Below are positions 1-64,000 of a DNA stretch of 64,000 nucleotides, piece after piece. Origin of the DNA: Inonotus obliquus (taxonomy: Eukaryota > Basidiomycota > Agaricomycetes > Hymenochaetales > Hymenochaetaceae); assembly GCA_032164295.1 (NCBI GenBank), contig JAJHTX010000013.1, forward strand, positions 930,001-994,000. Reading direction: 5' to 3'. The translations under genes were made by a program, and so were the position numbers. Positions within the stretch are counted from its first letter, which is position 1. Each line of letters starts with the position of its first letter. The notes beneath the pieces are model-generated. The model was not told the DNA's origin, ran no database searches, and was given only the letters and a program-made list of their open reading frames with translations.

Positions 1-483
1 CACGCGCTTGGCGATACCACTCTTTGACAGAGTTAAGCGTAGACTTCCGCGATAAGTCGAACATGAACAGAATTGCAACCGCGTCATTGCACACAAGCGG
101 TAACATGTTGACGAACTCGCGTTGTCCACCGAGATCCCAAATCGAGAATGTAATTGTCGTTCGTCGTACGCTTATCGTTTTCTCCATGAAATTCACGCCC
201 AACGTCTGGATATAGTCCTCATCGAAACTTCCCTCAACATACTTGACCATCAAACTTGTCTTGCCTATCTGAGAATCGCCCACCATCCCAACTTTGATGA
301 CGACGCTAAGGGACACATGAGTCACCGAACATGACTTCTGAATGAAATACTAGAAGCCAACCTGTTCTTCTCGTCATTTTCACTGCCATGTGGTATTCCA
401 GTGCTATATCCGGCGCTACTTGCACTTGCACGGCTGTTCGCGCGGTCGCGAGAGTTGGAAGCGACCGGGCTCTGGCTGGACAT
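1..483 (-). CDS. spg1: Spg1/Tem1-type septation GTPase, partial
   Basis: A Ras-superfamily small GTPase that in fungi controls septation and mitotic exit at the spindle pole body. It runs off the left edge, so only the N-terminal half is present. Exon 1 (483-362) starts at an ATG and encodes a Ser/Asn-rich leader ending in ENDEKNS. A 56-nt intron (361-306) follows, and exon 2 (305-1) begins VVIKVGMVGDSQIGKTSLMV. The P-loop GDSQIGKT, switch I region (YIQTLGVNF) and switch II motif WDLGGQREF are visible. WDLGGQ in place of Ras WDTAGQ and the NSVVIKVGMVGD start are typical of Spg1/Tem1. The splice restores this hallmark sequence exactly, supporting the model. The C-terminal half (NKxD, prenylation or its absence) lies outside the window. 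Confidence 0.9.
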
Positions 484-1140
484 GTCGATACGCGTAACTT
501 GCAGTCGAAAGGATCAAGAACCTGTACTGTTTCAGAAACATATTCAGAGCTACATACAAGTAAACTCCACTCACAGAAACGAAAGAGATGGAAGAAGAAA
601 AGACCAGAACGGTAAAGACCCAAGAGCGTGACCGGTTAAGAGCTCGACTGAAGGCTCAATTTTAGACAGAAAGCAGGATACCCGGGCTCAATGAAAAGCT
701 GGGGTTCGCGTTGAAGAGTCAATGCCACGCTCAAGCGATGCGCGTTGTCGTGGCTAGTGGAAGAAGATGCAGAGAAGGTGAAAGGATGAAGATGGGTCAG
801 TCCATCTTCCAACATGAGCCATGATTCTCACGATCAGTTACGTAATATACCAGACCTTCAGACAATAGCCGTACCCTGATGCCAACCCAATTGGATAGAC
901 TGGCACCCTCGGGAGAAACTTAGTTGGCCTGGTATTCCGATGAATTCAAGAAAACATGTTAAAACGCCGCATTAGAATGGAGACGTTGATTGAATGGTAT
1001 TTTATAGGAGTGCAGCACGTGACGTATCGGTCGCGACTCGGCGAGCTTGAGCTTCACTCCGCCTGAATCTGTTGACTTCACCGCCAGACGTCGCCTCTGT
1101 ACTTAAATCTCCTTACTAGCGCAAAATACAACCACCCATA
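484..1140. other. Divergent intergenic region (promoters)
   Basis: These 657 bases separate the divergently transcribed GTPase and V-ATPase E genes and must hold both promoters. I see no convincing ORF, repeat or TATA element placed well enough to name. Confidence 0.5.
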
Positions 1141-2257
1141 ATGTCTTTAAGACCGTTGAACGATGAGGAAGTTGTCAGCGAGATGAACAAGATGGTGAGC
1201 AGTTGGTCCGCATCATGACGCTCGATATAGGGTGCTTAAGAGGATGTAGGTTGCGTTCATCAAGCAAGAGGCGATGGAGAAAGCTCGGGAGATCAGGGTC
1301 AAGGCAGATGAAGAGTTTTCTATCGAAAAGGTCAACTTCATCGGCTTAGAGCGGTTATACCTGTGGAACTGAAACCGATTGGCGTTGTAGGCGAAACTCG
1401 TGAAACAAGCACAACAAAACATCGACGGGCAGTACGAGAAGAAGCGTAAACAAGCTGAAGTAGCGCAAAAGATGTGCGTGTCCTCCCCGCCTATCTACCT
1501 ATTGTCCTAGCTTTTTGATGCTTAACATCTCGCCACGCCTCTCACTTATTAGTGCACGATCTACACAACTCAACAAGTCACGTCTTCGGTTACTACAGCG
1601 CCGCGAGGAGCACCTGGAAGAACTCTTCGAGAACGCTCGCGAAGAGCTTCTCGCGCTTTCCAAAGACGGTGGCCGTTATGCGCAACTACTTGAGGGCGTT
1701 GTGTTGCAGGTGGGTTTCCGCCACATCTTTCTCTACCGTCGATATCCATGCCGATCATATATGCTTGGTTTTGTCGGTTAATCTATCTCACAGGGTCTCC
1801 TCCAACTTGTAGAATCAGAAGTGACGGTACTCGCACGTCAGAAAGATGTGAAAGTAGCAGAGAAAGCTGCTCAGGGGGCGAAGGAGCAGTACCTATCAAT
1901 CAGTGGACGTGATGTTTCGATATCCGTCGCTGGTGACCTTTCTGATACTACGTAGGTGTTTGACAAGTTCCATCGAAAGCAAATTCGCTGAAGGTCGTAT
2001 CTCAATGTTGACACAGCCCTGGCGGTGTGAAGTTACTGACAAGCGACGGGAAGATATCGTTAGATAACAGCCTTGACGAACGATTGAGACTCCTTGAAGA
2101 CCGGGTACGTCTTCTACCTTCCGTTGCTTTTCAAGACAGCCAAGGCTTATAACTGTACACCCTCTGGAATGACACTAATGTATTTCATATGCAGATGCTG
2201 CCAGAAATCCGTTACGACCTGTTCGGTGCAAACGACAATCGCAAATTCTTCAACTGA
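1141..2257 (+). CDS. vma4: V-type proton ATPase subunit E
   Basis: Subunit E forms the peripheral stalk of the vacuolar H+-ATPase and links the V1 and Vo sectors. The gene is split by about six short introns. It starts MSLRPLNDEEVVSEMNKM (1141-1194); exon 2 starts at 1250 (VAFIKQEAMEKAREIRV) and exon 3 at 1391. The exon near 1550 reads ARSTQLNKSRLRLLQRRE followed by LEGVVLQ. Later exons read GLLQLVESEVTVLARQKD and the final one ends RYDLFGANDNRKFFN at a TGA (2255-2257). The N-terminal coiled-coil heptads, the NKSRLRLL motif and the FGxNxxRKFF C-terminus are family hallmarks. All borders are GT-AG. It is convergent with the neighbouring acetyltransferase gene. The longest uninterrupted reading is a single exon, so an intronless search would miss it. 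Confidence 0.92.
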
Positions 2258-2584
2258 GTCTATTCCCCGTGCGCGTGAAGGTGCCGAGAGCGGAGGGGAT
2301 AATTACAGACGCTTTAGTTCACGCCCTGTATTTTTACAAAGGATATACATGAATGCGATGGCCTTCATACCCGATAATACGAGGATGGATGAAGCTATGC
2401 AAGTTGCTTATGTCGTGCTGCGTCTCGCCCTGGGAAAGCACATGCAGCAATACTATATCGGGGGTTTTGTACATGACCGCGCTTGCGCTAGATCGCGGAT
2501 AGAGGACGACATATGCGCCTTCTTCACCTTGTTCAGACCATTCTGCGGATATGATGTTTCTCGAGACGTGTCGTATTAAACTGG
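2258..2584. other. Convergent intergenic region
   Basis: This is the 3' flank shared by two converging genes. An open frame crosses it on the + strand, but it is a shadow of the V-ATPase exons and shows no family resemblance. Confidence 0.45.
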
Positions 2585-3894
2585 TCAAGCTCGATACCCG
2601 ACTCGATCGCACAGTAACCAGAACTCTCGTCCACCCTCAATACACCATCCAAGCGGACCAAGGTCGCAATCCGCGCAGCTAAGAAGTTTCAGCTTTGGAT
2701 CTGTAACCAGAAGAATAACATGAGTGAGACAGTGATAAATATTGCACAGGTGCAAGACGAGAGCTGTGCCCATTCCCGTCCACTTACCCTCAGATCCTGA
2801 GCCTCGCTTGACAGCACGAGAGAAGCCAATGTTTTCGAAAGCCATCGGATTCGGTTGTACTAACCAGCACGACACACCCGCTCCGGGAGAAGGTAGTGAT
2901 GTAAGTAACCCTGCCGGTGGTTGCTCCTCCTGCTCAAGCTAGTTGTGTAATTCAACAAGAGTCAGCAACCGAATAACAAAGAGGCTGTAATGGAGTAAAT
3001 CGATTGATGCTCAACTTGAGGAATTTGTTTTTCATCAAGATTGCCAACTCCAGATTTTAGAATGACGCTACCACACCCAGGACGAGGACACAACAGATCG
3101 TGCTTATTAGTTTTGATTATGACATCGCTAATTCCACCCGGAAAGGAAGATAACAAACGCATCGAGGGCCTATTGCGTGACGAGCTTGATTGTTGAAGAG
3201 CCTCAAACAGACCTGGAGGAAGTGATCCAGACGAAGGCACCGATGTCTCGTTACTCGAACTGGGTAGGACCTCATGCTGCACTTCTTGTCTCCCCGCGTC
3301 ATCCGGAGCAGCATCAAAATCGATCCGCATCTCATACCAAGGCAAAGCACCATGTACAACTGGACTGGGTCCAACGTAATCAAAGCCGGCTTTCTCATAC
3401 AATGAGCGAAGATTCTCGTGACAAATCAACAACACGCGCTTTGTCAGCCCGTTTCTCCGTACGTTCGCGACAAATTCATCGAGTAGAGCAAGAGCGATTC
3501 CACGACGTTGGTGTTGCGGAGCTACCACCACTCCGTGGATGCATACGGACGAAGCCTCAGGATCATGTTTCTTCATCGATTGTTCGGTTAGCGTCGGAAG
3601 GGCGGATCGCGTAGCGCAAACGAATCCGACGATGCTTCGCTTGGAATCTGGTAAAGATGGAGGAAGGAAGGCACCGAGAAAGAGATCTGGCGCGAGCTCC
3701 TGACGCATTTTGAATTGCTCAAATGATCCTGCTTCATCTGGCGGAAATACTGGCGCAGAACACAGAACATAATCATCAGTGATAGGTAACTCGATGAGTT
3801 AAGTTAGCTAACCATCAGTCTCGATCCTATGAGCTTCAGGTATCTCAGCCTCGGTAACAAGATCAAAAGTCAAATCTGGTGGAAGTTGGCTCAT
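2585..3894 (-). CDS. GNAT acetyltransferase fused to Mss4-like zinc domain, copy 1
   Basis: Exon 1 starts at 3894 (MSQLPPDLTFDLVTEAEIPE). A short intron leads to the main exon (VFPPDEAGSFEQFKMRQEL). The N-terminal half is a GNAT domain: IVGFVCATRS, then SSVCIHGVVVAPQHQRRGIA (acetyl-CoA pyrophosphate loop Q-x-x-R-G-I/A), then RVLLICHENLRSLYEKAGF and YEMRIDF. The order and motifs resemble the AANAT/serotonin-acetyltransferase branch. After a Ser-rich linker comes a second domain in three exons: LLCPRPGCGSVIL, then PMAFENIGFSRAV, then KLLSCADCDLGPLGWC, ending at TGA 2587-2585. This matches Mss4/RABIF, a zinc-binding Rab-interacting fold, including its two Cys pairs. Seen: both domains in one reading path joined by clean introns. 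Inferred: a bifunctional or Rab-linked acetyltransferase; the substrate is unknown. A tandem paralogue follows. Confidence 0.82.
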
Positions 3895-4404
3895 AGTGGT
3901 TGCAACTCAAAGAAGCGCATAACGTCGATCCAACCCCTCCGTCGATCATTACGGTAACTTGCCATAATAGGAAATATATCTTGCTTGTGTGGTCTTCTTA
4001 ACCCGATTGCACTCTTCGGTTTGGAGAAACTCGGGCTTCCATTAACGCGTTACAGATCACAAGCGAGATGATAGAATGTCAAGAATGAGGAATACCAGCT
4101 AGAATAAATACACTGCTCCAGGTGGTGCTAATAGATCGCTGAAAGTGATGTCTTGGGAAGTTGGGAATGGTGAATATTTGCCAAGAATTATATAGTACGA
4201 GTCAGAGCATGGTTGCATAAGTGCTGGACATGAATCTATAGTACAAAGCAAGATCGTTGGAAATCTGTATATCTGTCAGCCCGAGTCCGCTCATGCGCAC
4301 AAATCCCAGGGAGACTCACATGACATTCAATTAGACGCTGGAGATCCACAAATGAAGGAACGCTACTCTGTCCTCGTGAAAGTTCGTTATCTCGCGGCTC
4401 TCCA
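3895..4404. other. Intergenic spacer between the GNAT-Mss4 copies
   Basis: About 510 bases hold the promoter of copy 1 and the 3' flank of copy 2. No ORF or repeat could be supported here. Confidence 0.45.
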
Positions 4405-5699
4405 TCATGCGCCGTAGCCAACGCGTGGGCATATCAACAGGAATTCGCTCCCACTCTCGATACACCAGCCAAGCGGTCCGAGATCGCAGTCTGCGCAGCT
4501 CAGTAGTTTCAGTTTCCCGGACGCGACTGATGGTTGTGTGTTATGGGTTAAGTCAATCAGATGAACTGGATAGAAGTTCCATTTAACCCTTGCTACTCAC
4601 CTGTATTTCCTACGCTTCGAGAAAACCCAATGTTCTCGAATAACATGGGGCTCGGGCGAACGAGCCAGCAGGATACAGCAGTGCCTGCGGGGGGCAAGTT
4701 AGTGAGCAACGACGAGGGTGCTGGTTCTTCCAACTCGAGCTGATTAGGAAGAAATAGTTAGAGCAATCACAGATGAGACTCAATGAGAAATATATCGAGC
4801 TAAACCTCAGGAAGCTCCTTCTCAACAAGTTGTCCAATGTTGGCCCTCAGAATAGTGCTTGCGCAACCATTACGAGGGCACAGAATATCATATTTATTGG
4901 ACTTTGCCCCATTCGAGCTCTTGGTCAAATCGTTGAGTCCGCCAGCAAAGGAAGAAAGTAACCGTGCTGTAGACCGCTTTCTCGATGAATTCGTTTGCTG
5001 AAGGACTTCGAGAAGACCAGGTGGAAGATGAGATGAGACGGCCGTTTTGGATGGGTCGAATGTATTCGAAGGAGGACTAACTACACTATTCGCTTTCTGT
5101 AATGTAGCATCGTTATTAGTGGTCGATTTATTCAGCGGGAGGCACATTTCAATCCATTGCTGACTGCCCAAGACGATAGGGCTAGGGCCAACGTATCCAA
5201 ATCCCGCTTTCGCATATAGGGGTCGGAGGTTGTCGTGGCATATTAGAAGCACTCGCTTTGTCAGCCCATCGTTTCTCACTTTAGCAACGAGTTGCCCCAC
5301 AAGCGTTTGAGCAATTCCGCGGCGCCGATAGGCGTTGGATACAACCACGTTGTGGATGCATAAAGAGCTGCCTTCAGGCTCGTGCTCCTTCATTGATGCT
5401 GCTGTGTACGTACGCTGCGCAGACCGCGTAGCACAGGCAAAACCAACGATAGTTCTACGAGATTCTGAAGTGGAAGGAGATATGAATGCCCCGATGAAGA
5501 GAGTCGGTACGTGCTCCTGACGGAACTTGAACTGTTCGAGCGGGGACAACTCATCCGCCGGGAAACCTAAAAGGAGCTATGAGAATTATCGCTGAGCTTC
5601 AGAATAGTAGAGGTTACCTTCGGTTTCGAGTTTATGCGCCGCTAGGACTTCATCAGCTTTAACGAGATCGAAGGTCAGTTCTGGTGGTAGGCGGGTCAT
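4405..5699 (-). CDS. GNAT acetyltransferase fused to Mss4-like zinc domain, copy 2
   Basis: This is the tandem paralogue of the preceding gene with the same exon plan. Exon 1 starts at 5699 (MTRLPPELTFDLVKADEVLA), then FPADELSPLEQFKFRQEH. The GNAT core reads IVGFACATRS, SSLCIHNVVVSNAYRRRGIA, RVLLICHDNLRPLYAKAGF and WIEMCLPL. The Mss4 part reads DILCPRNGCASTIL, then, after an intron at about 4806, SCWLVRPSPMLFENIGFSRS. The last exon is GKLKLLSCADCDLGPLGWC, ending VGYGA at TGA 4407-4405. Catalytic-loop residues and all four Cys are kept in both copies, so neither looks dead. The linker between domains is the most divergent part. The conserved fusion in both paralogues argues against an annotation artefact. 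Confidence 0.82.
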
Positions 5700-6047
5700 G
5701 GTGGTTGGAGTTCAAGACAAGAACCGCAGTATCGCCGATCCTTGCGGACGCAATTATCAATTCGTGCCCACAACATATAGTGTCATCAAGCCAAGAGATT
5801 TCTTCGTATGTATTCGCCCACTCCCACGAAAAATATAATCCACGCTCATAACAAGTATATACACGAACTTATAAACAAAGCTAACCCAAGATGTGTTACA
5901 TAAGATCCACCAACTTCGCAAAAGTAATCCAGACAGAAGACAATCTTTATACCAGACTTAAACAACGTGACGATCCATCTCAGAATTCGTTGCTGTGGAG
6001 ATTTAAATCAGTCGTCTAAGATGCGCAACATAAGTAGAGGAGTATGC
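5700..6047. other. Intergenic spacer
   Basis: About 350 bases between the second GNAT-Mss4 gene and the 3' end of the peroxidase. I see no coding signal. Confidence 0.4.
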
Positions 6048-7251
6048 TTACACATGAGCGACTGTAGTTACAGCCGGGTTCTGGGAGAGGACCGGGAAGG
6101 GAGTTTGCGCGCACGCCGCGTCAACATCGTCGATGGTCAATGTACCCGGGAAGAATGGTTCTGAATCTATTCCCTCAGGTTCTGTGTGGATGGTGATCAG
6201 AACCTCCGGAATCAATAAGGACTATATGCAAAGAAACGAACCCGGAATAACTTCAGTGCAGTCGACCAACTGGGCCTGGTCCTGGCCGAGAAGCGACATC
6301 TTGGTCATTGCAGCCCCAAAAGCGTTACGCATCGCAATCTGGTCAGTAATGAAGCTCTGCCATAAGCACGATGTACGGTCATCACGAGCAAGCTTCGTGT
6401 CAGATGGGAGACGTCCAGCACCAGGGAGCGCATCGTGAAGACGAGTCTCAAGGAAGAACTGAGTGTCGAAGATGTGAGCCGTACTATCGAAGGGCGCTCC
6501 CCTGTTAGCTCCGGCGACCGTATCAGCTGCAGCGATCTACGTAATAGGTCAATAATGCATCCTTGTAGAGCTCAAGCATAAAACAATCGTACCGAGTGAC
6601 TGGCAAGGAGTGATACCAGATCATCGGTTGTGAGACCAGCATCAGCAAAACGCTCAATGATGACATCGGCGGAGTCTAAACGGGAAGAAACCCAATTTTT
6701 ATTAAACATGCATGCTCAGTAAGAGTTGAAAGTGACTTGCCTCCTGGCTGACTAACTAGGCCGTCTGGAGCGGCAGCCGCGGCATCAGGGCGGCCTGCGA
6801 AGAACTGGATACGAGGAGTACCAGGGCAGTTGGTGATGCCGACAGCAGCTGCAAAGTGAACCAAGTCACCAGCAGAAACCGTGTGGTTCTGGAGGAATGG
6901 AGAGAGGACAGCGACGAAGTCGTCGACGCCACCATTGCCTCCATTGGCCGCGAAGGTGAGTTCCGTGTCGGCGAAAGTCAGGATAGAGCCATCTGCTCCG
7001 CCACCGCCGAGAGTCTTTGAAAAGGCGATACCATCATGGAATGTGAGGCGAAGCATGCCACGGACTTCTTCACCGCACGCGTTGTCGAAAAGATTGTTCT
7101 GCAGGTCGTCACGCAAGGAAAAGAACGAGCAGCATGCCGCGTCGGTGGCGGTATTTCCGTCAGCGCAGGCAACACGACGTGTCAGAGCAGCATAGGAGCC
7201 GGAAAGGCTAGCAGCGAGCAGAGAAAGTGCAGAAAGAAGTTTGAAAGACAT
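6048..7251 (-). CDS. Secreted class II fungal haem peroxidase (atypical MnP/generic type)
   Basis: A secreted class II peroxidase of the ligninolytic superfamily. Exon 1 (7251-6741) starts with a signal peptide (MSFKLLSALSLLAASLSGSYA), followed by DAACCSFFSLRDDL and CGEEVRGMLRLTFHDGIAFS with distal Arg and His. A 65-nt intron with a GC-AG border (6740-6676) follows. Exon 2 ends LVSLLASHS with the proximal His, and exon 3 reads IAAADTVAGANRGAPFDST. The final exon gives the family C-terminus FFPGTLTIDDVDAACAQTPFP, stop 6050-6048. Of the three Mn2+ ligands, the first Glu (CGEE) and the Asp six residues after the proximal His are kept, but the second Glu is Gly. The exposed catalytic Trp of LiP/VP is Ser. 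It is therefore an atypical MnP or generic peroxidase. The last intron border (near 6260) is uncertain. Confidence 0.88.
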
Positions 7252-7320
7252 TTCGTAAGTACGCTTGAGTTGGGGATCTGAGTGTTTTCGACTCTGGAGA
7301 GACAGCTATTACCTGGATCC

Positions 7321-7328
7321 CTTTTATA
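7321..7328 (-). promoter_or_regulatory. TATA box of the peroxidase gene
   Basis: TATAAAAG on the minus strand lies about 70 bases upstream of the peroxidase ATG at 7251. That is the spacing also seen for the chitinase genes in this window. Confidence 0.6.
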
Positions 7329-7429
7329 CACATCAAGCATGTCAAACACTTGATGAATGATTGGCTGCATATCCAAGTCTGCCTCTTGTACATTTAGAGA
7401 GACTAAAACGAGGTGCAACACCATAGACG

Positions 7430-9205
7430 TGAGAGCATATCACAGAGATTGAAGGTCACCATTCGTTCCAAGAAAGCGGTATCACTGATATTCCACGCAT
7501 GAAGGCGGAGCCGGCATCTAGATGGCTGATAAATGCAGCACTGAGGACCTCAGGCACGATAGATACGAACAAAAGTGAGGGCATGCAAGTCTTCTGATCA
7601 GGTAGAAAACAATATTCGCCTCAGTTCTCCTGAGCCTCTGGTGCAGGACCTTCTAGATTAGATGTCATATCCGAACAGCACCTCCTGGAAAGCAAATATC
7701 CGCTCCGTATTTGGTACTATTCAGTTCTGCCTGCTAGTATGCAGTGACAGTACGATGAAACGGCACTTCAGACCTGAGCGAAATTGTTGACACCATATGG
7801 AGTAGGCAGATCGTAAGAAGAGGCTCCAAAATAGAGCAATCTGAGGTACCTTTGATATTGATGCTCTAGGTTTATAGGAATTGTGCGGGGCAAACCACAT
7901 GCCGAGTATTTTCCCATGTCACCGCTGTGGCGAACGGAGAAGAAGGCCGAAGCAAAGACAGCATATCAGAGACGATGAGAAAGTGACTGGAATAGCGGTA
8001 CCGACTACCACTAGTCGGGTGAGGAGCGTGGAAAATAAGCAAGCACAGAAGAAGTGCGGGATCTGGAATATAAATAACCAACCATTGGATCGGAGCCGCT
8101 TCTCGTACGTAGAACAAGAAGCAATCGGATATGTAGTCCCACCTATCGCGTGCTTAGCATTATAGAAAGTGTTGGCAAACACTAACTCTGTGGCTTGCGC
8201 ACTAACAAACAGGACATATATCAATTCGAAGTGCGAGGTACCGTGGTGCGGTACGCCATAGGCTTATCGACTCCTACTTATCGGCAAGTGTGCCCGTAGG
8301 TCCACCTTGCCAAGAGCAAGGCGTGTGGCCAGCGCCCGATGACTAGCATGGGTAGGACACTGCAATACCCCCGCAAGAAAGAGCACCCTCACTCGAGAAG
8401 CGGAGTTCATACCGTCAAGCTGGGAGGCTATCTTAGACACTCAGGAGGGAGTCCTGATTAGAATCGTACTTATTTGGGGGTCCTTCGATAGGTTGTCCAA
8501 CGAATGACCGAGTTCTGACCCACAGTTGAAGTCCAAGTTTCTCGTACGTTTGCTTCGTCCATCCCCGCACTCTGGTATACTCAGTCTGCTCTGAGATGTT
8601 TCAGCTAAGAATTGAACCTCATGGTTCTGAACAAGCGGCATTGAGGAAACCCATGTGCTTACTACAAGCCTTCCCCATATACGGCCTCATTATGACCGAG
8701 CATCTGTTCTTATTCACCACTTTCTTCGCGGTTCCTCATCTTCCTGTGCCTTGTGAGCGTGAGTCTGAGGAGTAATCCATCTCCATCTTGTGACCCTGCT
8801 TTCCACCGATATCAGATACGCGCACAGATTCACTGAGATTTTTCGCACCCCAGTGCTAGAGCCTAATAAACGAAACATGTTAGCCCGGCACGAAGAGAGA
8901 ACTGAGTTCAAACAATACCCCGAGTAATATCGACCTTCGCCGGTAGCTCCTAGAGTATTTTATGCACGTTATTGATAACAACAACATGGTAAGATTTATG
9001 GATACCGGCAGCCCTCATACTGCTGAAAGAGTTTGAGTCCTGGGAAAGGAGCCGGTACAGACACCACAAGAACATGTAGAATTTATGCCAGATGCAGGAG
9101 TTCCGCATGATAAAAGCTATTAGCCGGTGATGAGAGGCTGTTGGTGTAAGGTCGACTTGGAAAGGATTATGCACGAGAGCGTCATGGCAGTAGTGAAGAC
9201 GATGG
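7430..9205. other. Long stretch without a recognisable gene
   Basis: Only short open frames occur on either strand and none shows a known domain. Base composition is mixed. It may contain peroxidase regulatory sequence and decayed repeats, but I can support nothing specific. Confidence 0.5.
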
Positions 9206-9209
9206 ATCG

Positions 9210-9650
9210 TCAGTGAAAAATGGGGTGTGGCAATTCCTCAGAGTCGCGCGAGACACTTTTTTTCAAGCGGAGTTTGTATATCTACCATATATGGTGAGAA
9301 ATGGCGCTCCACGTTTACCGCCTTCTGCATATTGTGTACCCGTCCTTCCTAAGACCAGATAATTAGTATCCCATAAGAAATATACCAGATAATTAAATAC
9401 AGAGGCTTTTTAAGTGTTATGCTAGATGAATATGGAAGACACTGCACGCCTAGCATACTCTATTGTCAATTATTACCGGTTGACCTTGGCCAACTATCAA
9501 GGTTCTGAACAACACCTTTAGAAATGTTATCAGCTATTCATTTATATATTTAGTGACATTTTGGAATGTATATACTCATAATATACCACCTACTGTGCTT
9601 CAAGCCTTGCTATATTGATTCTTCAATGTAGATAGTGTCACTGTATGCAT
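9210..9650 (+). repeat. Dispersed repeat R, copy 1
   Basis: It shares a head block (aaaaatgg..tggcaattcc) with 23040-23150 and 34945-35045. Shared internal words (ccatat.tggt, tttaccg) and a tail (gtagat.gtgtc.ctgtatgcat) recur in the same order at 23460-23490 and 35095-35130. It is non-coding and divergent. It abuts the left end of the inverted-repeat element. Confidence 0.5.
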
Positions 9651-9812
9651 CACTGAGAAAGACTAAGATGGGTGCTTTGCAGAGGCACTAGTACTACTGA
9701 TAGCTTTGTCTTCAGGTATACCAGTACTATGGTATGCTTTATTGAGTAATTCAATGAGTTCTGTATTTACAGTTTTTTTGTGGTGTTTTCTCACATTATT
9801 GCTGGTTCGTGT

Positions 9813-10174
9813 CACGGCAGGAAAAATAGGATATCAGCGGGGATCGTATTTTAAATATTTTTCGAGCATTTATTTTAAGTATCAGTAAGCATGCCGGCTG
9901 AGCCAATATTTAAAGTATCTTTCATGTGACACAATTTTAAATATCGATAAGGATATCGGTCTAAGGTTATTTTAAATATTGGTCGGATTATAATATGTAA
10001 ATCGATATTTTAAATATCGCTTTACTGATATTTTAAATATAGGTCAAGATATCAAACTCGCCGAAATTTCAAATATAGATAAGGATATCGTCAAAGTCAA
10101 TATTCTAAATATCATTCGAAGACATATTGAGCGGGCAATAAGCAGGCAATGGGAGGGCAACGAGAGGGCAACGG
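9813..10174 (+). repeat. Left terminal inverted repeat, outer part
   Basis: Starts CACGGCAGGAAAAATAGG and continues with about eight TTTTAAATAT palindromes spaced roughly 30-45 bases apart, many followed by ATAAGGATATCG. It ends in GGGCAATAAGCAGGCAATGG-type units. The solo LTR splits the arm here; it resumes at 11737. Confidence 0.65.
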
Positions 10175-11736
10175 TGTTAGAAAACGCTCGCCCTAAAGGG
10201 ACTATACAGTAACCACAGTAGGATGGTCCGCAGTGTTACGGGTTCGGCGATGCTTTTCTAAGAGTTTCCGGAGCCTACTCGGTTTTCACAAGCAGGGCAG
10301 ATTCCCAAGTATACTAAGTGTTGCCTCAGACGCTCTCGTTTATCTGATCAAGTTGAGCCTTAACTTCGTTGACAGGCTAGTAGGACAGGTAACATTAACT
10401 CCTGCCGTTCGCAAGCTTCTCTAGTCAATGGGCGACTAATCAATCGTTCCACGCCGTAGAGTAAGAGAGGTTAAGCAGATTAGGTGGTCTTCAGATTAGA
10501 AGCTAGATGCCTAAGAGGACTCGATGTACAAGACGATCGAAAGAAAGATAGGGAGCTACGGTCTAAGTCTACAACTATTTATACTCTCCCCTCATGTTGT
10601 GGACGGACCACTTCCTACGCTCCGTAGTTCCTACTCTCGATCTGATTCGTTATTCTAGCTTCCAAACTCGTGCGGTATTCCTATTGTTCTGCTGCGGATT
10701 GACTCATCGACTGCGCCCTGTGCAAGGCGATGACTCAGCGTTGACTCATCTTGACTTGAACTGAATTGAAACCTATGCTCGGGGTCGGCCCTGTGCATTG
10801 AGTGAGTCAGTGAGTGAGTCATTGAATGCGTGTTCGTATGCCATTGGTTTTGCATGGCTGCGCGGTAGTTAAAGTTCGCTCGTCCGCAGTTGCTCGTGCA
10901 TTCAAGGAATTCCGTCGGGGTTCCGTTGTATAGCATCTGGGGCTATGAAGGCTGTGATTGGCTTGTCGCCTCGGGACTCTTGTTCGGGGCCGTCAAGTGT
11001 GATTCGACATCGGATATCATCGTGGGGAAACCAAGGTGGTTTAACGTAGGTGCCTATGGCGATGAGTAGCCGTACACTTCGTCGAGTATCGTTCGAAGGT
11101 ATTCTCCAGCCTAGGTATAGGTCTCCTTGTAGTCGAATAGCTTTGCAGTATGCCCATAGTTCCCTGAGTGTGTTTGCAACCCATGCTGCTGTTATCGGTG
11201 AGCGGCGGTTTGTAACATAGTCTGCACTGATCTCCACGAATGTGCTTGGGCACTCGAGTGCTAATATGTTGTGGATTCCTACTATTGTCCAGTGCGTCTT
11301 TGATTGCATGCCTATTGCCGTATCCATTGCTATTGTTGACCTCGTGCGATTTCGAATGATCTCCGGGGGATTGTGGTATTCTCGATAAGCTGTTGCTCGT
11401 TCGCTGGACACATGATAAGTCAACATGCCCGTTGCCTCCCGTAGTATTATCTTGTGTAGGTCTTCGATGATCTGTCGCACTCTTCTGCATTTATAGCAAG
11501 CCGTTGGAGGTTGCTGTACTTGCTGCATCATTTGCGAAGGTTTAGTGTGATCGTCGGGATTAGCGTTGCTAGCCGATGCTTCTTGATCGTCGGCTTCGGA
11601 TTGTATTAGATTTGCGTGTTCTCCGCTTCTCGCTGTCGATCCTGATCGTCTCCGGCCAGTGAAATTAACCGGTCCCATCCGGGGTAGTTTCGATCGGCGT
11701 TCCTAATCGAATCAAAATTTCAGCACAATCCTTTCA
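10175..11736 (-). mobile_element. Solo LTR with 5-bp target duplication AACGG
   Basis: A 1562-bp segment with TG...CA termini sits between exact 5-bp direct repeats AACGG (10170-10174 and 11737-11741). Rejoining the flanks restores the GGGCAA minisatellite. No internal retroelement sequence is present, so it is best read as a solo LTR left by LTR-LTR recombination. Orientation is taken from the ORF inside, which starts 58 bases from the LTR start and occupies the first half. This is the same layout as the LTRs of element B. Confidence 0.75.
10902..11678 (-). CDS. LTR-encoded protein of the solo LTR (258 aa)
   Basis: Intact ATG-to-stop ORF inside a solo LTR. After a polar N-terminal 55 residues there is CYKCRR, then LREATG, then WTIVGIHNILALE, then VEISADYVTNR and AAWVANTLRELWAYCKAI. 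The same order (CNTCR, IREIT, MMIGIRNVAQEG, VDVDIAYKRD, AWGHWIMNYI) is found in the LTR ORF of element B. The similarity is weak but collinear over about 130 residues. I recognise no known domain; CxxC may bind metal but lacks a partner pair. Retention of an open frame in a solo LTR is notable. Function unknown. Confidence 0.55.
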   Translation of the reverse strand: MGPVNFTGRRRSGSTARSGEHANLIQSEADDQEASASNANPDDHTKPSQMMQQVQQPPTACYKCRRVRQIIEDLHKIILREATGMLTYHVSSERATAYREYHNPPEIIRNRTRSTIAMDTAIGMQSKTHWTIVGIHNILALECPSTFVEISADYVTNRRSPITAAWVANTLRELWAYCKAIRLQGDLYLGWRIPSNDTRRSVRLLIAIGTYVKPPWFPHDDIRCRITLDGPEQESRGDKPITAFIAPDAIQRNPDGIP

Positions 11737-11860
11737 AACGGGTGGGCAATGAGCGGGCAATAGGAGGGCAACGAGAGGACAATGAGCAGGTGACAGGCGG
11801 GCGATGAGTGGGTGCACAGTTGAAGCCTGTATGCGGTCAGTAAGGGCAAATACAGCATCA
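11737..11860 (+). repeat. Left terminal inverted repeat, inner part
   Basis: Continuation of the GGGCAATGAG/GGGCGATGAG minisatellite, followed by GTGGGTGCACAGTTGAAGCC and TGTATGCGGTCAGTAAGG. The same block is inverted at about 22100-22160. Confidence 0.65.
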
Positions 11861-12254
11861 AGGTCCTATACCAAGTTGTAACTCAGTCCTATCAAAGAGT
11901 CTGTCAATAATGGACCGCTAGTACATGTATAAATGGCAATTAAGATTTCAAAGGGTGATAGCAGGGTGATGAGTGGGTGTGTAGATAGAGTGTAGGGAGT
12001 TGTCCAACATCTTCAATTCCATTCCATCATTACACATCTACATTAATACCATACCACATAATGTACCTGATAGACTTCGAGAAACATAGAACCCTCGCCT
12101 TTCTCTACCTCATGAAGCTAAGCAAACAGGATGCGATTCTCCTGTCCACCATCACGAGCGCAAGGCGTTCAGGGCATTTGGGCAGACTTGACTCACAATG
12201 TGAACATAAGTATTCTATTTGAAGAACCTATTCGCAACAATAGTACTCACCAGG

Positions 12255-12381
12255 GTCGCACAGAAAATGGCAAGCAACCTCACTGGCCAAGTGCATTCGA
12301 TTTTGAATGTCACGAAGGCTGTCGCACACGGAAACTTGTCCAAGGTTGTCGACGTAGATGTGCAGGGTGAATTGTTAGGAA
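12255..12381 (+). pseudogene. Nik1-type histidine kinase fragment, HAMP repeats (5' part)
   Basis: Reads [42 protein letters not shown], clearly the HAMP-repeat region of group III hybrid histidine kinases (Nik1/Os-1, osmosensing). An acceptor-like CACCAG precedes it, consistent with a retained intron border. It is cut at 12381 by insertion of element A and resumes at 21103. Only about two HAMP units are present; no kinase or receiver domain exists in the window. Upstream, 12061-12240 holds a short ATG frame of unclear relation. Confidence 0.7.
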
Positions 12382-12649
12382 TGTAAGAACACTTTTCCTT
12401 TTTTGTCCTTTCTTATTTTTCATATTCCATTATATTACTAAGTTCCTTTCATTACTAATACCTTATGACTCCCTCCGCCCCATCCTGCTATATTACTAAT
12501 ACTACATTACTAATTCTGCCCCAACCCGATGACGCTTACTCACCCTTACTCATTCTTGCTTACTCGTCGGGCCCCGTTGTTTGTTTGTTTATATTGTTAT
12601 GCTGCTGCGCAGCACCTTCTTAGAGTAATACCTTCCCACGTCTCATGTG

Positions 12650-12694
12650 TATATAAGTAGATAGATCTCATCTCGTCTTCCCCACTCGACTCTT
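12650..12694 (+). promoter_or_regulatory. TATA box and predicted RNA start of element A
   Basis: TATATAAG at 12650-12657 lies 32 bases (from TATAAG) upstream of ACTCGACTCTT (12684-12694). That 11-mer is the exact reverse complement of AAGAGTCGAGT just inside the LTR (14664-14674). This identifies it as the likely 5' end of the RNA and self-primer. Confidence 0.7.
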
Positions 12695-12780
12695 CTACTT
12701 ACCACCACAACGTCTTAGGTATTCCTCTCTTGTACTTACTTAGTTTATTCAATCTACTTACCACCACGACGTCTTAGTCG

Positions 12781-14504
12781 TTAAAGAGTAATACCGGAGG
12801 CTACGATCGATATGGGCTTAATTCTGCGATTCTACCGCTTCTTCCAATTAACAATACTTCTGCGATTCTACCACTTCTTACTTCTCTTCGGACCACGGTA
12901 CTTCTGCCGTCCTATCTACGCCTGCGGTTCCAACAAAGTACGAGGCTTCTGCGATTCGACAAGGCTAAGAACGATTGAGAACTGGTCCACTTCTGCGCCA
13001 ATACCGAATCACCGATCCCTACGCCCGTCTTCCATCATAGTACCGAACCACCAGACTTCAATACCGATGATACCGATACCGTACCGTCCACCCATCCTGA
13101 TACCGATGCTTAATACTCCACGTCTAGTCAATACTACGCCCTCGACAGCCCATACCAGAGGAAAAGGCTCACAAAGCTGCAATCGGTCTGCCATACGTTG
13201 CTGCGAAGAGTTGGATCATGGTCGAAGCTCCAAGTCCGACGGTATGCCCTTCCGAACCGCCATGCATCGATACCGACGATACCGGTGTTGATACCGATGG
13301 TCCGCTCCGGTACCGGAGTTCGTAACGTGTGCTAGGTCGAGACCACGCCATCGGAGATCTACGTCGAGAGGAAGGTTGGGAAATGAATCAAGTCCGCCGT
13401 ACGCTGCTTCGATCTCGGAGGAGGCCATCGATCCGACTCGGAGGGGAAGCCAAGCAATGCCCAGTCAAGTCAGGCGACGCGTACCGGTCGATATCGAGGG
13501 GCTAGAGCGATGCTCAGGGACGATCCCAGGGTACTGATTGGTACCGAACGGTAGAGTACCCCATTGCCAAGGTTGGGTTGTACCGACACGTCAACATCGG
13601 AGCACGCCGTCCGATCGACCGGTAGACGCCCAGACTGACGCCGCATGGATCATGATACCGGAACAAAGGTAAATCAGGATGACGTACTTCTCCTACGACA
13701 GGGACATCGCCAGGAGCGCCCATGCGGTAGCTTGAGACACGTCCTTAATTTAGCGCTGGTCGACGTCGGTATCGCCGCCCTACCTCGGTATCACTCGTCG
13801 TGAGTTTTCATTGGGTTCTTGTCTCGTCCCACCCTATTCTTAGCTACCCCCTGATAAAACTTCTTATTCATTCATCATCTTATGTTTCCCCTGATTATAA
13901 TTTTACATTCAATTCGACTTTATGTTCCATTTCTTGTACCGGATTACGGTACGATTCGACTTGTGAAAACCCCCATTTGGTATCTTGAATGGCTACGGTA
14001 TTATGGTATTTATAGCCTGCATGTTCTACTGTAGCAAACCAGCTAATCTGAGAGGAACTTCCAGAGTGAAGGTCCGGGTTTTGCTCATCTCGTTCAAGTC
14101 CCCGTTCGTTCGTCTCGTCTCGTAGTCCCCGGTACCGATACCGGTAGTCGTCGTTCTCGTCTTCGTCGCCCCCGTCTCTCTTCTCACGACCAGTCCCATC
14201 AGAAACGCTTCCTCAGCTCGCCTTCTCTACTGCTTCGTTCTCTCTACCGTAATACCGGACACCAGACGACTCGGTATTGACGGATTCGTCTCGGTATTGA
14301 TCGTCTCCTGATACCTCTCCTCTTGAGCGGTCACCTATAGCCTCCTGTACTCATCAATCCAGCCAGGCCCTACTATTCTCTCTCGATGACTTGTCTGTGA
14401 CTGTACGACTTAGTACCGCCACGTACCGGCCCTCCCAACGCATCTAAATCGTACCCCCCTCGTCCGGTACTTCTGATACCGGCCGCGTTCTTGCACATTC
14501 ATCG
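12781..14504. mobile_element. TACCG-rich 1.7-kb insertion in the 5' LTR of element A
   Basis: Absent from the right LTR, so it arrived after element A. A possible 3-bp duplication TCG flanks it. By hand count the word TACCG or its complement occurs about forty times, where random sequence of this length would give three or four; clusters such as GATACCGATACCGTACC occur. Short open frames only, no transposase, no terminal inverted repeat that I can see. Likely a non-autonomous element or repeat; class unknown. Confidence 0.6.
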
Positions 14505-14663
14505 TATACTGTTCCTAGACATGTACATTACTCAAGGTCATCCACCTTAGACGTACGTCGCCGACGACTGTGTACTCCCCCAAGACGCAGTAGAGGTTGT
14601 CACTAGACGACCTTTGTGAGAACAGGCCTCGAACGTGCACTGCCACCTCGTCCGTCCTAACAT

Positions 14664-14674
14664 AAGAGTCGAGT
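14664..14674 (+). other. Primer-binding site of element A (self-priming type)
   Basis: AAGAGTCGAGT, one base inside the 5' LTR. It does not begin TGG as a tRNA site would. It is perfectly complementary over 11 nt to the predicted RNA 5' end within the LTR. Confidence 0.7.
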
Positions 14675-14813
14675 CTCCCCTCAGGACCGACGTCTGACTC
14701 GTCATCAACGTCTCTCCTTTGCGAGCGCCCCCTAGCAGGTCGATATCGCATCAACCCGAGTTTACCCGAGCACGACAGAAACCCTCAACCCTGCCCGGCG
14801 ACGTTAACCAACG

Positions 14814-15125
14814 TTGTCGTGTATTAGATTCATAACAAGTAACCAACCCTCACTCGTCACCCTGGCTCCTAGTCGTCGTAACCGACAGTACCGAAAGCCC
14901 AAGTCCTACATCATCCCGTTTAACTCCCTCGACTATGATCCGAACGATATTGTCGTAGGAACAGACAGGAAAGGATGTGCTCAGTACATTAGGCTTACGT
15001 ACCACCCCCAGCGACCAGTAGTCGAAGTTAAGGAAGAAGAGGTAGAAGTGAAGATCGAGGAGGCCGACATCAAGGTCGAAGAAGAAGACCCTTCAAGTTG
15101 GCAGAAGCCAATCGTACGTTGGTAA
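14814..15125 (+). CDS. Possible leader ORF of element A
   Basis: An open frame without an ATG, encoding a basic then very acidic segment (VVEVKEEEVEVKIEEADIK). It ends at GTACGT, which could be a splice donor (acceptor TTTTAG near 15155), after which the frame continues RQLYLDEADRRSILQ. It may be an upstream exon of gag or a separate leader protein. The join to gag could not be resolved. Confidence 0.3.
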   Translation: MSCIRFITSNQPSLVTLAPSRRNRQYRKPKSYIIPFNSLDYDPNDIVVGTDRKGCAQYIRLTYHPQRPVVEVKEEEVEVKIEEADIKVEEEDPSSWQKPIVRW

Positions 15126-15409
15126 ACACTGGCGTTAACATTGATGTTGCATTTTAGAGACAACTGTATCTGGACGAAGCGGACAGACGAAGTATACTGC
15201 AGTCAGCGTATCTCTTTTGTCATCCCCCTCTGGATTTTTAAAGTCACCATCTCCTTCGACGACACAATCCCTGCTCGTCGGCAACAACAACAGATTCATC
15301 CTCTCCCCGTCAGACCGCCACAATAGATACCGTATCGGAACGTGCACGTCAGCGTCTCAGTCAGCTTAGACAAGGGAGGTACAGTGCGAGTCGTCAAGGT
15401 TTCTACTAT

Positions 15410-16777
15410 ATGACATCCACTGGAACCGACCAGCGTGTAGTTTGGGACCAAGCCAAGGACAACTGGGTACACACACCGACAAGTGTTCCAGCTCCCATCT
15501 CATCCTTCGCCCCAACCTCGTCGACAGCTGCGAGATTCTCAGCCCGCGAAGAACCTGAGGAACCAACTGTAGGAGCATTCGATCCTCCTCAAAGTATCAT
15601 ATCTAGACCACCGTCGACACACGAACCTGCTCTACCCCCTGAGAAACCTATTAACGTTGAACCTCCTGAAGACAAAATGTCGCACCTCACAGCAGACGTG
15701 ATCGCAGCAATTGTCGCCCAGGCCCTGGCACAGGCAGGAGTCGGACAGCCAAGGACGCCGACAAATGCACCAACAACAATGTCGACGGACAATCCATCTG
15801 TTGACAAACCAAGGCAGTATCATGGAGGCAACGAATACGAGGACTTCCGTCGGGAGTTCATATTGTACATCTCGGAGAATCCAGGGAGGTTTGGAACGGA
15901 TGTCAACCGAATCAAGTTCGTATTATCTTATCTGAAGTCAGGACGAGCTTCGACGTGGGCGCAAAACTATGTCGACCAAAACACTGCAGCTGATGGAAGT
16001 TCGACCATCCCTGATGACTTCGGGAAGTTTATCAGAGCTCTAGACGCGTCCTTCAGAGATCCCCATAGAGCATCCAAAGCGTTGGCACAAATCTACATGG
16101 AAGTACAGGGACGTCGTACGGCTGACGAATTCTTCGACGTCTTTGAGCAACTAAGGATCTCAGCGGGACTTGTCAAGGAGGAACATGACGCTGTCCTTAT
16201 CCATCGGCTGGAACAAGCGGTCAATCCTGATGTCCTTCGAGGAGTAATGCGGGCAGAAAAGGTACCGGTGAAGTACGACGAATGGAAAGTGAAAGCGCTA
16301 GCCGTTGATGCAGTAGAGCAACAACTTCGAAAGCAACTACGTCCGAATCAACCACCAGCGCGAACCTTCCCCCCTCCTCCTCAAACTCAGTATCGTTGAC
16401 CCCCAGGACCCCCACCCCAACAACAGCAGTCACAACCACAACGCCCCCCGTTGCAGGCACAAGGAGTAAAGCCGGGTACACACCCTGGAATAGGGATTCC
16501 AATGGAAGTCGATGCTGCTCATCGTCGTCTGCTTTGCTGGGCATGCAGAAAGCCTGGACACTTTGCAAGTCAATGTCCGGACAAAAAACAGGTAGTGCGA
16601 CAAATCATTGTGGGAATGGACCCGACGATTCGTAGGGAGATGGCGGAACAGCTTGGTGAGCTGCCAGAATCAGCCTTTGTCGAAGAAGAATACAGCGAGG
16701 AAGTTGTGGAGGTTAGGGCTACGACCGAGACCGAGGGCGTCAACGTCGAGCAGGATTTTTCGGAAGACCAGCAGTAA
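15410..16777 (+). pseudogene. gag: gag of element A, one in-frame TGA
   Basis: Capsid-type gag: a Pro-rich leader, then YHGGNEYEDFRREFILYI, FVLSYLKSGRASTWAQNYV and YMEVQGRRTADEFFDVFEQL (retrotransposon gag domain), then a zinc knuckle CWACRKPGHFASQC (CX2CX4HX4C). The frame is broken by TGA at 16397-16399 (YR*PPGPPPQ) and otherwise continuous; the context CGT TGA CCC suggests an original CGA. The frame is open for about 40 codons upstream of the chosen ATG (15410), so the start is uncertain. The C-terminus (VEQDFSEDQQ) overlaps pol. Confidence 0.85.
16753..16759 (+). promoter_or_regulatory. Putative -1 frameshift heptamer, element A
   Basis: GGATTTT, read G GAT TTT in gag phase, 16 bases before the gag stop. 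Pol is open in the -1 frame across it. The same heptamer in the same phase occurs in element B. GGAUUUU is the known slippery site of dianthoviruses. Confidence 0.5.
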
Positions 16778-19700
16778 ACGTCGTAACTACTGGTCAACAT
16801 TCTCAAGGACTCTCGTCTTCGCTAAATTATAACTCGTGTGCTGTACAGTATTTAGATGCGCATCAATACACCGAGTTAAAAAATCACGAGATCCTGAACG
16901 ACGTAATACCCACCCCCGAAAGAGAAGACGACCTAGACATCGATGACTACGATGATGCATGGATGTGTGACAGAGGTGTACAGCCTAAGGAGGAGGAACC
17001 AGAAGCCGTCTTTGTGCGGCGAACGAATGGATACCAACTGGACGTCATCGTAACCATCATTCATCCCTTAGATCGGCAACTGACTCCCGAAGATAAACAG
17101 GAGATGCAGCAGCTGGACGGAGAAGAATACGATACGGACAGATTGGAGTTGGATGCACATGCGCTTATTGACTCTGGAGCAACGGGTTCTCTCATCGACG
17201 AAGGATTCGTCGAAAGGTACAAGATCCCCACCAAACGCTATATTTGTCCTATACCACTCTTTAATGCTGATAGAACTGGCAACAAGGAGGGTTCAATGAC
17301 GGATTATGTGGAGGTACAGATGATCTTCGATGGAATACATGAGGAAACTATTCGTCTAGCAGTAACATCCCTAGCGTTGACTAACGTCTTTCTTGGATAT
17401 GACTGGTTACGCAAACACAACCCGGAGATTGACTGGAAGACAGGAGTCATGTCATTTACTCGTTGTCCGGAGACATGTTGGTCCATGGAAAAGGAGGTGG
17501 AAGAGTATCGTAAGAAGCAGGTCAGAGGAGCGACGAAGTGGCCCGAGTACCTCGACAAGTTTGCAGACGTCTTCAGTGAGGAGAACTTTGAAAAGTTGCC
17601 AGAGCATCGTGTTTGGGACCACGCCATTGAACTAAAGGCGGACTTCAAACCAAGCGACTGTAAAGTATACCCTCTCAACCCAAAGGAACAACAGGTGTTA
17701 CAAGAATTCATCGACGAAAACCTTGCCTCAGGACGCATTCGACACTCGAAATCTCCCATGGCGTCGCCGTTCTTTTTCATCAAAAAGGAAGATGGTTCCC
17801 TCCGAGCGATTCAGGATTACAGGAAGCTGAATGAAGGGACCATCAAGAACAAATATCCACTTCCTTTGATCCAAGAACTGGTCGACAAAGTCCGGGATTC
17901 TTGCTATATCACGAAGCTCGATGTTCGTTGGGGATACTACAACATTTGAATTCGGGAGGGTGACAAGTGGAAGGCTGCGTTTAGGACTAACCTGGGATTC
18001 TTCGAACCGACGGTTATGTTTTTTGGTTTAACTAATGCGCCAGCTACGTTCCAAGGGTTCATGAATGACATCTTCAGGGAACTAGTACACGAGGGACACG
18101 TCATCATCTACCTCGACGACATACTTATCTTCTCCGAAGGGCAAGACGAACACCAACGGCTAGTCAAACGAGTATTCGAGGTCTTACGAAAGAACAACCT
18201 GTACCTCAAACCTCAGAAATGCGAGTTCGAAACAGACCACGTCAAATACCTCGGTCATATCATCGGCAACGGAGTAGTAAAGGTGGATCCGAAGAAATCC
18301 AAGGCGATTCAGGAGTGGCCGGTGCCGAAGAACTTAAAAACGTTACAGGAGTTCCTAGGGTTTGGAAACTGGTTACGACGATTTGTCAAGGATTACAGCG
18401 AGATTGTTAAACCACTCACGAAACTAACGGGAAAGGTAGAATGGAAGTGGGACAAAGAAGAACAGGCTGCCTATGAGGAGCTCAAGAAACGTCTATGCGA
18501 ACCACCCGTACTTGCCATTCCGAACAACGAAGGAGCGTTTAGAATCGAAGCGGATGCATCGAACTATGCAACTGGAGGAGTACTACTACAGGAGCAAGGA
18601 GGCAAGTGGAAACCAGTGGCGTATAGGTCGAAAACGTTGTCAGATGCTGAACGAAATTACGAGATCTATGACAAAGAGATGCTCGCGATTGTACAAGTTC
18701 TTAGGGAATGGTGACAGTATTTGCTAGGAGCTCATCAACATTTTGAAGTCTGGTCGGATCACGCTAATCTCCTCTACTTCAAGTCACCACAGAAACTGAA
18801 CTACCGTCAGGCAAGGTGGCGACTCGAACTAGCTGATTATGACTTTACGTTGATTCACAAAGCAGGAACGTCGATGGGCAAAGCTGACCTCCTGTCAAGA
18901 CGAGCGGACTATGATAAAGGTGAACATGATAATGAGAACATCATCTTCATCAAAGAAGACTGGTTAGTACAAGGAGTGGTGCAGACATCGCAGGAGGATG
19001 TGTTGGAAAGGGTACGGAAAGCGCAGCAGGAGGTGAAGAAGAGACCAAAGGGAGTAGTACCGAAGGATGGGTGGTTAAAGCTAGGAAACGTCATCTTTGT
19101 GCCGAACGACGTGAAAGAGCTTGTGTTGAAGGAGTACCATGACTCACCAATGGCTGGGCATCCTGGGACGACAAAGACCATCAACCTCATTCGTCGAAAG
19201 TTCTGGTGGCCTACGATGTTCTACGACATCCGTACATATGTCAAAGGATGCGACAAGTGTCAAAGGATGAAGGCTACAAGGGCAACGAGAGCTAGGAGTC
19301 TGCACCCGAACGAAGTACCTGACAAGCCATGGGAAATCGTCACTGTCGATTTGATTGGAGAGTTACCAGAATCCGAAGGATACAACGCTATCTGCATAAT
19401 TGTCGATCGCTTCAGCAAACAGATACATGCGGTACCAACTACAACGAAGCTGACAGCTGAAGGAATGGCTAGGATTTACAGGGATCATGTCTTTCGTCAT
19501 CATGGACTACCACGCAAGATTATCCACGATAGAGGGACCCAGTTTGACGCTAAGATGATGAAGAAATTGTACAAGCTCCTACACATCGAAGGGAATCCAT
19601 CGACGGCGTATCACCCACAGACGGATGGACAAACCGAGCGGGTTAATCAGGAGCTGGAACAGTACCTTCGACTATATGTGGATCATCGACAGTCAGACTG

Positions 19701-20508
19701 GGCAAATTGGTTGGCTATGGCTGAATTCGCATACAACAACCGGGAACACTCAGCAACGAAGATGTCCCCTTTCTTTGCAAATCTGGGTAGGAATCTAGGC
19801 GACTTTTCGGACATTGCGACGTCATCCTCGAACATGGTTGCTGAAGACTTTGCGAAACAGATCAAGGAGACCCACGAGCTAGCTAAAGAAAACCTTCAAA
19901 AGGCAGCTGACGACATGAAGAAGTACCACGACCATCACGTAGGAAAGTCCATAGAATTCGAACCAGGAGACAAGGTATTTCTGGACGGACGAAATATCAA
20001 AACGACGAGGCCTACGAAGAAGATGGAGGACAAGTGGTATGGACCTTACGAAGTCGTAGAGAAGGTTGGAGCTGGCGCGTACAAACTCAAGTTACCCAAG
20101 ACGTGGAAGAAGATTCACCCTGTCTTCAACGAAATCCTACTGAAACCCGCGGTCGAGCCCTCGTTCGAATCTCAGAAAAAAGCACCTCCACCGCCACCTG
20201 TTCTCGTTGATGAAAAAGAAGAATACGAGGTTGAAGGAATACTCGATTCACGACTACATCGACGGAAGCTACAATATCTGGTAAAGTGGGTAGGATATGA
20301 GGAAGCAACCTGGCAACCAGAGTCGGACCTAGGAGACAATGCGAAGGAAGCTGTCAACGAGTTCTACCAAAAACACCCAGGAGCCCCTCGAAAACTCACG
20401 ATACCTCAATGGTCGTTACGACAAATCTTTGCGTATACAGAACCTCCAGATCCAGTGAACAGTTGGAAAGGAAAACCCATGGTTGATCAACCAGGACTGC
20501 TGGCATAA
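16759..20508 (+). pseudogene. pol: pol of element A (PR-RT-RH-IN-chromodomain), two in-frame TGAs
   Basis: One continuous frame (-1 to gag) apart from TGA at 17947 and 18712. Domains: protease ALIDSGATGSLID; RT with LDVRWGYYNI, the FGLTNAPATFQ motif and VIIYLDDILIF; RNase H (FRIEADASNYATGGVL); integrase with HHCC zinc finger (H...HPGTTKT...CDKCQ) and catalytic core VDLIGELPESEG, IHDRGTQFD, TDGQTERVNQELE. The C-terminal chromodomain is EYEVEGILDSRLHRRKLQY to YEEATWQPESDL. The interrupted codons fall at NI*IREGD and REW*QYL, where relatives have Arg. Chromodomain places it in the chromovirus clade. Confidence 0.92.
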
Positions 20509-20545
20509 ACGTTGGTCGGGACGCCCAACCTTAAAGGGGGGGTGA

Positions 20546-21102
20546 TGTAAGAACACTTTTCCTTTTTTGTCCTTTCTTATTTTTCATATTCCATTATATT
20601 ACTAAGTTCCTTTCATTACTAATACCTTATGACTCCCTCCGCCCCATCCCGCTATATTACTAATACTACATTACTAATTCTGCCCCAACCCGATGACGCT
20701 TACTCACCCTTACTCATTCTTGCTTACTCGTCGGGCCCCGTTGTTTGTTTGTTTATATTGTTATGCTGCTGCGCAGCACCTTCTTAGAGTAATACCTTCC
20801 TACGTCTCATGTGTATATAAGTAGATAGATCTCGTCTCGTCTTCCCCACTCGACTCTTCTACTTACCACCACGACGTCTTAGGTATTCCTCTCTTGTACT
20901 TACTTAGTTTATTCAATCTACTTACCACCACGATGTCTTAGTCATATACTGTTCCTAGACGCGTACATTACTCAAGGTCATCCACCTTAGACGTACGTCG
21001 CCGACGACTGTGTACTCCCCCAAGACGCAGTAGAGGTTGTCACTAGATGACCTTTGTGAGAACAGGCCTCGAACGTGCACTGCCACCTCATCTGTCCTAA
21101 CA
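20546..21102 (+). repeat. 3' LTR of element A
   Basis: 557 bp, TGTAAG...CTAACA, preceded by the polypurine tract ending at 20545. Uninterrupted, and therefore the reference for the split left LTR. Confidence 0.88.
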
Positions 21103-21231
21103 AGGAAACCATGAACAGCATGGTTGCCCAAGTTTCGCCACTTGCAAATGAAGTTGTTTGCATGTTGATCAAAGTCGTTACTGAAGGTAGACTCAGTGGA
21201 CAAGCTGTTGTCCCTGACATGAAAGGGGTGT
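21103..21231 (+). pseudogene. Nik1-type histidine kinase fragment, HAMP repeats (3' part)
   Basis: After the AGGAA duplication the HAMP reading continues: TMNSMVAQVSPLANEVVCML, then VVTEGRLSGQAVVPDMKGV and a TGA. Family members read NxMVxQLxxLAxEV and GGQAVVPxVxGTW here. Relative to the 5' part the frame is offset by one base and about four residues are missing, so the captured piece was already broken or decayed. It ends abruptly at about 21235, next to the opposite-strand USP7 fragment. Confidence 0.7.
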
Positions 21232-21249
21232 GAAGGTTGGTTGTAGGTC

Positions 21250-22005
21250 CGACTGTATCAATGAGTTCATGTAACATGTCAACGAGCCAACATATCCTGT
21301 CTCCTTTATCAGGTCAGAGCTACACGAAGGCATCAGAACCGTACTGTGCATGAAAGGGAAAACCAACTTTACAAAGTTGTGCCATAGCACTCCCATTGGA
21401 TCCTCTAGGACATGCACAATAATGCCAACATCTGCCATCTCATCTTCGATTGTGGGACGACTGTAACCCTCTTGTATAGTAGACAGCTTCCTCAACTTGC
21501 TGAAACATGTAAAACCCCAACCGTACTCCTCAGCAATGAAACAATGGTGGGCATCTAGGGATAGCATTGGTCATCAGTCTGATTTGGGTCGTGCCCCGAC
21601 ATGCGAAAAGTGATGACTATTCGGATGGTAGGGGAAGTGCAAGACGTACGAGAAACGGTGTAGATGGTGGGGTCGGTGGGATTCGAGATGACAAGAGCGA
21701 ACTGAGCGCGTCCCTGCCATCCCTCTGGTGCTCTCTTTGGATCGGCAAAGTACAGACACACGGATACAGAATCGTTCGGTGGCACGTTTGAGTTACCAAA
21801 GAGATATAAAAGTATTCACCTAGTAAGACGTTCAGGTACCGGTGAAAGGTAAGGATGTACCAACAATGTCCCCCACACTCAAGCTCTGGACTGATTATCT
21901 TCTTCTTTATTTCCTCCAATTTGTCAGCCTCCAATGGTAAACGGCAAAATCTTTAACTTCATGCCCTAGATCTGGCATGTTCTTTGCTGTGAACACTGTA
22001 TCTAT
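21250..22005 (-). pseudogene. USP7-type deubiquitinase fragment (MATH and start of UCH domain)
   Basis: Reading the minus strand from about 22005: DLGHEVKDFAVYHWRLTNWRK, a one-base frameshift, KKIISPELECGGHCW, an intron (GTACAT...CTAG), a TGA where MATH proteins have Arg, then LLYLFGNSNVPPNDSVSV and PEGWQGRAQFALVISNPTDP. A second intron precedes AEEYGWGFTCFSKLRKL and VLEDPMGVLWHNF. After a third intron comes ETGYVGSLTCYMNSLIQS, the catalytic-Cys box with about five residues deleted. The preserved introns show capture from genomic DNA rather than cDNA. Non-functional: frameshift, stop, deletion and truncation after the Cys box. Confidence 0.8.
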
Positions 22006-22084
22006 AATTCAGAATGAATGAGTAAGTTTATCTGCACATACAGGCTCATCTCCATTGTAGCAACTAGAACAGCAGCTCAATATC

Positions 22085-22600
22085 TCTCATGGACACAGGT
22101 TCATCTTCGCCCTTACTGACCGCATACAAGCTTCAACAGTGCACCCACTCATTGCCTGCCTGTCGTCCTCTCATTGCCTGCCCATTGCCTGCCTATTACC
22201 TGCCCATTGCTCTCTCATTGCCCTCTCGTCGCCCTCTCATTGCCCGCCCATTGCCCACTCATTGCCCGTTCATCACCCGCTTAATATCTACCTGACCAAT
22301 ATTTATAATATCCGGTCTGACGATACCCTTATTGATTCTTAAAATATCACCCAAGTAGATATCTTGATTGATATTTAAAATATACGCCAAGTTGATATCT
22401 TAAATATCGATAAAAATATCAGTAAGAGGATTTTTTAAATATCTCGTGGATGGGGATATCCTTATTTATATTTAAAATATCGACACGTGAAATATATTAT
22501 AAGTATCGGCGCAGCCGGGACACTTATTGATATTTAAAATATCGGCAAAAAAATAATTTAAAATAGCGCCCCCTCCGATATTCTATTTTGCCTGCCATGT
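22085..22600 (-). repeat. Right terminal inverted repeat
   Basis: Read on the minus strand it starts CATGGCAGGCAAAATAG, then AT-rich TTTTAAATATC palindromes, then a GGGCAATGAG minisatellite (about 22130-22275), then TGCACTGTTGAAGCTTGTAT. This is the same order as the left arm at 9813-10174 plus 11737-11860. Confidence 0.65.
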
Positions 22601-22619
22601 ATTCCTCACAAATAAAGTG

Positions 22620-23490
22620 ACATGTGACGGAATTTTACCTTATCTAGTGAGATTCAATGCATCTTCCAATGCTCAGAACTCACCGAGTTTTCCAACAATT
22701 CTCATGTAAATGCACAAACCGTATTATTTCATGGTTATCTTCATTTTATTGAGAAAACATTCTCAAGAAATTGTCTAGTTCCTTAGATATGACCTAAATA
22801 ATGCTATATCTTAGCAGTGTTTTGTAAAATTCTGATTCTTTTTAGAAGATCTAAGTCTTTGACATCAAATACATGATAAATATACTTAACACCAGTTATT
22901 TTCGTGATGTGGAAGGGGGTACATGGAGTCGAATGTGTCTCTCAAAAACCGGTAATCGCTTGAGGATAAGCGAGCTCCGGCATGACGTGGCATGGACCGT
23001 GAGAAGTCTTGTTTCTTCTATAGGGCAGGGATTGCCACACCCCATGAAAAATGGTAACTGGCAATTCCCTATCGACGCGCGTCCCCATGTTTTTTCAGTT
23101 GGAGCTTACATATCCTCCATATTTGGTCAAAAATGGTGATCTGTATTTACCGGTTTTTTCTTTTCCACCTACGTCCCACCCAAGATCTGTAGTCAGTTGT
23201 CCCACACAAAATAAGCCCCTATGCAGGACTTATCATCAACTTAGATGTGAAAACCAACTATCACATGAAGTATTGCCTGCATATAGTAAGTATACTCTCC
23301 TACATTCTTTATTAACCAACATGCTAGACATAAAGGCAAGGTCTTCGGCTAAGCTACTGATTTATTATTGCTGTCAATAACTTATGGTATGCTAGCTAAA
23401 ATGGATGTTATCCTGCACGATTCTCCGGTCTGGATCTCCAGAGCTTTCTCAGCTAATTTTTTATGTAGATGATGTCCCTATATGCATATA
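22620..23490. repeat. Dispersed repeat R, two copies head to head
   Basis: The left arm (22620-23045, inverted) and right arm (23050-23490, direct) meet at CCATGAAAAATGG. The left arm matches 36186-36616 block by block (gagattcaatgca, gtgcacaaacc, aaaaaccggtaa, gggattgcca). The right arm matches 9210-9650. Element B inserted at its tail. Confidence 0.55.
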
Positions 23491-23492
23491 TG

Positions 23493-24958
23493 TGTTTATC
23501 TCCGTGGAGGGTTCGTTGATTCTTGATCGACGGACCAATCTGGCTAATTCCTCGGTTTGAGGGGTTAATCCAAATTCTACAATACTGGTTATGGAATTGC
23601 TAATCACCTTAGTGGACTGTGTAGCTGATCCGATCTGAAACAACTAGCAACTAACTAATATTGCAGTTGAACCTGATACTATAATCGTACAGTATTAAGT
23701 CGGCGTGAAGACGCGATTGTTATACTGATTGTTATTCACGATAAGGGAATATCGGGAATCGCACTACGTTGTGAGTAGCTCGTACCGTGCAGACAATAGG
23801 GAGAACAATCTAGTTGCAATCCGTATTTTTAGCTTCACTTCGATTTCACACAATCGGTTTAGTTCAGCCGTGTCGCTACTGGTAATTTACTGGCTCGCAA
23901 GTAATTGATGTTACGATTTAACTTAGGGACTTATGGTAGGGTCCCTTGACTTGGATTAAACTGCTAGGTCGGCTCTACGATGGCCTCCTTATAATACTAA
24001 TTTACATGTGTGACGTTACTACCTTGTTACTTACTGTTTATGGTATTTTATCTGTTTCTTCCTTTATGATACCTGGTCCGTGCTTTCTCTTTACTTCCTT
24101 CCTCATTTCACTACCTCTGTGTTACTAGCCTCTCTTTGATTAGTTTAGTGTAGTGGGCGGTACCATCTTGTAGATAGGTTTGATCCTTGTGTAGGTAACG
24201 GCACTTGATCTAATTCAGCTATTCTAGGTAATTGCTGAGTCATCTGTTCTTGTATTTCGGGTCTCGTTGGTATCGGTAGGATCGGTCGTGGTACAGTCAG
24301 CCAGTTTCGAATAGTTTGCACTCGTGTATATCCTGGCGTTGTCCTGGCGCGTTGTAGGTTTATCCCTTGTACTCCTTGTAGGTGTATTACTCCGCCGTAC
24401 TGTTCTACCTTTATTTCCATTATGGTATATCCATAAGGTAATCCTCGACTTATGTAATTCATTATCCAATGCCCCCAAGCATATGCAGTTCTCTCATTCG
24501 TTCCGGTTTGGTCTCGCTTGTAGGCAATGTCGACATCTACTATAGCTGCGTCGCATCGTTCGTGTCTTCCTTCCTGTGCTACGTTTCGTATTCCGATCAT
24601 CATTACAAAGCATCCGGCGTCGTAGGATAATACTCGTATCTCCCTTTCATAAGCCTTTTGCATTTGTTGGTTAGGGTCGTAGGTTAGTTCTACAAATCGA
24701 CGTCGTATCATTATGTCGGCTTGTCCGTTCATTATGTCTCCGTAAGTGATCTCTCTGATTAATTCTCGCATTAGTCCTCCAGCTAGTTCTTTAGCAGGGC
24801 GGCACGTGTTGCAACATCGTAATATATTGCTTCGCGGTGTCGGAGGAACGATAGGCTGTTCTAGTACTTGTATTACTGCCGCTAACCGCTCTTGTATCCA
24901 ACGTAGGACGCTCATAGTTATTGGCTTATTAATGATGGATAATACTACCTTTCTAACA
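23493..24958 (-). repeat. 3' LTR of element B
   Basis: 1466 bp; element sense TGTTAGAAAGG...GATAAACA. Differs from the 5' LTR at 24149 (C/T) and at two positions near 24848-24852. Confidence 0.9.
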
Positions 24959-25038
24959 CTCCCCCTTCTAGGAATGCATCTGACATAATCATAAGGAATG
25001 CATGACACATATTCTTTATTCATAATTCTTAAGCCCAT
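24145..25038 (-). CDS. Element B ORF5: 297-aa protein crossing PPT into 3' LTR
   Basis: ATG at 25038, in the internal region. The frame passes through the polypurine tract (encoding CIPRRGSVRK) into U3, where it continues as the 256-residue LTR ORF starting MSVLRWIQERLAAVIQVLEQ. Features: CCNTCRPAKE, IREITYGDIM, MMIGIRNVAQEG, VDVDIAYKRD, YAWGHWIMNYI, and a Pro/Gln-rich tail ending STRWYRPLH. No signal peptide or membrane span. The ATG lies six bases after the stop of ORF4 (TAG CTCAAA ATG), so termination-reinitiation is possible. The layout, an ORF overlapping PPT and U3, parallels lentiviral nef and MMTV sag by position only; no homology is claimed. Function unknown. Confidence 0.7.
   Translation of the reverse strand: MGLRIMNKEYVSCIPYDYVRCIPRRGSVRKVVLSIINKPITMSVLRWIQERLAAVIQVLEQPIVPPTPRSNILRCCNTCRPAKELAGGLMRELIREITYGDIMNGQADIMIRRRFVELTYDPNQQMQKAYEREIRVLSYDAGCFVMMIGIRNVAQEGRHERCDAAIVDVDIAYKRDQTGTNERTAYAWGHWIMNYISRGLPYGYTIMEIKVEQYGGVIHLQGVQGINLQRARTTPGYTRVQTIRNWLTVPRPILPIPTRPEIQEQMTQQLPRIAELDQVPLPTQGSNLSTRWYRPLH
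24959..24970 (-). other. Polypurine tract of element B
   Basis: AGAAGGGGGAG in element sense directly abuts the TGTTAG start of the 3' LTR; it would prime plus-strand synthesis. Confidence 0.75.
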
Positions 25039-25044
25039 TTTGAG

Positions 25045-25476
25045 CTAAAATTCTTCTACATTTGACGACCATAACTGAATGTCCACCCATATTTCGTCGT
25101 CTGCGTTCTGTTCTTCTTCTAGCGCTCTCTCCAGCGCTGCTCGATTTACTAACTCGTTTCTCATTTGTTCTCTCGCGGTCCTTCTTATCTCGTAGATTTC
25201 GTTTAATTGTTCCGGCGTCCAGTTATCGAAAATAAACTCGTCGTCGGTCCAGAACGTTTCGTGATCCCAGTGTGCTGGGTCGTTCGCTGCTGGCCAGTTT
25301 GCTCCCCACGTAGAGATGTCTCCCCAATCTTCATTTGAGGGCGCTGTTACGTTTGCCCATAGTTCTTCTTCTTGCGCCATTTGTTGCTCGGTTGGCCAGG
25401 GGATGAACGGCATCGGTATGTAATCGTCATCTTCATCTTCATCTTCATCTTCATCTTCATTTCCGTTCGCAAACAC
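25045..25476 (-). CDS. Element B ORF4: acidic protein
   Basis: Open frame of at least 143 codons with a (DE)n run encoded by a GAAGAT microsatellite, then MPFIPWPTEQQMAQEEELW and several Trp-rich acidic segments (DISTWGANWP, HWDHETFWTDDEF). The first ATG is at MPFIPW, about 22 codons in; the frame is open further upstream to about 25550, so a spliced start is possible. Very low pI. It lies between the small membrane ORF and ORF5. No family recognised. Confidence 0.5.
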   Translation of the reverse strand: MFANGNEDEDEDEDEDDDYIPMPFIPWPTEQQMAQEEELWANVTAPSNEDWGDISTWGANWPAANDPAHWDHETFWTDDEFIFDNWTPEQLNEIYEIRRTAREQMRNELVNRAALERALEEEQNADDEIWVDIQLWSSNVEEF

Positions 25477-25532
25477 TATCGGGTTTTGGTCTACGCCTTC
25501 TTCAGGCGGGTGATTTAATTCCTGATAGCTGG

Positions 25533-25676
25533 TTAACGGTTGCTATCTCTCTTATTGTAATGATTGCGCACCTGTCTCCCTATCCAAAATTGCATTCTCC
25601 ATTGTATTATCAGACTCATCATGATGACCAATCCAAACACTACTATCGCGAGTACAAGTTCTACGGTTTTCGACAT
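25533..25676 (-). CDS. Element B ORF3: 47-aa single-pass membrane peptide
   Basis: ATG at 25676 to TAA at 25535-25533. Begins MSKTVELVLAIVVFGLVIMM, a strong transmembrane helix, followed by a basic tail (RMQFWIGRQVRNHYNKRDSNR spread over the last 21 residues). It starts 95 bases after the pol stop. Its stop overlaps the start of the open frame of ORF4. Short, so it could be fortuitous, but helix plus basic tail is a coherent membrane-anchor pattern. A GTGCGC inside could be a splice donor joining it to ORF4. Confidence 0.4.
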   Translation of the reverse strand: MSKTVELVLAIVVFGLVIMMSLIIQWRMQFWIGRQVRNHYNKRDSNR

Positions 25677-25770
25677 TTTCGTTCGGCGTTGGTACTCGTG
25701 TTTAGGGTTCTGATGGCGGTGGTGAAAGGAATTGATAAGGATACTGGTATCTCGTCGGCGACTCTTTTCT

Positions 25771-28700
25771 TTATATACCCTGTTCCTCGTGTGAACCTGT
25801 AGGTTTCCGCTTCGTTAACCGTCTACTTCTTTGCCGGATGCGGCCTCCGTCCTTATCTCCTTCTATGGCATGATCAGGATTCACCCTGATGTTGTCGTCG
25901 TCTTCCTCCCAATGTTGTTCCTTGGATAGTGGACTTTTGACTCTTTGGTAGGTTTCTTCTAGATTACCCGTTCTCGATGAACCACTAGGATTGGTGCGTA
26001 ATGGGTTGTTTTCGTCATACGCGAAATCCTTTATTTTTATCGGGTTCCTGGTATTTATCATCCTTCTCTTGGCTGTTCGTTTTCCTTTCTCTTCGTTTTT
26101 TTCGTTATTCCTTCTAATCCATCCGTCGATGTAATTTGGCTTCTCCGCTTGTGGGTGTTTCTGATAGTATTCCTCGATCTTTTCCGTGGCGTTTCCTAGG
26201 TTCCCCAATGGTTCCCATGAGTCGTGTTCTGCCCCGTATCCCTTCCAATTTATTAAGAAGTAATATTTCCGTCCTGTTTTCCTTGAATTTAGTACTCTCT
26301 CTACTTCGTATTCGTCGTCCTCTATAATGACTGGATTCGAAGGTACTTCTTGGTCTTCCGTGGTGTTATCTACTATTCTATCTTGATATTTAATAAGATT
26401 GCCTGCATATAATACTGGATGTATGCGCATCTTCTTTGGTAATTCTAGTTCATAATTCAATGGCCCATGTTGTTTGATTATTCTATATGGTCCTAAATTC
26501 TTCGGCCCTATCTTCCTGCTGGGTACTACTATATTGTAGTTTCTAGCGTCTATCATTACCTTATCTCCTACCTTGAATTCTAATTCTGCTCTTCTATGTT
26601 TATCGGTGTATCTCTTCATTTGTTCATTTGACGCCATCAGCGCCTGTTCTGCTTGTTTCTGTACCTCCCATACCTTTTTAATATATTCTTGTGCGTCTGG
26701 TGCGTTCGCTTGCCCCATGGGCAATATTTCCAATTTCCTTCCATAAAGGAGTTCAAATGGTGACTTCTTTATTGCTGCGTGTACTCTATTATTATAAGCA
26801 AATTCTGCCATGTGGATGTACTGCGCCCAGTTATCTTGCGCTGTGTTTACGTAATGCCTTAAGTATTGTTCTAGTTCCTGGTTTACTCTTTCGCTTTGCC
26901 CATCTGTTTGTGGGTGATGTGCCGTGCTAAGTGCATTGTCGATATTCATGGCTTTATATACTTCTTGTGTAAAGTTGCTTGTAAACTGTGGACCTCTGTC
27001 GCTAGTAATTCTTTCTGGTAGTCCGTGTTTCGTAAATACGTGGTCCAATAGCATCTTCGCTGTTTTCTTACTGTCTGTTTCTTTAGTACAGGGAATAAAC
27101 GTTGCTATCTTTGAAAACCGGTCTACTACCACTAGCACCGCATCATAGCCCTCGCTTTCTGGAAGTCCTGTAATGAAATCCATGGTGATATGTTTCCATG
27201 GTCCCATTGGTATTTCCAATGGTTTCAGTGGTGGTTGTGTTCGTCCCCTCCTAGGTTTGTTCTTTTGACAAATGTGGCATGATGCAACATATTCCTTTAT
27301 TTCTTCTTTCATCTTCGGCCACCAATAGATTTCTTCTATTGCCGCTATCGTCTTGTCCGTTCCTGGATGTCCGCTCATTGGTGAGTCGTGGAAGGTGTAT
27401 AATACATCCCTTTTCCGATCCTGTCCGGGCATTAATTTATCGTTTGGCGGTACCATTCCCTCGCTCGTGCTGTTTCTAGCTTGTCGATCAAATATTTTTG
27501 GGTTGACGAATCTTTCTCTTGGTAATACGATCACGTCCTTGTTATCATTCTTTCCTTCGTCATATCCTGATCTTCTGGATAGCGCATCGGCCCTCGTGTT
27601 CTTGCTTCCTGGTCAATAATCAATTTTGAATTGATATCTACTTAGTACGTCCGTGACCCATCGGGCCTGTTTTCGTCTGACTCGTTGTGCTTTCATGAAG
27701 GTTTTCAGGTTCAACGCGTCGCATAGTACCATGATGGTATGTTTCGCTCCTTCTAAATGGTGTCTCCAGGTAGTTAGGGCGATTACAATTGCGTACAGTT
27801 CCTTTTCGGATACTGGCCAGTTCCTTTCAGTTGTTGTAAAGGATCTCGTGAGATAGGCAATAGGATGTAGTTTTCCTTCGTGTTCTTGTGATAATACTGC
27901 TCCCATGCCATAGTCCGATGCATCTGTTTCTACTACGAAGGCTTTATCATAGTCTGGTCTTCTTAGTATTGGTCCTGTGATTACGGCCTTTTTCAGGGCT
28001 TCAAACGACCTTTGTTGCTCTTCTCCCCACACAAAGGCTTGTTTCTTGGATTCTAGTTTCTTCATCGGCCTTGCTATTGCTGCATAGTCCTTGACAAATT
28101 TCCTATAGAAATTACAAAATCCTGTAAACTTTTTTATATCTCGTTTGTTTTGCGGTACTGGCCATTCTTCTATTGCTTTGAGCTTGTACGGGTCCATTTT
28201 TAATCCGTCCTTATTTACTATGAATCCTAAGTAGTCTAATTCTTGCTTGTTAAAGAAGCATTTTTCCGGTTTCAGATAGAAGTCTGCTCTTCGTATTCGA
28301 GCTAGTACTTTCCTCGTCTTTTGTAACAGTTCTTCCTTTGTTTCAGCATAGATAATGATGTCATCTAGATAAATCATCACTCCATGGTTCAACATGTCTC
28401 CAAATAGTTCGTTCATAGCTCGTTGAAAGACTGCTGGCGAATTCATCATTCCGAATTGCATTACCAATGGTTCAAATACTCCTTTATGTGTTCGGAATGC
28501 GGCCTTATGTTCGTCTCCTTCTTGGATTCGTATATTATTGTATCCTGATCGAAGGTCTAGCGTGGTGAACCATTTGGCCTTTCCCAAATTGTCGGGTAGC
28601 GTGTGCATAATGGGTATCGGGTATTGATCTACTTCACAAACTGCATTTACTGGTCGGTAATCTATTACCATTCTTGCCCCTGCATCCTTCTTTCCGACGA

Positions 28701-30336
28701 AGAATACCGGCATTGCGTACTTTGAAGTGGATCTCCTGATCCATCCTTTTGCCAAATTGTCTTCTATGAATTCTTCCACTGCCTTTTGTTCTAGTGGCGT
28801 TAGCGGATAAATGGTTCGTTTCGCTGTTGGTTCCTGTCCTTCTTTAAACACTATTTTCATATCCCATTGATTGTGCTTCGGTAGCCGTTTTGAATTGTTC
28901 TCGCTAAATATTTCCCCGAAATCCCATAGCTCCTTAGGCACCAAGGATTTCCAATGCTTAGTCGTTCCTATTTGTGATCGTCCTTGTTCCCTTGCTTTTT
29001 CCTGGGAGTACTTTTGTGCCATACTGCTATACTTATTTAATTTCTTAATTGCGGTTGTTTCCTGCTCGGTCCTTTCCTTTTTCATCCTGCTGTTTCGGCT
29101 ATAATCCCGGTTTTGGGGTTTTTGATCGTTTACTTGTACAGTTATTCTCATGTTTTGGTCGTATACCACCTCTTCTGGTTTAGTTTTGTTTTCCCGGGCC
29201 TTTTGGTAACTCGTTTTCCTCTCTCTAGTTATTCTACTTCCGCCTTGCCCTACTTGGTGCATTTTTGGCGGTGGTTGCGGTGGTAATCTTTTACTCGGTG
29301 TTTCCCCGGATATTATTTGTTCTATGCTTGGGAGTGCTATTTCCGTTCTTTCTGGTGATCTCGGCGGGTCTTCGAGATTTGTTTCCTCTAGTCTTTGCAG
29401 TTCTTCAGCTAATTTCCCAAAGTTTCTCAAGATTTGTTCTTGGAATTCGTCCCTTTCTTCCGTAGTTTCTTCTACTTCTTCGACTTCCTCTGGGTCGGAT
29501 TCGATTCCTTCTTGCAACTCCCTATACTGCATTACTGGTGCTGGCAATACTGTGACATCCTTAGGCGTTAGTGTGGTTGGCCGTATTCCTTCTGGAGGCA
29601 CCACAATCACCGCGGTTTGTACGGACCTTGGTGGTGGTGTCGGTAAATTCCCTAAGCTTGCCTTTCCCATGGTATTCCACCTTATTGTTAATCCCGTGTC
29701 TCCTTCGGATTCGGACCCTTCTTCGGAGTCTCTTCGCAGTGGAGATCTAATTTTACGGGATTTTCTTCTTCTTTTCTGTTGATATCGAGCCATTCTTTCC
29801 ATCGTTATCATACTCCGAGTTCCTAACAGCTTGGCTTCCCCAAATCTAGTTGTTACCTTACCCGTTTCCCAGTTTATGACTGGCTTATAGTTAGCTATCC
29901 AATCATTTCCTAATAAAAATTTGTCTCCTGTAGTTTCTACTACTGCGAGTTCCATATTTCCTCTTGATGCTCCGGTATCCACCCATGCTCTAACGCTTTC
30001 CTTCCACCCGTTATTCGTTAGCGTTCCATCTGCATTTCTAATTTGGGCAGGATTCTGTTTCTTTATCGTATCTAGTCCATATCGTTTGACGGTATTGGGA
30101 CTAATCGTTGTTAATACTGATCCTGAGTCGATCATTGCTGTTATTGGTAGGTTTCTCTTTCCCCCCTGACTGAGGTATATCCTCAGTTTTGGATGATCGG
30201 TATTTGGTTTTACCGGGGTCGTCCATCGGCGTTTCCATTTCGCTTTTACCCGCGACCATCTTCCTTCTGGTTTCGGTATGGTCCCTTTTCTTGCGCGCTG
30301 ATCAGCCGATTCGATCAGTCGCTTTCTTGAAAATCC
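25771..30336 (-). pseudogene. pol: pol of element B (PR-RT-RH-IN-chromodomain), one in-frame TGA
   Basis: Open in the -1 frame from the heptamer at 30336. Protease ITAMIDSGSVLTTISP; a long linker rich in Glu/Arg/Pro; RT with LDLRSGYNNIRI, FGMMNSPAVFQRAM and VMIYLDDIIIYAE; RNase H (VVETDASDYGMGAVL). Integrase has the zinc finger (HPGTDKT to CHICQKNK) and core MDFITGLPESEG, TSDRGPQFTS, TDGQSERVNQELE. Chromodomain EYEVERVLNSRKTGRKYYF to HDSWEPLGNLG. A TGA at 27615-27613 interrupts FKIDY*PGSKNT, where Gypsy RTs have Arg. Otherwise uninterrupted. Confidence 0.92.
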
Positions 30337-31253
30337 TCTTTAGGTTCTCTTTCTTTCTCGTTATCGCTAGCTTCGTTGGAGCCTTCATATTCCGATTCTT
30401 CTCCTATCAATCTTCTCTTGAATTTTTGATAGCCCGGTCTACTCGGAGGTTTTCCTTCTCGTGGTTTCACTCTGCATTCTCTGGCAATGTGACCTGGTTT
30501 ACCACATCTGTAACAACCCGTCGTATTCTTCGGTTTTTGGTTACTCCGGTACCTGGGTTTTCCTTTATTAGTCCTCTTCCTGAATTTTCGTACGTCTACG
30601 TCCATTGGGACTACATCGTCTTTTCTCCTCTGGGGTTTTTCCCAGTTGCTCGTGAAGGTCTTAGTTCTTGCCTTGGCGCCATATCTTGCGCCTTCTAGTG
30701 CTACTGCTCTGCTCATCCAGTTTGCTAGCGTCCATTTCGCGCTTTCCGTTTGTCCTGCTAATTGCGCATAAATATAATCTTTCATCCCTCTTCTGTATAA
30801 TACTGTAAGTGCCTTATCCGGTCATACTGCCTTATCTAATTCTGATACTATCTTTCCGAAATCGCTATTGTACTGCAATATGGAGCCTTCTTGTACAATA
30901 TTTACTAATTTATTCATTGCATCTTCTACAGGGTCGTAGTATTGTTTGTGGTTACTCCTTATGTAGGTCAAGAATTCTTCAAACGTTTCCCATACTTGCC
31001 CTTTTCCTATCATATCTAGCGGATTTGTTTTTAACGCTGTGCTTACCCACGTGGCAGCCTTCTCTTCCATGCATTGGCACATGATATAGGCTTTGTTACT
31101 ATCTGTTAGTGCCGCTTGTTTGTTGCTCTGATTTTGTGCATCCATCCATGCAAAATTACTAATCATTTTATTTATAAATACATCCACGTTCTCCTTATCT
31201 CTTCCTCTAAACTTCGGTGGTTTCTGCGACATACTCATTTGTAGGCTCGTCAT
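30315..31253 (-). pseudogene. gag: gag of element B, one in-frame TGA
   Basis: ATG at 31253 (MTSLQMSMSQKPPKFRGRD). Retrotransposon gag domain (VDVFINKMISNFAWMDAQNQ, WETFEEFLTYIRSNHKQYYD). TGA at 30824-30822 (LDKAV*PDKAL), then ALTVLYRRGMKDYIYAQLAG and a zinc knuckle CYRCGKPGHIAREC. It ends EDFQESD at 30317-30315, overlapping pol. Its start overlaps the end of ORF1 by 47 bases in another frame. Confidence 0.88.
30330..30336 (-). promoter_or_regulatory. Putative -1 frameshift heptamer, element B
   Basis: G GAT TTT in gag phase, immediately upstream of the gag stop, with pol open in the -1 frame. Same heptamer and phase as in element A. Confidence 0.5.
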
Positions 31254-33226
31254 CTTCGCTTGAATCCCAAGTCAATCGGTCTCTAAGTTCTTGTTCCGAG
31301 ATTTCGAGTTCCGCTGGGTCGAATTCTAGTAACGCTAAATGCCTTCGATAATTGTCTTCTAGGTATTCGTCCTCTGTAGTGTTGCTACTATGGGCTTGAC
31401 TAACGTCGCTGAATGGGCTGGAGAATTCTTCTGAATTGCCACTGGTCGTGGATCCTGGGGAATAATACAATACCAACCTTCCTCTCGTTTCTACCTCTTC
31501 AATTATCCCCTGTTCTCGTTCGGTTTTCTGGACTTCTCTGGTTTCTTCTTTCCTATTGTTCGCTTCCCTTTGTTCTTGGATTCGACCTATGATTCCTTTA
31601 GCTATTCTGTCCTGATCTGCTTTTCGATGATATTTGCGACTAATGGTTATTGTTGGGATTTGTTCGTTTGTCGGTTTTAGTTCTTCTTGTAGCTCTGTAA
31701 TTACTTCCTCGACTATCTCGTTTATGTTTAACCTAGCCAATCCTCGCAGGTCTATGCGGACGTTCCCTGTCTGATCTCGAGTAACGTTAATGCCGCTTGG
31801 TAGTCTTCTCCCGTTATCAAATGTAACCCTGGAGGTACTACTTTCTTGGTTAATGCCTTCTTCTTCCTCCGTGATTGTAGTTAGGTTCTCACTTTCGTTC
31901 TGGGCCCTGAAGTCGACTACGTGTAATTGTATCTCTCCTTCTTCCGGTTCCTCGTCTGGAATAGTGGGAATTGGCGAGTCTGGGTGCCTGTAACTTTCGT
32001 CTCCGTTGAAGTCCCTAAACCCGTTTGGTTCTGAATTTGCCCAACGGCTCCCTGTTCCCCACTCTCCTCCGTTCTGCTCCGATTCGTTCGGTGATTCCCA
32101 ACTGGCTTCGGACTGAGTTAGTTCCGGCGTTGGTTGATCTTGATCGTCTCCTAATAACGATCCGACGGTGTTCCAGTCTTGTTGGATTTCCGTTTCCTCT
32201 CGCTGTCTTTCTTCTCCTTCCCACGCGGCGAGTGCGACTCTGATATCCGACACTTGATTCCTTAGGCGTAGGAAGTTTGTCTCGATGCGGCTTACTTTAT
32301 CTAATAATTCGCGCTGAAATTCGGCGTCTCGGTGTTCTCGGGCAGTCCACCGCTCTATGTGCTCTTCTTGCCTTCGTTGTAGCGTTTCGAAGGTATGTTG
32401 TACTTCTCTCGTTATGGTCCTGAGGATGCCTAGCTCTGTCTGGTTGTACCTTACTAACGTTCTGGTGATATGGTGTGCCTCGTCGTTACTCCTGTGCCAG
32501 CGGCTATGTTTCTCGATATGGTGATTGAACTGATGGTCTAGGTACACTCCCAATGCTTGATCCTTTTCAGCCTGCGTGTTGAGGATTAGTTCGATCCTTC
32601 CGGCCAATCGGTCCACTTGCGTTCCAATGGCAGTTGAGTAGTGATATATCCCCCACTGCGTTGCGTAGGGTTCGTAAATAGACAGGTATTGAAGTAGTCT
32701 TGTTCCTCGTCTGAGCGCACTTGCGATCGCTGTCCTATAGTAGATCGTACCAAATATGAATACTGTAACCAGCCCCGCGTATATTCCTTCGTAAGCCACT
32801 ATAGTTATATTTAATTATATATTCGATTTTTTGTGCTTATACTTTACTTGCTTTTGCTTTCTCTTTCTTTCCGTTAAGTAGGGCTAGTAGTATTCGGTGT
32901 AATAGGTTGGCGTGTGCTTGCGCGGAGTACAACGTTCCTCCTCCGTTTTCTAGTGCTCTCTTAAATACACTTTCGTGTGGTGTAGGTGATACCTTGCCTA
33001 TAACCCTTCCTGTCCTGAAATGATCCCAGTAGAGATCTTGCCAAATTGGTTGCCTCGCTATTAGTTTCCATGCGTCTATATCCTTCGGCGCTCCTCGTTC
33101 TCGTTCCTGCGTTTGTTTTGTACGCTCCAATGTTAACCCAACCTGTGGTTCTAGGTTTCGGTGGTTGTTACTGATGTCTATTTGCCGTTCCAGGTGGCCT
33201 ACTGATTGGATAAGGGAATTATTCAA
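31207..33226 (-). CDS. Element B ORF1: spliced membrane protein upstream of gag
   Basis: Two open frames, 33226-32848 and 32798-31207, joined by a 49-nt intron (GTAAAG...ACTATAG). The splice forms A|TG, giving KAKA-M-AYEGIYAGLVTVFIF in frame. The first exon is soluble and basic (RTKQTQERERGAPKD, WQDLYWDHFRTG). The second begins with a membrane helix (GIYAGLVTVFIFGTIYY), then a His/Glu-rich coiled-coil-like stretch (DALGV-type heptads to RRQEEHIERW), then a long acidic disordered C-terminus. Total about 656 residues. No ATG was found for exon 1, so another upstream exon or translation from the splice-created ATG is required. No homologue recognised; position before gag is unusual for Gypsy elements. 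Confidence 0.5.
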
Positions 33227-33312
33227 TTAGTCTATTTGAATGACTAGTTCGTGCTATCACAATTACCTTTATTGGCAGTAGTCTGCGCTTGTTCCTTTAA
33301 GCTTGCCAAGAA

Positions 33313-33326
33313 GGGAGTTTAATCCA
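33313..33326 (-). other. Primer-binding site of element B (self-priming type)
   Basis: TGGATTAAACTCCC starts two bases inside the 5' LTR. Its first 11 bases are exactly complementary to AGTTTAATCCA at 33798-33788 in the LTR. A tRNA primer ending ...AATCCA cannot be excluded. Confidence 0.65.
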
Positions 33327-33787
33327 GATGTTTATCTCCGTGGAGGGTTCGTTGATTCTTGATCGACGGACCAATCTGGCTAATTCCTCGGTTTGAGGGG
33401 TTAATCCAAATTCTACAATACTGGTTATGGAATTGCTAATCACCTTAGTGGACTGTGTAGCTGATCCGATCTGAAACAACTAGCAACTAACTAATATTGC
33501 AGTTGAACCTGATACTATAATCGTACAGTATTAAGTCGGCGTGAAGACGCGATTGTTATACTGATTGTTATTCACGATAAGGGAATATCGGGAATCGCAC
33601 TACGTTGTGAGTAGCTCGTACCGTGCAGACAATAGGGAGAACAATCTAGTTGCAATCCGTATTTTTAGCTTCACTTCGATTTCACACAATCGGTTTAGTT
33701 CAGCCGTGTCGCTACTGGTAATTTACTGGCTCGCAAGTAATTGATGTTACGATTTAACTTAGGGACTTATGGTAGGGTCCCTTGACT

Positions 33788-33829
33788 TGGATTAAACTGC
33801 TAGGTCGGCTCTACGATGGCCTCCTTATA
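33788..33829 (-). promoter_or_regulatory. TATA box and predicted RNA start of element B
   Basis: TATAAGG (33829-33823) lies 31 bases upstream of AGTTTAATCCA (33798-33788), the 11-mer complementary to the PBS. This matches the spacing found in element A. Confidence 0.7.
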
Positions 33830-33980
33830 ATACTAATTTACATGTGTGACGTTACTACCTTGTTACTTACTGTTTATGGTATTTTATCTGTTTCTTCCTT
33901 TATGATACCTGGTCCGTGCTTTCTCTTTACTTCCTTCCTCATTTCACTACCTCTGTGTTACTAGCCTCTCTTTGATTAGT

Positions 33981-34751
33981 TTAGTGTAGTGGGTGGTACC
34001 ATCTTGTAGATAGGTTTGATCCTTGTGTAGGTAACGGCACTTGATCTAATTCAGCTATTCTAGGTAATTGCTGAGTCATCTGTTCTTGTATTTCGGGTCT
34101 CGTTGGTATCGGTAGGATCGGTCGTGGTACAGTCAGCCAGTTTCGAATAGTTTGCACTCGTGTATATCCTGGCGTTGTCCTGGCGCGTTGTAGGTTTATC
34201 CCTTGTACTCCTTGTAGGTGTATTACTCCGCCGTACTGTTCTACCTTTATTTCCATTATGGTATATCCATAAGGTAATCCTCGACTTATGTAATTCATTA
34301 TCCAATGCCCCCAAGCATATGCAGTTCTCTCATTCGTTCCGGTTTGGTCTCGCTTGTAGGCAATGTCGACATCTACTATAGCTGCGTCGCATCGTTCGTG
34401 TCTTCCTTCCTGTGCTACGTTTCGTATTCCGATCATCATTACAAAGCATCCGGCGTCGTAGGATAATACTCGTATCTCCCTTTCATAAGCCTTTTGCATT
34501 TGTTGGTTAGGGTCGTAGGTTAGTTCTACAAATCGACGTCGTATCATTATGTCGGCTTGTCCGTTCATTATGTCTCCGTAAGTGATCTCTCTGATTAATT
34601 CTCGCATTAGTCCTCCAGCTAGTTCTTTAGCAGGGCGGCACGTGTTGCAACATCGTAATATATTGCTTCGCGGTGTCGGAGGAACAATGGGCTGTTCTAG
34701 TACTTGTATTACTGCCGCTAACCGCTCTTGTATCCAACGTAGGACGCTCAT
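33981..34751 (-). CDS. U3-encoded 256-aa protein in the 5' LTR of element B
   Basis: Same protein as the LTR part of ORF5, starting at the internal Met (MSVLRW) 43 bases from the LTR start and lying wholly in U3. Intact ATG to stop in both LTR copies. In the 5' LTR it lies upstream of the predicted RNA start, so it would be expressed from there only by another promoter; the 3' copy is inside the element transcript. Confidence 0.65.
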   Translation of the reverse strand: MSVLRWIQERLAAVIQVLEQPIVPPTPRSNILRCCNTCRPAKELAGGLMRELIREITYGDIMNGQADIMIRRRFVELTYDPNQQMQKAYEREIRVLSYDAGCFVMMIGIRNVAQEGRHERCDAAIVDVDIAYKRDQTGTNERTAYAWGHWIMNYISRGLPYGYTIMEIKVEQYGGVIHLQGVQGINLQRARTTPGYTRVQTIRNWLTVPRPILPIPTRPEIQEQMTQQLPRIAELDQVPLPTQGSNLSTRWYHPLH

Positions 34752-34944
34752 AGTTATTGGCTTATTAATGATGGATAATACTACCTTTCTAACAATATGT
34801 AAGTCGGACTATAGCAGGTATTTTCATGGAGATACAAGACTTGTTTTCTTATATTAAATATCATTAAGCATACATGTATACTTGTAAAACACATGAGGTC
34901 AGAAACTCCAATTTGTTTTGTGATATTATGCTGTACTTCATTGG

Positions 34945-35400
34945 TGACTGGCAATCCCCTATTGCCGCACGTGCTATTTTTTTTGAGTCAGAGTTACAAA
35001 CCTTACTATTTATGGCTATGAAAGACCATCTGCGTTTACCACCTTTCTGTCCTCACATCTACAACTCCCAAGCTAGCTTTTCTTTGACATTCGCTCATGT
35101 ATATAGATGACATTGCCTCTCATGTCACAAAAATAGAAAGTATTCAATTTCTTGCTGATTTTGACGTGTATATATGCTAGATGCATGAATCCCTTGCTGC
35201 ACAACCAACTATAAAGCCAATAATACAGACAATACAGAACATCTTTCTCTCTTATTTGTGTCCTTGATCTGAATAAGGTTGTTAATGTCATCTGTGACCA
35301 TCAAGATTGTGTACATCCAGTTACTGCTGCTAATTCTATTGGACAATTACAGGCTGTCCAAATCAATGAGCAGCAATATCGACTCAGTGCATGACTATAT
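34945..35400 (+). repeat. Dispersed repeat R, copy in direct orientation
   Basis: Begins GGTGACTGGCAATCCCCTAT and shares the later words tttacc, and gtatatagatgacattgcc near 35098, with the copies at 9210 and 23050. Confidence 0.5.
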
Positions 35401-35489
35401 ATCTTTCTATATTGATGCAAAATACTCCCACATGTATTTAACGCCCTTATTGATAATTTTGTGATTTTTTGGCTTCAAGTCCTGATCAG

Positions 35490-35965
35490 TTTGAGTGATC
35501 TGAAGTGAGTCGAGCACATTTCTGAAGCAGCACGTGATCTCTTTCTTCCTAATTAGGACAATTTACATCGGCCAAACTGAGCAGTGCAAGTTGCTTTATT
35601 CAACGACCACTTGAAGAATCAACCAGCACAAAGCATGGTCATTTTTTTCTCAATCAAGTCTTCAATTCATATAGAAAAAATTTCGAATAAACTGTGTGCT
35701 TCCTGAGATATTGGGTATAAATACCCAGTATCTCAGTGAGGTTTTGTAGAATTGCAAAGCAAATCTATATGAATTACTCCAGTGATGCATTAAAATACAT
35801 AAATGCATAAAAAATGGTTGTCTCTGCATTGTGGATGGAGGAAGACAAAGTTGAATGTGGGTCTCAAAAACTGGTAAACGCGTAGTGCTACGTCGATTGC
35901 CGGCACGATGCGGCAGGTCCGTGGGAACGCATGGTGCGCAACAGGGAATTGCCAGTCACCAACTT
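35490..35965 (-). repeat. Dispersed repeat R, inverted copy
   Basis: Ends in GGGAATTGCCAGTCACC and contains tctcaaaaactggtaaacgc and a cctgagatat...tatctca pair, matching the inverted copies at 22620-23045 and 36110-36616. Confidence 0.5.
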
Positions 35966-36109
35966 CATAGCTCTGAGCTGCCTTGCAATTCAATATCACG
36001 TGACCCAGTATCAACTTTTCGATTTGGCCGTTGAAACATAAAGTACTCATCAATTTTTTGAAAGATTTCAAGACTAAATGCAATAAATGCATTAATTAAT
36101 GCCTAGCTT

Positions 36110-36616
36110 CATCTTCTTTAAATGTTTATATGATGAAATCACTTCGTTTCTTAGATATGGTCAAGAAATTGTTCCTGCATCTGCTTGATCACGTGATTGA
36201 ATTTTCCTTTATCTGTCGAGATTCAATGCACTATTTCAATGTTCAGAACTCAATGAATTTTTCAAGGATTTGTGACTCAGTGCACAAACCATATTTTTTC
36301 ATGTCTGCCTTCATTTTGTTCAAAAAACATTTTGTAGAAATTGCTTGGATCCTGAGATATGATGTATAACCACCCAATATCTCATTGATTTTTTGAACAA
36401 ATTTTGAATTGTTTTGATATTTATGCTCCCCAGCATCATAGAAATGGTTTCTACTACTTTATAAGGCTTTGTTTGTGCTATGGAACAGGAAGTGTGAAGG
36501 CGAAAATGTCTTCAAAAAACCGGTAAATCGCTTAATCTAAGCGATCGTCGGCATGCCTCGGCATGCCCGTGGGAAATCGATGTTTTGCAATAGGGGATTG
36601 CCAGTCACCATGAAAA
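36110..36616 (-). repeat. Dispersed repeat R, second inverted copy
   Basis: Best-preserved inverted copy: gagattcaatgca, gtgcacaaacca, aaaaaaccggtaaatcgc, ggggattgccagtcacc. It ends about 230 bases upstream of the MARVEL-like gene. Confidence 0.55.
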
Positions 36617-36846
36617 ATACCGTTCTTCTGCTGCACGTGATGGCACTCGCGGATCACGCCGATCAGTGATGCAGATCTTCTCGTCGCTAACCTTCAATTC
36701 GTGCCATTTGTCCAGTAACCACCATCATTCTCGTCCCTTGCTCCTCTTCAATCCGCGGCCAGGTGCTGCGGGATCCACCTTGTCTATAACCACGTTCCTT
36801 CTCTCCTTCATCTTCACGGGTCGCTCGTTTCTGTAACTTGGGTAAT

Positions 36847-37739
36847 ATGGGGTATTCGAAGATTGGAAAGACGCGTTTGAAGATTTTCGGTGAGTCTTAT
36901 CAGGCATTGCTTGGCTGGCGCTGTGGTGATGGTCTGACGTGTTGTTTCAAAATAGGATTTCTTTATGTTGTTAATATAGTTGTTTTGGCGCTGTCGACAC
37001 GCGTCAATCAATTCCAGGACTTCTTCTGTACGTCTCACAACTTGTTTTATGGAGGCGGACTGGTAACAAGTTGGAATAGATATGGCTGATCTGTTTCCTT
37101 TCATCCTGTCGATAATAACGATGGTCTTACTTTCTGCTGTGTACGTATTCACCCGCAATTAGCTGGAGCCTGAGATCTGACTTCTTCCTACTCAGACTTG
37201 TACTGGACTTCGCTCTGCGCAACCCACTCACCTCGCGTCCTCCCTTTGAAATCGGCTTCCTAACCTCCCTGAGCATCGTATGGCTCGGTGCGTATCCGCA
37301 CAACGTGTCATGCTTCACAAACTTACATGATGTATGGAATATAGCATTCAACGCTTTCTCGACTTCACGCTGGAGATTTGTCCCCCTTTCATGCGGAAAC
37401 ATCCCAGACGATTTCGTAGACCAGAGAGATTGGTGCAGGGACCTACAAGCATTGAAGGCATTCGTTTGGATTGAATGGATCATCCGTACGCTACACGTCT
37501 TTATCTCTCACCAACCTTAATGATATTGTCTTCCAGTTGTTTTCACGACAGTCTTCACAATCCGTTACACCGTCGTCCAACACGTACGTGGAAACAAGGA
37601 AGTCTGGCGAACCGCTCTTTCGCGTTACGCACCACGAGCGGAGGGTGGTATGCATCGACGAGACACTAGCTTCTTTTCAGGATTCGGAAACAATGACTTT
37701 GCTTTCCCTACTGATAATCAGTATGGAAGAAGTCTGTGA
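36847..37739 (+). CDS. Four-TM MARVEL-like membrane protein
   Basis: Read as five exons with GT-AG introns. MGYSKIGKTRLKIF joins GFLYVVNIVVLALSTRVNQF (TM1), then MADLFPFILSIITMVLLSAV and LVLDFAL (TM2), then IGFLTSLSIVWLGAY (TM3), then ALKAFVWIEWIILVFTTVFT (TM4) and a soluble tail (TALSRYAPRAEGGMHRRDTS) ending at TGA 37737-37739. A four-helix topology with short loops and a cytosolic tail is typical of fungal MARVEL-domain proteins, which sit in plasma-membrane subdomains. Every splice restores the frame. No single exon exceeds 90 codons, so simple ORF scanning misses it. Antisense open frames here were discarded. Confidence 0.65.
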
Positions 37740-38290
37740 TTGTTGCCCCCACGCTTTCATTCCAACAAGTTGTCCTCGATCAAGGAGGCAAAATTCTCCT
37801 TTGTGTTGTCGACTCTCTGTTTCTGGTTTCCTGGATTTTTTTCCTGATACGTGCTGGTTTCATTTCTTTGTACGCCTATCCTATTTATTATTCTGTTGTT
37901 TTTGACTTTATACCCGCTATTTATTGGTATTAAACCACTAGAACTTTCTCCAGTTCAAGGAGTCATGTGCAATGAAAGTTTGCCACTCTCGCAGTGAAGG
38001 GACCCAGAATTTCCGTATCTTTTATGATTAGCACTCGTCGATTTATGGTAACAGTAATACAGAACGTGAGACACTGAGAGAAGTAGTAGTACAGAGAAAC
38101 ACGCAGAGGACCTACGACCAAATACAGAAGAAGAAGATACAGCAAAGGGACGGATCATTGAGTAAAGCACAGTGAGGCCGTACCACTGATATCCCAGCTC
38201 GGAAAATCGTCCGTAAAGCGAAGAAACAGAGACCAGAGAAGTGGTGAAAAAGAATAGGGTAAGCAAAATGATGCTCGAAAGGTTGGATAG
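37740..38290. other. Convergent intergenic region
   Basis: About 550 bases between the ends of two converging genes. Short frames only. Confidence 0.4.
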
Positions 38291-40767
38291 TCACTCGCGG
38301 ATGATTTTACTGTCGCCAGACTCCACAGCACCATCAGGTTCCCCTACATTGGCATCGACAGGCGAACTGTCCCGCTCAGAAGAGGTCCCAGAAGACCCAA
38401 TCGGAGGGAAAAGTTCCGGGTACACTTCATCCAAGCGCCTCGCATTTTGTTGAGTGAGGTTCTTTTCATAAACCCGTGGATGAATATGCGGGTAAGCTTC
38501 ATAAAGATACTGCATAGGCATACGACGAAGTCTTCTATGCGGAGGTACGACATGAGTTGGGGTATTGGTGGGGTATTCAACACCGGGTTCAGGCTGCGTT
38601 CCATGACCCAGCTCTCGAGCAGGAGAAGACAGCTTCCATCGTGCACAGAGCTCGGCCCAAGAAGGTTGGATGAGATCGTAAAGCACAGCGTACTTTGGAC
38701 CTTTCTCGCAGTCGGGACGAACCGTAATATCGGCATCTTCAGCTCTGAGTTTTCTCCCGTCTGGAGGCTTATTGAAATGACGGTGGTAGTACGTACTACG
38801 CGTCATACACCTTCGTTGGGTCCCTCGTGGGGCGTGTTGGCGGGCGTTCCCTGCGGGACTTGCATCTTGCAACAGAACCGACAGGCAGCGGATCCGGGAA
38901 AATCAGCTCTCTGGAAGACGAAAGTGATGGCTCAGCCGTTGTGGCATCGGACTCTTGTGCAGGAGCTGGATCGACTGGGACGCCTGGCTCGTGCGGATCT
39001 GAAGCCTCAGCACTTTCCGTAATTTTAGTCTTCTTTGCTGGCGAGGGATCAGCTAGGGCTTGGCCCTCGTCTTCCTCTTCTCGTCCACGCTTCTTGCGCT
39101 TTGTTGACGTCTCACGCGGAATTTCCAGGTCTAATTCTGACGCATGCACGGGTTTGAACTGTGTCGCTTCCGTACCCACTGAAGTGGAAGGTTCTGGCTC
39201 TTGGCTAGCGATGCAGGGCCGAACTCGACGAGTATCGGAAGCAGAAGTTGGGGATGGCGAACGTGCTCGCTTCTTTCCCTTATATATTGAACAAAGGGTG
39301 TGCCCGGAGGTAGTACTTGAGGGACTACTGCTCGATATCAAAGTTGGGTCTTCGGAAGGTTCGGATGAAGCAGCGTCAGGAGTGTCTCGCTGGGGCTCGA
39401 CGGGCTCGAAAAATTCCGGTTCGGTGTATTCTACATCAAAATCGACTTCGACTCTAAAGAGCTTCGGTTCTGCTTCCTCCCAATCAATTTCTGCCGACTC
39501 GAGAACAGCACATCTCCCTGCCAAATAAGTCTCTGGGGGAACATAGGCCAGGTCCTTGATACAGAGAAGCTCCCCTACTTCCTCATCATCAAGCTTAGCC
39601 ATACGCTTTAAACCCCAGAGTCCATCACGATCAAGGCGATGAGCTACATAATCTTCGCTCATCACAGGTCGTTCGAAAGCTGCGAGTCGATATCCCAGAC
39701 ACGCGTATCGCCTATCGAACCGAAGTCTCTCGCAGTTGGCAATGAACTCGAAAACTTCCTCTTCCGTTGGGACACACGTACCAATTGGGATCGTCCAAGG
39801 CTCGCAAGGTGGTCCGACTGTCCCATCAACTTGAGCGAAATCATGAGTACGCAAGATTCGCCTAACCATGCCATGTCCCATCATCGACGATGTGAATACG
39901 TGGTCCAGATGCTCAAGCCCAATCATCCCACAAGTGAGAAGACGATCCGCATCCTCGACGGTGAAGTCAAAGGGAGGAAGGTCGTATATGCCGGCATTTA
40001 CAAGGAAGCTTAAATAAAGAAACTGAAGTGCCTTCTTGCGTGCGGGAAAGGATTCGATTCCATCATCCTCAGGCACAGTAGGCTCCGTCCCCGCCTCGGA
40101 TATTGGATTAGTGTCGGTTTCCCGAGGTGGAGAAGTTGAAGGAGACGCAGTATCACGACCGTTCGTGTCACTCGTCGTCGTCACCCGTTCTGGTTCCTCG
40201 ACATTGACGCTGGGAATCATATTCCAGAACGTTTTCAAGATTAACACGGCATCCAACATGTCATCCATAACGACCTTATTGCTTGTGAACGGCTCTTTGA
40301 ATTCACGCTCATCGAAGGTGGGCAGGTCATATGCACGGTTAACGATGCTTGTGTCAACAGGGTTGTCTTCATGCTCTTCGGGCTCGCGGCCTTCATTGGC
40401 CTGATGTTGTCAGCTTCAGCGCTAGTGAATCAGCATATGTACTTACTTCATCTCCCGAAGTGGGAATAACGCCCGCAGCACCGGCGACTTCGTCGACGAT
40501 TTCCGGCGAGACTCTCGTTTCCGGGGTATCCTCGCTTCCACTGGGGGATCGCTGCTCGGGAGTCTCTTGGAGACTACCATTAACAGGTGCCTCATCGTCA
40601 TGGTTTTCGTAGTCTTCGTTAGCAGCAATATTCTCGTCATTCAGAGCAAGCAGCTCTGAGCCGAAAGAGAAATGCTTGAACGTAAAGGCTCTGCCGATGC
40701 TTTTGATGAAATAGATGGATTTGAGAAACGGGATCGGAGTTGACGGTGTAAGTACAGGTGAACTCAT
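38291..40767 (-). CDS. Unrecognised acidic protein, 795 aa
   Basis: Three exons: 40767-40447, 40400-38811 and 38767-38291, with introns of 46 and 43 nt (GT-AG). The 43-nt intron removes an apparent stop and links RDPTK to PPDGRKLRAEDADITV. It starts MSSPVLTPSTPIPFLKSIYF. The middle has an ordered-looking region (ARKKALQFLYLSFLVNAGIY, TVEDADRLLTCGMIGLEHLD, EEVFEFIANCERLRFDRRYA, CLGYRLAAFERPV). A long disordered tail follows with likely nuclear-localisation stretches (KGKKRARS, KRKKRGREEE, PAKKTK). No known domain. Composition suggests a nuclear protein; a lineage-specific basidiomycete family is the best guess. Confidence 0.7.
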
Positions 40768-42480
40768 TCTGGTCTGTGTCTGGTAGCAAGGTGAGGGATG
40801 CTTTCCGTGCGAATATCAATAGTTAGAGATCGGAGGGAGGGGCCTCCCAATGAACCCAGCATATGAATATAAGGCTGGCCCCCGCCGTTCCATTCTGGCT
40901 TAGAGCCACCCCTTCACCCTTTGACGGGGCAGGTTTCTTTTGTTACCGTCTTGCCCTATTTGAGTCGACTTAGCGCAATCAGAGGCTCAACGGAGACCAC
41001 TTACTCGGGACAATGTTGGTGGATAGTGCAGATTACAAGAGCACCGGCACCAGAATATAGTTCTTGTAATGCAACACCATGAAAGGTTGGCCAAAGTTTC
41101 CGTCTATGGCAACACGATCCGCAATTAGGACCAAAGCTTCACGCCTTAATTTGCACACTCTTTTGCCTTCGCGATGGCCCGCAGCGCCTTTCCGCTTCAT
41201 AACTGTCCGTCAAGGCGCCTAAGACGGCGCGGCTCAACGACGACCCAACATAACATTCTTGGGTACACCCTCTATTATACTTACATAGGGATCTCTGAGG
41301 GCATGGGATCTTGCCGCTTAATGGAATAGTTTCGACATTACGTCCCTGTTGCAGACAAACGAAGACGACGAGATTCTTGTGATTCCTCCTGCCTTCCACC
41401 GTGGGGGTTGTCTTTGTTACCATGAGCTTCCTGGATCCGAGGCTCAGTAAATTCCGCCTGAAGAGGACTAACTGGCATACCACGTGTCCATTGTTTTGAC
41501 ACTATAGCTATAGGTCTCATTAGCAATCAACCCCAGCACGCCGGAGCAACAGAAAATGTTTTAAAAAAATTCAAGTTTCCCCGATTAGAACATCAGAAAC
41601 AAATTGAAGGCGTTGAACGTTCGTTTCTGAGTTGACCATCAAATTCGTTGTCATCTCTAACTCTCCAAATGAAGAAGTTGAGTCTCACGCATCGGTCAAC
41701 ATATGCAAACAACATGGTGCCCTACTTTGCAGGTCGTTGCGGTCTCATTAATAATCTCATTCATCTTCGTCGCTCATAATCAGCGCGCTTTGGCTCGGAC
41801 GTGTATGATCTCCAGAGAATGTTCACAAGTTTTTCTGTCTGTGGCATTCAAGACTTTCGTTTCCTCTTGGTGAAAGTGGGGCAGAACTCTATGGTTGCCG
41901 CGAAACCGCCGCATCTCTGCGCCAGGCATACACCAGCATCTTACTCATGGCGGCGTAGATAGGCAGTAGAAATATACAGTGTTCTTCCTGTAGAGTGCGT
42001 GACATGCCTTATCTCCCCAAGGAGCTGTTTCAGCAGTCGGGCGCGTTATATCGGACTAACTCTGCTTCAACAAACGGGACACTATCGCCGTTCAATGGTC
42101 TTGTATTACGCATTGCGCATCTTGTCTGTCACGCAGTTACCTCTTCTGTCTTCGGTCACTCGTGGAAAAGGTATGAAATTCAGCTTCTTGGACATTCCTC
42201 TTCCACCCAGCAACTTGTTTGCTTCCAACCGGATGGTGAAGTCATTCCGTGGGTGTCCTTGACATACGAGCGCTTGACCAGCATCTTCGCGTAATGTGGA
42301 TCGGAATAAGAGCCCCCGAAGCTCAATAACTTGGCAGCCATCATCGAACATTAGTTTTGCCATTGAAACTGTTTCGGAAGTTGAAGCTCAAGAGCAGTAC
42401 ATACAACGATGCCGGGGTATTTGGCGTGAAGTGCTGATGCAAAGGGGGAATCATCTATGACTCGGAGTAAATAGAAATTG
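40768..42480. other. Stretch without a recognisable gene
   Basis: It contains the promoter side of the 795-residue protein gene and several unrelated short frames (up to about 115 codons) without domain resemblance or splice continuity. Confidence 0.4.
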
Positions 42481-42483
42481 CTA

Positions 42484-42605
42484 TTCCGGTGGTCGGTGAA
42501 TGGCTTGAGGCTGTGGGGATGTTACACGAGGGAAAGGTGGTGAATCTGAGTCATTTGTTATGCTCATAGAGATAACAAATAACAGAATATACTAGTAGAA
42601 AATAA
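42484..42605 (+). repeat. Direct repeat D, copy 1
   Basis: Begins CCGGTGGTCGGTGAATG, then GGGATGTTACAC and AGAGATAACAAA; the same ordered words recur at 43267-43400. Confidence 0.55.
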
Positions 42606-42860
42606 TATTGGTATATTTCATAGATTATATAGAATGCGTTCATCCGATCTACTAGTATGGGCGACTCGTACTCTTCTAGCTCGAAAGATATCAAGTACGA
42701 CTCACTGCTCGACAGTTCTAGGGTTATGTTTTCAAGCCACCTTTGATCGCCTTTTCCAATTTCAATTTTGCTCTTTTTTTTTCGTATCAAAGTGGTTTGC
42801 GCTAAGTATCACGAAGGTATAATAGCGAAAGGATGGGTGGCGCATGGCGTTGCTCCCCGC

Positions 42861-43262
42861 ATGACATCAGATAATCAACTTGTTCAACCAAAAAGAAAGA
42901 AGAGAATCGGAAAACCAAGTAAAAATGAACAGATAGAGTCAAAGGAAAGCAAAAGCAAGAGAGTCTTATTTGACCTAGACCACGTTGTATATCATGAAGA
43001 TGGGGATGGGTCTGATGGGGATGGGTCTGATGGGGAACCATCAAAGACTTCCACTAGTAAAACCGGGACTAACAAGAAACCACTAGCATCTTGCCTGAAA
43101 CGCGAGCCTAAGAAAAGGAAAATGGAGAGATATTTCAGGGAATCTATGAATCATGGCAAAGAGAACTTGAAAGGGTTTGGTAATAGATGGCTGAAAGGCC
43201 AGAGACGCGACTCGGACGACGAAGGTGCTGAAGTAGAAGGGAAATCATCAAAGAATGCGTAA
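42861..43262 (+). CDS. Small basic ORF, function unknown
   Basis: 133 codons from ATG 42861. Lys/Arg-rich segments (QPKRKKRIGKPSKNEQ, KREPKKRKMERYF) surround an acidic tandem repeat (DGDGSDGDGSDGE) encoded by repeats of GATGGGGATGGGTCT. Looks like a disordered nuclear-type protein. The frame is open upstream of the ATG. It lies between two direct repeats of about 120 bp. It may be a real gene, a fragment, or part of a small repeat unit. Confidence 0.3.
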   Translation: MTSDNQLVQPKRKKRIGKPSKNEQIESKESKSKRVLFDLDHVVYHEDGDGSDGDGSDGEPSKTSTSKTGTNKKPLASCLKREPKKRKMERYFRESMNHGKENLKGFGNRWLKGQRRDSDDEGAEVEGKSSKNA

Positions 43263-43266
43263 AGTC

Positions 43267-43400
43267 TGTTATCCCGGTGGTCGGTGAATGTAGAGAGTGA
43301 GGATGTGAGGATGTTACACAAAGGAAAGGGGTGGCTCGATTGTTATTCTCAGAGATAACAAAGAGTAGAATACAGAATAGAAAGTAGTATACAGTGATGG
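43267..43400 (+). repeat. Direct repeat D, copy 2
   Basis: CCGGTGGTCGGTGAATG, GAGGATGTTACAC and AGAGATAACAAAGAG, in the same order and orientation as copy 1, about 780 bases downstream of it. Confidence 0.55.
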
Positions 43401-43454
43401 TGGTGATAAATTGTTAGAAAATCTTTGGTGGCGTGCTACCAAAGATTGTAGTCT

Positions 43455-43512
43455 GCGCGGAGGTGGCGGAAATAGCCGAAAACATCTTGTTCCCAAACCG
43501 CCACCTCCGCGC
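43455..43512. repeat. Perfect 15-bp inverted repeat
   Basis: GCGCGGAGGTGGCGG at 43455-43469 and its exact complement at 43498-43512, with a 28-base loop. It could form a stable hairpin or be two ends of a small decayed element. Confidence 0.6.
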
Positions 43513-44394
43513 GCCAACATTAGTGCTCTCAATACAAGCAAAATCGCTATTTTACCTGTACTTCCCCTACCATCTATTCTCTGTCTCTTTTCTCGTTACA
43601 ACACGAATAGGGTCTTGAAATATTGAACGGCCTTTTCACTGTATCGTTCTTTGCCACTTGGGCATGCCATGCGACTTTCCTTGTGCCGTCTCTTCCCCTC
43701 CAAACCCACATCCTCTTTGCCAACTCGCTCACCGTCTCTGGCTCTGGCTGTCTCTTCGTCCAATCACAGTCCCAGTTGCCTACCATTTCTATTACTTCGT
43801 GTATTACCTGAGACTTCAAACTACGATGTTGGTCCTACGGTAGTGACGCGACATTGCAACATGTCCTCGTTCACTCATCTCATGCGAAATTACATGACAA
43901 CGCTGGTCGTACATTCACTTCCCTCCATTGCAACGTCTGTTGTATAAGCAAACACTACATGGCGACACTGGTCGTACATTCATCTCATTTCATTGTGACA
44001 TCTGTCAAAAAACATGTGCCATGCATTCATTGCCATCGCTGAGATGCGCCATTCCACACCATGTTGGTATGTTATCCGCCGCCGCTTTACCAGTACATGC
44101 AATGACCGCTTCCTGGCTTGTTGCAACTTCTTTCGTTCCTACCACCAACTCCGACGCGTCACATCATAGCTAGCAGTCCTCATCGCAAATTCCATCCTCA
44201 AAGTCCTGTTATTCCACGTAATTCACCAAGCTATGTATACCATTAATATTCTCCTTACTGCTCTTCTCTATTTTTTGTTTAGCAATGGCTAAAAGACGCG
44301 TTTTAGACCTGATGCTACCGCAACTGCAACTGAGTCATGCATCTACCAGCCCTATTCAATCCTGCCACTCGATCAATTACAGAAGCAACCATTC

Positions 44395-44665
44395 GGGCTG
44401 TGATGCTGCATGTGCGAGGACCTGCCCTGCCCTGCTTCCACAACCATTTGGGTTGTGATGCCGCTTGTGCGATGACCTCTGTCTGCTCCATGACCATCTG
44501 GGTTATGATGCTGCATGACCCCTGCTCTATTGCACAACTATTTGGGTTGTGATGCCGCCTATGCGATGATCTCTGTCTCTCTTTCTCGCAACCCTGCATT
44601 GTGATGAGACCTCTCCTCCCCCATAACCACCTCGGTTATGATGCCGCCCTTCGCGATGATACCCT
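44395..44665 (+). repeat. Imperfect tandem repeat, about five units
   Basis: Units of roughly 45-70 bases, each with a form of CATTTGGGTTGTGATGCCGC followed by TGCGATGACCTCTGTC. Units vary in length. Confidence 0.6.
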
Positions 44666-47600
44666 CACGATGCCCTCTGCCTCGCGATGCACCTTCCTGC
44701 TTGTCTCCGGACCACATAACACCAAGTCAAAGAACTGAATGTGCGACGTGCTCTTCGCTCTTGTCACCGCAGGCTCTCAGAACGCCCAATTGTTTGTGTT
44801 GGCCGGCGGCTTTCGATAAGATCCCGTGGATCTCCATGGTAGACACTGAGCCAGAAGAGGATCGTGTCATCCCATCGAACATCTCAGAACGGCCTATGCC
44901 GTATCCTCCTGATCTCGCTCCGACAACTGCTGTCGATTCTCCGCTTAAGGAGCGTCCGTTGTCCCTTGATAGCCTGACGGACGACTATGCGTCAAAGATG
45001 CAGCCTAGTGCGACCGTCTGTGTCTGTTCTTTCCGTTGACACCGGGTTCCATCACTTGATGCCTCTTGCTTATGCTCCGTATCTCCATGATCCGGATGCC
45101 TCTTCTCCGCTTGCAAGCCCTTTTAGGCTGTACTTATTGGAACCTTGTTCTCGGCTCACTATCGACCTCACGACCATCAAGTTCCTTCTTGAACAAACTT
45201 GCATACGACACAACGTATTCTCAAGCAGACAACATTTTAACCATAACTTTCCTTATTCATCAATCGTTGAGACGATGACTTACACGTCTTACCAAAAACA
45301 TCATCGACGTCCTTTTCCTGACTTGCAAGGAGGTCTGCCGCTTGCCTGTGGTCAACATCTCGACTTTCGTTCCCAAACCCATCTTGCCCTCGGCAAAGAC
45401 CACAAAGGTCTCGCCAAGTGGGGGGTTTACAATCTCCTTGCTCCTACCCTTTGCGTCTCTTCCAATATATCTGATGCGAATGCGCTTGGTGCTGCGAAAG
45501 CGAGCGCCTCAGGCGCAGCATCCCTATTCTATGGCACGGAGAACTTTGGTGGCGCAAAATGTCTCCCATCTAGAGAGCATCTGGATGTCATCAACGCCTT
45601 CTTAGCTGGAATACATCTATTTGAACTAGCCTTGTACATAAATGATAAAACCCTACCTCATCCTCCACTGTATCGAGGACACACTGCCGTTGCTATTAAC
45701 GGTCGTATCGGGCGGCAAGTTTACCTGGTCGGCAATACAAGAACGCCTGCACGATAAACCTGACCAGAACATTCGGTCTACCGGATCAACCTCACACCCA
45801 GGTGGAGGCAGTAGTAAACAGGTGGGCCATAATCGCAGGAAGCAAATCCTCATCCTGGTCTCCTGTTGCTAAGTCCAGGACAAGCGGTTTCGTAAATCGG
45901 GTTAATGTCCTTGGCCAGACCGTTTTCCTTGATGGGAACCTGCTCTCTCCTCCGTTAGGCTGTGACGTCTCGAATGCAACTGTCAACCGTCCTCCTGCCA
46001 TTGATAGGCGAGGACCTTTTAGTGGTCCTCGGCCGGATCCTCCAACGGAAGTTCTTCGAGCCCATCTATCTCCCTGTTGAAACAGGCTGATGTGGTTCTT
46101 CCGCCACAACAGTGAGCTGCTCCTTTGACCTCCGCAGTTGCAAGCCCGAACACCCTTGCAATAGCGCCTGGACCTAGAGTGTTCTCTCCGCTCACACCCC
46201 ACCTAGCATCCCACCGCAAGCACAACTTATCTGTCAAGCAGTTAACTCATTCTGATATTCACGACCTGTTCAGTCTGGAACACGAGTTGAGAGTGCAGGT
46301 CGAGCGGAATGGCACGCTGGATATCCTCAAAAGGACGATGCTTTAGATGTGGAGGCGAGGTCGTTCAGATTAACGCTGCTCAGGCGTCTGTCCAGAAGGG
46401 TGACGATGCCATTGTCATGGGGCACCCGCAAATGGGTAGCGCACAAAAGGCGGCGAAGTTCTCACCCGGGCAACTTGGTTTTTGGCTCCTAACATCCCGG
46501 GGATCTCGATGCCTCGACGCGTCGCCAGCTCCTACGCCCTGGGTGTCGAGCATCTCGAAGCACGATGTCGGGTGGACTCTGGGAGCCGGGGCTGATAGAG
46601 GCAGCCGGCACCCATACTTCTCCCTCAGAAAGTTGCTTACAGTGCACAAACTAGATTAACAAGAATACTCTTGGAGCAAACCGAGAAAGCGCAGAATGCA
46701 ACTTGGCGTATTCCATACTTTACATCCAATCAATCCGTCAACATCTATCATCTATGACTCGTACTATCTTGGGTGATACTGATGTCGTGGTTATCGATCC
46801 ATTGAACAACACAGAAGAACGTTTACGCACTGGCAGAGAGACCAAAGTCTCGGGGGAATGAGCCTGACTTGAAAATTTTAAAGTTCGAGGAGCTTGACCA
46901 TCCGAGATCAGTTAACACATCGATTCCTCAATGACAGACCACAAACCACATGAGAGTGATGAGACATAGACATGAGAGCTAGAAATATCATTCCAACGTG
47001 AATGTCAACCGACTTGCACATTAGCTACCATTCACGCATTTATCAACATACGAGCTACAACAGAGATCAGTTTCGAGAGAGTTTTGAAGGGGAGGGGAGG
47101 TCAAGTTGTGCCACCAGTGGTTGAGGGTTGAGGTTGGCAACTGATTGTCATTGAGCATAAGACCAAGCAGGACAACACCTTACTCGTTTCGTTTCTTGCC
47201 CTTCCTGAACCGGAGACAACACGAAAGGCTAGTATTTGACCGTGCGAGAGTGTAGGCAGACAATTCATGGTAAGTAGGACACTACGACACCGTCGTACCA
47301 ACAATGTATGTGCTGTCCCTAATAGGAGGCCAACTCCCACGCAAGCCAGGAAAGCATGCGCAAATAATGTGCAAACTGCTGAGTGCCTGATCGATCTAGC
47401 ACTAGTGACTCTTTCTTTCCCACTTCCTTCAGTTCGCTGCTCGTTATGCCAGCCCGGCTTGGGTCTGAGGATCCTTGTCTCCCGAAGGCTCGTGGATCTA
47501 TTGGGAAGACTTCCTGGAATAAGTGAAATGCGACTACGACGAGATTCAGATTCCTTGGACCGAATGAATCCCACAGCACCTCTCTATTCATCAGCAGTCA

Positions 47601-47832
47601 TTGGATGATATACTCTATCCGTGTTGGTAGCTCGGGTTACTTTCCTCTTTCAAGTCTTCCAGTTGGACTGAGTGGGGGACAATTTAGAGACATGGCAGCA
47701 TCTAGTAAGTCAGCTTAAAGTCGAGGAGGACAGCTCTGTTATTCTTTATTTCACGAAATCGAGTCTAGAAACACTTTCGGGGTTGTAAGGGGTGACTATG
47801 GTCACCAAAGGCATTCTCTCTATCCCATGCCC

Positions 47833-47859
47833 TGGTTGGTTGGTTGGTTGGTTGGTTGG
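47833..47859 (+). repeat. TGGT microsatellite
   Basis: Nearly seven perfect tandem copies of the tetranucleotide TGGT. Confidence 0.9.
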
Positions 47860-48156
47860 CTGACGATTTCAAGGCCGATTGATTGCAACTCAGATAATTC
47901 ATGGTGCTGACATGCTTTGCACAGTTAATATGCTCAGAGATTACGTATCTTCATTCTTTGCCAGGCACAATCCTTCATCAGCACATTTAATAGCCCTATT
48001 GAGGTATTCATCTCCCCCCCTTTTGCGATTATAACTGGGAAAGCATTCGATGCTGGAACTCATCCATGCTTTGAACAAGGCTCTCTCTGCGATGGGATTT
48101 GCCTCGCCGCGCCCGCGCCCAAGTCGGTGTCCATTTCGTGCGCAATCATGAGCCGA

Positions 48157-48164
48157 TATAAAAC
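48157..48164 (+). promoter_or_regulatory. TATA box of the 48.2-kb chitinase
   Basis: TATAAAAC, about 80 bases upstream of the ATG at 48239. Confidence 0.55.
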
Positions 48165-48238
48165 TCTCAAAGTGTAACGTTGTTCTCGACTGCTATTTCT
48201 TCTCTGTTCCTAACTGCTCACGTTCCTTCAATACAGTG

Positions 48239-49463
48239 ATGTTCTGGAAATCGCTCGCTTCGGCAATAGTCCTGTTATCTTCTCTCGTCACCCTATTCCA
48301 GGTTGCGAGTTGCTCTCATGCTTACCTAGGTAAAAGAAGCACTATGGAAGAGACAATGTCACAAAGTGATCCTACCCAGGAGGCAACTTCGACTGAATCC
48401 TCAGCAACGGATGAAGTTCCTTCTGAGCCCACTAGTGGTAGCAATAGCTCTAGTAGTAGCGTTACAAAGTTTGTCATCTATAGTAGTGATTGGTTAGACA
48501 GTCCTGTGCCAGATATTTCTGACATCGAGGGCTTCAACGTCGTGTAAGACCGTCCTTTCTGCCTCGTTTTAATGCTAATGATTTCTCCAGCGCCCTGTCT
48601 TTCCTTCTCAGCACAGGTATGCCTGGTGGCCATTTGGAGTACTGGGCGGCGATGGACAAGGCAGAGCGCCAGGGTATCAAGCAACAGTACAATGATGCAG
48701 GCATCAAGGTTATTGTCTCAGCTTTCGGCGAAACAGAGGTACCAACGACTATGGGATATGACCCCACGCAACTCGCGCAGGATATGGCCCAGTGGGTAAT
48801 TGAATATGACTTCGATGGCATTGACGTGAATTACGAGGATACGGGCGCAATAGAAGCTAGGGATGGACAAGGTGAAGAGTGGGTGTCGATATTCACGAAG
48901 GAACTTAGAAGTAAATTGCCACAGGGCCAGTTCCTTATTACTCATGCGCGTACGTTCATTCTTCTTCTCTTTGGCATCCTGTGCCGCTGATTTATGTCCC
49001 ATGAAGCGTTGGCCCCGTGGTTTTCTCAAGAAAACTACCCTATTGGCTACCAGAAGGTCCATGAAGCTGTCGGTGACATGATTGATTGGGTCAGCTCCTT
49101 CCCTCCCACGGAATACAATTGGTTTTTGACTCATCTTCGTTACAGTACAATATTCAGTTTTACAACCAGAACGATTACCTTGACTGCGAGACCATTGTCT
49201 CCGCATCGTCAACGAAGTATCCGGGGAGTGCACTGGCCGAGATAGCTCGCGCAGGTATTCCTCCCGAGAAACTCGTTCTTGGCAAGCCAGAAGCACAGGA
49301 CCATGCCAATAATGGATACATGCCACCCGATAATCTTGCTGAGTGCGTCAAAGCAGCGAAAGAAATGGGTGTGGTCGGCGGTGTGATGACTTGGAAGTAC
49401 GCACCAGGCGCCGCGGATTGGATAAGAACTGTTCGCTCACAGTCCTGGCCAGAAGGCTCTTAG
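48239..49463 (+). CDS. GH18 chitinase-like protein with altered catalytic motif
   Basis: Four exons. A signal peptide MFWKSLASAIVLLSSLVTLF, then a Ser/Thr-rich leader and KFVIYSSDWLD. After a 47-nt intron, VALSFLLSTGMPGGHLEYW, VIVSAFGETEVPT and DFDGIDVNYED. After two more introns, APWFSQENYPIGYQKVHEAV, then YNIQFYNQND, EKLVLGKPEA and GVMTWKYAPGAADWIRTVRS, stop TAG 49461-49463. The barrel strands and QFYNQ motif fit the small secreted GH18 family also seen at 61-63 kb. The motif DxxDxDxE reads DGIDVNYE: the Asp next to the catalytic Glu is Asn. Activity may be reduced or lost; it could act as a chitin-binding lectin-like protein. Confidence 0.88.
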
Positions 49464-49983
49464 ACGCCTCTTTTGTTACTCGGGTTTGCCGCACTCGTTC
49501 AGTTATCGTCATGCCATTCATTATATAGAGAATATTGTAGATCGGGTTCGGTTGTAATGTGTAATAGGAGAACACTATTAGATTTCAAGAAGAGCGTACA
49601 GGGTGTGTCAACGCTGAAGCCCGCCTTCCCTTACCCGGGTTGTTGCAAAGGAGCAATCTAACGTGGGAAAAGCTAAAGTGAGGATCGACATGTTTACAAC
49701 TGACCTTTATACCTCAATCGAAAGCTATTCGTAGGCGTGGCTCGCTTTTTTTTTTTTTGGAAAGACGAGGACCAGGAAACTGTTACAGTGAGAGTTGGAA
49801 GCCAGAAATTTCCTCTCCCGTTCCTCCTTGTCTGTGAAGATTGTTTGATTAAGCAAATCATTTATTGTTACATAAGCATGGCTCCGAATTGGGTAATTTA
49901 TGGCTGACCGCAAAATTTAGCCAAAAAGCTGAAGGTCAACAACTGCTCCTACCACCTCAATTCCTCTTTCCTCATAATCCACC
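49464..49983. other. Intergenic region upstream of mtr4
   Basis: About 520 bases with a poly-T run near 49750. Nothing else supportable. Confidence 0.4.
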
Positions 49984-52900
49984 ATGGATACTAACGAGTT
50001 ATTTTCGTTTATGGACGAGGAGAAGCAGGAGGAGGAGGACTTAGAAGAAGAACAGGAGGAAGCAACCGCTGACCTAGTTGAGGACAGCGTTAAAGATTCG
50101 ACGGAAGTTACACGGAAGCGTAAAGCAGACACGAACGGCGAAGACGCCTTTACAAACGGCATCTCACTGCAGCGGAATGGTTTTGATGACGAGGACGGCC
50201 TGGAACCTGTGTCAAAGAAGCGCAGAGCAGCTTCACCAGCACCGGTCGTGGTGGATGAATTCGAGACGGAGGCAAAACGCGAAGTTGCCGCAAGCGCTGG
50301 TTTGACTGGCACTGTTGAGGCGGGTTCACGGCTTGAGCTCAGGCATCAGGTGCGGCATCAGGTTGCAGTGCCTCCTGGCTACAACTACGTACCAATCGCC
50401 AACCATGTCCCTCCAGCGAAACCTGCGCGGGAGTACAAGTTCACACTTGACCCGTTTCAACAAGTTTCGGTACACGCAATTCAGCGGAACGAGAGTGTGC
50501 TAGTTTCTGCACATACCAGTGCTGGAAAGACGGTTGTTGCTGAATATGCAATTGCTCAGTGCCTGGAGAATAAACAGCGTGTCATCTACACTAGTCCGAT
50601 CAAGGTGTGGATGCTTATTTTTTCTGCTTTCCGTGCTTGCTAACACAATTCTAGGCTCTGAGCAACCAGAAGTACAGAGAGATGCTCGCGGAATTTGGCG
50701 ATGTAGGGCTAATGACAGGAGATGTCACGATCAATCCAACTGCGACCTGTTTGGTTATGACCACTGAGGTGCGTTCTATGTCAGCCTCTTCTGTTATGCA
50801 TCATTAGCTCAGACCAAGTAGATTCTTCGGTCAATGCTTTATCGTGGCTCGGAGATTATGCGCGAAGTCGCATGGGTCATCTTCGACGAAATCCACTATA
50901 TGCGAGACAAGGAGCGTGGTGTAGTATGGGAAGAAACTATCATTCTTCTTCCGCACACCGTCCGCTATGTTTTCCTTTCGGCCACTATTCCGAACGCCAT
51001 GCAATTCGCAGAGTGGATATGCAAATCTCATGAACAGCCATGTCACGTTGTTTACACCGATTTCCGACCCACTCCTCTTCAGCACTATCTCTTCCCACAA
51101 GGGGGCGAAGGTATATATCTTGTCGTAAATGAGAAGGGCGAGTTTAGGGAAGATAACTTTAGCAAGGCGATGGGCTCGCTGGTGGACAGGCAGGGTGAGG
51201 ATCCGGCGGACCCAAAGTCGGGCAAGGGGCGAAAAGGGAAGACGAAGAAAGGCGGAGAGAAGAAGGGTGAGTATATTGACCCACGTTTATTGATTCTTAC
51301 TAAAGATGCATCACCCAGGTCCTTCGGATATCTCGAAGATTATCAAGATGATCATGCTAAAGAACTTCAACCCCGTCATCGTCTTTGCGTTTAGCAAGCG
51401 CGAATGCGAGGCTCTCGCGTTGTCCATGTCCAAGCTGGAGTTCAACAGTGCCGAGGAACAGGACTCCATCACCGAGATCTTTAACAATGCTATCGAAAAC
51501 CTCGCTCCGGAAGATCGACAGCTACCCCAGATTGCCAATATCCTCCCCTTACTGAAGCGAGGCATCGGCATTCACCACGGTGGCCTTCTCCCCATCCTCA
51601 AAGAGGTCATCGAGATTCTCTTCCAGGAGGGCTTCATCAAGGTCCTATTCGCGACCGAGACGTTCTCAATCGGTCTCAACATGCCAGCGAAGACCGTGGT
51701 CTTCACCGACGTCAAGAAGTTTGACGGTACCGATTTCCGGAACTTATCATCCGGAGAGTACATACAAATGTCCGGGAGGGCGGGACGTCGTGGACTTGAT
51801 GACCGAGGCGTTGTTATCATGATGGTGGATCAGAAGCTTGAACCCAGTGCCGCGAAGAACATGATCAAGGGCGAGGCCGATCGTTTGGACTCGGCCTTCC
51901 ATCTTGGTTACAATATGGTGCTGAATCTCATGAAGGTCGAAGGGATCAGTCCTGAATTCATGCTAGAACGTTGTTTTTACCAGTTCCAGAACAATGCGCA
52001 CATCCCTATGTTAGAACAAGGCAAGTTATCACGAAAGTAACCAAGAAGCATTGCTGATCAGTTTCGCAGAACTAAAGGACGCGGAAGAGAAAAAGGCGAC
52101 AATCACAATTCCGGATGAAAAGCTTGTTGCGGAGTACTACGAATACCGACAACAGTTGGACCAAATGGGGTCTGATTTCCGCGAAGTTATCACCCATCCG
52201 ACGTATAGCCTTCCCTTCATGCAACCAGGTCGATTAGTTAAGGTCAAGTATCAAAAGCTTGACTTTGGCTGGGGCGTGATCATCAATTATCAGAAACGAC
52301 TTCCTCCAAAAGTACGCTTCCATTTTCTCGGTGTTGTTTCCTCTCTAACTGAAACTTGCTAGAATCGACCTGCTCCGGTGTCTGAGGACATTCCTCCTCA
52401 TCAACAGTACATTGTCGATGTCCTTCTGAACTGTTCGAAAGGTTCCTACCTGCCGAAAGAGCGCAACGTCACTGCTCCGACACCGGGTGGTGTATTGCCA
52501 TGTCCACCAGGAGAGAAGGGCGAACCGCTGGTCGTCCCTGTTCTTCTCTCAACAATCGAAGGGATAAGCCTCATACGAATATTCCTACCGAAAGACCTTC
52601 GACCTTTACAAGCGCGGGAGACGTCGTGGAAGAGCGTGTTAGAAGTGCACCGACGGATGAAGGATGGGGTACCGCTGTTGGATCCTATACAGAACATGGG
52701 TATCAAGGACGAGAAGTTTAGGCAACTCGTCAAGGTAAGCTCTCCGTCTCAAACACACTTCACACCGACTCATTCACTTCTTCTCTGCAGAAAATCGAAA
52801 TCATGGAGGGCAAGATGTTCTCAAGTCCCTTGCACAAGGATCCCCGATTACCAGAACTATACAGTCTGTACGCCGAGAAACAGCAATGTCAAACACGAAT

Positions 52901-53813
52901 ACGAGAGTTGAAGAAACGCGTTCAAGCAACACTCGACGTTATGCAGCTCGAAGAACTGAAGAGTCGAAAACGCGTATTACGACGACTAGGTTTTACTTCC
53001 TCTTCGGATATTGTCGACATGAAAGGACGCGTGGCGTGCGAGATCAGTACTGGAGACGAACTTCTGCTTACGGAACTCATCTTCAACGGTGTCTTCAACC
53101 CTTTACTCCCCGAACAATGTGCAGCGCTCTTGAGCTGTTTCGTCTTTGATGAAAAGGTACTATCCTTCCTCCTTCCCCCTCCTTCCTTTCCCTCTTGCTT
53201 GCTTCCAAACGCTCCTCAATATCCAAAACAACTAACTAACACCACATCCCATCACCCATCAACCAAAACAACAAACAAAAACAGAGTCAACAACAAACAA
53301 AACTAACAGAAGAACTAGCCGCGCCCCTCCGCGTCATGCAAGAAATGGCACGACGAATAGCAAAAGTTATGATAGAGTCAAAGATGTCTATTAAAGAAGA
53401 TGACTACGTCAAGACGTTCAAAGTCGAATTGATGGATGCGGTTATTCAATGGTGTAGAGGTTCTTCGTTTTCTGAAATCCGTAAAGTACGTTTTAACCTC
53501 TCCTCATCGCATCCTTCACTCATCTCTCATCTCTCATAACATACGATGCTTACATAACCTTCTCCCATACATTCGACGTTCACGCAACACGTTCTCGTTC
53601 CGGATATTCCCTCCGACTTCCGAAAAAAAGTTAACGGACCAATTCGAAGGCAACATCATCCGAGTCTTCCGACGTCTTCAAGAACTTCTCAGACAAATGT
53701 CTCAAGCTTCCAAAGTCATCGGAAATGACGAATTACGAGAAAAATTCGATAAAGCTTCTGAAATGCTTGCTAGACCTAATTCTGTTATTTTTTGTTCCTC
53801 GTTGTATCTATAG
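49984..53813 (+). CDS. mtr4: Exosome-associated DExH RNA helicase Mtr4/Dob1
   Basis: Nuclear exosome cofactor (TRAMP complex) that unwinds structured RNAs for 3'-5' decay. Start [15 protein letters not shown]. Domains: acidic N-terminus; RecA1 with [10 protein letters not shown], Walker [27 protein letters not shown] and LSATIPN; RecA2 with [42 protein letters not shown] and [10 protein letters not shown]. The arch/KOW region has [20 protein letters not shown]; the C-terminal DSHCT domain ends [11 protein letters not shown]...[20 protein letters not shown] 53811-53813. About nine exons; the intron at 52021-52069 has a GC-AG border (GCAAGT). The last acceptor (near 53628) is weak. All catalytic motifs are intact. 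Confidence 0.95.
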
Positions 53814-54129
53814 TACCTGTAGTAACCATAGTATTTATAGAATACTGTCTTGTTTCTTTTTTCCCTTCTTCCTCTCTTCGTCTTTAGTCCTGGCCCTGCT
53901 CTTGATCGTGATCTTGGGTCTCGAAATCCGCATCCCTCAATCTCTCCCTCCTTTCCCTCTTTTTACTTGCATCATCACGCACAACGAAGTAGTTGACACA
54001 ACCATCTATATTGACAAAACCACATGGGATAGGAGGAAGAATGGACGACAGAACGACACCCGTGTATCTACATCTTCATCTTCAGAACGCGGAAAACGGA
54101 TAAGTGGAAACGTGCAGAGAGCATGGCTT

Positions 54130-56470
54130 TAAGAGCAGGCACCGTTGTCGGTCCAGACATCAGCTAAGAATTGGACGTGAGTATCTCCGCAGTAAAAATG
54201 AATTAGATTTTGTAAGTAGACATACCGCCCTTCCCGGCACCTGGAGTGTCACCCTGAGTCCACCATTTCGCGGTCCACAAGTGACCATCTGCGAGAAAAT
54301 ACCATCAGAACTGACGTATTATGTGTTTTAGGAGTCGGGAGACGTACTGTAGGATGCTTGGTTGCCACCCGTGTACACCTTCTGTTTACCGTTTCCATTT
54401 TTTTTTAGCTAGCCAGCAAAGGAGAAGATCTATAAACGTACCGATGAATCCCAAGCGGCAACTCCTCCACACGATCCACCAGATGGTGAAGTGGGCTTCG
54501 AGGTGGGTGCTGATGTGCCTGTACCAGGGGGCGATCCAGAACTCTGACCCATGTTGTTACGAATGTTATCCCACTTGCTATTCGGGAAACTGAACGTAGT
54601 TGTGTTGTGTGTTAGCACATGCATTCATTAGAAGAAGAAGTTGGAGTGGATAGGTCAACTTACTGGATATGGTTCTGAGTTTGGTCGAGAGAACCGAAGA
54701 TGTTGGCTGTGATGCTGATAAGAGAGTCCGGAGAATTAGTCTTATCCGTCGAGAGCTACACAGATAATTCACGAAGAGTCATTCCATTAGCACCAACTTC
54801 AGTAAACGGATAAAAAAGGCGCTTTGTTCGACTTACATCCCAGAACATCTGCCCTCCAAGACCCTTATCCAACACATAATGGGCCTTGGCAGTTGCGACT
54901 TGTGGTGTATCATACGACACGAGCTCCCTCTTCGACGAGTCATACGAGTAACTGGCGACGACCTTCATATCATTGGTAACCTGTGCACCAGCGAGCGGAA
55001 GGTCCTTGTAAGAGTAAATCCCGGACTCATTTGCTCCTGAACCGACCTAAAGGCAACAGTTCAGCCAGGGCAAGTAGTGATGAACGAAAATATACGTACT
55101 CCGTTGAATGATTGTCCAATACCGTCGGTGTTCTCGAAAACTCGACCATAAAGCGGAATACCTGTATGCAAAAGGTCGTACCATGCACCAAAACTATGGA
55201 AGTAGACATTTCTTACCCATGGTGATCTTACTTGGTGTGGCACCTTTTTGAGTATAGAACGTGACGGCCTTGTCAGTGTTGACACCCGTACGCTCACCAC
55301 CATACAAGTTTGCCTGATGGTCAGCCTATGCATTCGCAAATGTTGATCAATGTCCTGGATGTCATGAGCGTTAGACCCGGACATACATGGTCGAGGAAGG
55401 ATCCCGCATAGTCATACGCCATCAAGTTCCAGTGCGTCAGTGCCTTGTCCATCTGAGAGATATTAAGGAAGGCTGCGTTCGAGGCTGAAGCAGGAACAGC
55501 CGCCTAAATCAAATAGGTCAGAATAGTTTATTGCCAAATCAAGAATAGACACCCACAGATAACTGATAGGGAATACTGTCGCCGCCCGACGCAGCCAACT
55601 GGTCAAAGGCCGACCGAAGAGAAGTAAGCAAATCGGCATATCCTTGTCCTTGCTCCTCACTAGCAGGATACTCATAATCAATATCACTGAATCCAAGTCA
55701 GTCATCCTCATAAACACGACAAAGGACCGCGCTCTTGATCACGTACATCCCATCAAACCCATAGTCTTTTATAATCTGGACAGCAGAGTTCACAAAAGTA
55801 GATCTCTTTCCCGGGTCCGTTATGAAGTTAAAGTGACCACCCTGCGAGTATGTCCAGCCGCCGACAGACAGTATAACTTTCAGGTTTCTGATGAACCAAC
55901 GAATCATGCTTCAGTTTCTTCGGGCGTGAGTGACAATCAGAAGCATACCGATTCTTCATCTTCAACAAGTAAAGCTAAAACATTGTTCTCAAATTTCAGC
56001 GAAACATTAACGAATGAAGAGCATCCAGTACGCTACCTGCTTCAAGCATCCGTAAAGGTTGTTTCCCGTCTCATCCCATGTGTCTCCTGGGAAATGTTTC
56101 TGGACACGTCGTCCTCAGCAAACAAATATCCATCCCTCACGACGCTCAAACTCACCTGCTCATCAGCATAGGAATCGGTGAGGAAAACCGTGCCGTCATC
56201 TCTGACATCGCCGAAGGAGTATAGAATGTGAGTCAGGGGTTTGGCATTGATGTCGGTGGGCTCTGTCAATAGTTTCATAAGTATCTTCACGCTCCAGTAA
56301 TATAACAAAGACGACCCACGGAAATTGTTTCCGTATATTCCCCTATAATTACAAATGAATGCCTGAGTACAGCAGCAATGAAGAAGCCGGACTTACCAAT
56401 TGGTGAAATATGCCACCTGGGCCAACCCTTTAGCACGCTTATCAGACTCAGTGGTCGCATTGGATGCCAT
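54130..56470 (-). CDS. GH18 chitinase with CBM5/12, lacking a signal peptide
   Basis: ATG at 56470 gives [20 protein letters not shown] and then FTNW. GH18 barrel: [33 protein letters not shown] and, across an intron, [14 protein letters not shown], with the intact DxxDxDxE. Later [45 protein letters not shown] and [10 protein letters not shown] Ser/Thr/Pro linker leads to a C-terminal chitin-binding module ([44 protein letters not shown]), stop 54132-54130. Compared with its tandem paralogue, about 25 codons of signal peptide are deleted in frame (ATGGCA joined to AATGCGACC), so the product may stay intracellular. Many short introns. Confidence 0.85.
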
Positions 56471-56605
56471 AGTCACGGAAGTTCAAGTACAGAACTATTG
56501 CAATATCAAGTCGACTTTGCGAATTGCGCAAGCAAGACAAGGAGGAGGTAGAAGAAGTAGGTCGGGAGGGTAAAGGATGACCTAGTTTCGTCCAAGCTGC
56601 TGGCC

Positions 56606-56613
56606 CTTTTATA
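56606..56613 (-). promoter_or_regulatory. TATA box of the signal-less chitinase
   Basis: TATAAAAG on the minus strand, about 137 bases upstream of the ATG; the paralogue has TATATAAG in the same context. Confidence 0.5.
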
Positions 56614-57527
56614 CTTATTTTCAACACACCAGCCTCATCCTCCGGGCTGACAAACTCAGAGCTCAGAGTGAGCCATATAGATCCAAAAGAGCAAAACCAG
56701 CCTGGACTCGAATGACATCACATCCAACAACTATCACAGAAAATGGAGCCAAGATCTTCACCCCGGAACCCCCTCAAAGAAATCGAAAGCGTGAATGACG
56801 ACAAATTAGTAGATGGGCAGAACGAGCTGTGGCAAGTTGCTATTCCGCCAAGGAATCGTCCCTTTTATGGATGAACAATTTTTGCCATCAGTCACGGATT
56901 GATAAAATTACAAGCGTTACCGTCACGATTAGAAGAACGTTGTAATAATGAGCTGGCTTGAGCTCGCTTATCAAAGCTTCTGCACCCGTCACTCCACTTC
57001 ACTACCACTCACTATGACGTCACTCTCGATCTGACCCTCCTCTCCCTCTTTCTGCATGCACATCATCGTACACAACAAAGTAGTTGGCACAACCATCTAT
57101 ATTGACTATTCTACACTCTACACTCTACACTTCAGTTGGACGAGTGAACAACTACACTACACATTCCACCCTAGAAAACACGAAAGAGGGTAGAAAGAAC
57201 GACACCCGTGTATCTTCATCTTCATCCTCAAACCATGGCATAACACATAAGACGAAAGCTAGAGAACATAGAATACCAACCGCCTAAAACCCATAAGGAG
57301 ATATAAGTGCAGTGAAGAATGAAGAGAAGAGATGGTGATGAATAACGAATAACGACTGCGTTGTCGGACGAGCAGACAGCATGCCGCAGGGGTGACGTAG
57401 AGAGCGACAGGCTCAATGAGGAAGAGGGAGAGAGTGATTCGAAAACTTAATCAAGAAAAAGATAGGAAACCGATTTCGAAAAAGAAAGAATGTGTGAATA
57501 AGAGTCCTTTCTTGTGCCTTTATTCCT

Positions 57528-59936
57528 TCATGAGCAGGCACCATTGTCGGTCCAGACATCAGCTAAGAATTCGTGCGTGAGCATCTCTGTAATAGAGGTG
57601 TATTGGATTCTTTAGAATATACGTACCGGCACCTCCTGGAGTATCACCCTGAGTCCACCATTTCGCGGTCCACAAATGACCATCTGCGAGAGAATACCAT
57701 CAGAAATGGCGTATTATGTATCTTAGGAGCCGGGAAACGTACTGTAGGAAGCTTGGTTGCCACCCGTGTACACCTTCTGTTTACCAATTCCAATTCCATC
57801 AGCTCACCAACAGGTGTCCAATGGACCACCAAAGACGTACCGATGACTCCCAAGCAGCAACTCCTCCACACGAACTACCCGAAGGCGAAGAGGGCGTCGA
57901 GGTGGGTGCTGAGGTGCCTGTACCAGACGGTGATCCAGAGCTCTGGCCCATGTTGTTACGAATGTTATCCCACTTGCTATTCGGGAAACTGAACGTGGTT
58001 GTGTTGTATTAGCACACGCTTTGATTAGAAGAGGTTGTTAAAGTGGATAGGACAACTTACCGAATGTGGTTCTGAGTTTGGTCAAGAGAACCGAAGATGT
58101 TGGCTGTGATGCTGACGAGAGAGTCTGGAGTATTAGTCTTATCCGTCGAGAGCTACGTACGTAGATAATTCACGAGAGATATTTCCATTAGCACCAATTT
58201 CGACAAACAGCTTTTCTTGACTCACCTCCCAGAACATCTGCCCTCCAAGACCCTTATTCAACACATACTGAGCCTTAGCAGTTGCAATTTGCGGCGTATC
58301 ATACGACACGAGTTCCCTCTTCGACGAGTCATACGAGTAACTGGCAACGACATTCATATCGTTGGTAACCTGTGCACCAGCGAGCGGAAGGGCCTTGTAA
58401 GAGTAAATCCCAGCCTCAGTTGTCCCTGGACCGATCTAAAAAGGCAACACTTCAGCCCGAAAAAGTAGTAGTGAAAGTGGAAATACGTACTCCACTGTAC
58501 GATTGTCCGATACCGTTGGTGTTCTCGAATGCTCGGCCGTAAAGTGGGATACCTGTATGCAAAAGGTCGTATCATGTGCTGAGAATAAAGGAGGAGACAT
58601 CTCTTACCCATGGTGATCTTGCTTGGTGTGGCACCATTCTTAATATAGAACGTGACGGCGTTGTCAGTGTTGACACCCGTACGCTCACCACCATACAAAT
58701 TCGCCTGATGGTCAGCCTATGCATTCGCAATCGTGATCAATGTCCTAGAATCCACGAGCATTCAGACATGAACATACAAAGTCGAGCCATGATCCAGCGT
58801 AGTCATATGCCATCAAGTTCCAGTGCGTCAGAGCCTTGTCCATCTGAGGGATATTAAGGAAGGCATAGCTCGAAGCTCCAGCGGGGACTGCCGCCTAAGT
58901 CGAACTCGTCAGACTAGTTTCCTGCTAGAAAAATAATAGACACTGACGGATAACTGATAGCCAACAGTGTCACCATTCGACACAGCAAACTGGTCGAAGG
59001 CCAATCGAACCGAAGTGAGCAAGTCTGCGAATCCTTGTCCTTGAGCCGCACTAGTGGGATATTCGTAATCAACGTCACTGAATCCAAATTAGTCATCCTT
59101 CATAAACACGAGAAAGGACAGATGTCTGGATCACGTACATTCCATCAAACCCATAGTCCTTTATAAGCTGGACAGCAGAGGTCACAAAAGTAGATCTCTT
59201 TGCCGGGTCCGTTACGAAGTTAAAGTGACCACTTTGCGAGTATGTCCAGCCGCCAATGGACAGTATAACTTTCAGATTTCTGATGAACCAATGAAAATGC
59301 TTCAGTTTCTTTGGGTGCGAGTGATAATAAGAGGCATACCTATTCTGCATCTTCAACAAGTAGAGCTAGAGTAGTGAGTTTACGTCAGGGAAACAATAAC
59401 GACTGAAAAGCATCCAGTACGCTACCTGCTTCAAGCATCCGTAAAGGTTGTTTCCCGTCTCATCCCACGAGTCGCTCGGGAAATGTTTCTGGACACGTCA
59501 TCCTCAGCAATCAAATATCCACCTCTCACAATACTTAGACTCACCTGCTCATCGGCATAAGAATCGGTAAGGAAAATCGTGCCATCATCTCTAACGTCGG
59601 CGAAGGAGTAGAGAATGTGAGTCAGGGGTTTAGCATTGATGTCGGTGGGCTCTGCCAATAGTTTCATAAGTGTCTTCACTCTCCATCAGTGAATAGGAAA
59701 GGCGACCCACGGAAATTAGCTCCATATATGCCCCTATAATTACAAGTGAATACGTGAGAACAGCAGCAGCGAAGAAGCTGGACTTACCAATTAGTGAAGT
59801 ATGCGATCTGAGCCAACCCTTGTGCACGCTTATCAAGCTGATTTGTCGCATTGTTTGAGATCGGAGAAGCATTCGCAACGGTGAATAAAAGCGAAGCAAA
59901 TGAGAGAAGCTTCACGAGAGATATCCCGAATGCCAT
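57528..59936 (-). CDS. Secreted GH18 chitinase with CBM5/12
   Basis: Tandem paralogue. ATG at 59936; signal peptide [20 protein letters not shown], then [20 protein letters not shown] (a KR site suggests a propeptide) and IAYFTNW. Barrel motifs [33 protein letters not shown] and, across an intron, [12 protein letters not shown], intact. Then [47 protein letters not shown] and GLGGQMFWE. The C-terminal chitin-binding module reads [34 protein letters not shown] and [10 protein letters not shown]; stop 57530-57528. Extracellular chitin degradation in cell-wall remodelling or mycoparasitism is the likely role. Confidence 0.88.
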
Positions 59937-60071
59937 GGTCCCAGAAAAGGAAGGTACAGAACTGGGCAATATCAAGCCGACTTTGCGCAAGACAACGAGA
60001 AGGCAGAAAGAAGTAGGTTGGCCAGGTAAAGGTCAGCCTCCGATAACCTAGTTTCGTCCATGTTGCTAGCC

Positions 60072-60079
60072 CTTATATA
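60072..60079 (-). promoter_or_regulatory. TATA box of the secreted CBM5/12 chitinase
   Basis: TATATAAG on the minus strand, about 136 bases upstream of the ATG at 59936. Confidence 0.5.
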
Positions 60080-60250
60080 CTACCGATTATACCAGCTTCG
60101 GAGTAATCCAGCCACTTTATCCGCCGGGCAGAGAAGGACAGGAACAGAGCCAGATGGATTCAAAGCAGCACAAGCACAGGCAGCTCAAAGTGACAGCACA
60201 TCCAACAACGAAACACAGAAAATTGAGCCAAGATCTCCACCCCCCTCAAA

Positions 60251-61261
60251 AAATCAGAATTGGATTGCATGACAGCAAAGCAGATAGGAAGAACGAGCTG
60301 GCAAGTCGCCAGTATGGGATACGTCCAAACAGACAACCGGAAACAGGTTAATTCTTCCCGATGATCGGTCTCGGCCCCCGTTTTGTTGAAAATAATCCGG
60401 TGGTGGCTGTCGACGCCATTGTATGAAATAGCACAGATCCCAAGCACGCGATTTCTTGAGTGGGGGCGACAGAGAGGCAGGAACAACTTGTCATGATGCG
60501 CTTTCATCCCCCTATGTCAGCGTCAGCAAACAGCCAAGACGAGACAAACTTGCGCTGTGTAAATTATTTAGGAACAGACAGCGGACATAATCCGTTCGGA
60601 AGCCGCTCAGGTATTCATCCATTTAGAAACACCTTGAGAAACAAGTCAAATTTGGGAACTTGTGAGTAACAGTCGACAGATGATTGTGACGTGGCTAACG
60701 GCAGGAGAACTTGTCGGGCACATGGAGATAACTCACGCGAGTCATTATCATGCCAATGGCATTTTTTTATAAGACTTTGTGCGGTGATTCTGCGAGGAAG
60801 GTTTGCTTTGCGCAGACCGTCGTGCGCCGCTGCTAAGAGGTGGTGAAAGCCAAGAGCGGAATGAATGAACTGTAAAAGTGTTTGATTATGTAATACACAC
60901 GTCCTGCCTAAAGCAGATATATGCACGACCACCACAGATCCCACAAGACAAGAGAAGCAAGCTTAAGGGGTTAACGGGGTATGATCCATCCATATGCTCG
61001 ATCAAGGAATTACTTTAAATTTTGTGCCTTCGTCCCGGCGAATGGTGCCAGACTTTTGATTGTCGCTTCACGATTCACGTTCCATGTTCCGCCAATGTAT
61101 AATTCGAATCTCGAAAACAAGGACTACTGATACACGCTACGATCAAAGTCGATTGACGATGAATTGGAGGTAGAAAAGGGAAGGAAAAGGAAGAGGGATA
61201 CAAATTGAGATGCTAGCGCTAACTCATAAATACTAGACGACTCGGAGGGGTTATGGAAGGA
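60251..61261. other. Intergenic region
   Basis: About 1 kb between chitinase genes; the longest frame (109 codons) has no recognisable domain. Confidence 0.4.
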
Positions 61262-63043
61262 TCACTCAGGGAATGCCTGAGAACGAACGGTCGAGATCCA
61301 AGCAGCCGCAGCATCCGGGAACTAATGGACAATGGACCGGAGTCAGTCAAGTTCCAAAATAGATATAAAACACGATAAATGCGTACCTCCCAGACCATAA
61401 CACCAGCATTCCAACCTCTACTCTTCGCTTGAGCAACACATCCAGCAAGTGTACTCGTATCAATAAACCCATTACTCGCATCACCAGTCGTAGCGGGTTT
61501 ACCAATAACCAACTTATCCAAAGAAACTCCGTTATTAGCGATTTGGAATAAAGCTGATTCGGGCCAGGTGGATGATGAAGATGTTAGGAGACCGTTGCAT
61601 GTTGTGTATTCATTTGTACCCTCTGATAATGGTGATGATTGCAAATACTTGGTATTAGGAAGGCGGAAGGAGGGTGAGAGGGATAGATGGGACGTACGGT
61701 TATAGAACTATACGTGTCGTTGTCATTCAGGAGGAGTACCGTCGTGTTGAGTGTCAAAGGATCAACATTCGGAGAAACGGATATTTACCTGGACGTTATA
61801 CTAACAACGCAGATCAATCAGACATATTCTCCTCCGGACACCACAAGAAAGAGGACACAGAGTCAGAGTCCTACTCACCCAATCAATCAAATTCCCAACA
61901 TTCCTGTTGACCGTCAAATACGCTCCACCACCAAACTTATTCGGGGAGAACCAAGGTGCAACCGCTAACAAAATGCGAAAACGCAAACGGATTCTAGAAT
62001 TAGAATGCAGGATCCAGTATCCACATACCACGTGAAGGAGAAATGGAAAAAAAGAATGGAAGAAAACGAAGAAGAAACGCACGAGCATGTGTGAGAATAA
62101 AATCTCCTTGAGGAAGCTGTGTACGAAGTTGTTGTGTAAAACTTGTGATCCAAGCCTCGGCTCTACCATCTCCTGCGTTTATAGCATTGAAGTCCTTCAT
62201 AAAACAAATAAGAATCCGAACCAGAGAGAATTAGTTTGACATAATACGAACCTCGTAATCAACATCAATACCATCCAAATCAAACTGTTTAACCCAAGCA
62301 GCCATCGTATTAGCTGTACCAATAGGGTCTGCTCCAGTAGATGTAGGTGCATCCGTTGCTCCAAACACCGAAACAATCAGTTTGATTCCTGCGGCCTATT
62401 CCCACATCCCAAATCCAGGATCCGGTTCCAGTTCCAGACCGGAAATAGAAGAGAGAAGAGGTGACGCGTGAGATGAGAATTGAGAATAAGAATATAATGT
62501 AAATTGAAAGAACTCGTGTTTAGAGTTTAGAATTGAGTACGAACCGCATATTGTGATTTGACGGCACTACGTTGAGAAGCGCTTAGCTGAGTCCATTCCT
62601 CCGCCTTATCAAAGGCTCCCTCTGTTAATAAAAAGGAGAGGGCACTAGCAAGGTATCGTCAACTCTGACCATTCCATATAAAAAAGAGTTCTTGAGACCG
62701 AGACTTACAAAACATTGAATCCCTATAATCCAAAACCAAATTAGTCCACCAATTCAAGTATCAAGAATACTGATAAAGAACCGTGACGAACCTTGACCTG
62801 AGAAACATCAGGAGGTCCAGTCAATCCAGAAACAAACCTATCACTATAAATAACAAAATGAGGAGCAGAGGGTGTAGCTCTCTTGGCAGCGGGTGCGGAT
62901 TCGAGTCGAGTAAGGAAGTTCCTTGCTGTGTCGTCCAAGCCCAGGTCTGGTCTTGACGAGTTAGCTGGAAGGGCCAAGACGGATATGAGGTGGACAAGTG
63001 TAGCGAAGAGAACGAAGATTGGGGAAAACGCCGAGGATAGCAT
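61262..63043 (-). CDS. Secreted GH18 chitinase (small type)
   Basis: ATG at 63043; signal peptide MLSSAFSPIFVLFATLVHLI then SVLALPANSS. About eight exons: APHFVIYSDRFVSGLTGPPD, GFNVF, ALSFLLTEGAFDKAEEW, KLIVSVFGATDAPTS, QFDLDGIDVDYE (complete DxxDxDxE), FNAINAGDGRAEAWITSF, APWFSPNKFGGGAYL, YNVQ, FYNQ, SLDKLVIGKPATTGDASNGF, GVMVWE and FPDAAAAWISTVRS, ending at TGA 61264-61262. No binding module. It is the active-motif counterpart of the 48.2-kb gene: same exon logic and motifs, but Asp instead of Asn in the catalytic motif. Confidence 0.9.
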
Positions 63044-63172
63044 GATGACAGCACAATTATACAAGGTACACGGACGCAACACAGAGCAGAGAGCAGAGCA
63101 GAGTAAGAATATGAGACAGAGAGAAACAGAACTCAGCCGTAGCTAGAGAACCAGTCCAACTCTATCGAGATC

Positions 63173-63180
63173 CTTTTATA
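63173..63180 (-). promoter_or_regulatory. TATA box of the 61-63 kb chitinase
   Basis: TATAAAAG on the minus strand, about 130 bases upstream of the ATG. Confidence 0.5.
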
Positions 63181-63213
63181 CCACTCCAGGAAACCCTCCT
63201 CAAATCGCATATC

Positions 63214-63818
63214 TTATGTCTCGAAACTTTGACATACGCGAAAATGGAAAAGTACGCCTTTCAGGTATCGTCGTTTCTCACCAAAGCCTTCCGTCATCGT
63301 GATAGTGACAGAAGTTCCAGGGGTTCCAGAGTGCCAGCTCATCGAAAAACCCACAGAAGGACCGCCGAAATAATTTTGTTCGAGTGGAAAACGCTCTGAG
63401 GTAGCATCTTGTGGATTCGCTTTCCCATAGAAACACGCGGAACCACAGCTAAAATTAGTCAATTGGTTGGTGATCCGACTCACAGTGATGCTGGAAGCCA
63501 CCTTTGAGAGAAAATCAAAGGGCGCAGATAGCAAACAAAGCTCAGAGGACACGTCGCAGAGAATGAAAGAGTACTAGTTCGAAGGAGACTTCGGTAGCCT
63601 CGGAGTTGTGCGCGGGAAAGGAGTCATTCAAAGCCACCGAGGTTTGGATGCGATCGATAAAATTAGACGGTGAGCTTCGTGTGTGTTGTGTGCACGTACA
63701 GCACGACCGACCGGCTCCACAAAACCGCAATCGTCCTCGAGCTGGATCCGCAAATTTCGTACTGGAATGAGTATGGTGGCAATCTGCAAAGTGAAGGCTA
63801 ATAAAAACATATCGTCCT
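63214..63818 (-). CDS. Possible gene, unrecognised
   Basis: Several adjacent minus-strand frames look weakly coding: an N-terminal hydrophobic start (MFLLAFTLQIATILIPVRNL), VALNDSFPAHNSEATEVSF, and FSCGSACFYGKANPQDATSE followed by FGGPSVGFSMSWHSGTPGTS. They may be exons of one small secreted protein, but I could not find a convincing set of splice sites. Treat as tentative. Confidence 0.25.
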
Positions 63819-64000
63819 CAGCGTGTCAGAAATGTCCGCAAAAAATTTATGGACAAACCTGGCGCACTAGTACTGAGATCAACTGAGTTGGCAAAGCGTG
63901 TGGTGTGAAAAAAGAGAAACACCGGCCGGGAACCGGGGCGGATGAGGCTCAGTCCGGACTCCGGATCACGGCATAACCAGATATGTATGTACAATCACTG

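What the first reader, a model, noticed from the sequence alone, without database searches (positions are those of the whole stretch)
23493..34794. An LTR retrotransposon whose U3 encodes a protein, with an ORF crossing the polypurine tract
In element B a 256-codon ORF fills most of U3 in both LTR copies and is intact in both. In the 3' copy the same frame extends upstream through the polypurine tract to another ATG (297 codons). This is the genomic position of lentiviral nef or MMTV sag (established), but I know of no such arrangement described for a fungal chromovirus and cannot search. Two near-identical LTR copies alone do not prove selection; the second family member (next finding) does more.
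Basis: partly seen in the sequence, partly recalled or inferred. Interest (0 to 1): 0.9.

Follow-up and report, generated by a model that had tools for sequence, protein, structure and literature searches.

The report
Fungal retrotransposon gene inside its LTR
A family of jumping genes in what looks like a wood-decay fungus carries a selected, protein-coding gene inside its terminal repeats, the place where HIV keeps nef, and relatives in the same genome do the same, which I did not find described for fungi in the papers I could search.

Summary
Element B (minus strand, 23493-34794) is a chromodomain Ty3/gypsy element with 1466-bp LTRs and a 5-bp target duplication. A 256-codon frame fills LTR positions 44-814 in both copies; in the 3' LTR it runs through the polypurine tract (PPT) to an upstream ATG (297 codons). 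The frame is a gene: across 30 genomic copies dN/dS is 0.17, equal to the element's own integrase/chromodomain (0.17); its two indels are 9 and 15 nt, while the non-coding LTR has six of 1 or 7 nt. Forty-five of 64 long family-B copies show no in-frame stop. A sister family (C, 42-46% protein identity in four rows) has the same gene inside its LTR. An abundant third chromovirus family (D; solo LTR at 10175-11736) has a 258-codon frame in the same place, possibly a remote homologue. Just before the PPT, B also encodes a two-exon, membrane-anchored acidic protein under selection, with counterparts in C and D. The PPT-crossing start is not shared with C; the LTR-internal ATG is. No known family or fold matches. 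Likely a Nef-like accessory gene expressed from the 3' LTR; expression and mechanism are inferred.

The parts
33329..34794 (-). 5' LTR of element B, 1466 bp, TG...CA; TSD CATAT outside it
23493..24958 (-). 3' LTR of element B
24145..24915 (-). U3 gene (256 codons) in the 3' LTR; the copy at the 3' end of the genomic RNA (that position is inference)
   Evidence: selection
24916..25038 (-). in-frame N-terminal extension (41 codons) through the LTR start and the PPT; seen in family B
   Evidence: not in the family-C copy
33981..34751 (-). U3 gene copy in the 5' LTR
24959..24969 (-). polypurine tract AGAAGGGGGAG; the stretch before it (CAGATGCATTC.TAGA) is shared with family C
25572..25676 (-). 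predicted exon 1 of a second accessory gene: one N-terminal hydrophobic (membrane) segment, KD-19 2.83
   Evidence: dN/dS 0.286 in 14 copies
25522..25571 (-). predicted intron, 50 nt here and 49 nt in the other 13 comparable copies, GT..AG in all 14; family C has a plausible 47-nt intron at the equivalent place (read by eye)
   Evidence: C sequence printed
25045..25521 (-). predicted exon 2: very acidic (45 D/E, 6 K/R); spliced product 193 aa
   Evidence: dN/dS 0.155
25771..27456 (-). integrase plus chromodomain part of pol
27613..30135 (-). protease, RT, RNase H part of pol; this copy has one in-frame stop between the two pol parts, several sibling copies have a 1521-codon frame
30315..30785 (-). 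gag, zinc-knuckle part
30822..31253 (-). gag, Ty3-capsid-like part (below the Pfam cut-off)
10175..11736 (-). solo LTR of chromovirus family D, TSD CCGTT
10902..11678 (-). U3 frame of family D (258 codons), 58 nt inside the LTR start; at least 147 matches in the genome

Best explanation
Element B and its relatives are fungal chromoviruses with a retrovirus-like 3' gene block: gag-pol, a small membrane-anchored protein, the polypurine tract, then an accessory gene lying wholly in U3. Shown: the U3 frame is a gene under the same purifying selection as the integrase in family B; it lies inside the LTR in families B, C and D; the first ATG after the LTR start is its ATG in 30 of 30 B loci and 14 of 16 C loci; the membrane-protein gene is also under selection in B. 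Inferred: the U3 gene is expressed from the 3' LTR, at the 3' end of the genomic transcript, probably from a spliced or otherwise shortened mRNA, since gag-pol and the membrane-protein gene lie upstream. Replication then copies U3 to the 5' end, so each insertion carries it twice. Inferred with less confidence: the product is a soluble accessory factor with a cysteine-centred core (CxxC about 83 residues before a conserved Cys), an RRR motif shared by B, C and the outside relatives, and a disordered tail, that helps the element replicate against host control, like Nef-class or Rev-class proteins and not like an enzyme or capsid part. I put about 0.35 on nucleic-acid-binding or anti-silencing action specifically.
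For: dN/dS 0.166 for the U3 ORF in 30 copies, 0.173 in the 16 3'-LTR copies, against 0.172 for the IN C-terminus/chromodomain in 14 of those 16. Bootstrap CI 0.10-0.23 for B. Shifted frames of B above 1 except the antisense frame in which third positions coincide, 0.254. B variants shared by 3 or more copies: 41 synonymous to 18 non-synonymous over 179 and 586 sites. B against C: 44%, 32% and 61% differences at codon positions 1, 2, 3. ORF indels 9 and 15 nt only, non-coding 1 and 7 nt. 45 of 64 long B copies without in-frame stop. C ORF inside a paired LTR with an integrase between the LTRs. D ORF inside paired LTRs bounded by a PPT, with integrase and chromodomain. Membrane-protein gene: in 14 of 16 B copies the ATG, GT..AG and reading length (multiple of 3) are kept, dN/dS 0.286 and 0.155 for the exons; counterparts in one C and one D element. 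Six relatives in a 5.8-billion-protein collection, 34-46% identical.
Against: No transcript or peptide evidence was available. The structure model is weak (mean pLDDT 60, 7 sequences) and no fold match is significant, so the biochemical role is inference. The one family-C element read at both LTRs (L051, L059) has ATA at the shared start, so its own gene may be dead. Copies in 5' and solo LTRs lie upstream of the LTR's own transcript, so their expression is uncertain. Selection in D is only mildly stronger than in its shifted frames (0.47 against 0.61-0.82), and C shared variants are few (4 synonymous, 3 non-synonymous in 3 or more copies). Homology of D to B/C rests on weak statistics. One of 14 copies has a stop in the acidic exon (L014), and 2 of 16 have unrelated DNA in place of exon 1.
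Confidence: 0.85

Rival explanations
1. The U3 ORF is real but acts as a self-limiting or immunity factor: a trans-acting protein, also made from solo LTRs, that keeps copy number in check (as Ty1 p22 does; recalled).
For: 32 of the 64 long family-B copies have no same-strand partner at 5-26 kb, and copies without a partner such as L020, L021, L025 and L026 keep an open frame; of 147 D matches 115 are listed without a stop (hand count).
Against: Selection on the U3 ORF matches that on integrase, which fits a factor needed in every replication cycle; a copy-limiting factor should be lost by cheating copies (inference).
Confidence: 0.15
2. The biologically relevant product is the 297-residue form started upstream of the PPT, so the gene is not wholly in the LTR and the 5' copies are inert.
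For: 15 of 16 3'-LTR copies keep the upstream ATG in frame, and the 86 nt between the acidic exon's stop and the LTR show only two differences among 16 copies. A relative from another source, P0005, has an in-frame stretch before the shared start.
Against: In the family-C 3' LTR read, the homologous upstream frame ends in TGA TAA and the U3 frame has no upstream ATG. The shared protein similarity of B and C starts at the LTR-internal ATG, which is the first ATG of the LTR in 30 of 30 B and 14 of 16 C loci. The near-invariance is at the nucleotide level and PPT or splice signals would explain it.
Confidence: 0.15
3. Neutral or passenger ORF: an open frame kept by chance in young, nearly identical copies.
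For: The window copy is young (LTR pair 99.8%).
Against: dN/dS, in-frame indels, conservation to 42-46% in family C and 34-46% in P0001-P0006, and chance ORF length.
Confidence: 0.02
4. The B/C and D U3 genes are unrelated, captured twice, and share only their position.
For: hhalign probability 15% over 24 columns; BLASTP E 0.15; a plain BLOSUM62 global score is reached by 10 of 200 shuffles; integrase comparisons do not make B and D sisters (D-B 40%, D-A 45%, B-A 43%).
Against: Global profile alignment of the cores beats 300 of 300 shuffles (z 4.6), and 296 of 300 without the CxxC helix (z 2.3); windows were chosen after inspection. Shared CxxC, GI[RH]N and a following Cys (by eye), and the same gene order.
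Confidence: 0.35

Closest known systems
Lentiviral nef and MMTV sag (U3-overlapping accessory genes of retroviruses; recalled)
   Same: Accessory gene in U3 of the 3' LTR, after a membrane-protein gene, copied to both ends at each replication
   Different: No match to any Pfam family; host is a fungus; the elements are LTR retrotransposons with a chromodomain integrase; the gene lies wholly inside U3
Fungal chromoviruses (Tcn1, MarY1, Laccy and related clades; PMC2864245, passages read)
   Same: gag-pol order, integrase then chromodomain, PPT, short TSD
   Different: That survey reports one or two ORFs in the majority of elements and an additional ORF of unknown function in a figure legend; the passages I saw mention no LTR-located gene. 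I did not place B or D in a clade
Plant Retand/Tat-type elements with additional ORFs between pol and 3' LTR (PMC11963269, abstract and passages; PMC7264820, one passage)
   Same: Extra genes downstream of pol, of unknown function, compared by those authors with retroviral accessory genes
   Different: In Retand they are antisense and between pol and the LTR; here the gene is sense and inside the LTR
Cer1 CERV protein of C. elegans (PMC10309623, search listing with abstract start only)
   Same: Element-encoded accessory protein of an LTR retrotransposon
   Different: Not reported as LTR-encoded in the abstract start seen; no sequence comparison was made

Membership tests
Ty3/gypsy chromovirus | RT-RNaseH-integrase order with a chromodomain after the integrase | tested here: met
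   Pfam RVT_1, RT_RNaseH, rve, Chromo over cut-off in element B; Chromo in family D
Ty3/gypsy chromovirus | LTRs with TG..CA ends, PPT, short TSD | tested here: met
   (TSD CATAT)
Ty3/gypsy chromovirus | tRNA or self-primed primer binding site | not tested
   The sequence after the 5' LTR was printed but not matched to a tRNA
Nef (lentiviral) | gene overlapping the 3' LTR U3 | tested here: met
Nef (lentiviral) | sequence relationship to the Nef family | tested here: not met
   no Pfam family at E up to 1 for the window protein
Nef (lentiviral) | Nef fold | tested here: inconclusive
   weak model, no significant fold match
MMTV superantigen | sequence relationship to Sag | tested here: not met
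   no Pfam family at E up to 1
Retroviral or errantiviral Env (for the membrane-anchored protein) | large glycoprotein with signal peptide, fusion peptide and C-terminal anchor | tested here: inconclusive
   193 aa predicted in B with one N-terminal hydrophobic segment and an acidic remainder; 254 aa in D; no Pfam hit for the 122-aa part of B; no signal-peptide predictor available

The most novel reading that the evidence does not exclude
Basidiomycete chromoviruses carry an old, kept accessory module, a membrane-anchored protein plus a U3-encoded soluble protein, so a retrovirus-like gene complement with a nef-type LTR gene exists in fungi in at least two chromovirus lineages and in other species (P0001-P0006), and may serve to overcome fungal silencing or to move between hyphae.
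Probability: 0.35. Interest if true: 0.92.

Novelty: new variant of a known kind. Interest (0 to 1): 0.8.

Why it matters
LTRs are usually treated as non-coding regulatory DNA. Here they carry a selected gene that is duplicated at each insertion and stays open in many single LTRs, so repeat masking would hide a protein family with over 200 matches in one 36-Mb genome (125 and 147). It makes a testable case for accessory, host-facing functions in fungal retrotransposons, which are usually thought to live inside one cell.

Tried and rejected

Corrected on checking: one search listed four ORF indels (3, 15, 9, 15 nt), but two of them, next to the ORF start, come from my fixed-length cut, on whole LTRs, gives two (9 and 15 nt). 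One search used wrong coordinates for B's exon 1; one search has the right ones.

Selection on rows: dN/dS used 44 ORFs that passed a filter (open for 235 codons or more, spanning the core); broken copies were dropped, and the C loci fetched were chosen mostly among those listed without stops. Searches used all 30 first loci, skipping stop codons. The IN comparison and one search dropped 2 of 16 copies whose upstream DNA differs. The count of 64 B copies leaves out five shorter B-like fragments. 'No in-frame stop' does not count frameshifts. D used 12 of at least 147 copies. One search reports 802 of the 1000 shuffles made.
Full report
Observation. Element B lies on the minus strand at 23493-34794. 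Its two LTRs are 1466 bp with three differences, TG...CA ends and a CATAT target duplication. Gag (capsid-like and zinc-knuckle parts), protease, RT, RNase H, integrase and chromodomain were found by Pfam, the capsid part below cut-off. This copy's pol has one in-frame stop (840 and 613 codons in one frame), whereas several sibling copies have a 1521-codon frame around the integrase. The U3 ORF is intact in both LTRs. All three LTR differences fall in the ORF: two at third codon positions and one that changes Arg to His near the end. In 1000 Markov-1 simulations of this LTR the longest ORF was 185 codons; the observed one is 256.

It is a gene. A search of the window's own genome (36 Mb, 30 contigs) gave 125 matches. 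I counted 64 long family-B copies, leaving out five shorter B-like fragments: 45 have no in-frame stop (frameshifts not counted), and 16 same-strand pairs mark elements, 12 of them at 9.73-9.84 kb spacing. In the first 30 loci dN/dS is 0.166; in the 16 3'-LTR copies 0.173; in the integrase/chromodomain stretch of 14 of those copies 0.172. On the filtered set of 30 B ORFs it is 0.156 with a codon bootstrap of 0.103-0.229. The other five frames of that B alignment give 1.05, 1.53, 1.16, 0.25 and 2.02, with 6 to 31 stops per sequence; the 0.25 is the antisense frame whose third positions coincide with ours. On whole-LTR alignments of 30 copies the ORF has two indels, 9 nt (7 copies) and 15 nt (1 copy); the non-coding remainder has six, of 1, 1, 1, 1, 7 and 1 nt. 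B variants shared by at least three copies, which arose in replicating lineages, have a rate ratio of 0.134, singletons 0.213.

It is not confined to element B. Family C, 42-46% identical in the four rows aligned, has the ORF inside a paired LTR (1344 bp or more matched, 99.85% identical) with an integrase between the LTRs (C6:2454494). B against C differ at 44%, 32% and 61% of first, second and third codon positions. C itself has dN/dS 0.316 (0.218-0.451; 14 ORFs), shifted frames 0.44-1.11. A result against: the one C element read at both ends has ATA at the shared start (L051, L059), so its gene may be dead; the other 14 of 16 C loci have ATG there. One single-sequence and one profile search of 5.8 billion proteins found six relatives, 34-46% identical, from short unnamed contigs.

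Family D. A 258-codon frame at 10902-11678 starts 58 nt inside a 1562-bp solo LTR with a CCGTT duplication. The genome holds at least 147 matches, all listed ones at 94% identity or more; by hand count 115 of 147 have no stop. Many lie in pairs about 12.37 kb apart. For one pair I read the LTR start next to a PPT (GGAGGGGGGCGAG|TGAAAGG) and the end ...TCTAACA, an integrase in an 1808-codon frame and a chromodomain. dN/dS among 12 copies is 0.469 (0.31-0.71), against 0.61-0.82 in shifted frames: selection is indicated but less strongly. Whether D's protein is homologous to B's is not settled. BLASTP gives E 0.15, hhalign 15% over a CxxC-helix stretch; an HMM score is reached by 1 of 802 reported shuffles and a plain global score by 10 of 200; a global profile alignment of the cores beats all 300 shuffles (z 4.6) and all but 4 of 300 without the CxxC helix. 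Those windows were chosen after looking. Integrase comparisons do not make B and D sisters.

A second accessory gene. Between pol and the PPT, B has a 35-codon hydrophobic exon (KD-19 2.83) and an acidic exon separated by a predicted intron; the spliced product is 193 aa. In 14 of 16 copies (two have unrelated DNA there) all keep the ATG, GT..AG, and exon lengths that are multiples of three; the intron is 50 nt in the window copy and 49 nt in the other 13. dN/dS is 0.286 for exon 1 and 0.155 for exon 2; one copy (L014) has a stop in exon 2. The one C element read has the homologous hydrophobic exon (MSQLATVAVAITVFGAIVTTSLILQW, KD-19 2.22) followed by GTGAGT, with a plausible acceptor 47 nt on that I read by eye. 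One D element has a 254-aa single-exon protein with an N-terminal hydrophobic segment (KD-19 2.43) plus a further 338-aa ORF without a Pfam family over cut-off. Splicing is predicted, not shown.

The polypurine-tract crossing. In B the frame does cross it, and 15 of 16 copies keep the upstream ATG. In the C element the homologous nucleotides read into TGA TAA, and the U3 frame has no ATG upstream. The 86 nt between the acidic exon's stop and the LTR show two differences among 16 copies, which fits a cis signal (PPT, splice site) at least as well as a coding one. P0005, from another source, does have an in-frame stretch before its start. I take the LTR-internal ATG as the usual start and the crossing as a B feature of unknown use.

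The protein. No Pfam family. AlphaFold2 from seven sequences: two helices, four strands, a helix and three strands, then a low-confidence tail; mean pLDDT 60, pTM 0.61. Features kept in the B, C and outside rows that cover them are MIRRRF, YERE.R.LSYD, I.IRN, Cys 121 after a CxxC at 35-38, and D127/I130 (with the more distant rows some of these vary). Fold searches gave nothing significant. Net charge is +6 in B, +7 in C, +4 in D.

How it most likely works. Established knowledge of retroviral replication (recalled): only the 3' copy of U3 is in the genomic RNA. The gene is thus the last one on the genomic transcript and needs a shortened or spliced message; the U3 ATG is the first ATG after the LTR start in 30 of 30 B and 14 of 16 C loci, so a message starting or spliced near the LTR start would use it. 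Reverse transcription then places a copy at both ends. The protein's task is inferred to be accessory, since gag and pol are encoded elsewhere. Nucleic-acid binding or defence against silencing is my leading guess, at about 0.35.

Known or new. In the listed titles and abstract starts of searches (20 of 71 shown; 20 of 200; 3 of 3; 15 of 54; 14 of 14; none; 10 of 37) I saw no fungal LTR retrotransposon with an LTR-encoded protein; the library is open-access only and most subscription papers are not held. PMC2864245 (passages) surveys fungal chromoviruses and mentions an additional ORF of unknown function in a figure legend. PMC11963269 (abstract, passages) and PMC7264820 (one passage) discuss additional plant ORFs between pol and the 3' LTR and compare them with retroviral accessory genes. 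Nef and Sag are named from recall.

Noticed in passing
10175-11736 (-): Solo LTR of chromovirus family D with an intact 258-codon U3 ORF; at least 147 matches genome-wide.
   Followed up: yes
25045-25676 (-): Predicted two-exon gene for a small acidic protein with one N-terminal membrane segment, in env position, under selection in 14 copies; counterparts in one C and one D element.
   Followed up: yes
24959-25044 (-): 86 nt before the 3' LTR with only two differences in 16 copies, with a direct repeat of ATGCATTCCT.
   Followed up: partly
23493-24144 (-): The non-coding rest of the LTR differs by 1.5% among 30 copies while synonymous sites of the U3 ORF differ by 6.5%: cis constraint or recombination of U3 variants.
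   Followed up: no
L088 663-1679 (-): Family D has a further 338-aa ORF between pol and the membrane-protein gene, no Pfam family over cut-off.
   Followed up: no
12381-21102: Element A, another chromovirus with LTRs of about 558 bp and no long ORF in them; its 5' LTR is split by a 1.7-kb repeat that gave 43 matches in the genome, at 98-100%.
   Followed up: partly
54127-59853: Direct 2.3-kb duplication at 84% identity, not examined.
   Followed up: no
6676-7251 (-): ORF of a class II (versatile/manganese type) peroxidase, pointing to a white-rot-type basidiomycete host.
   Followed up: partly
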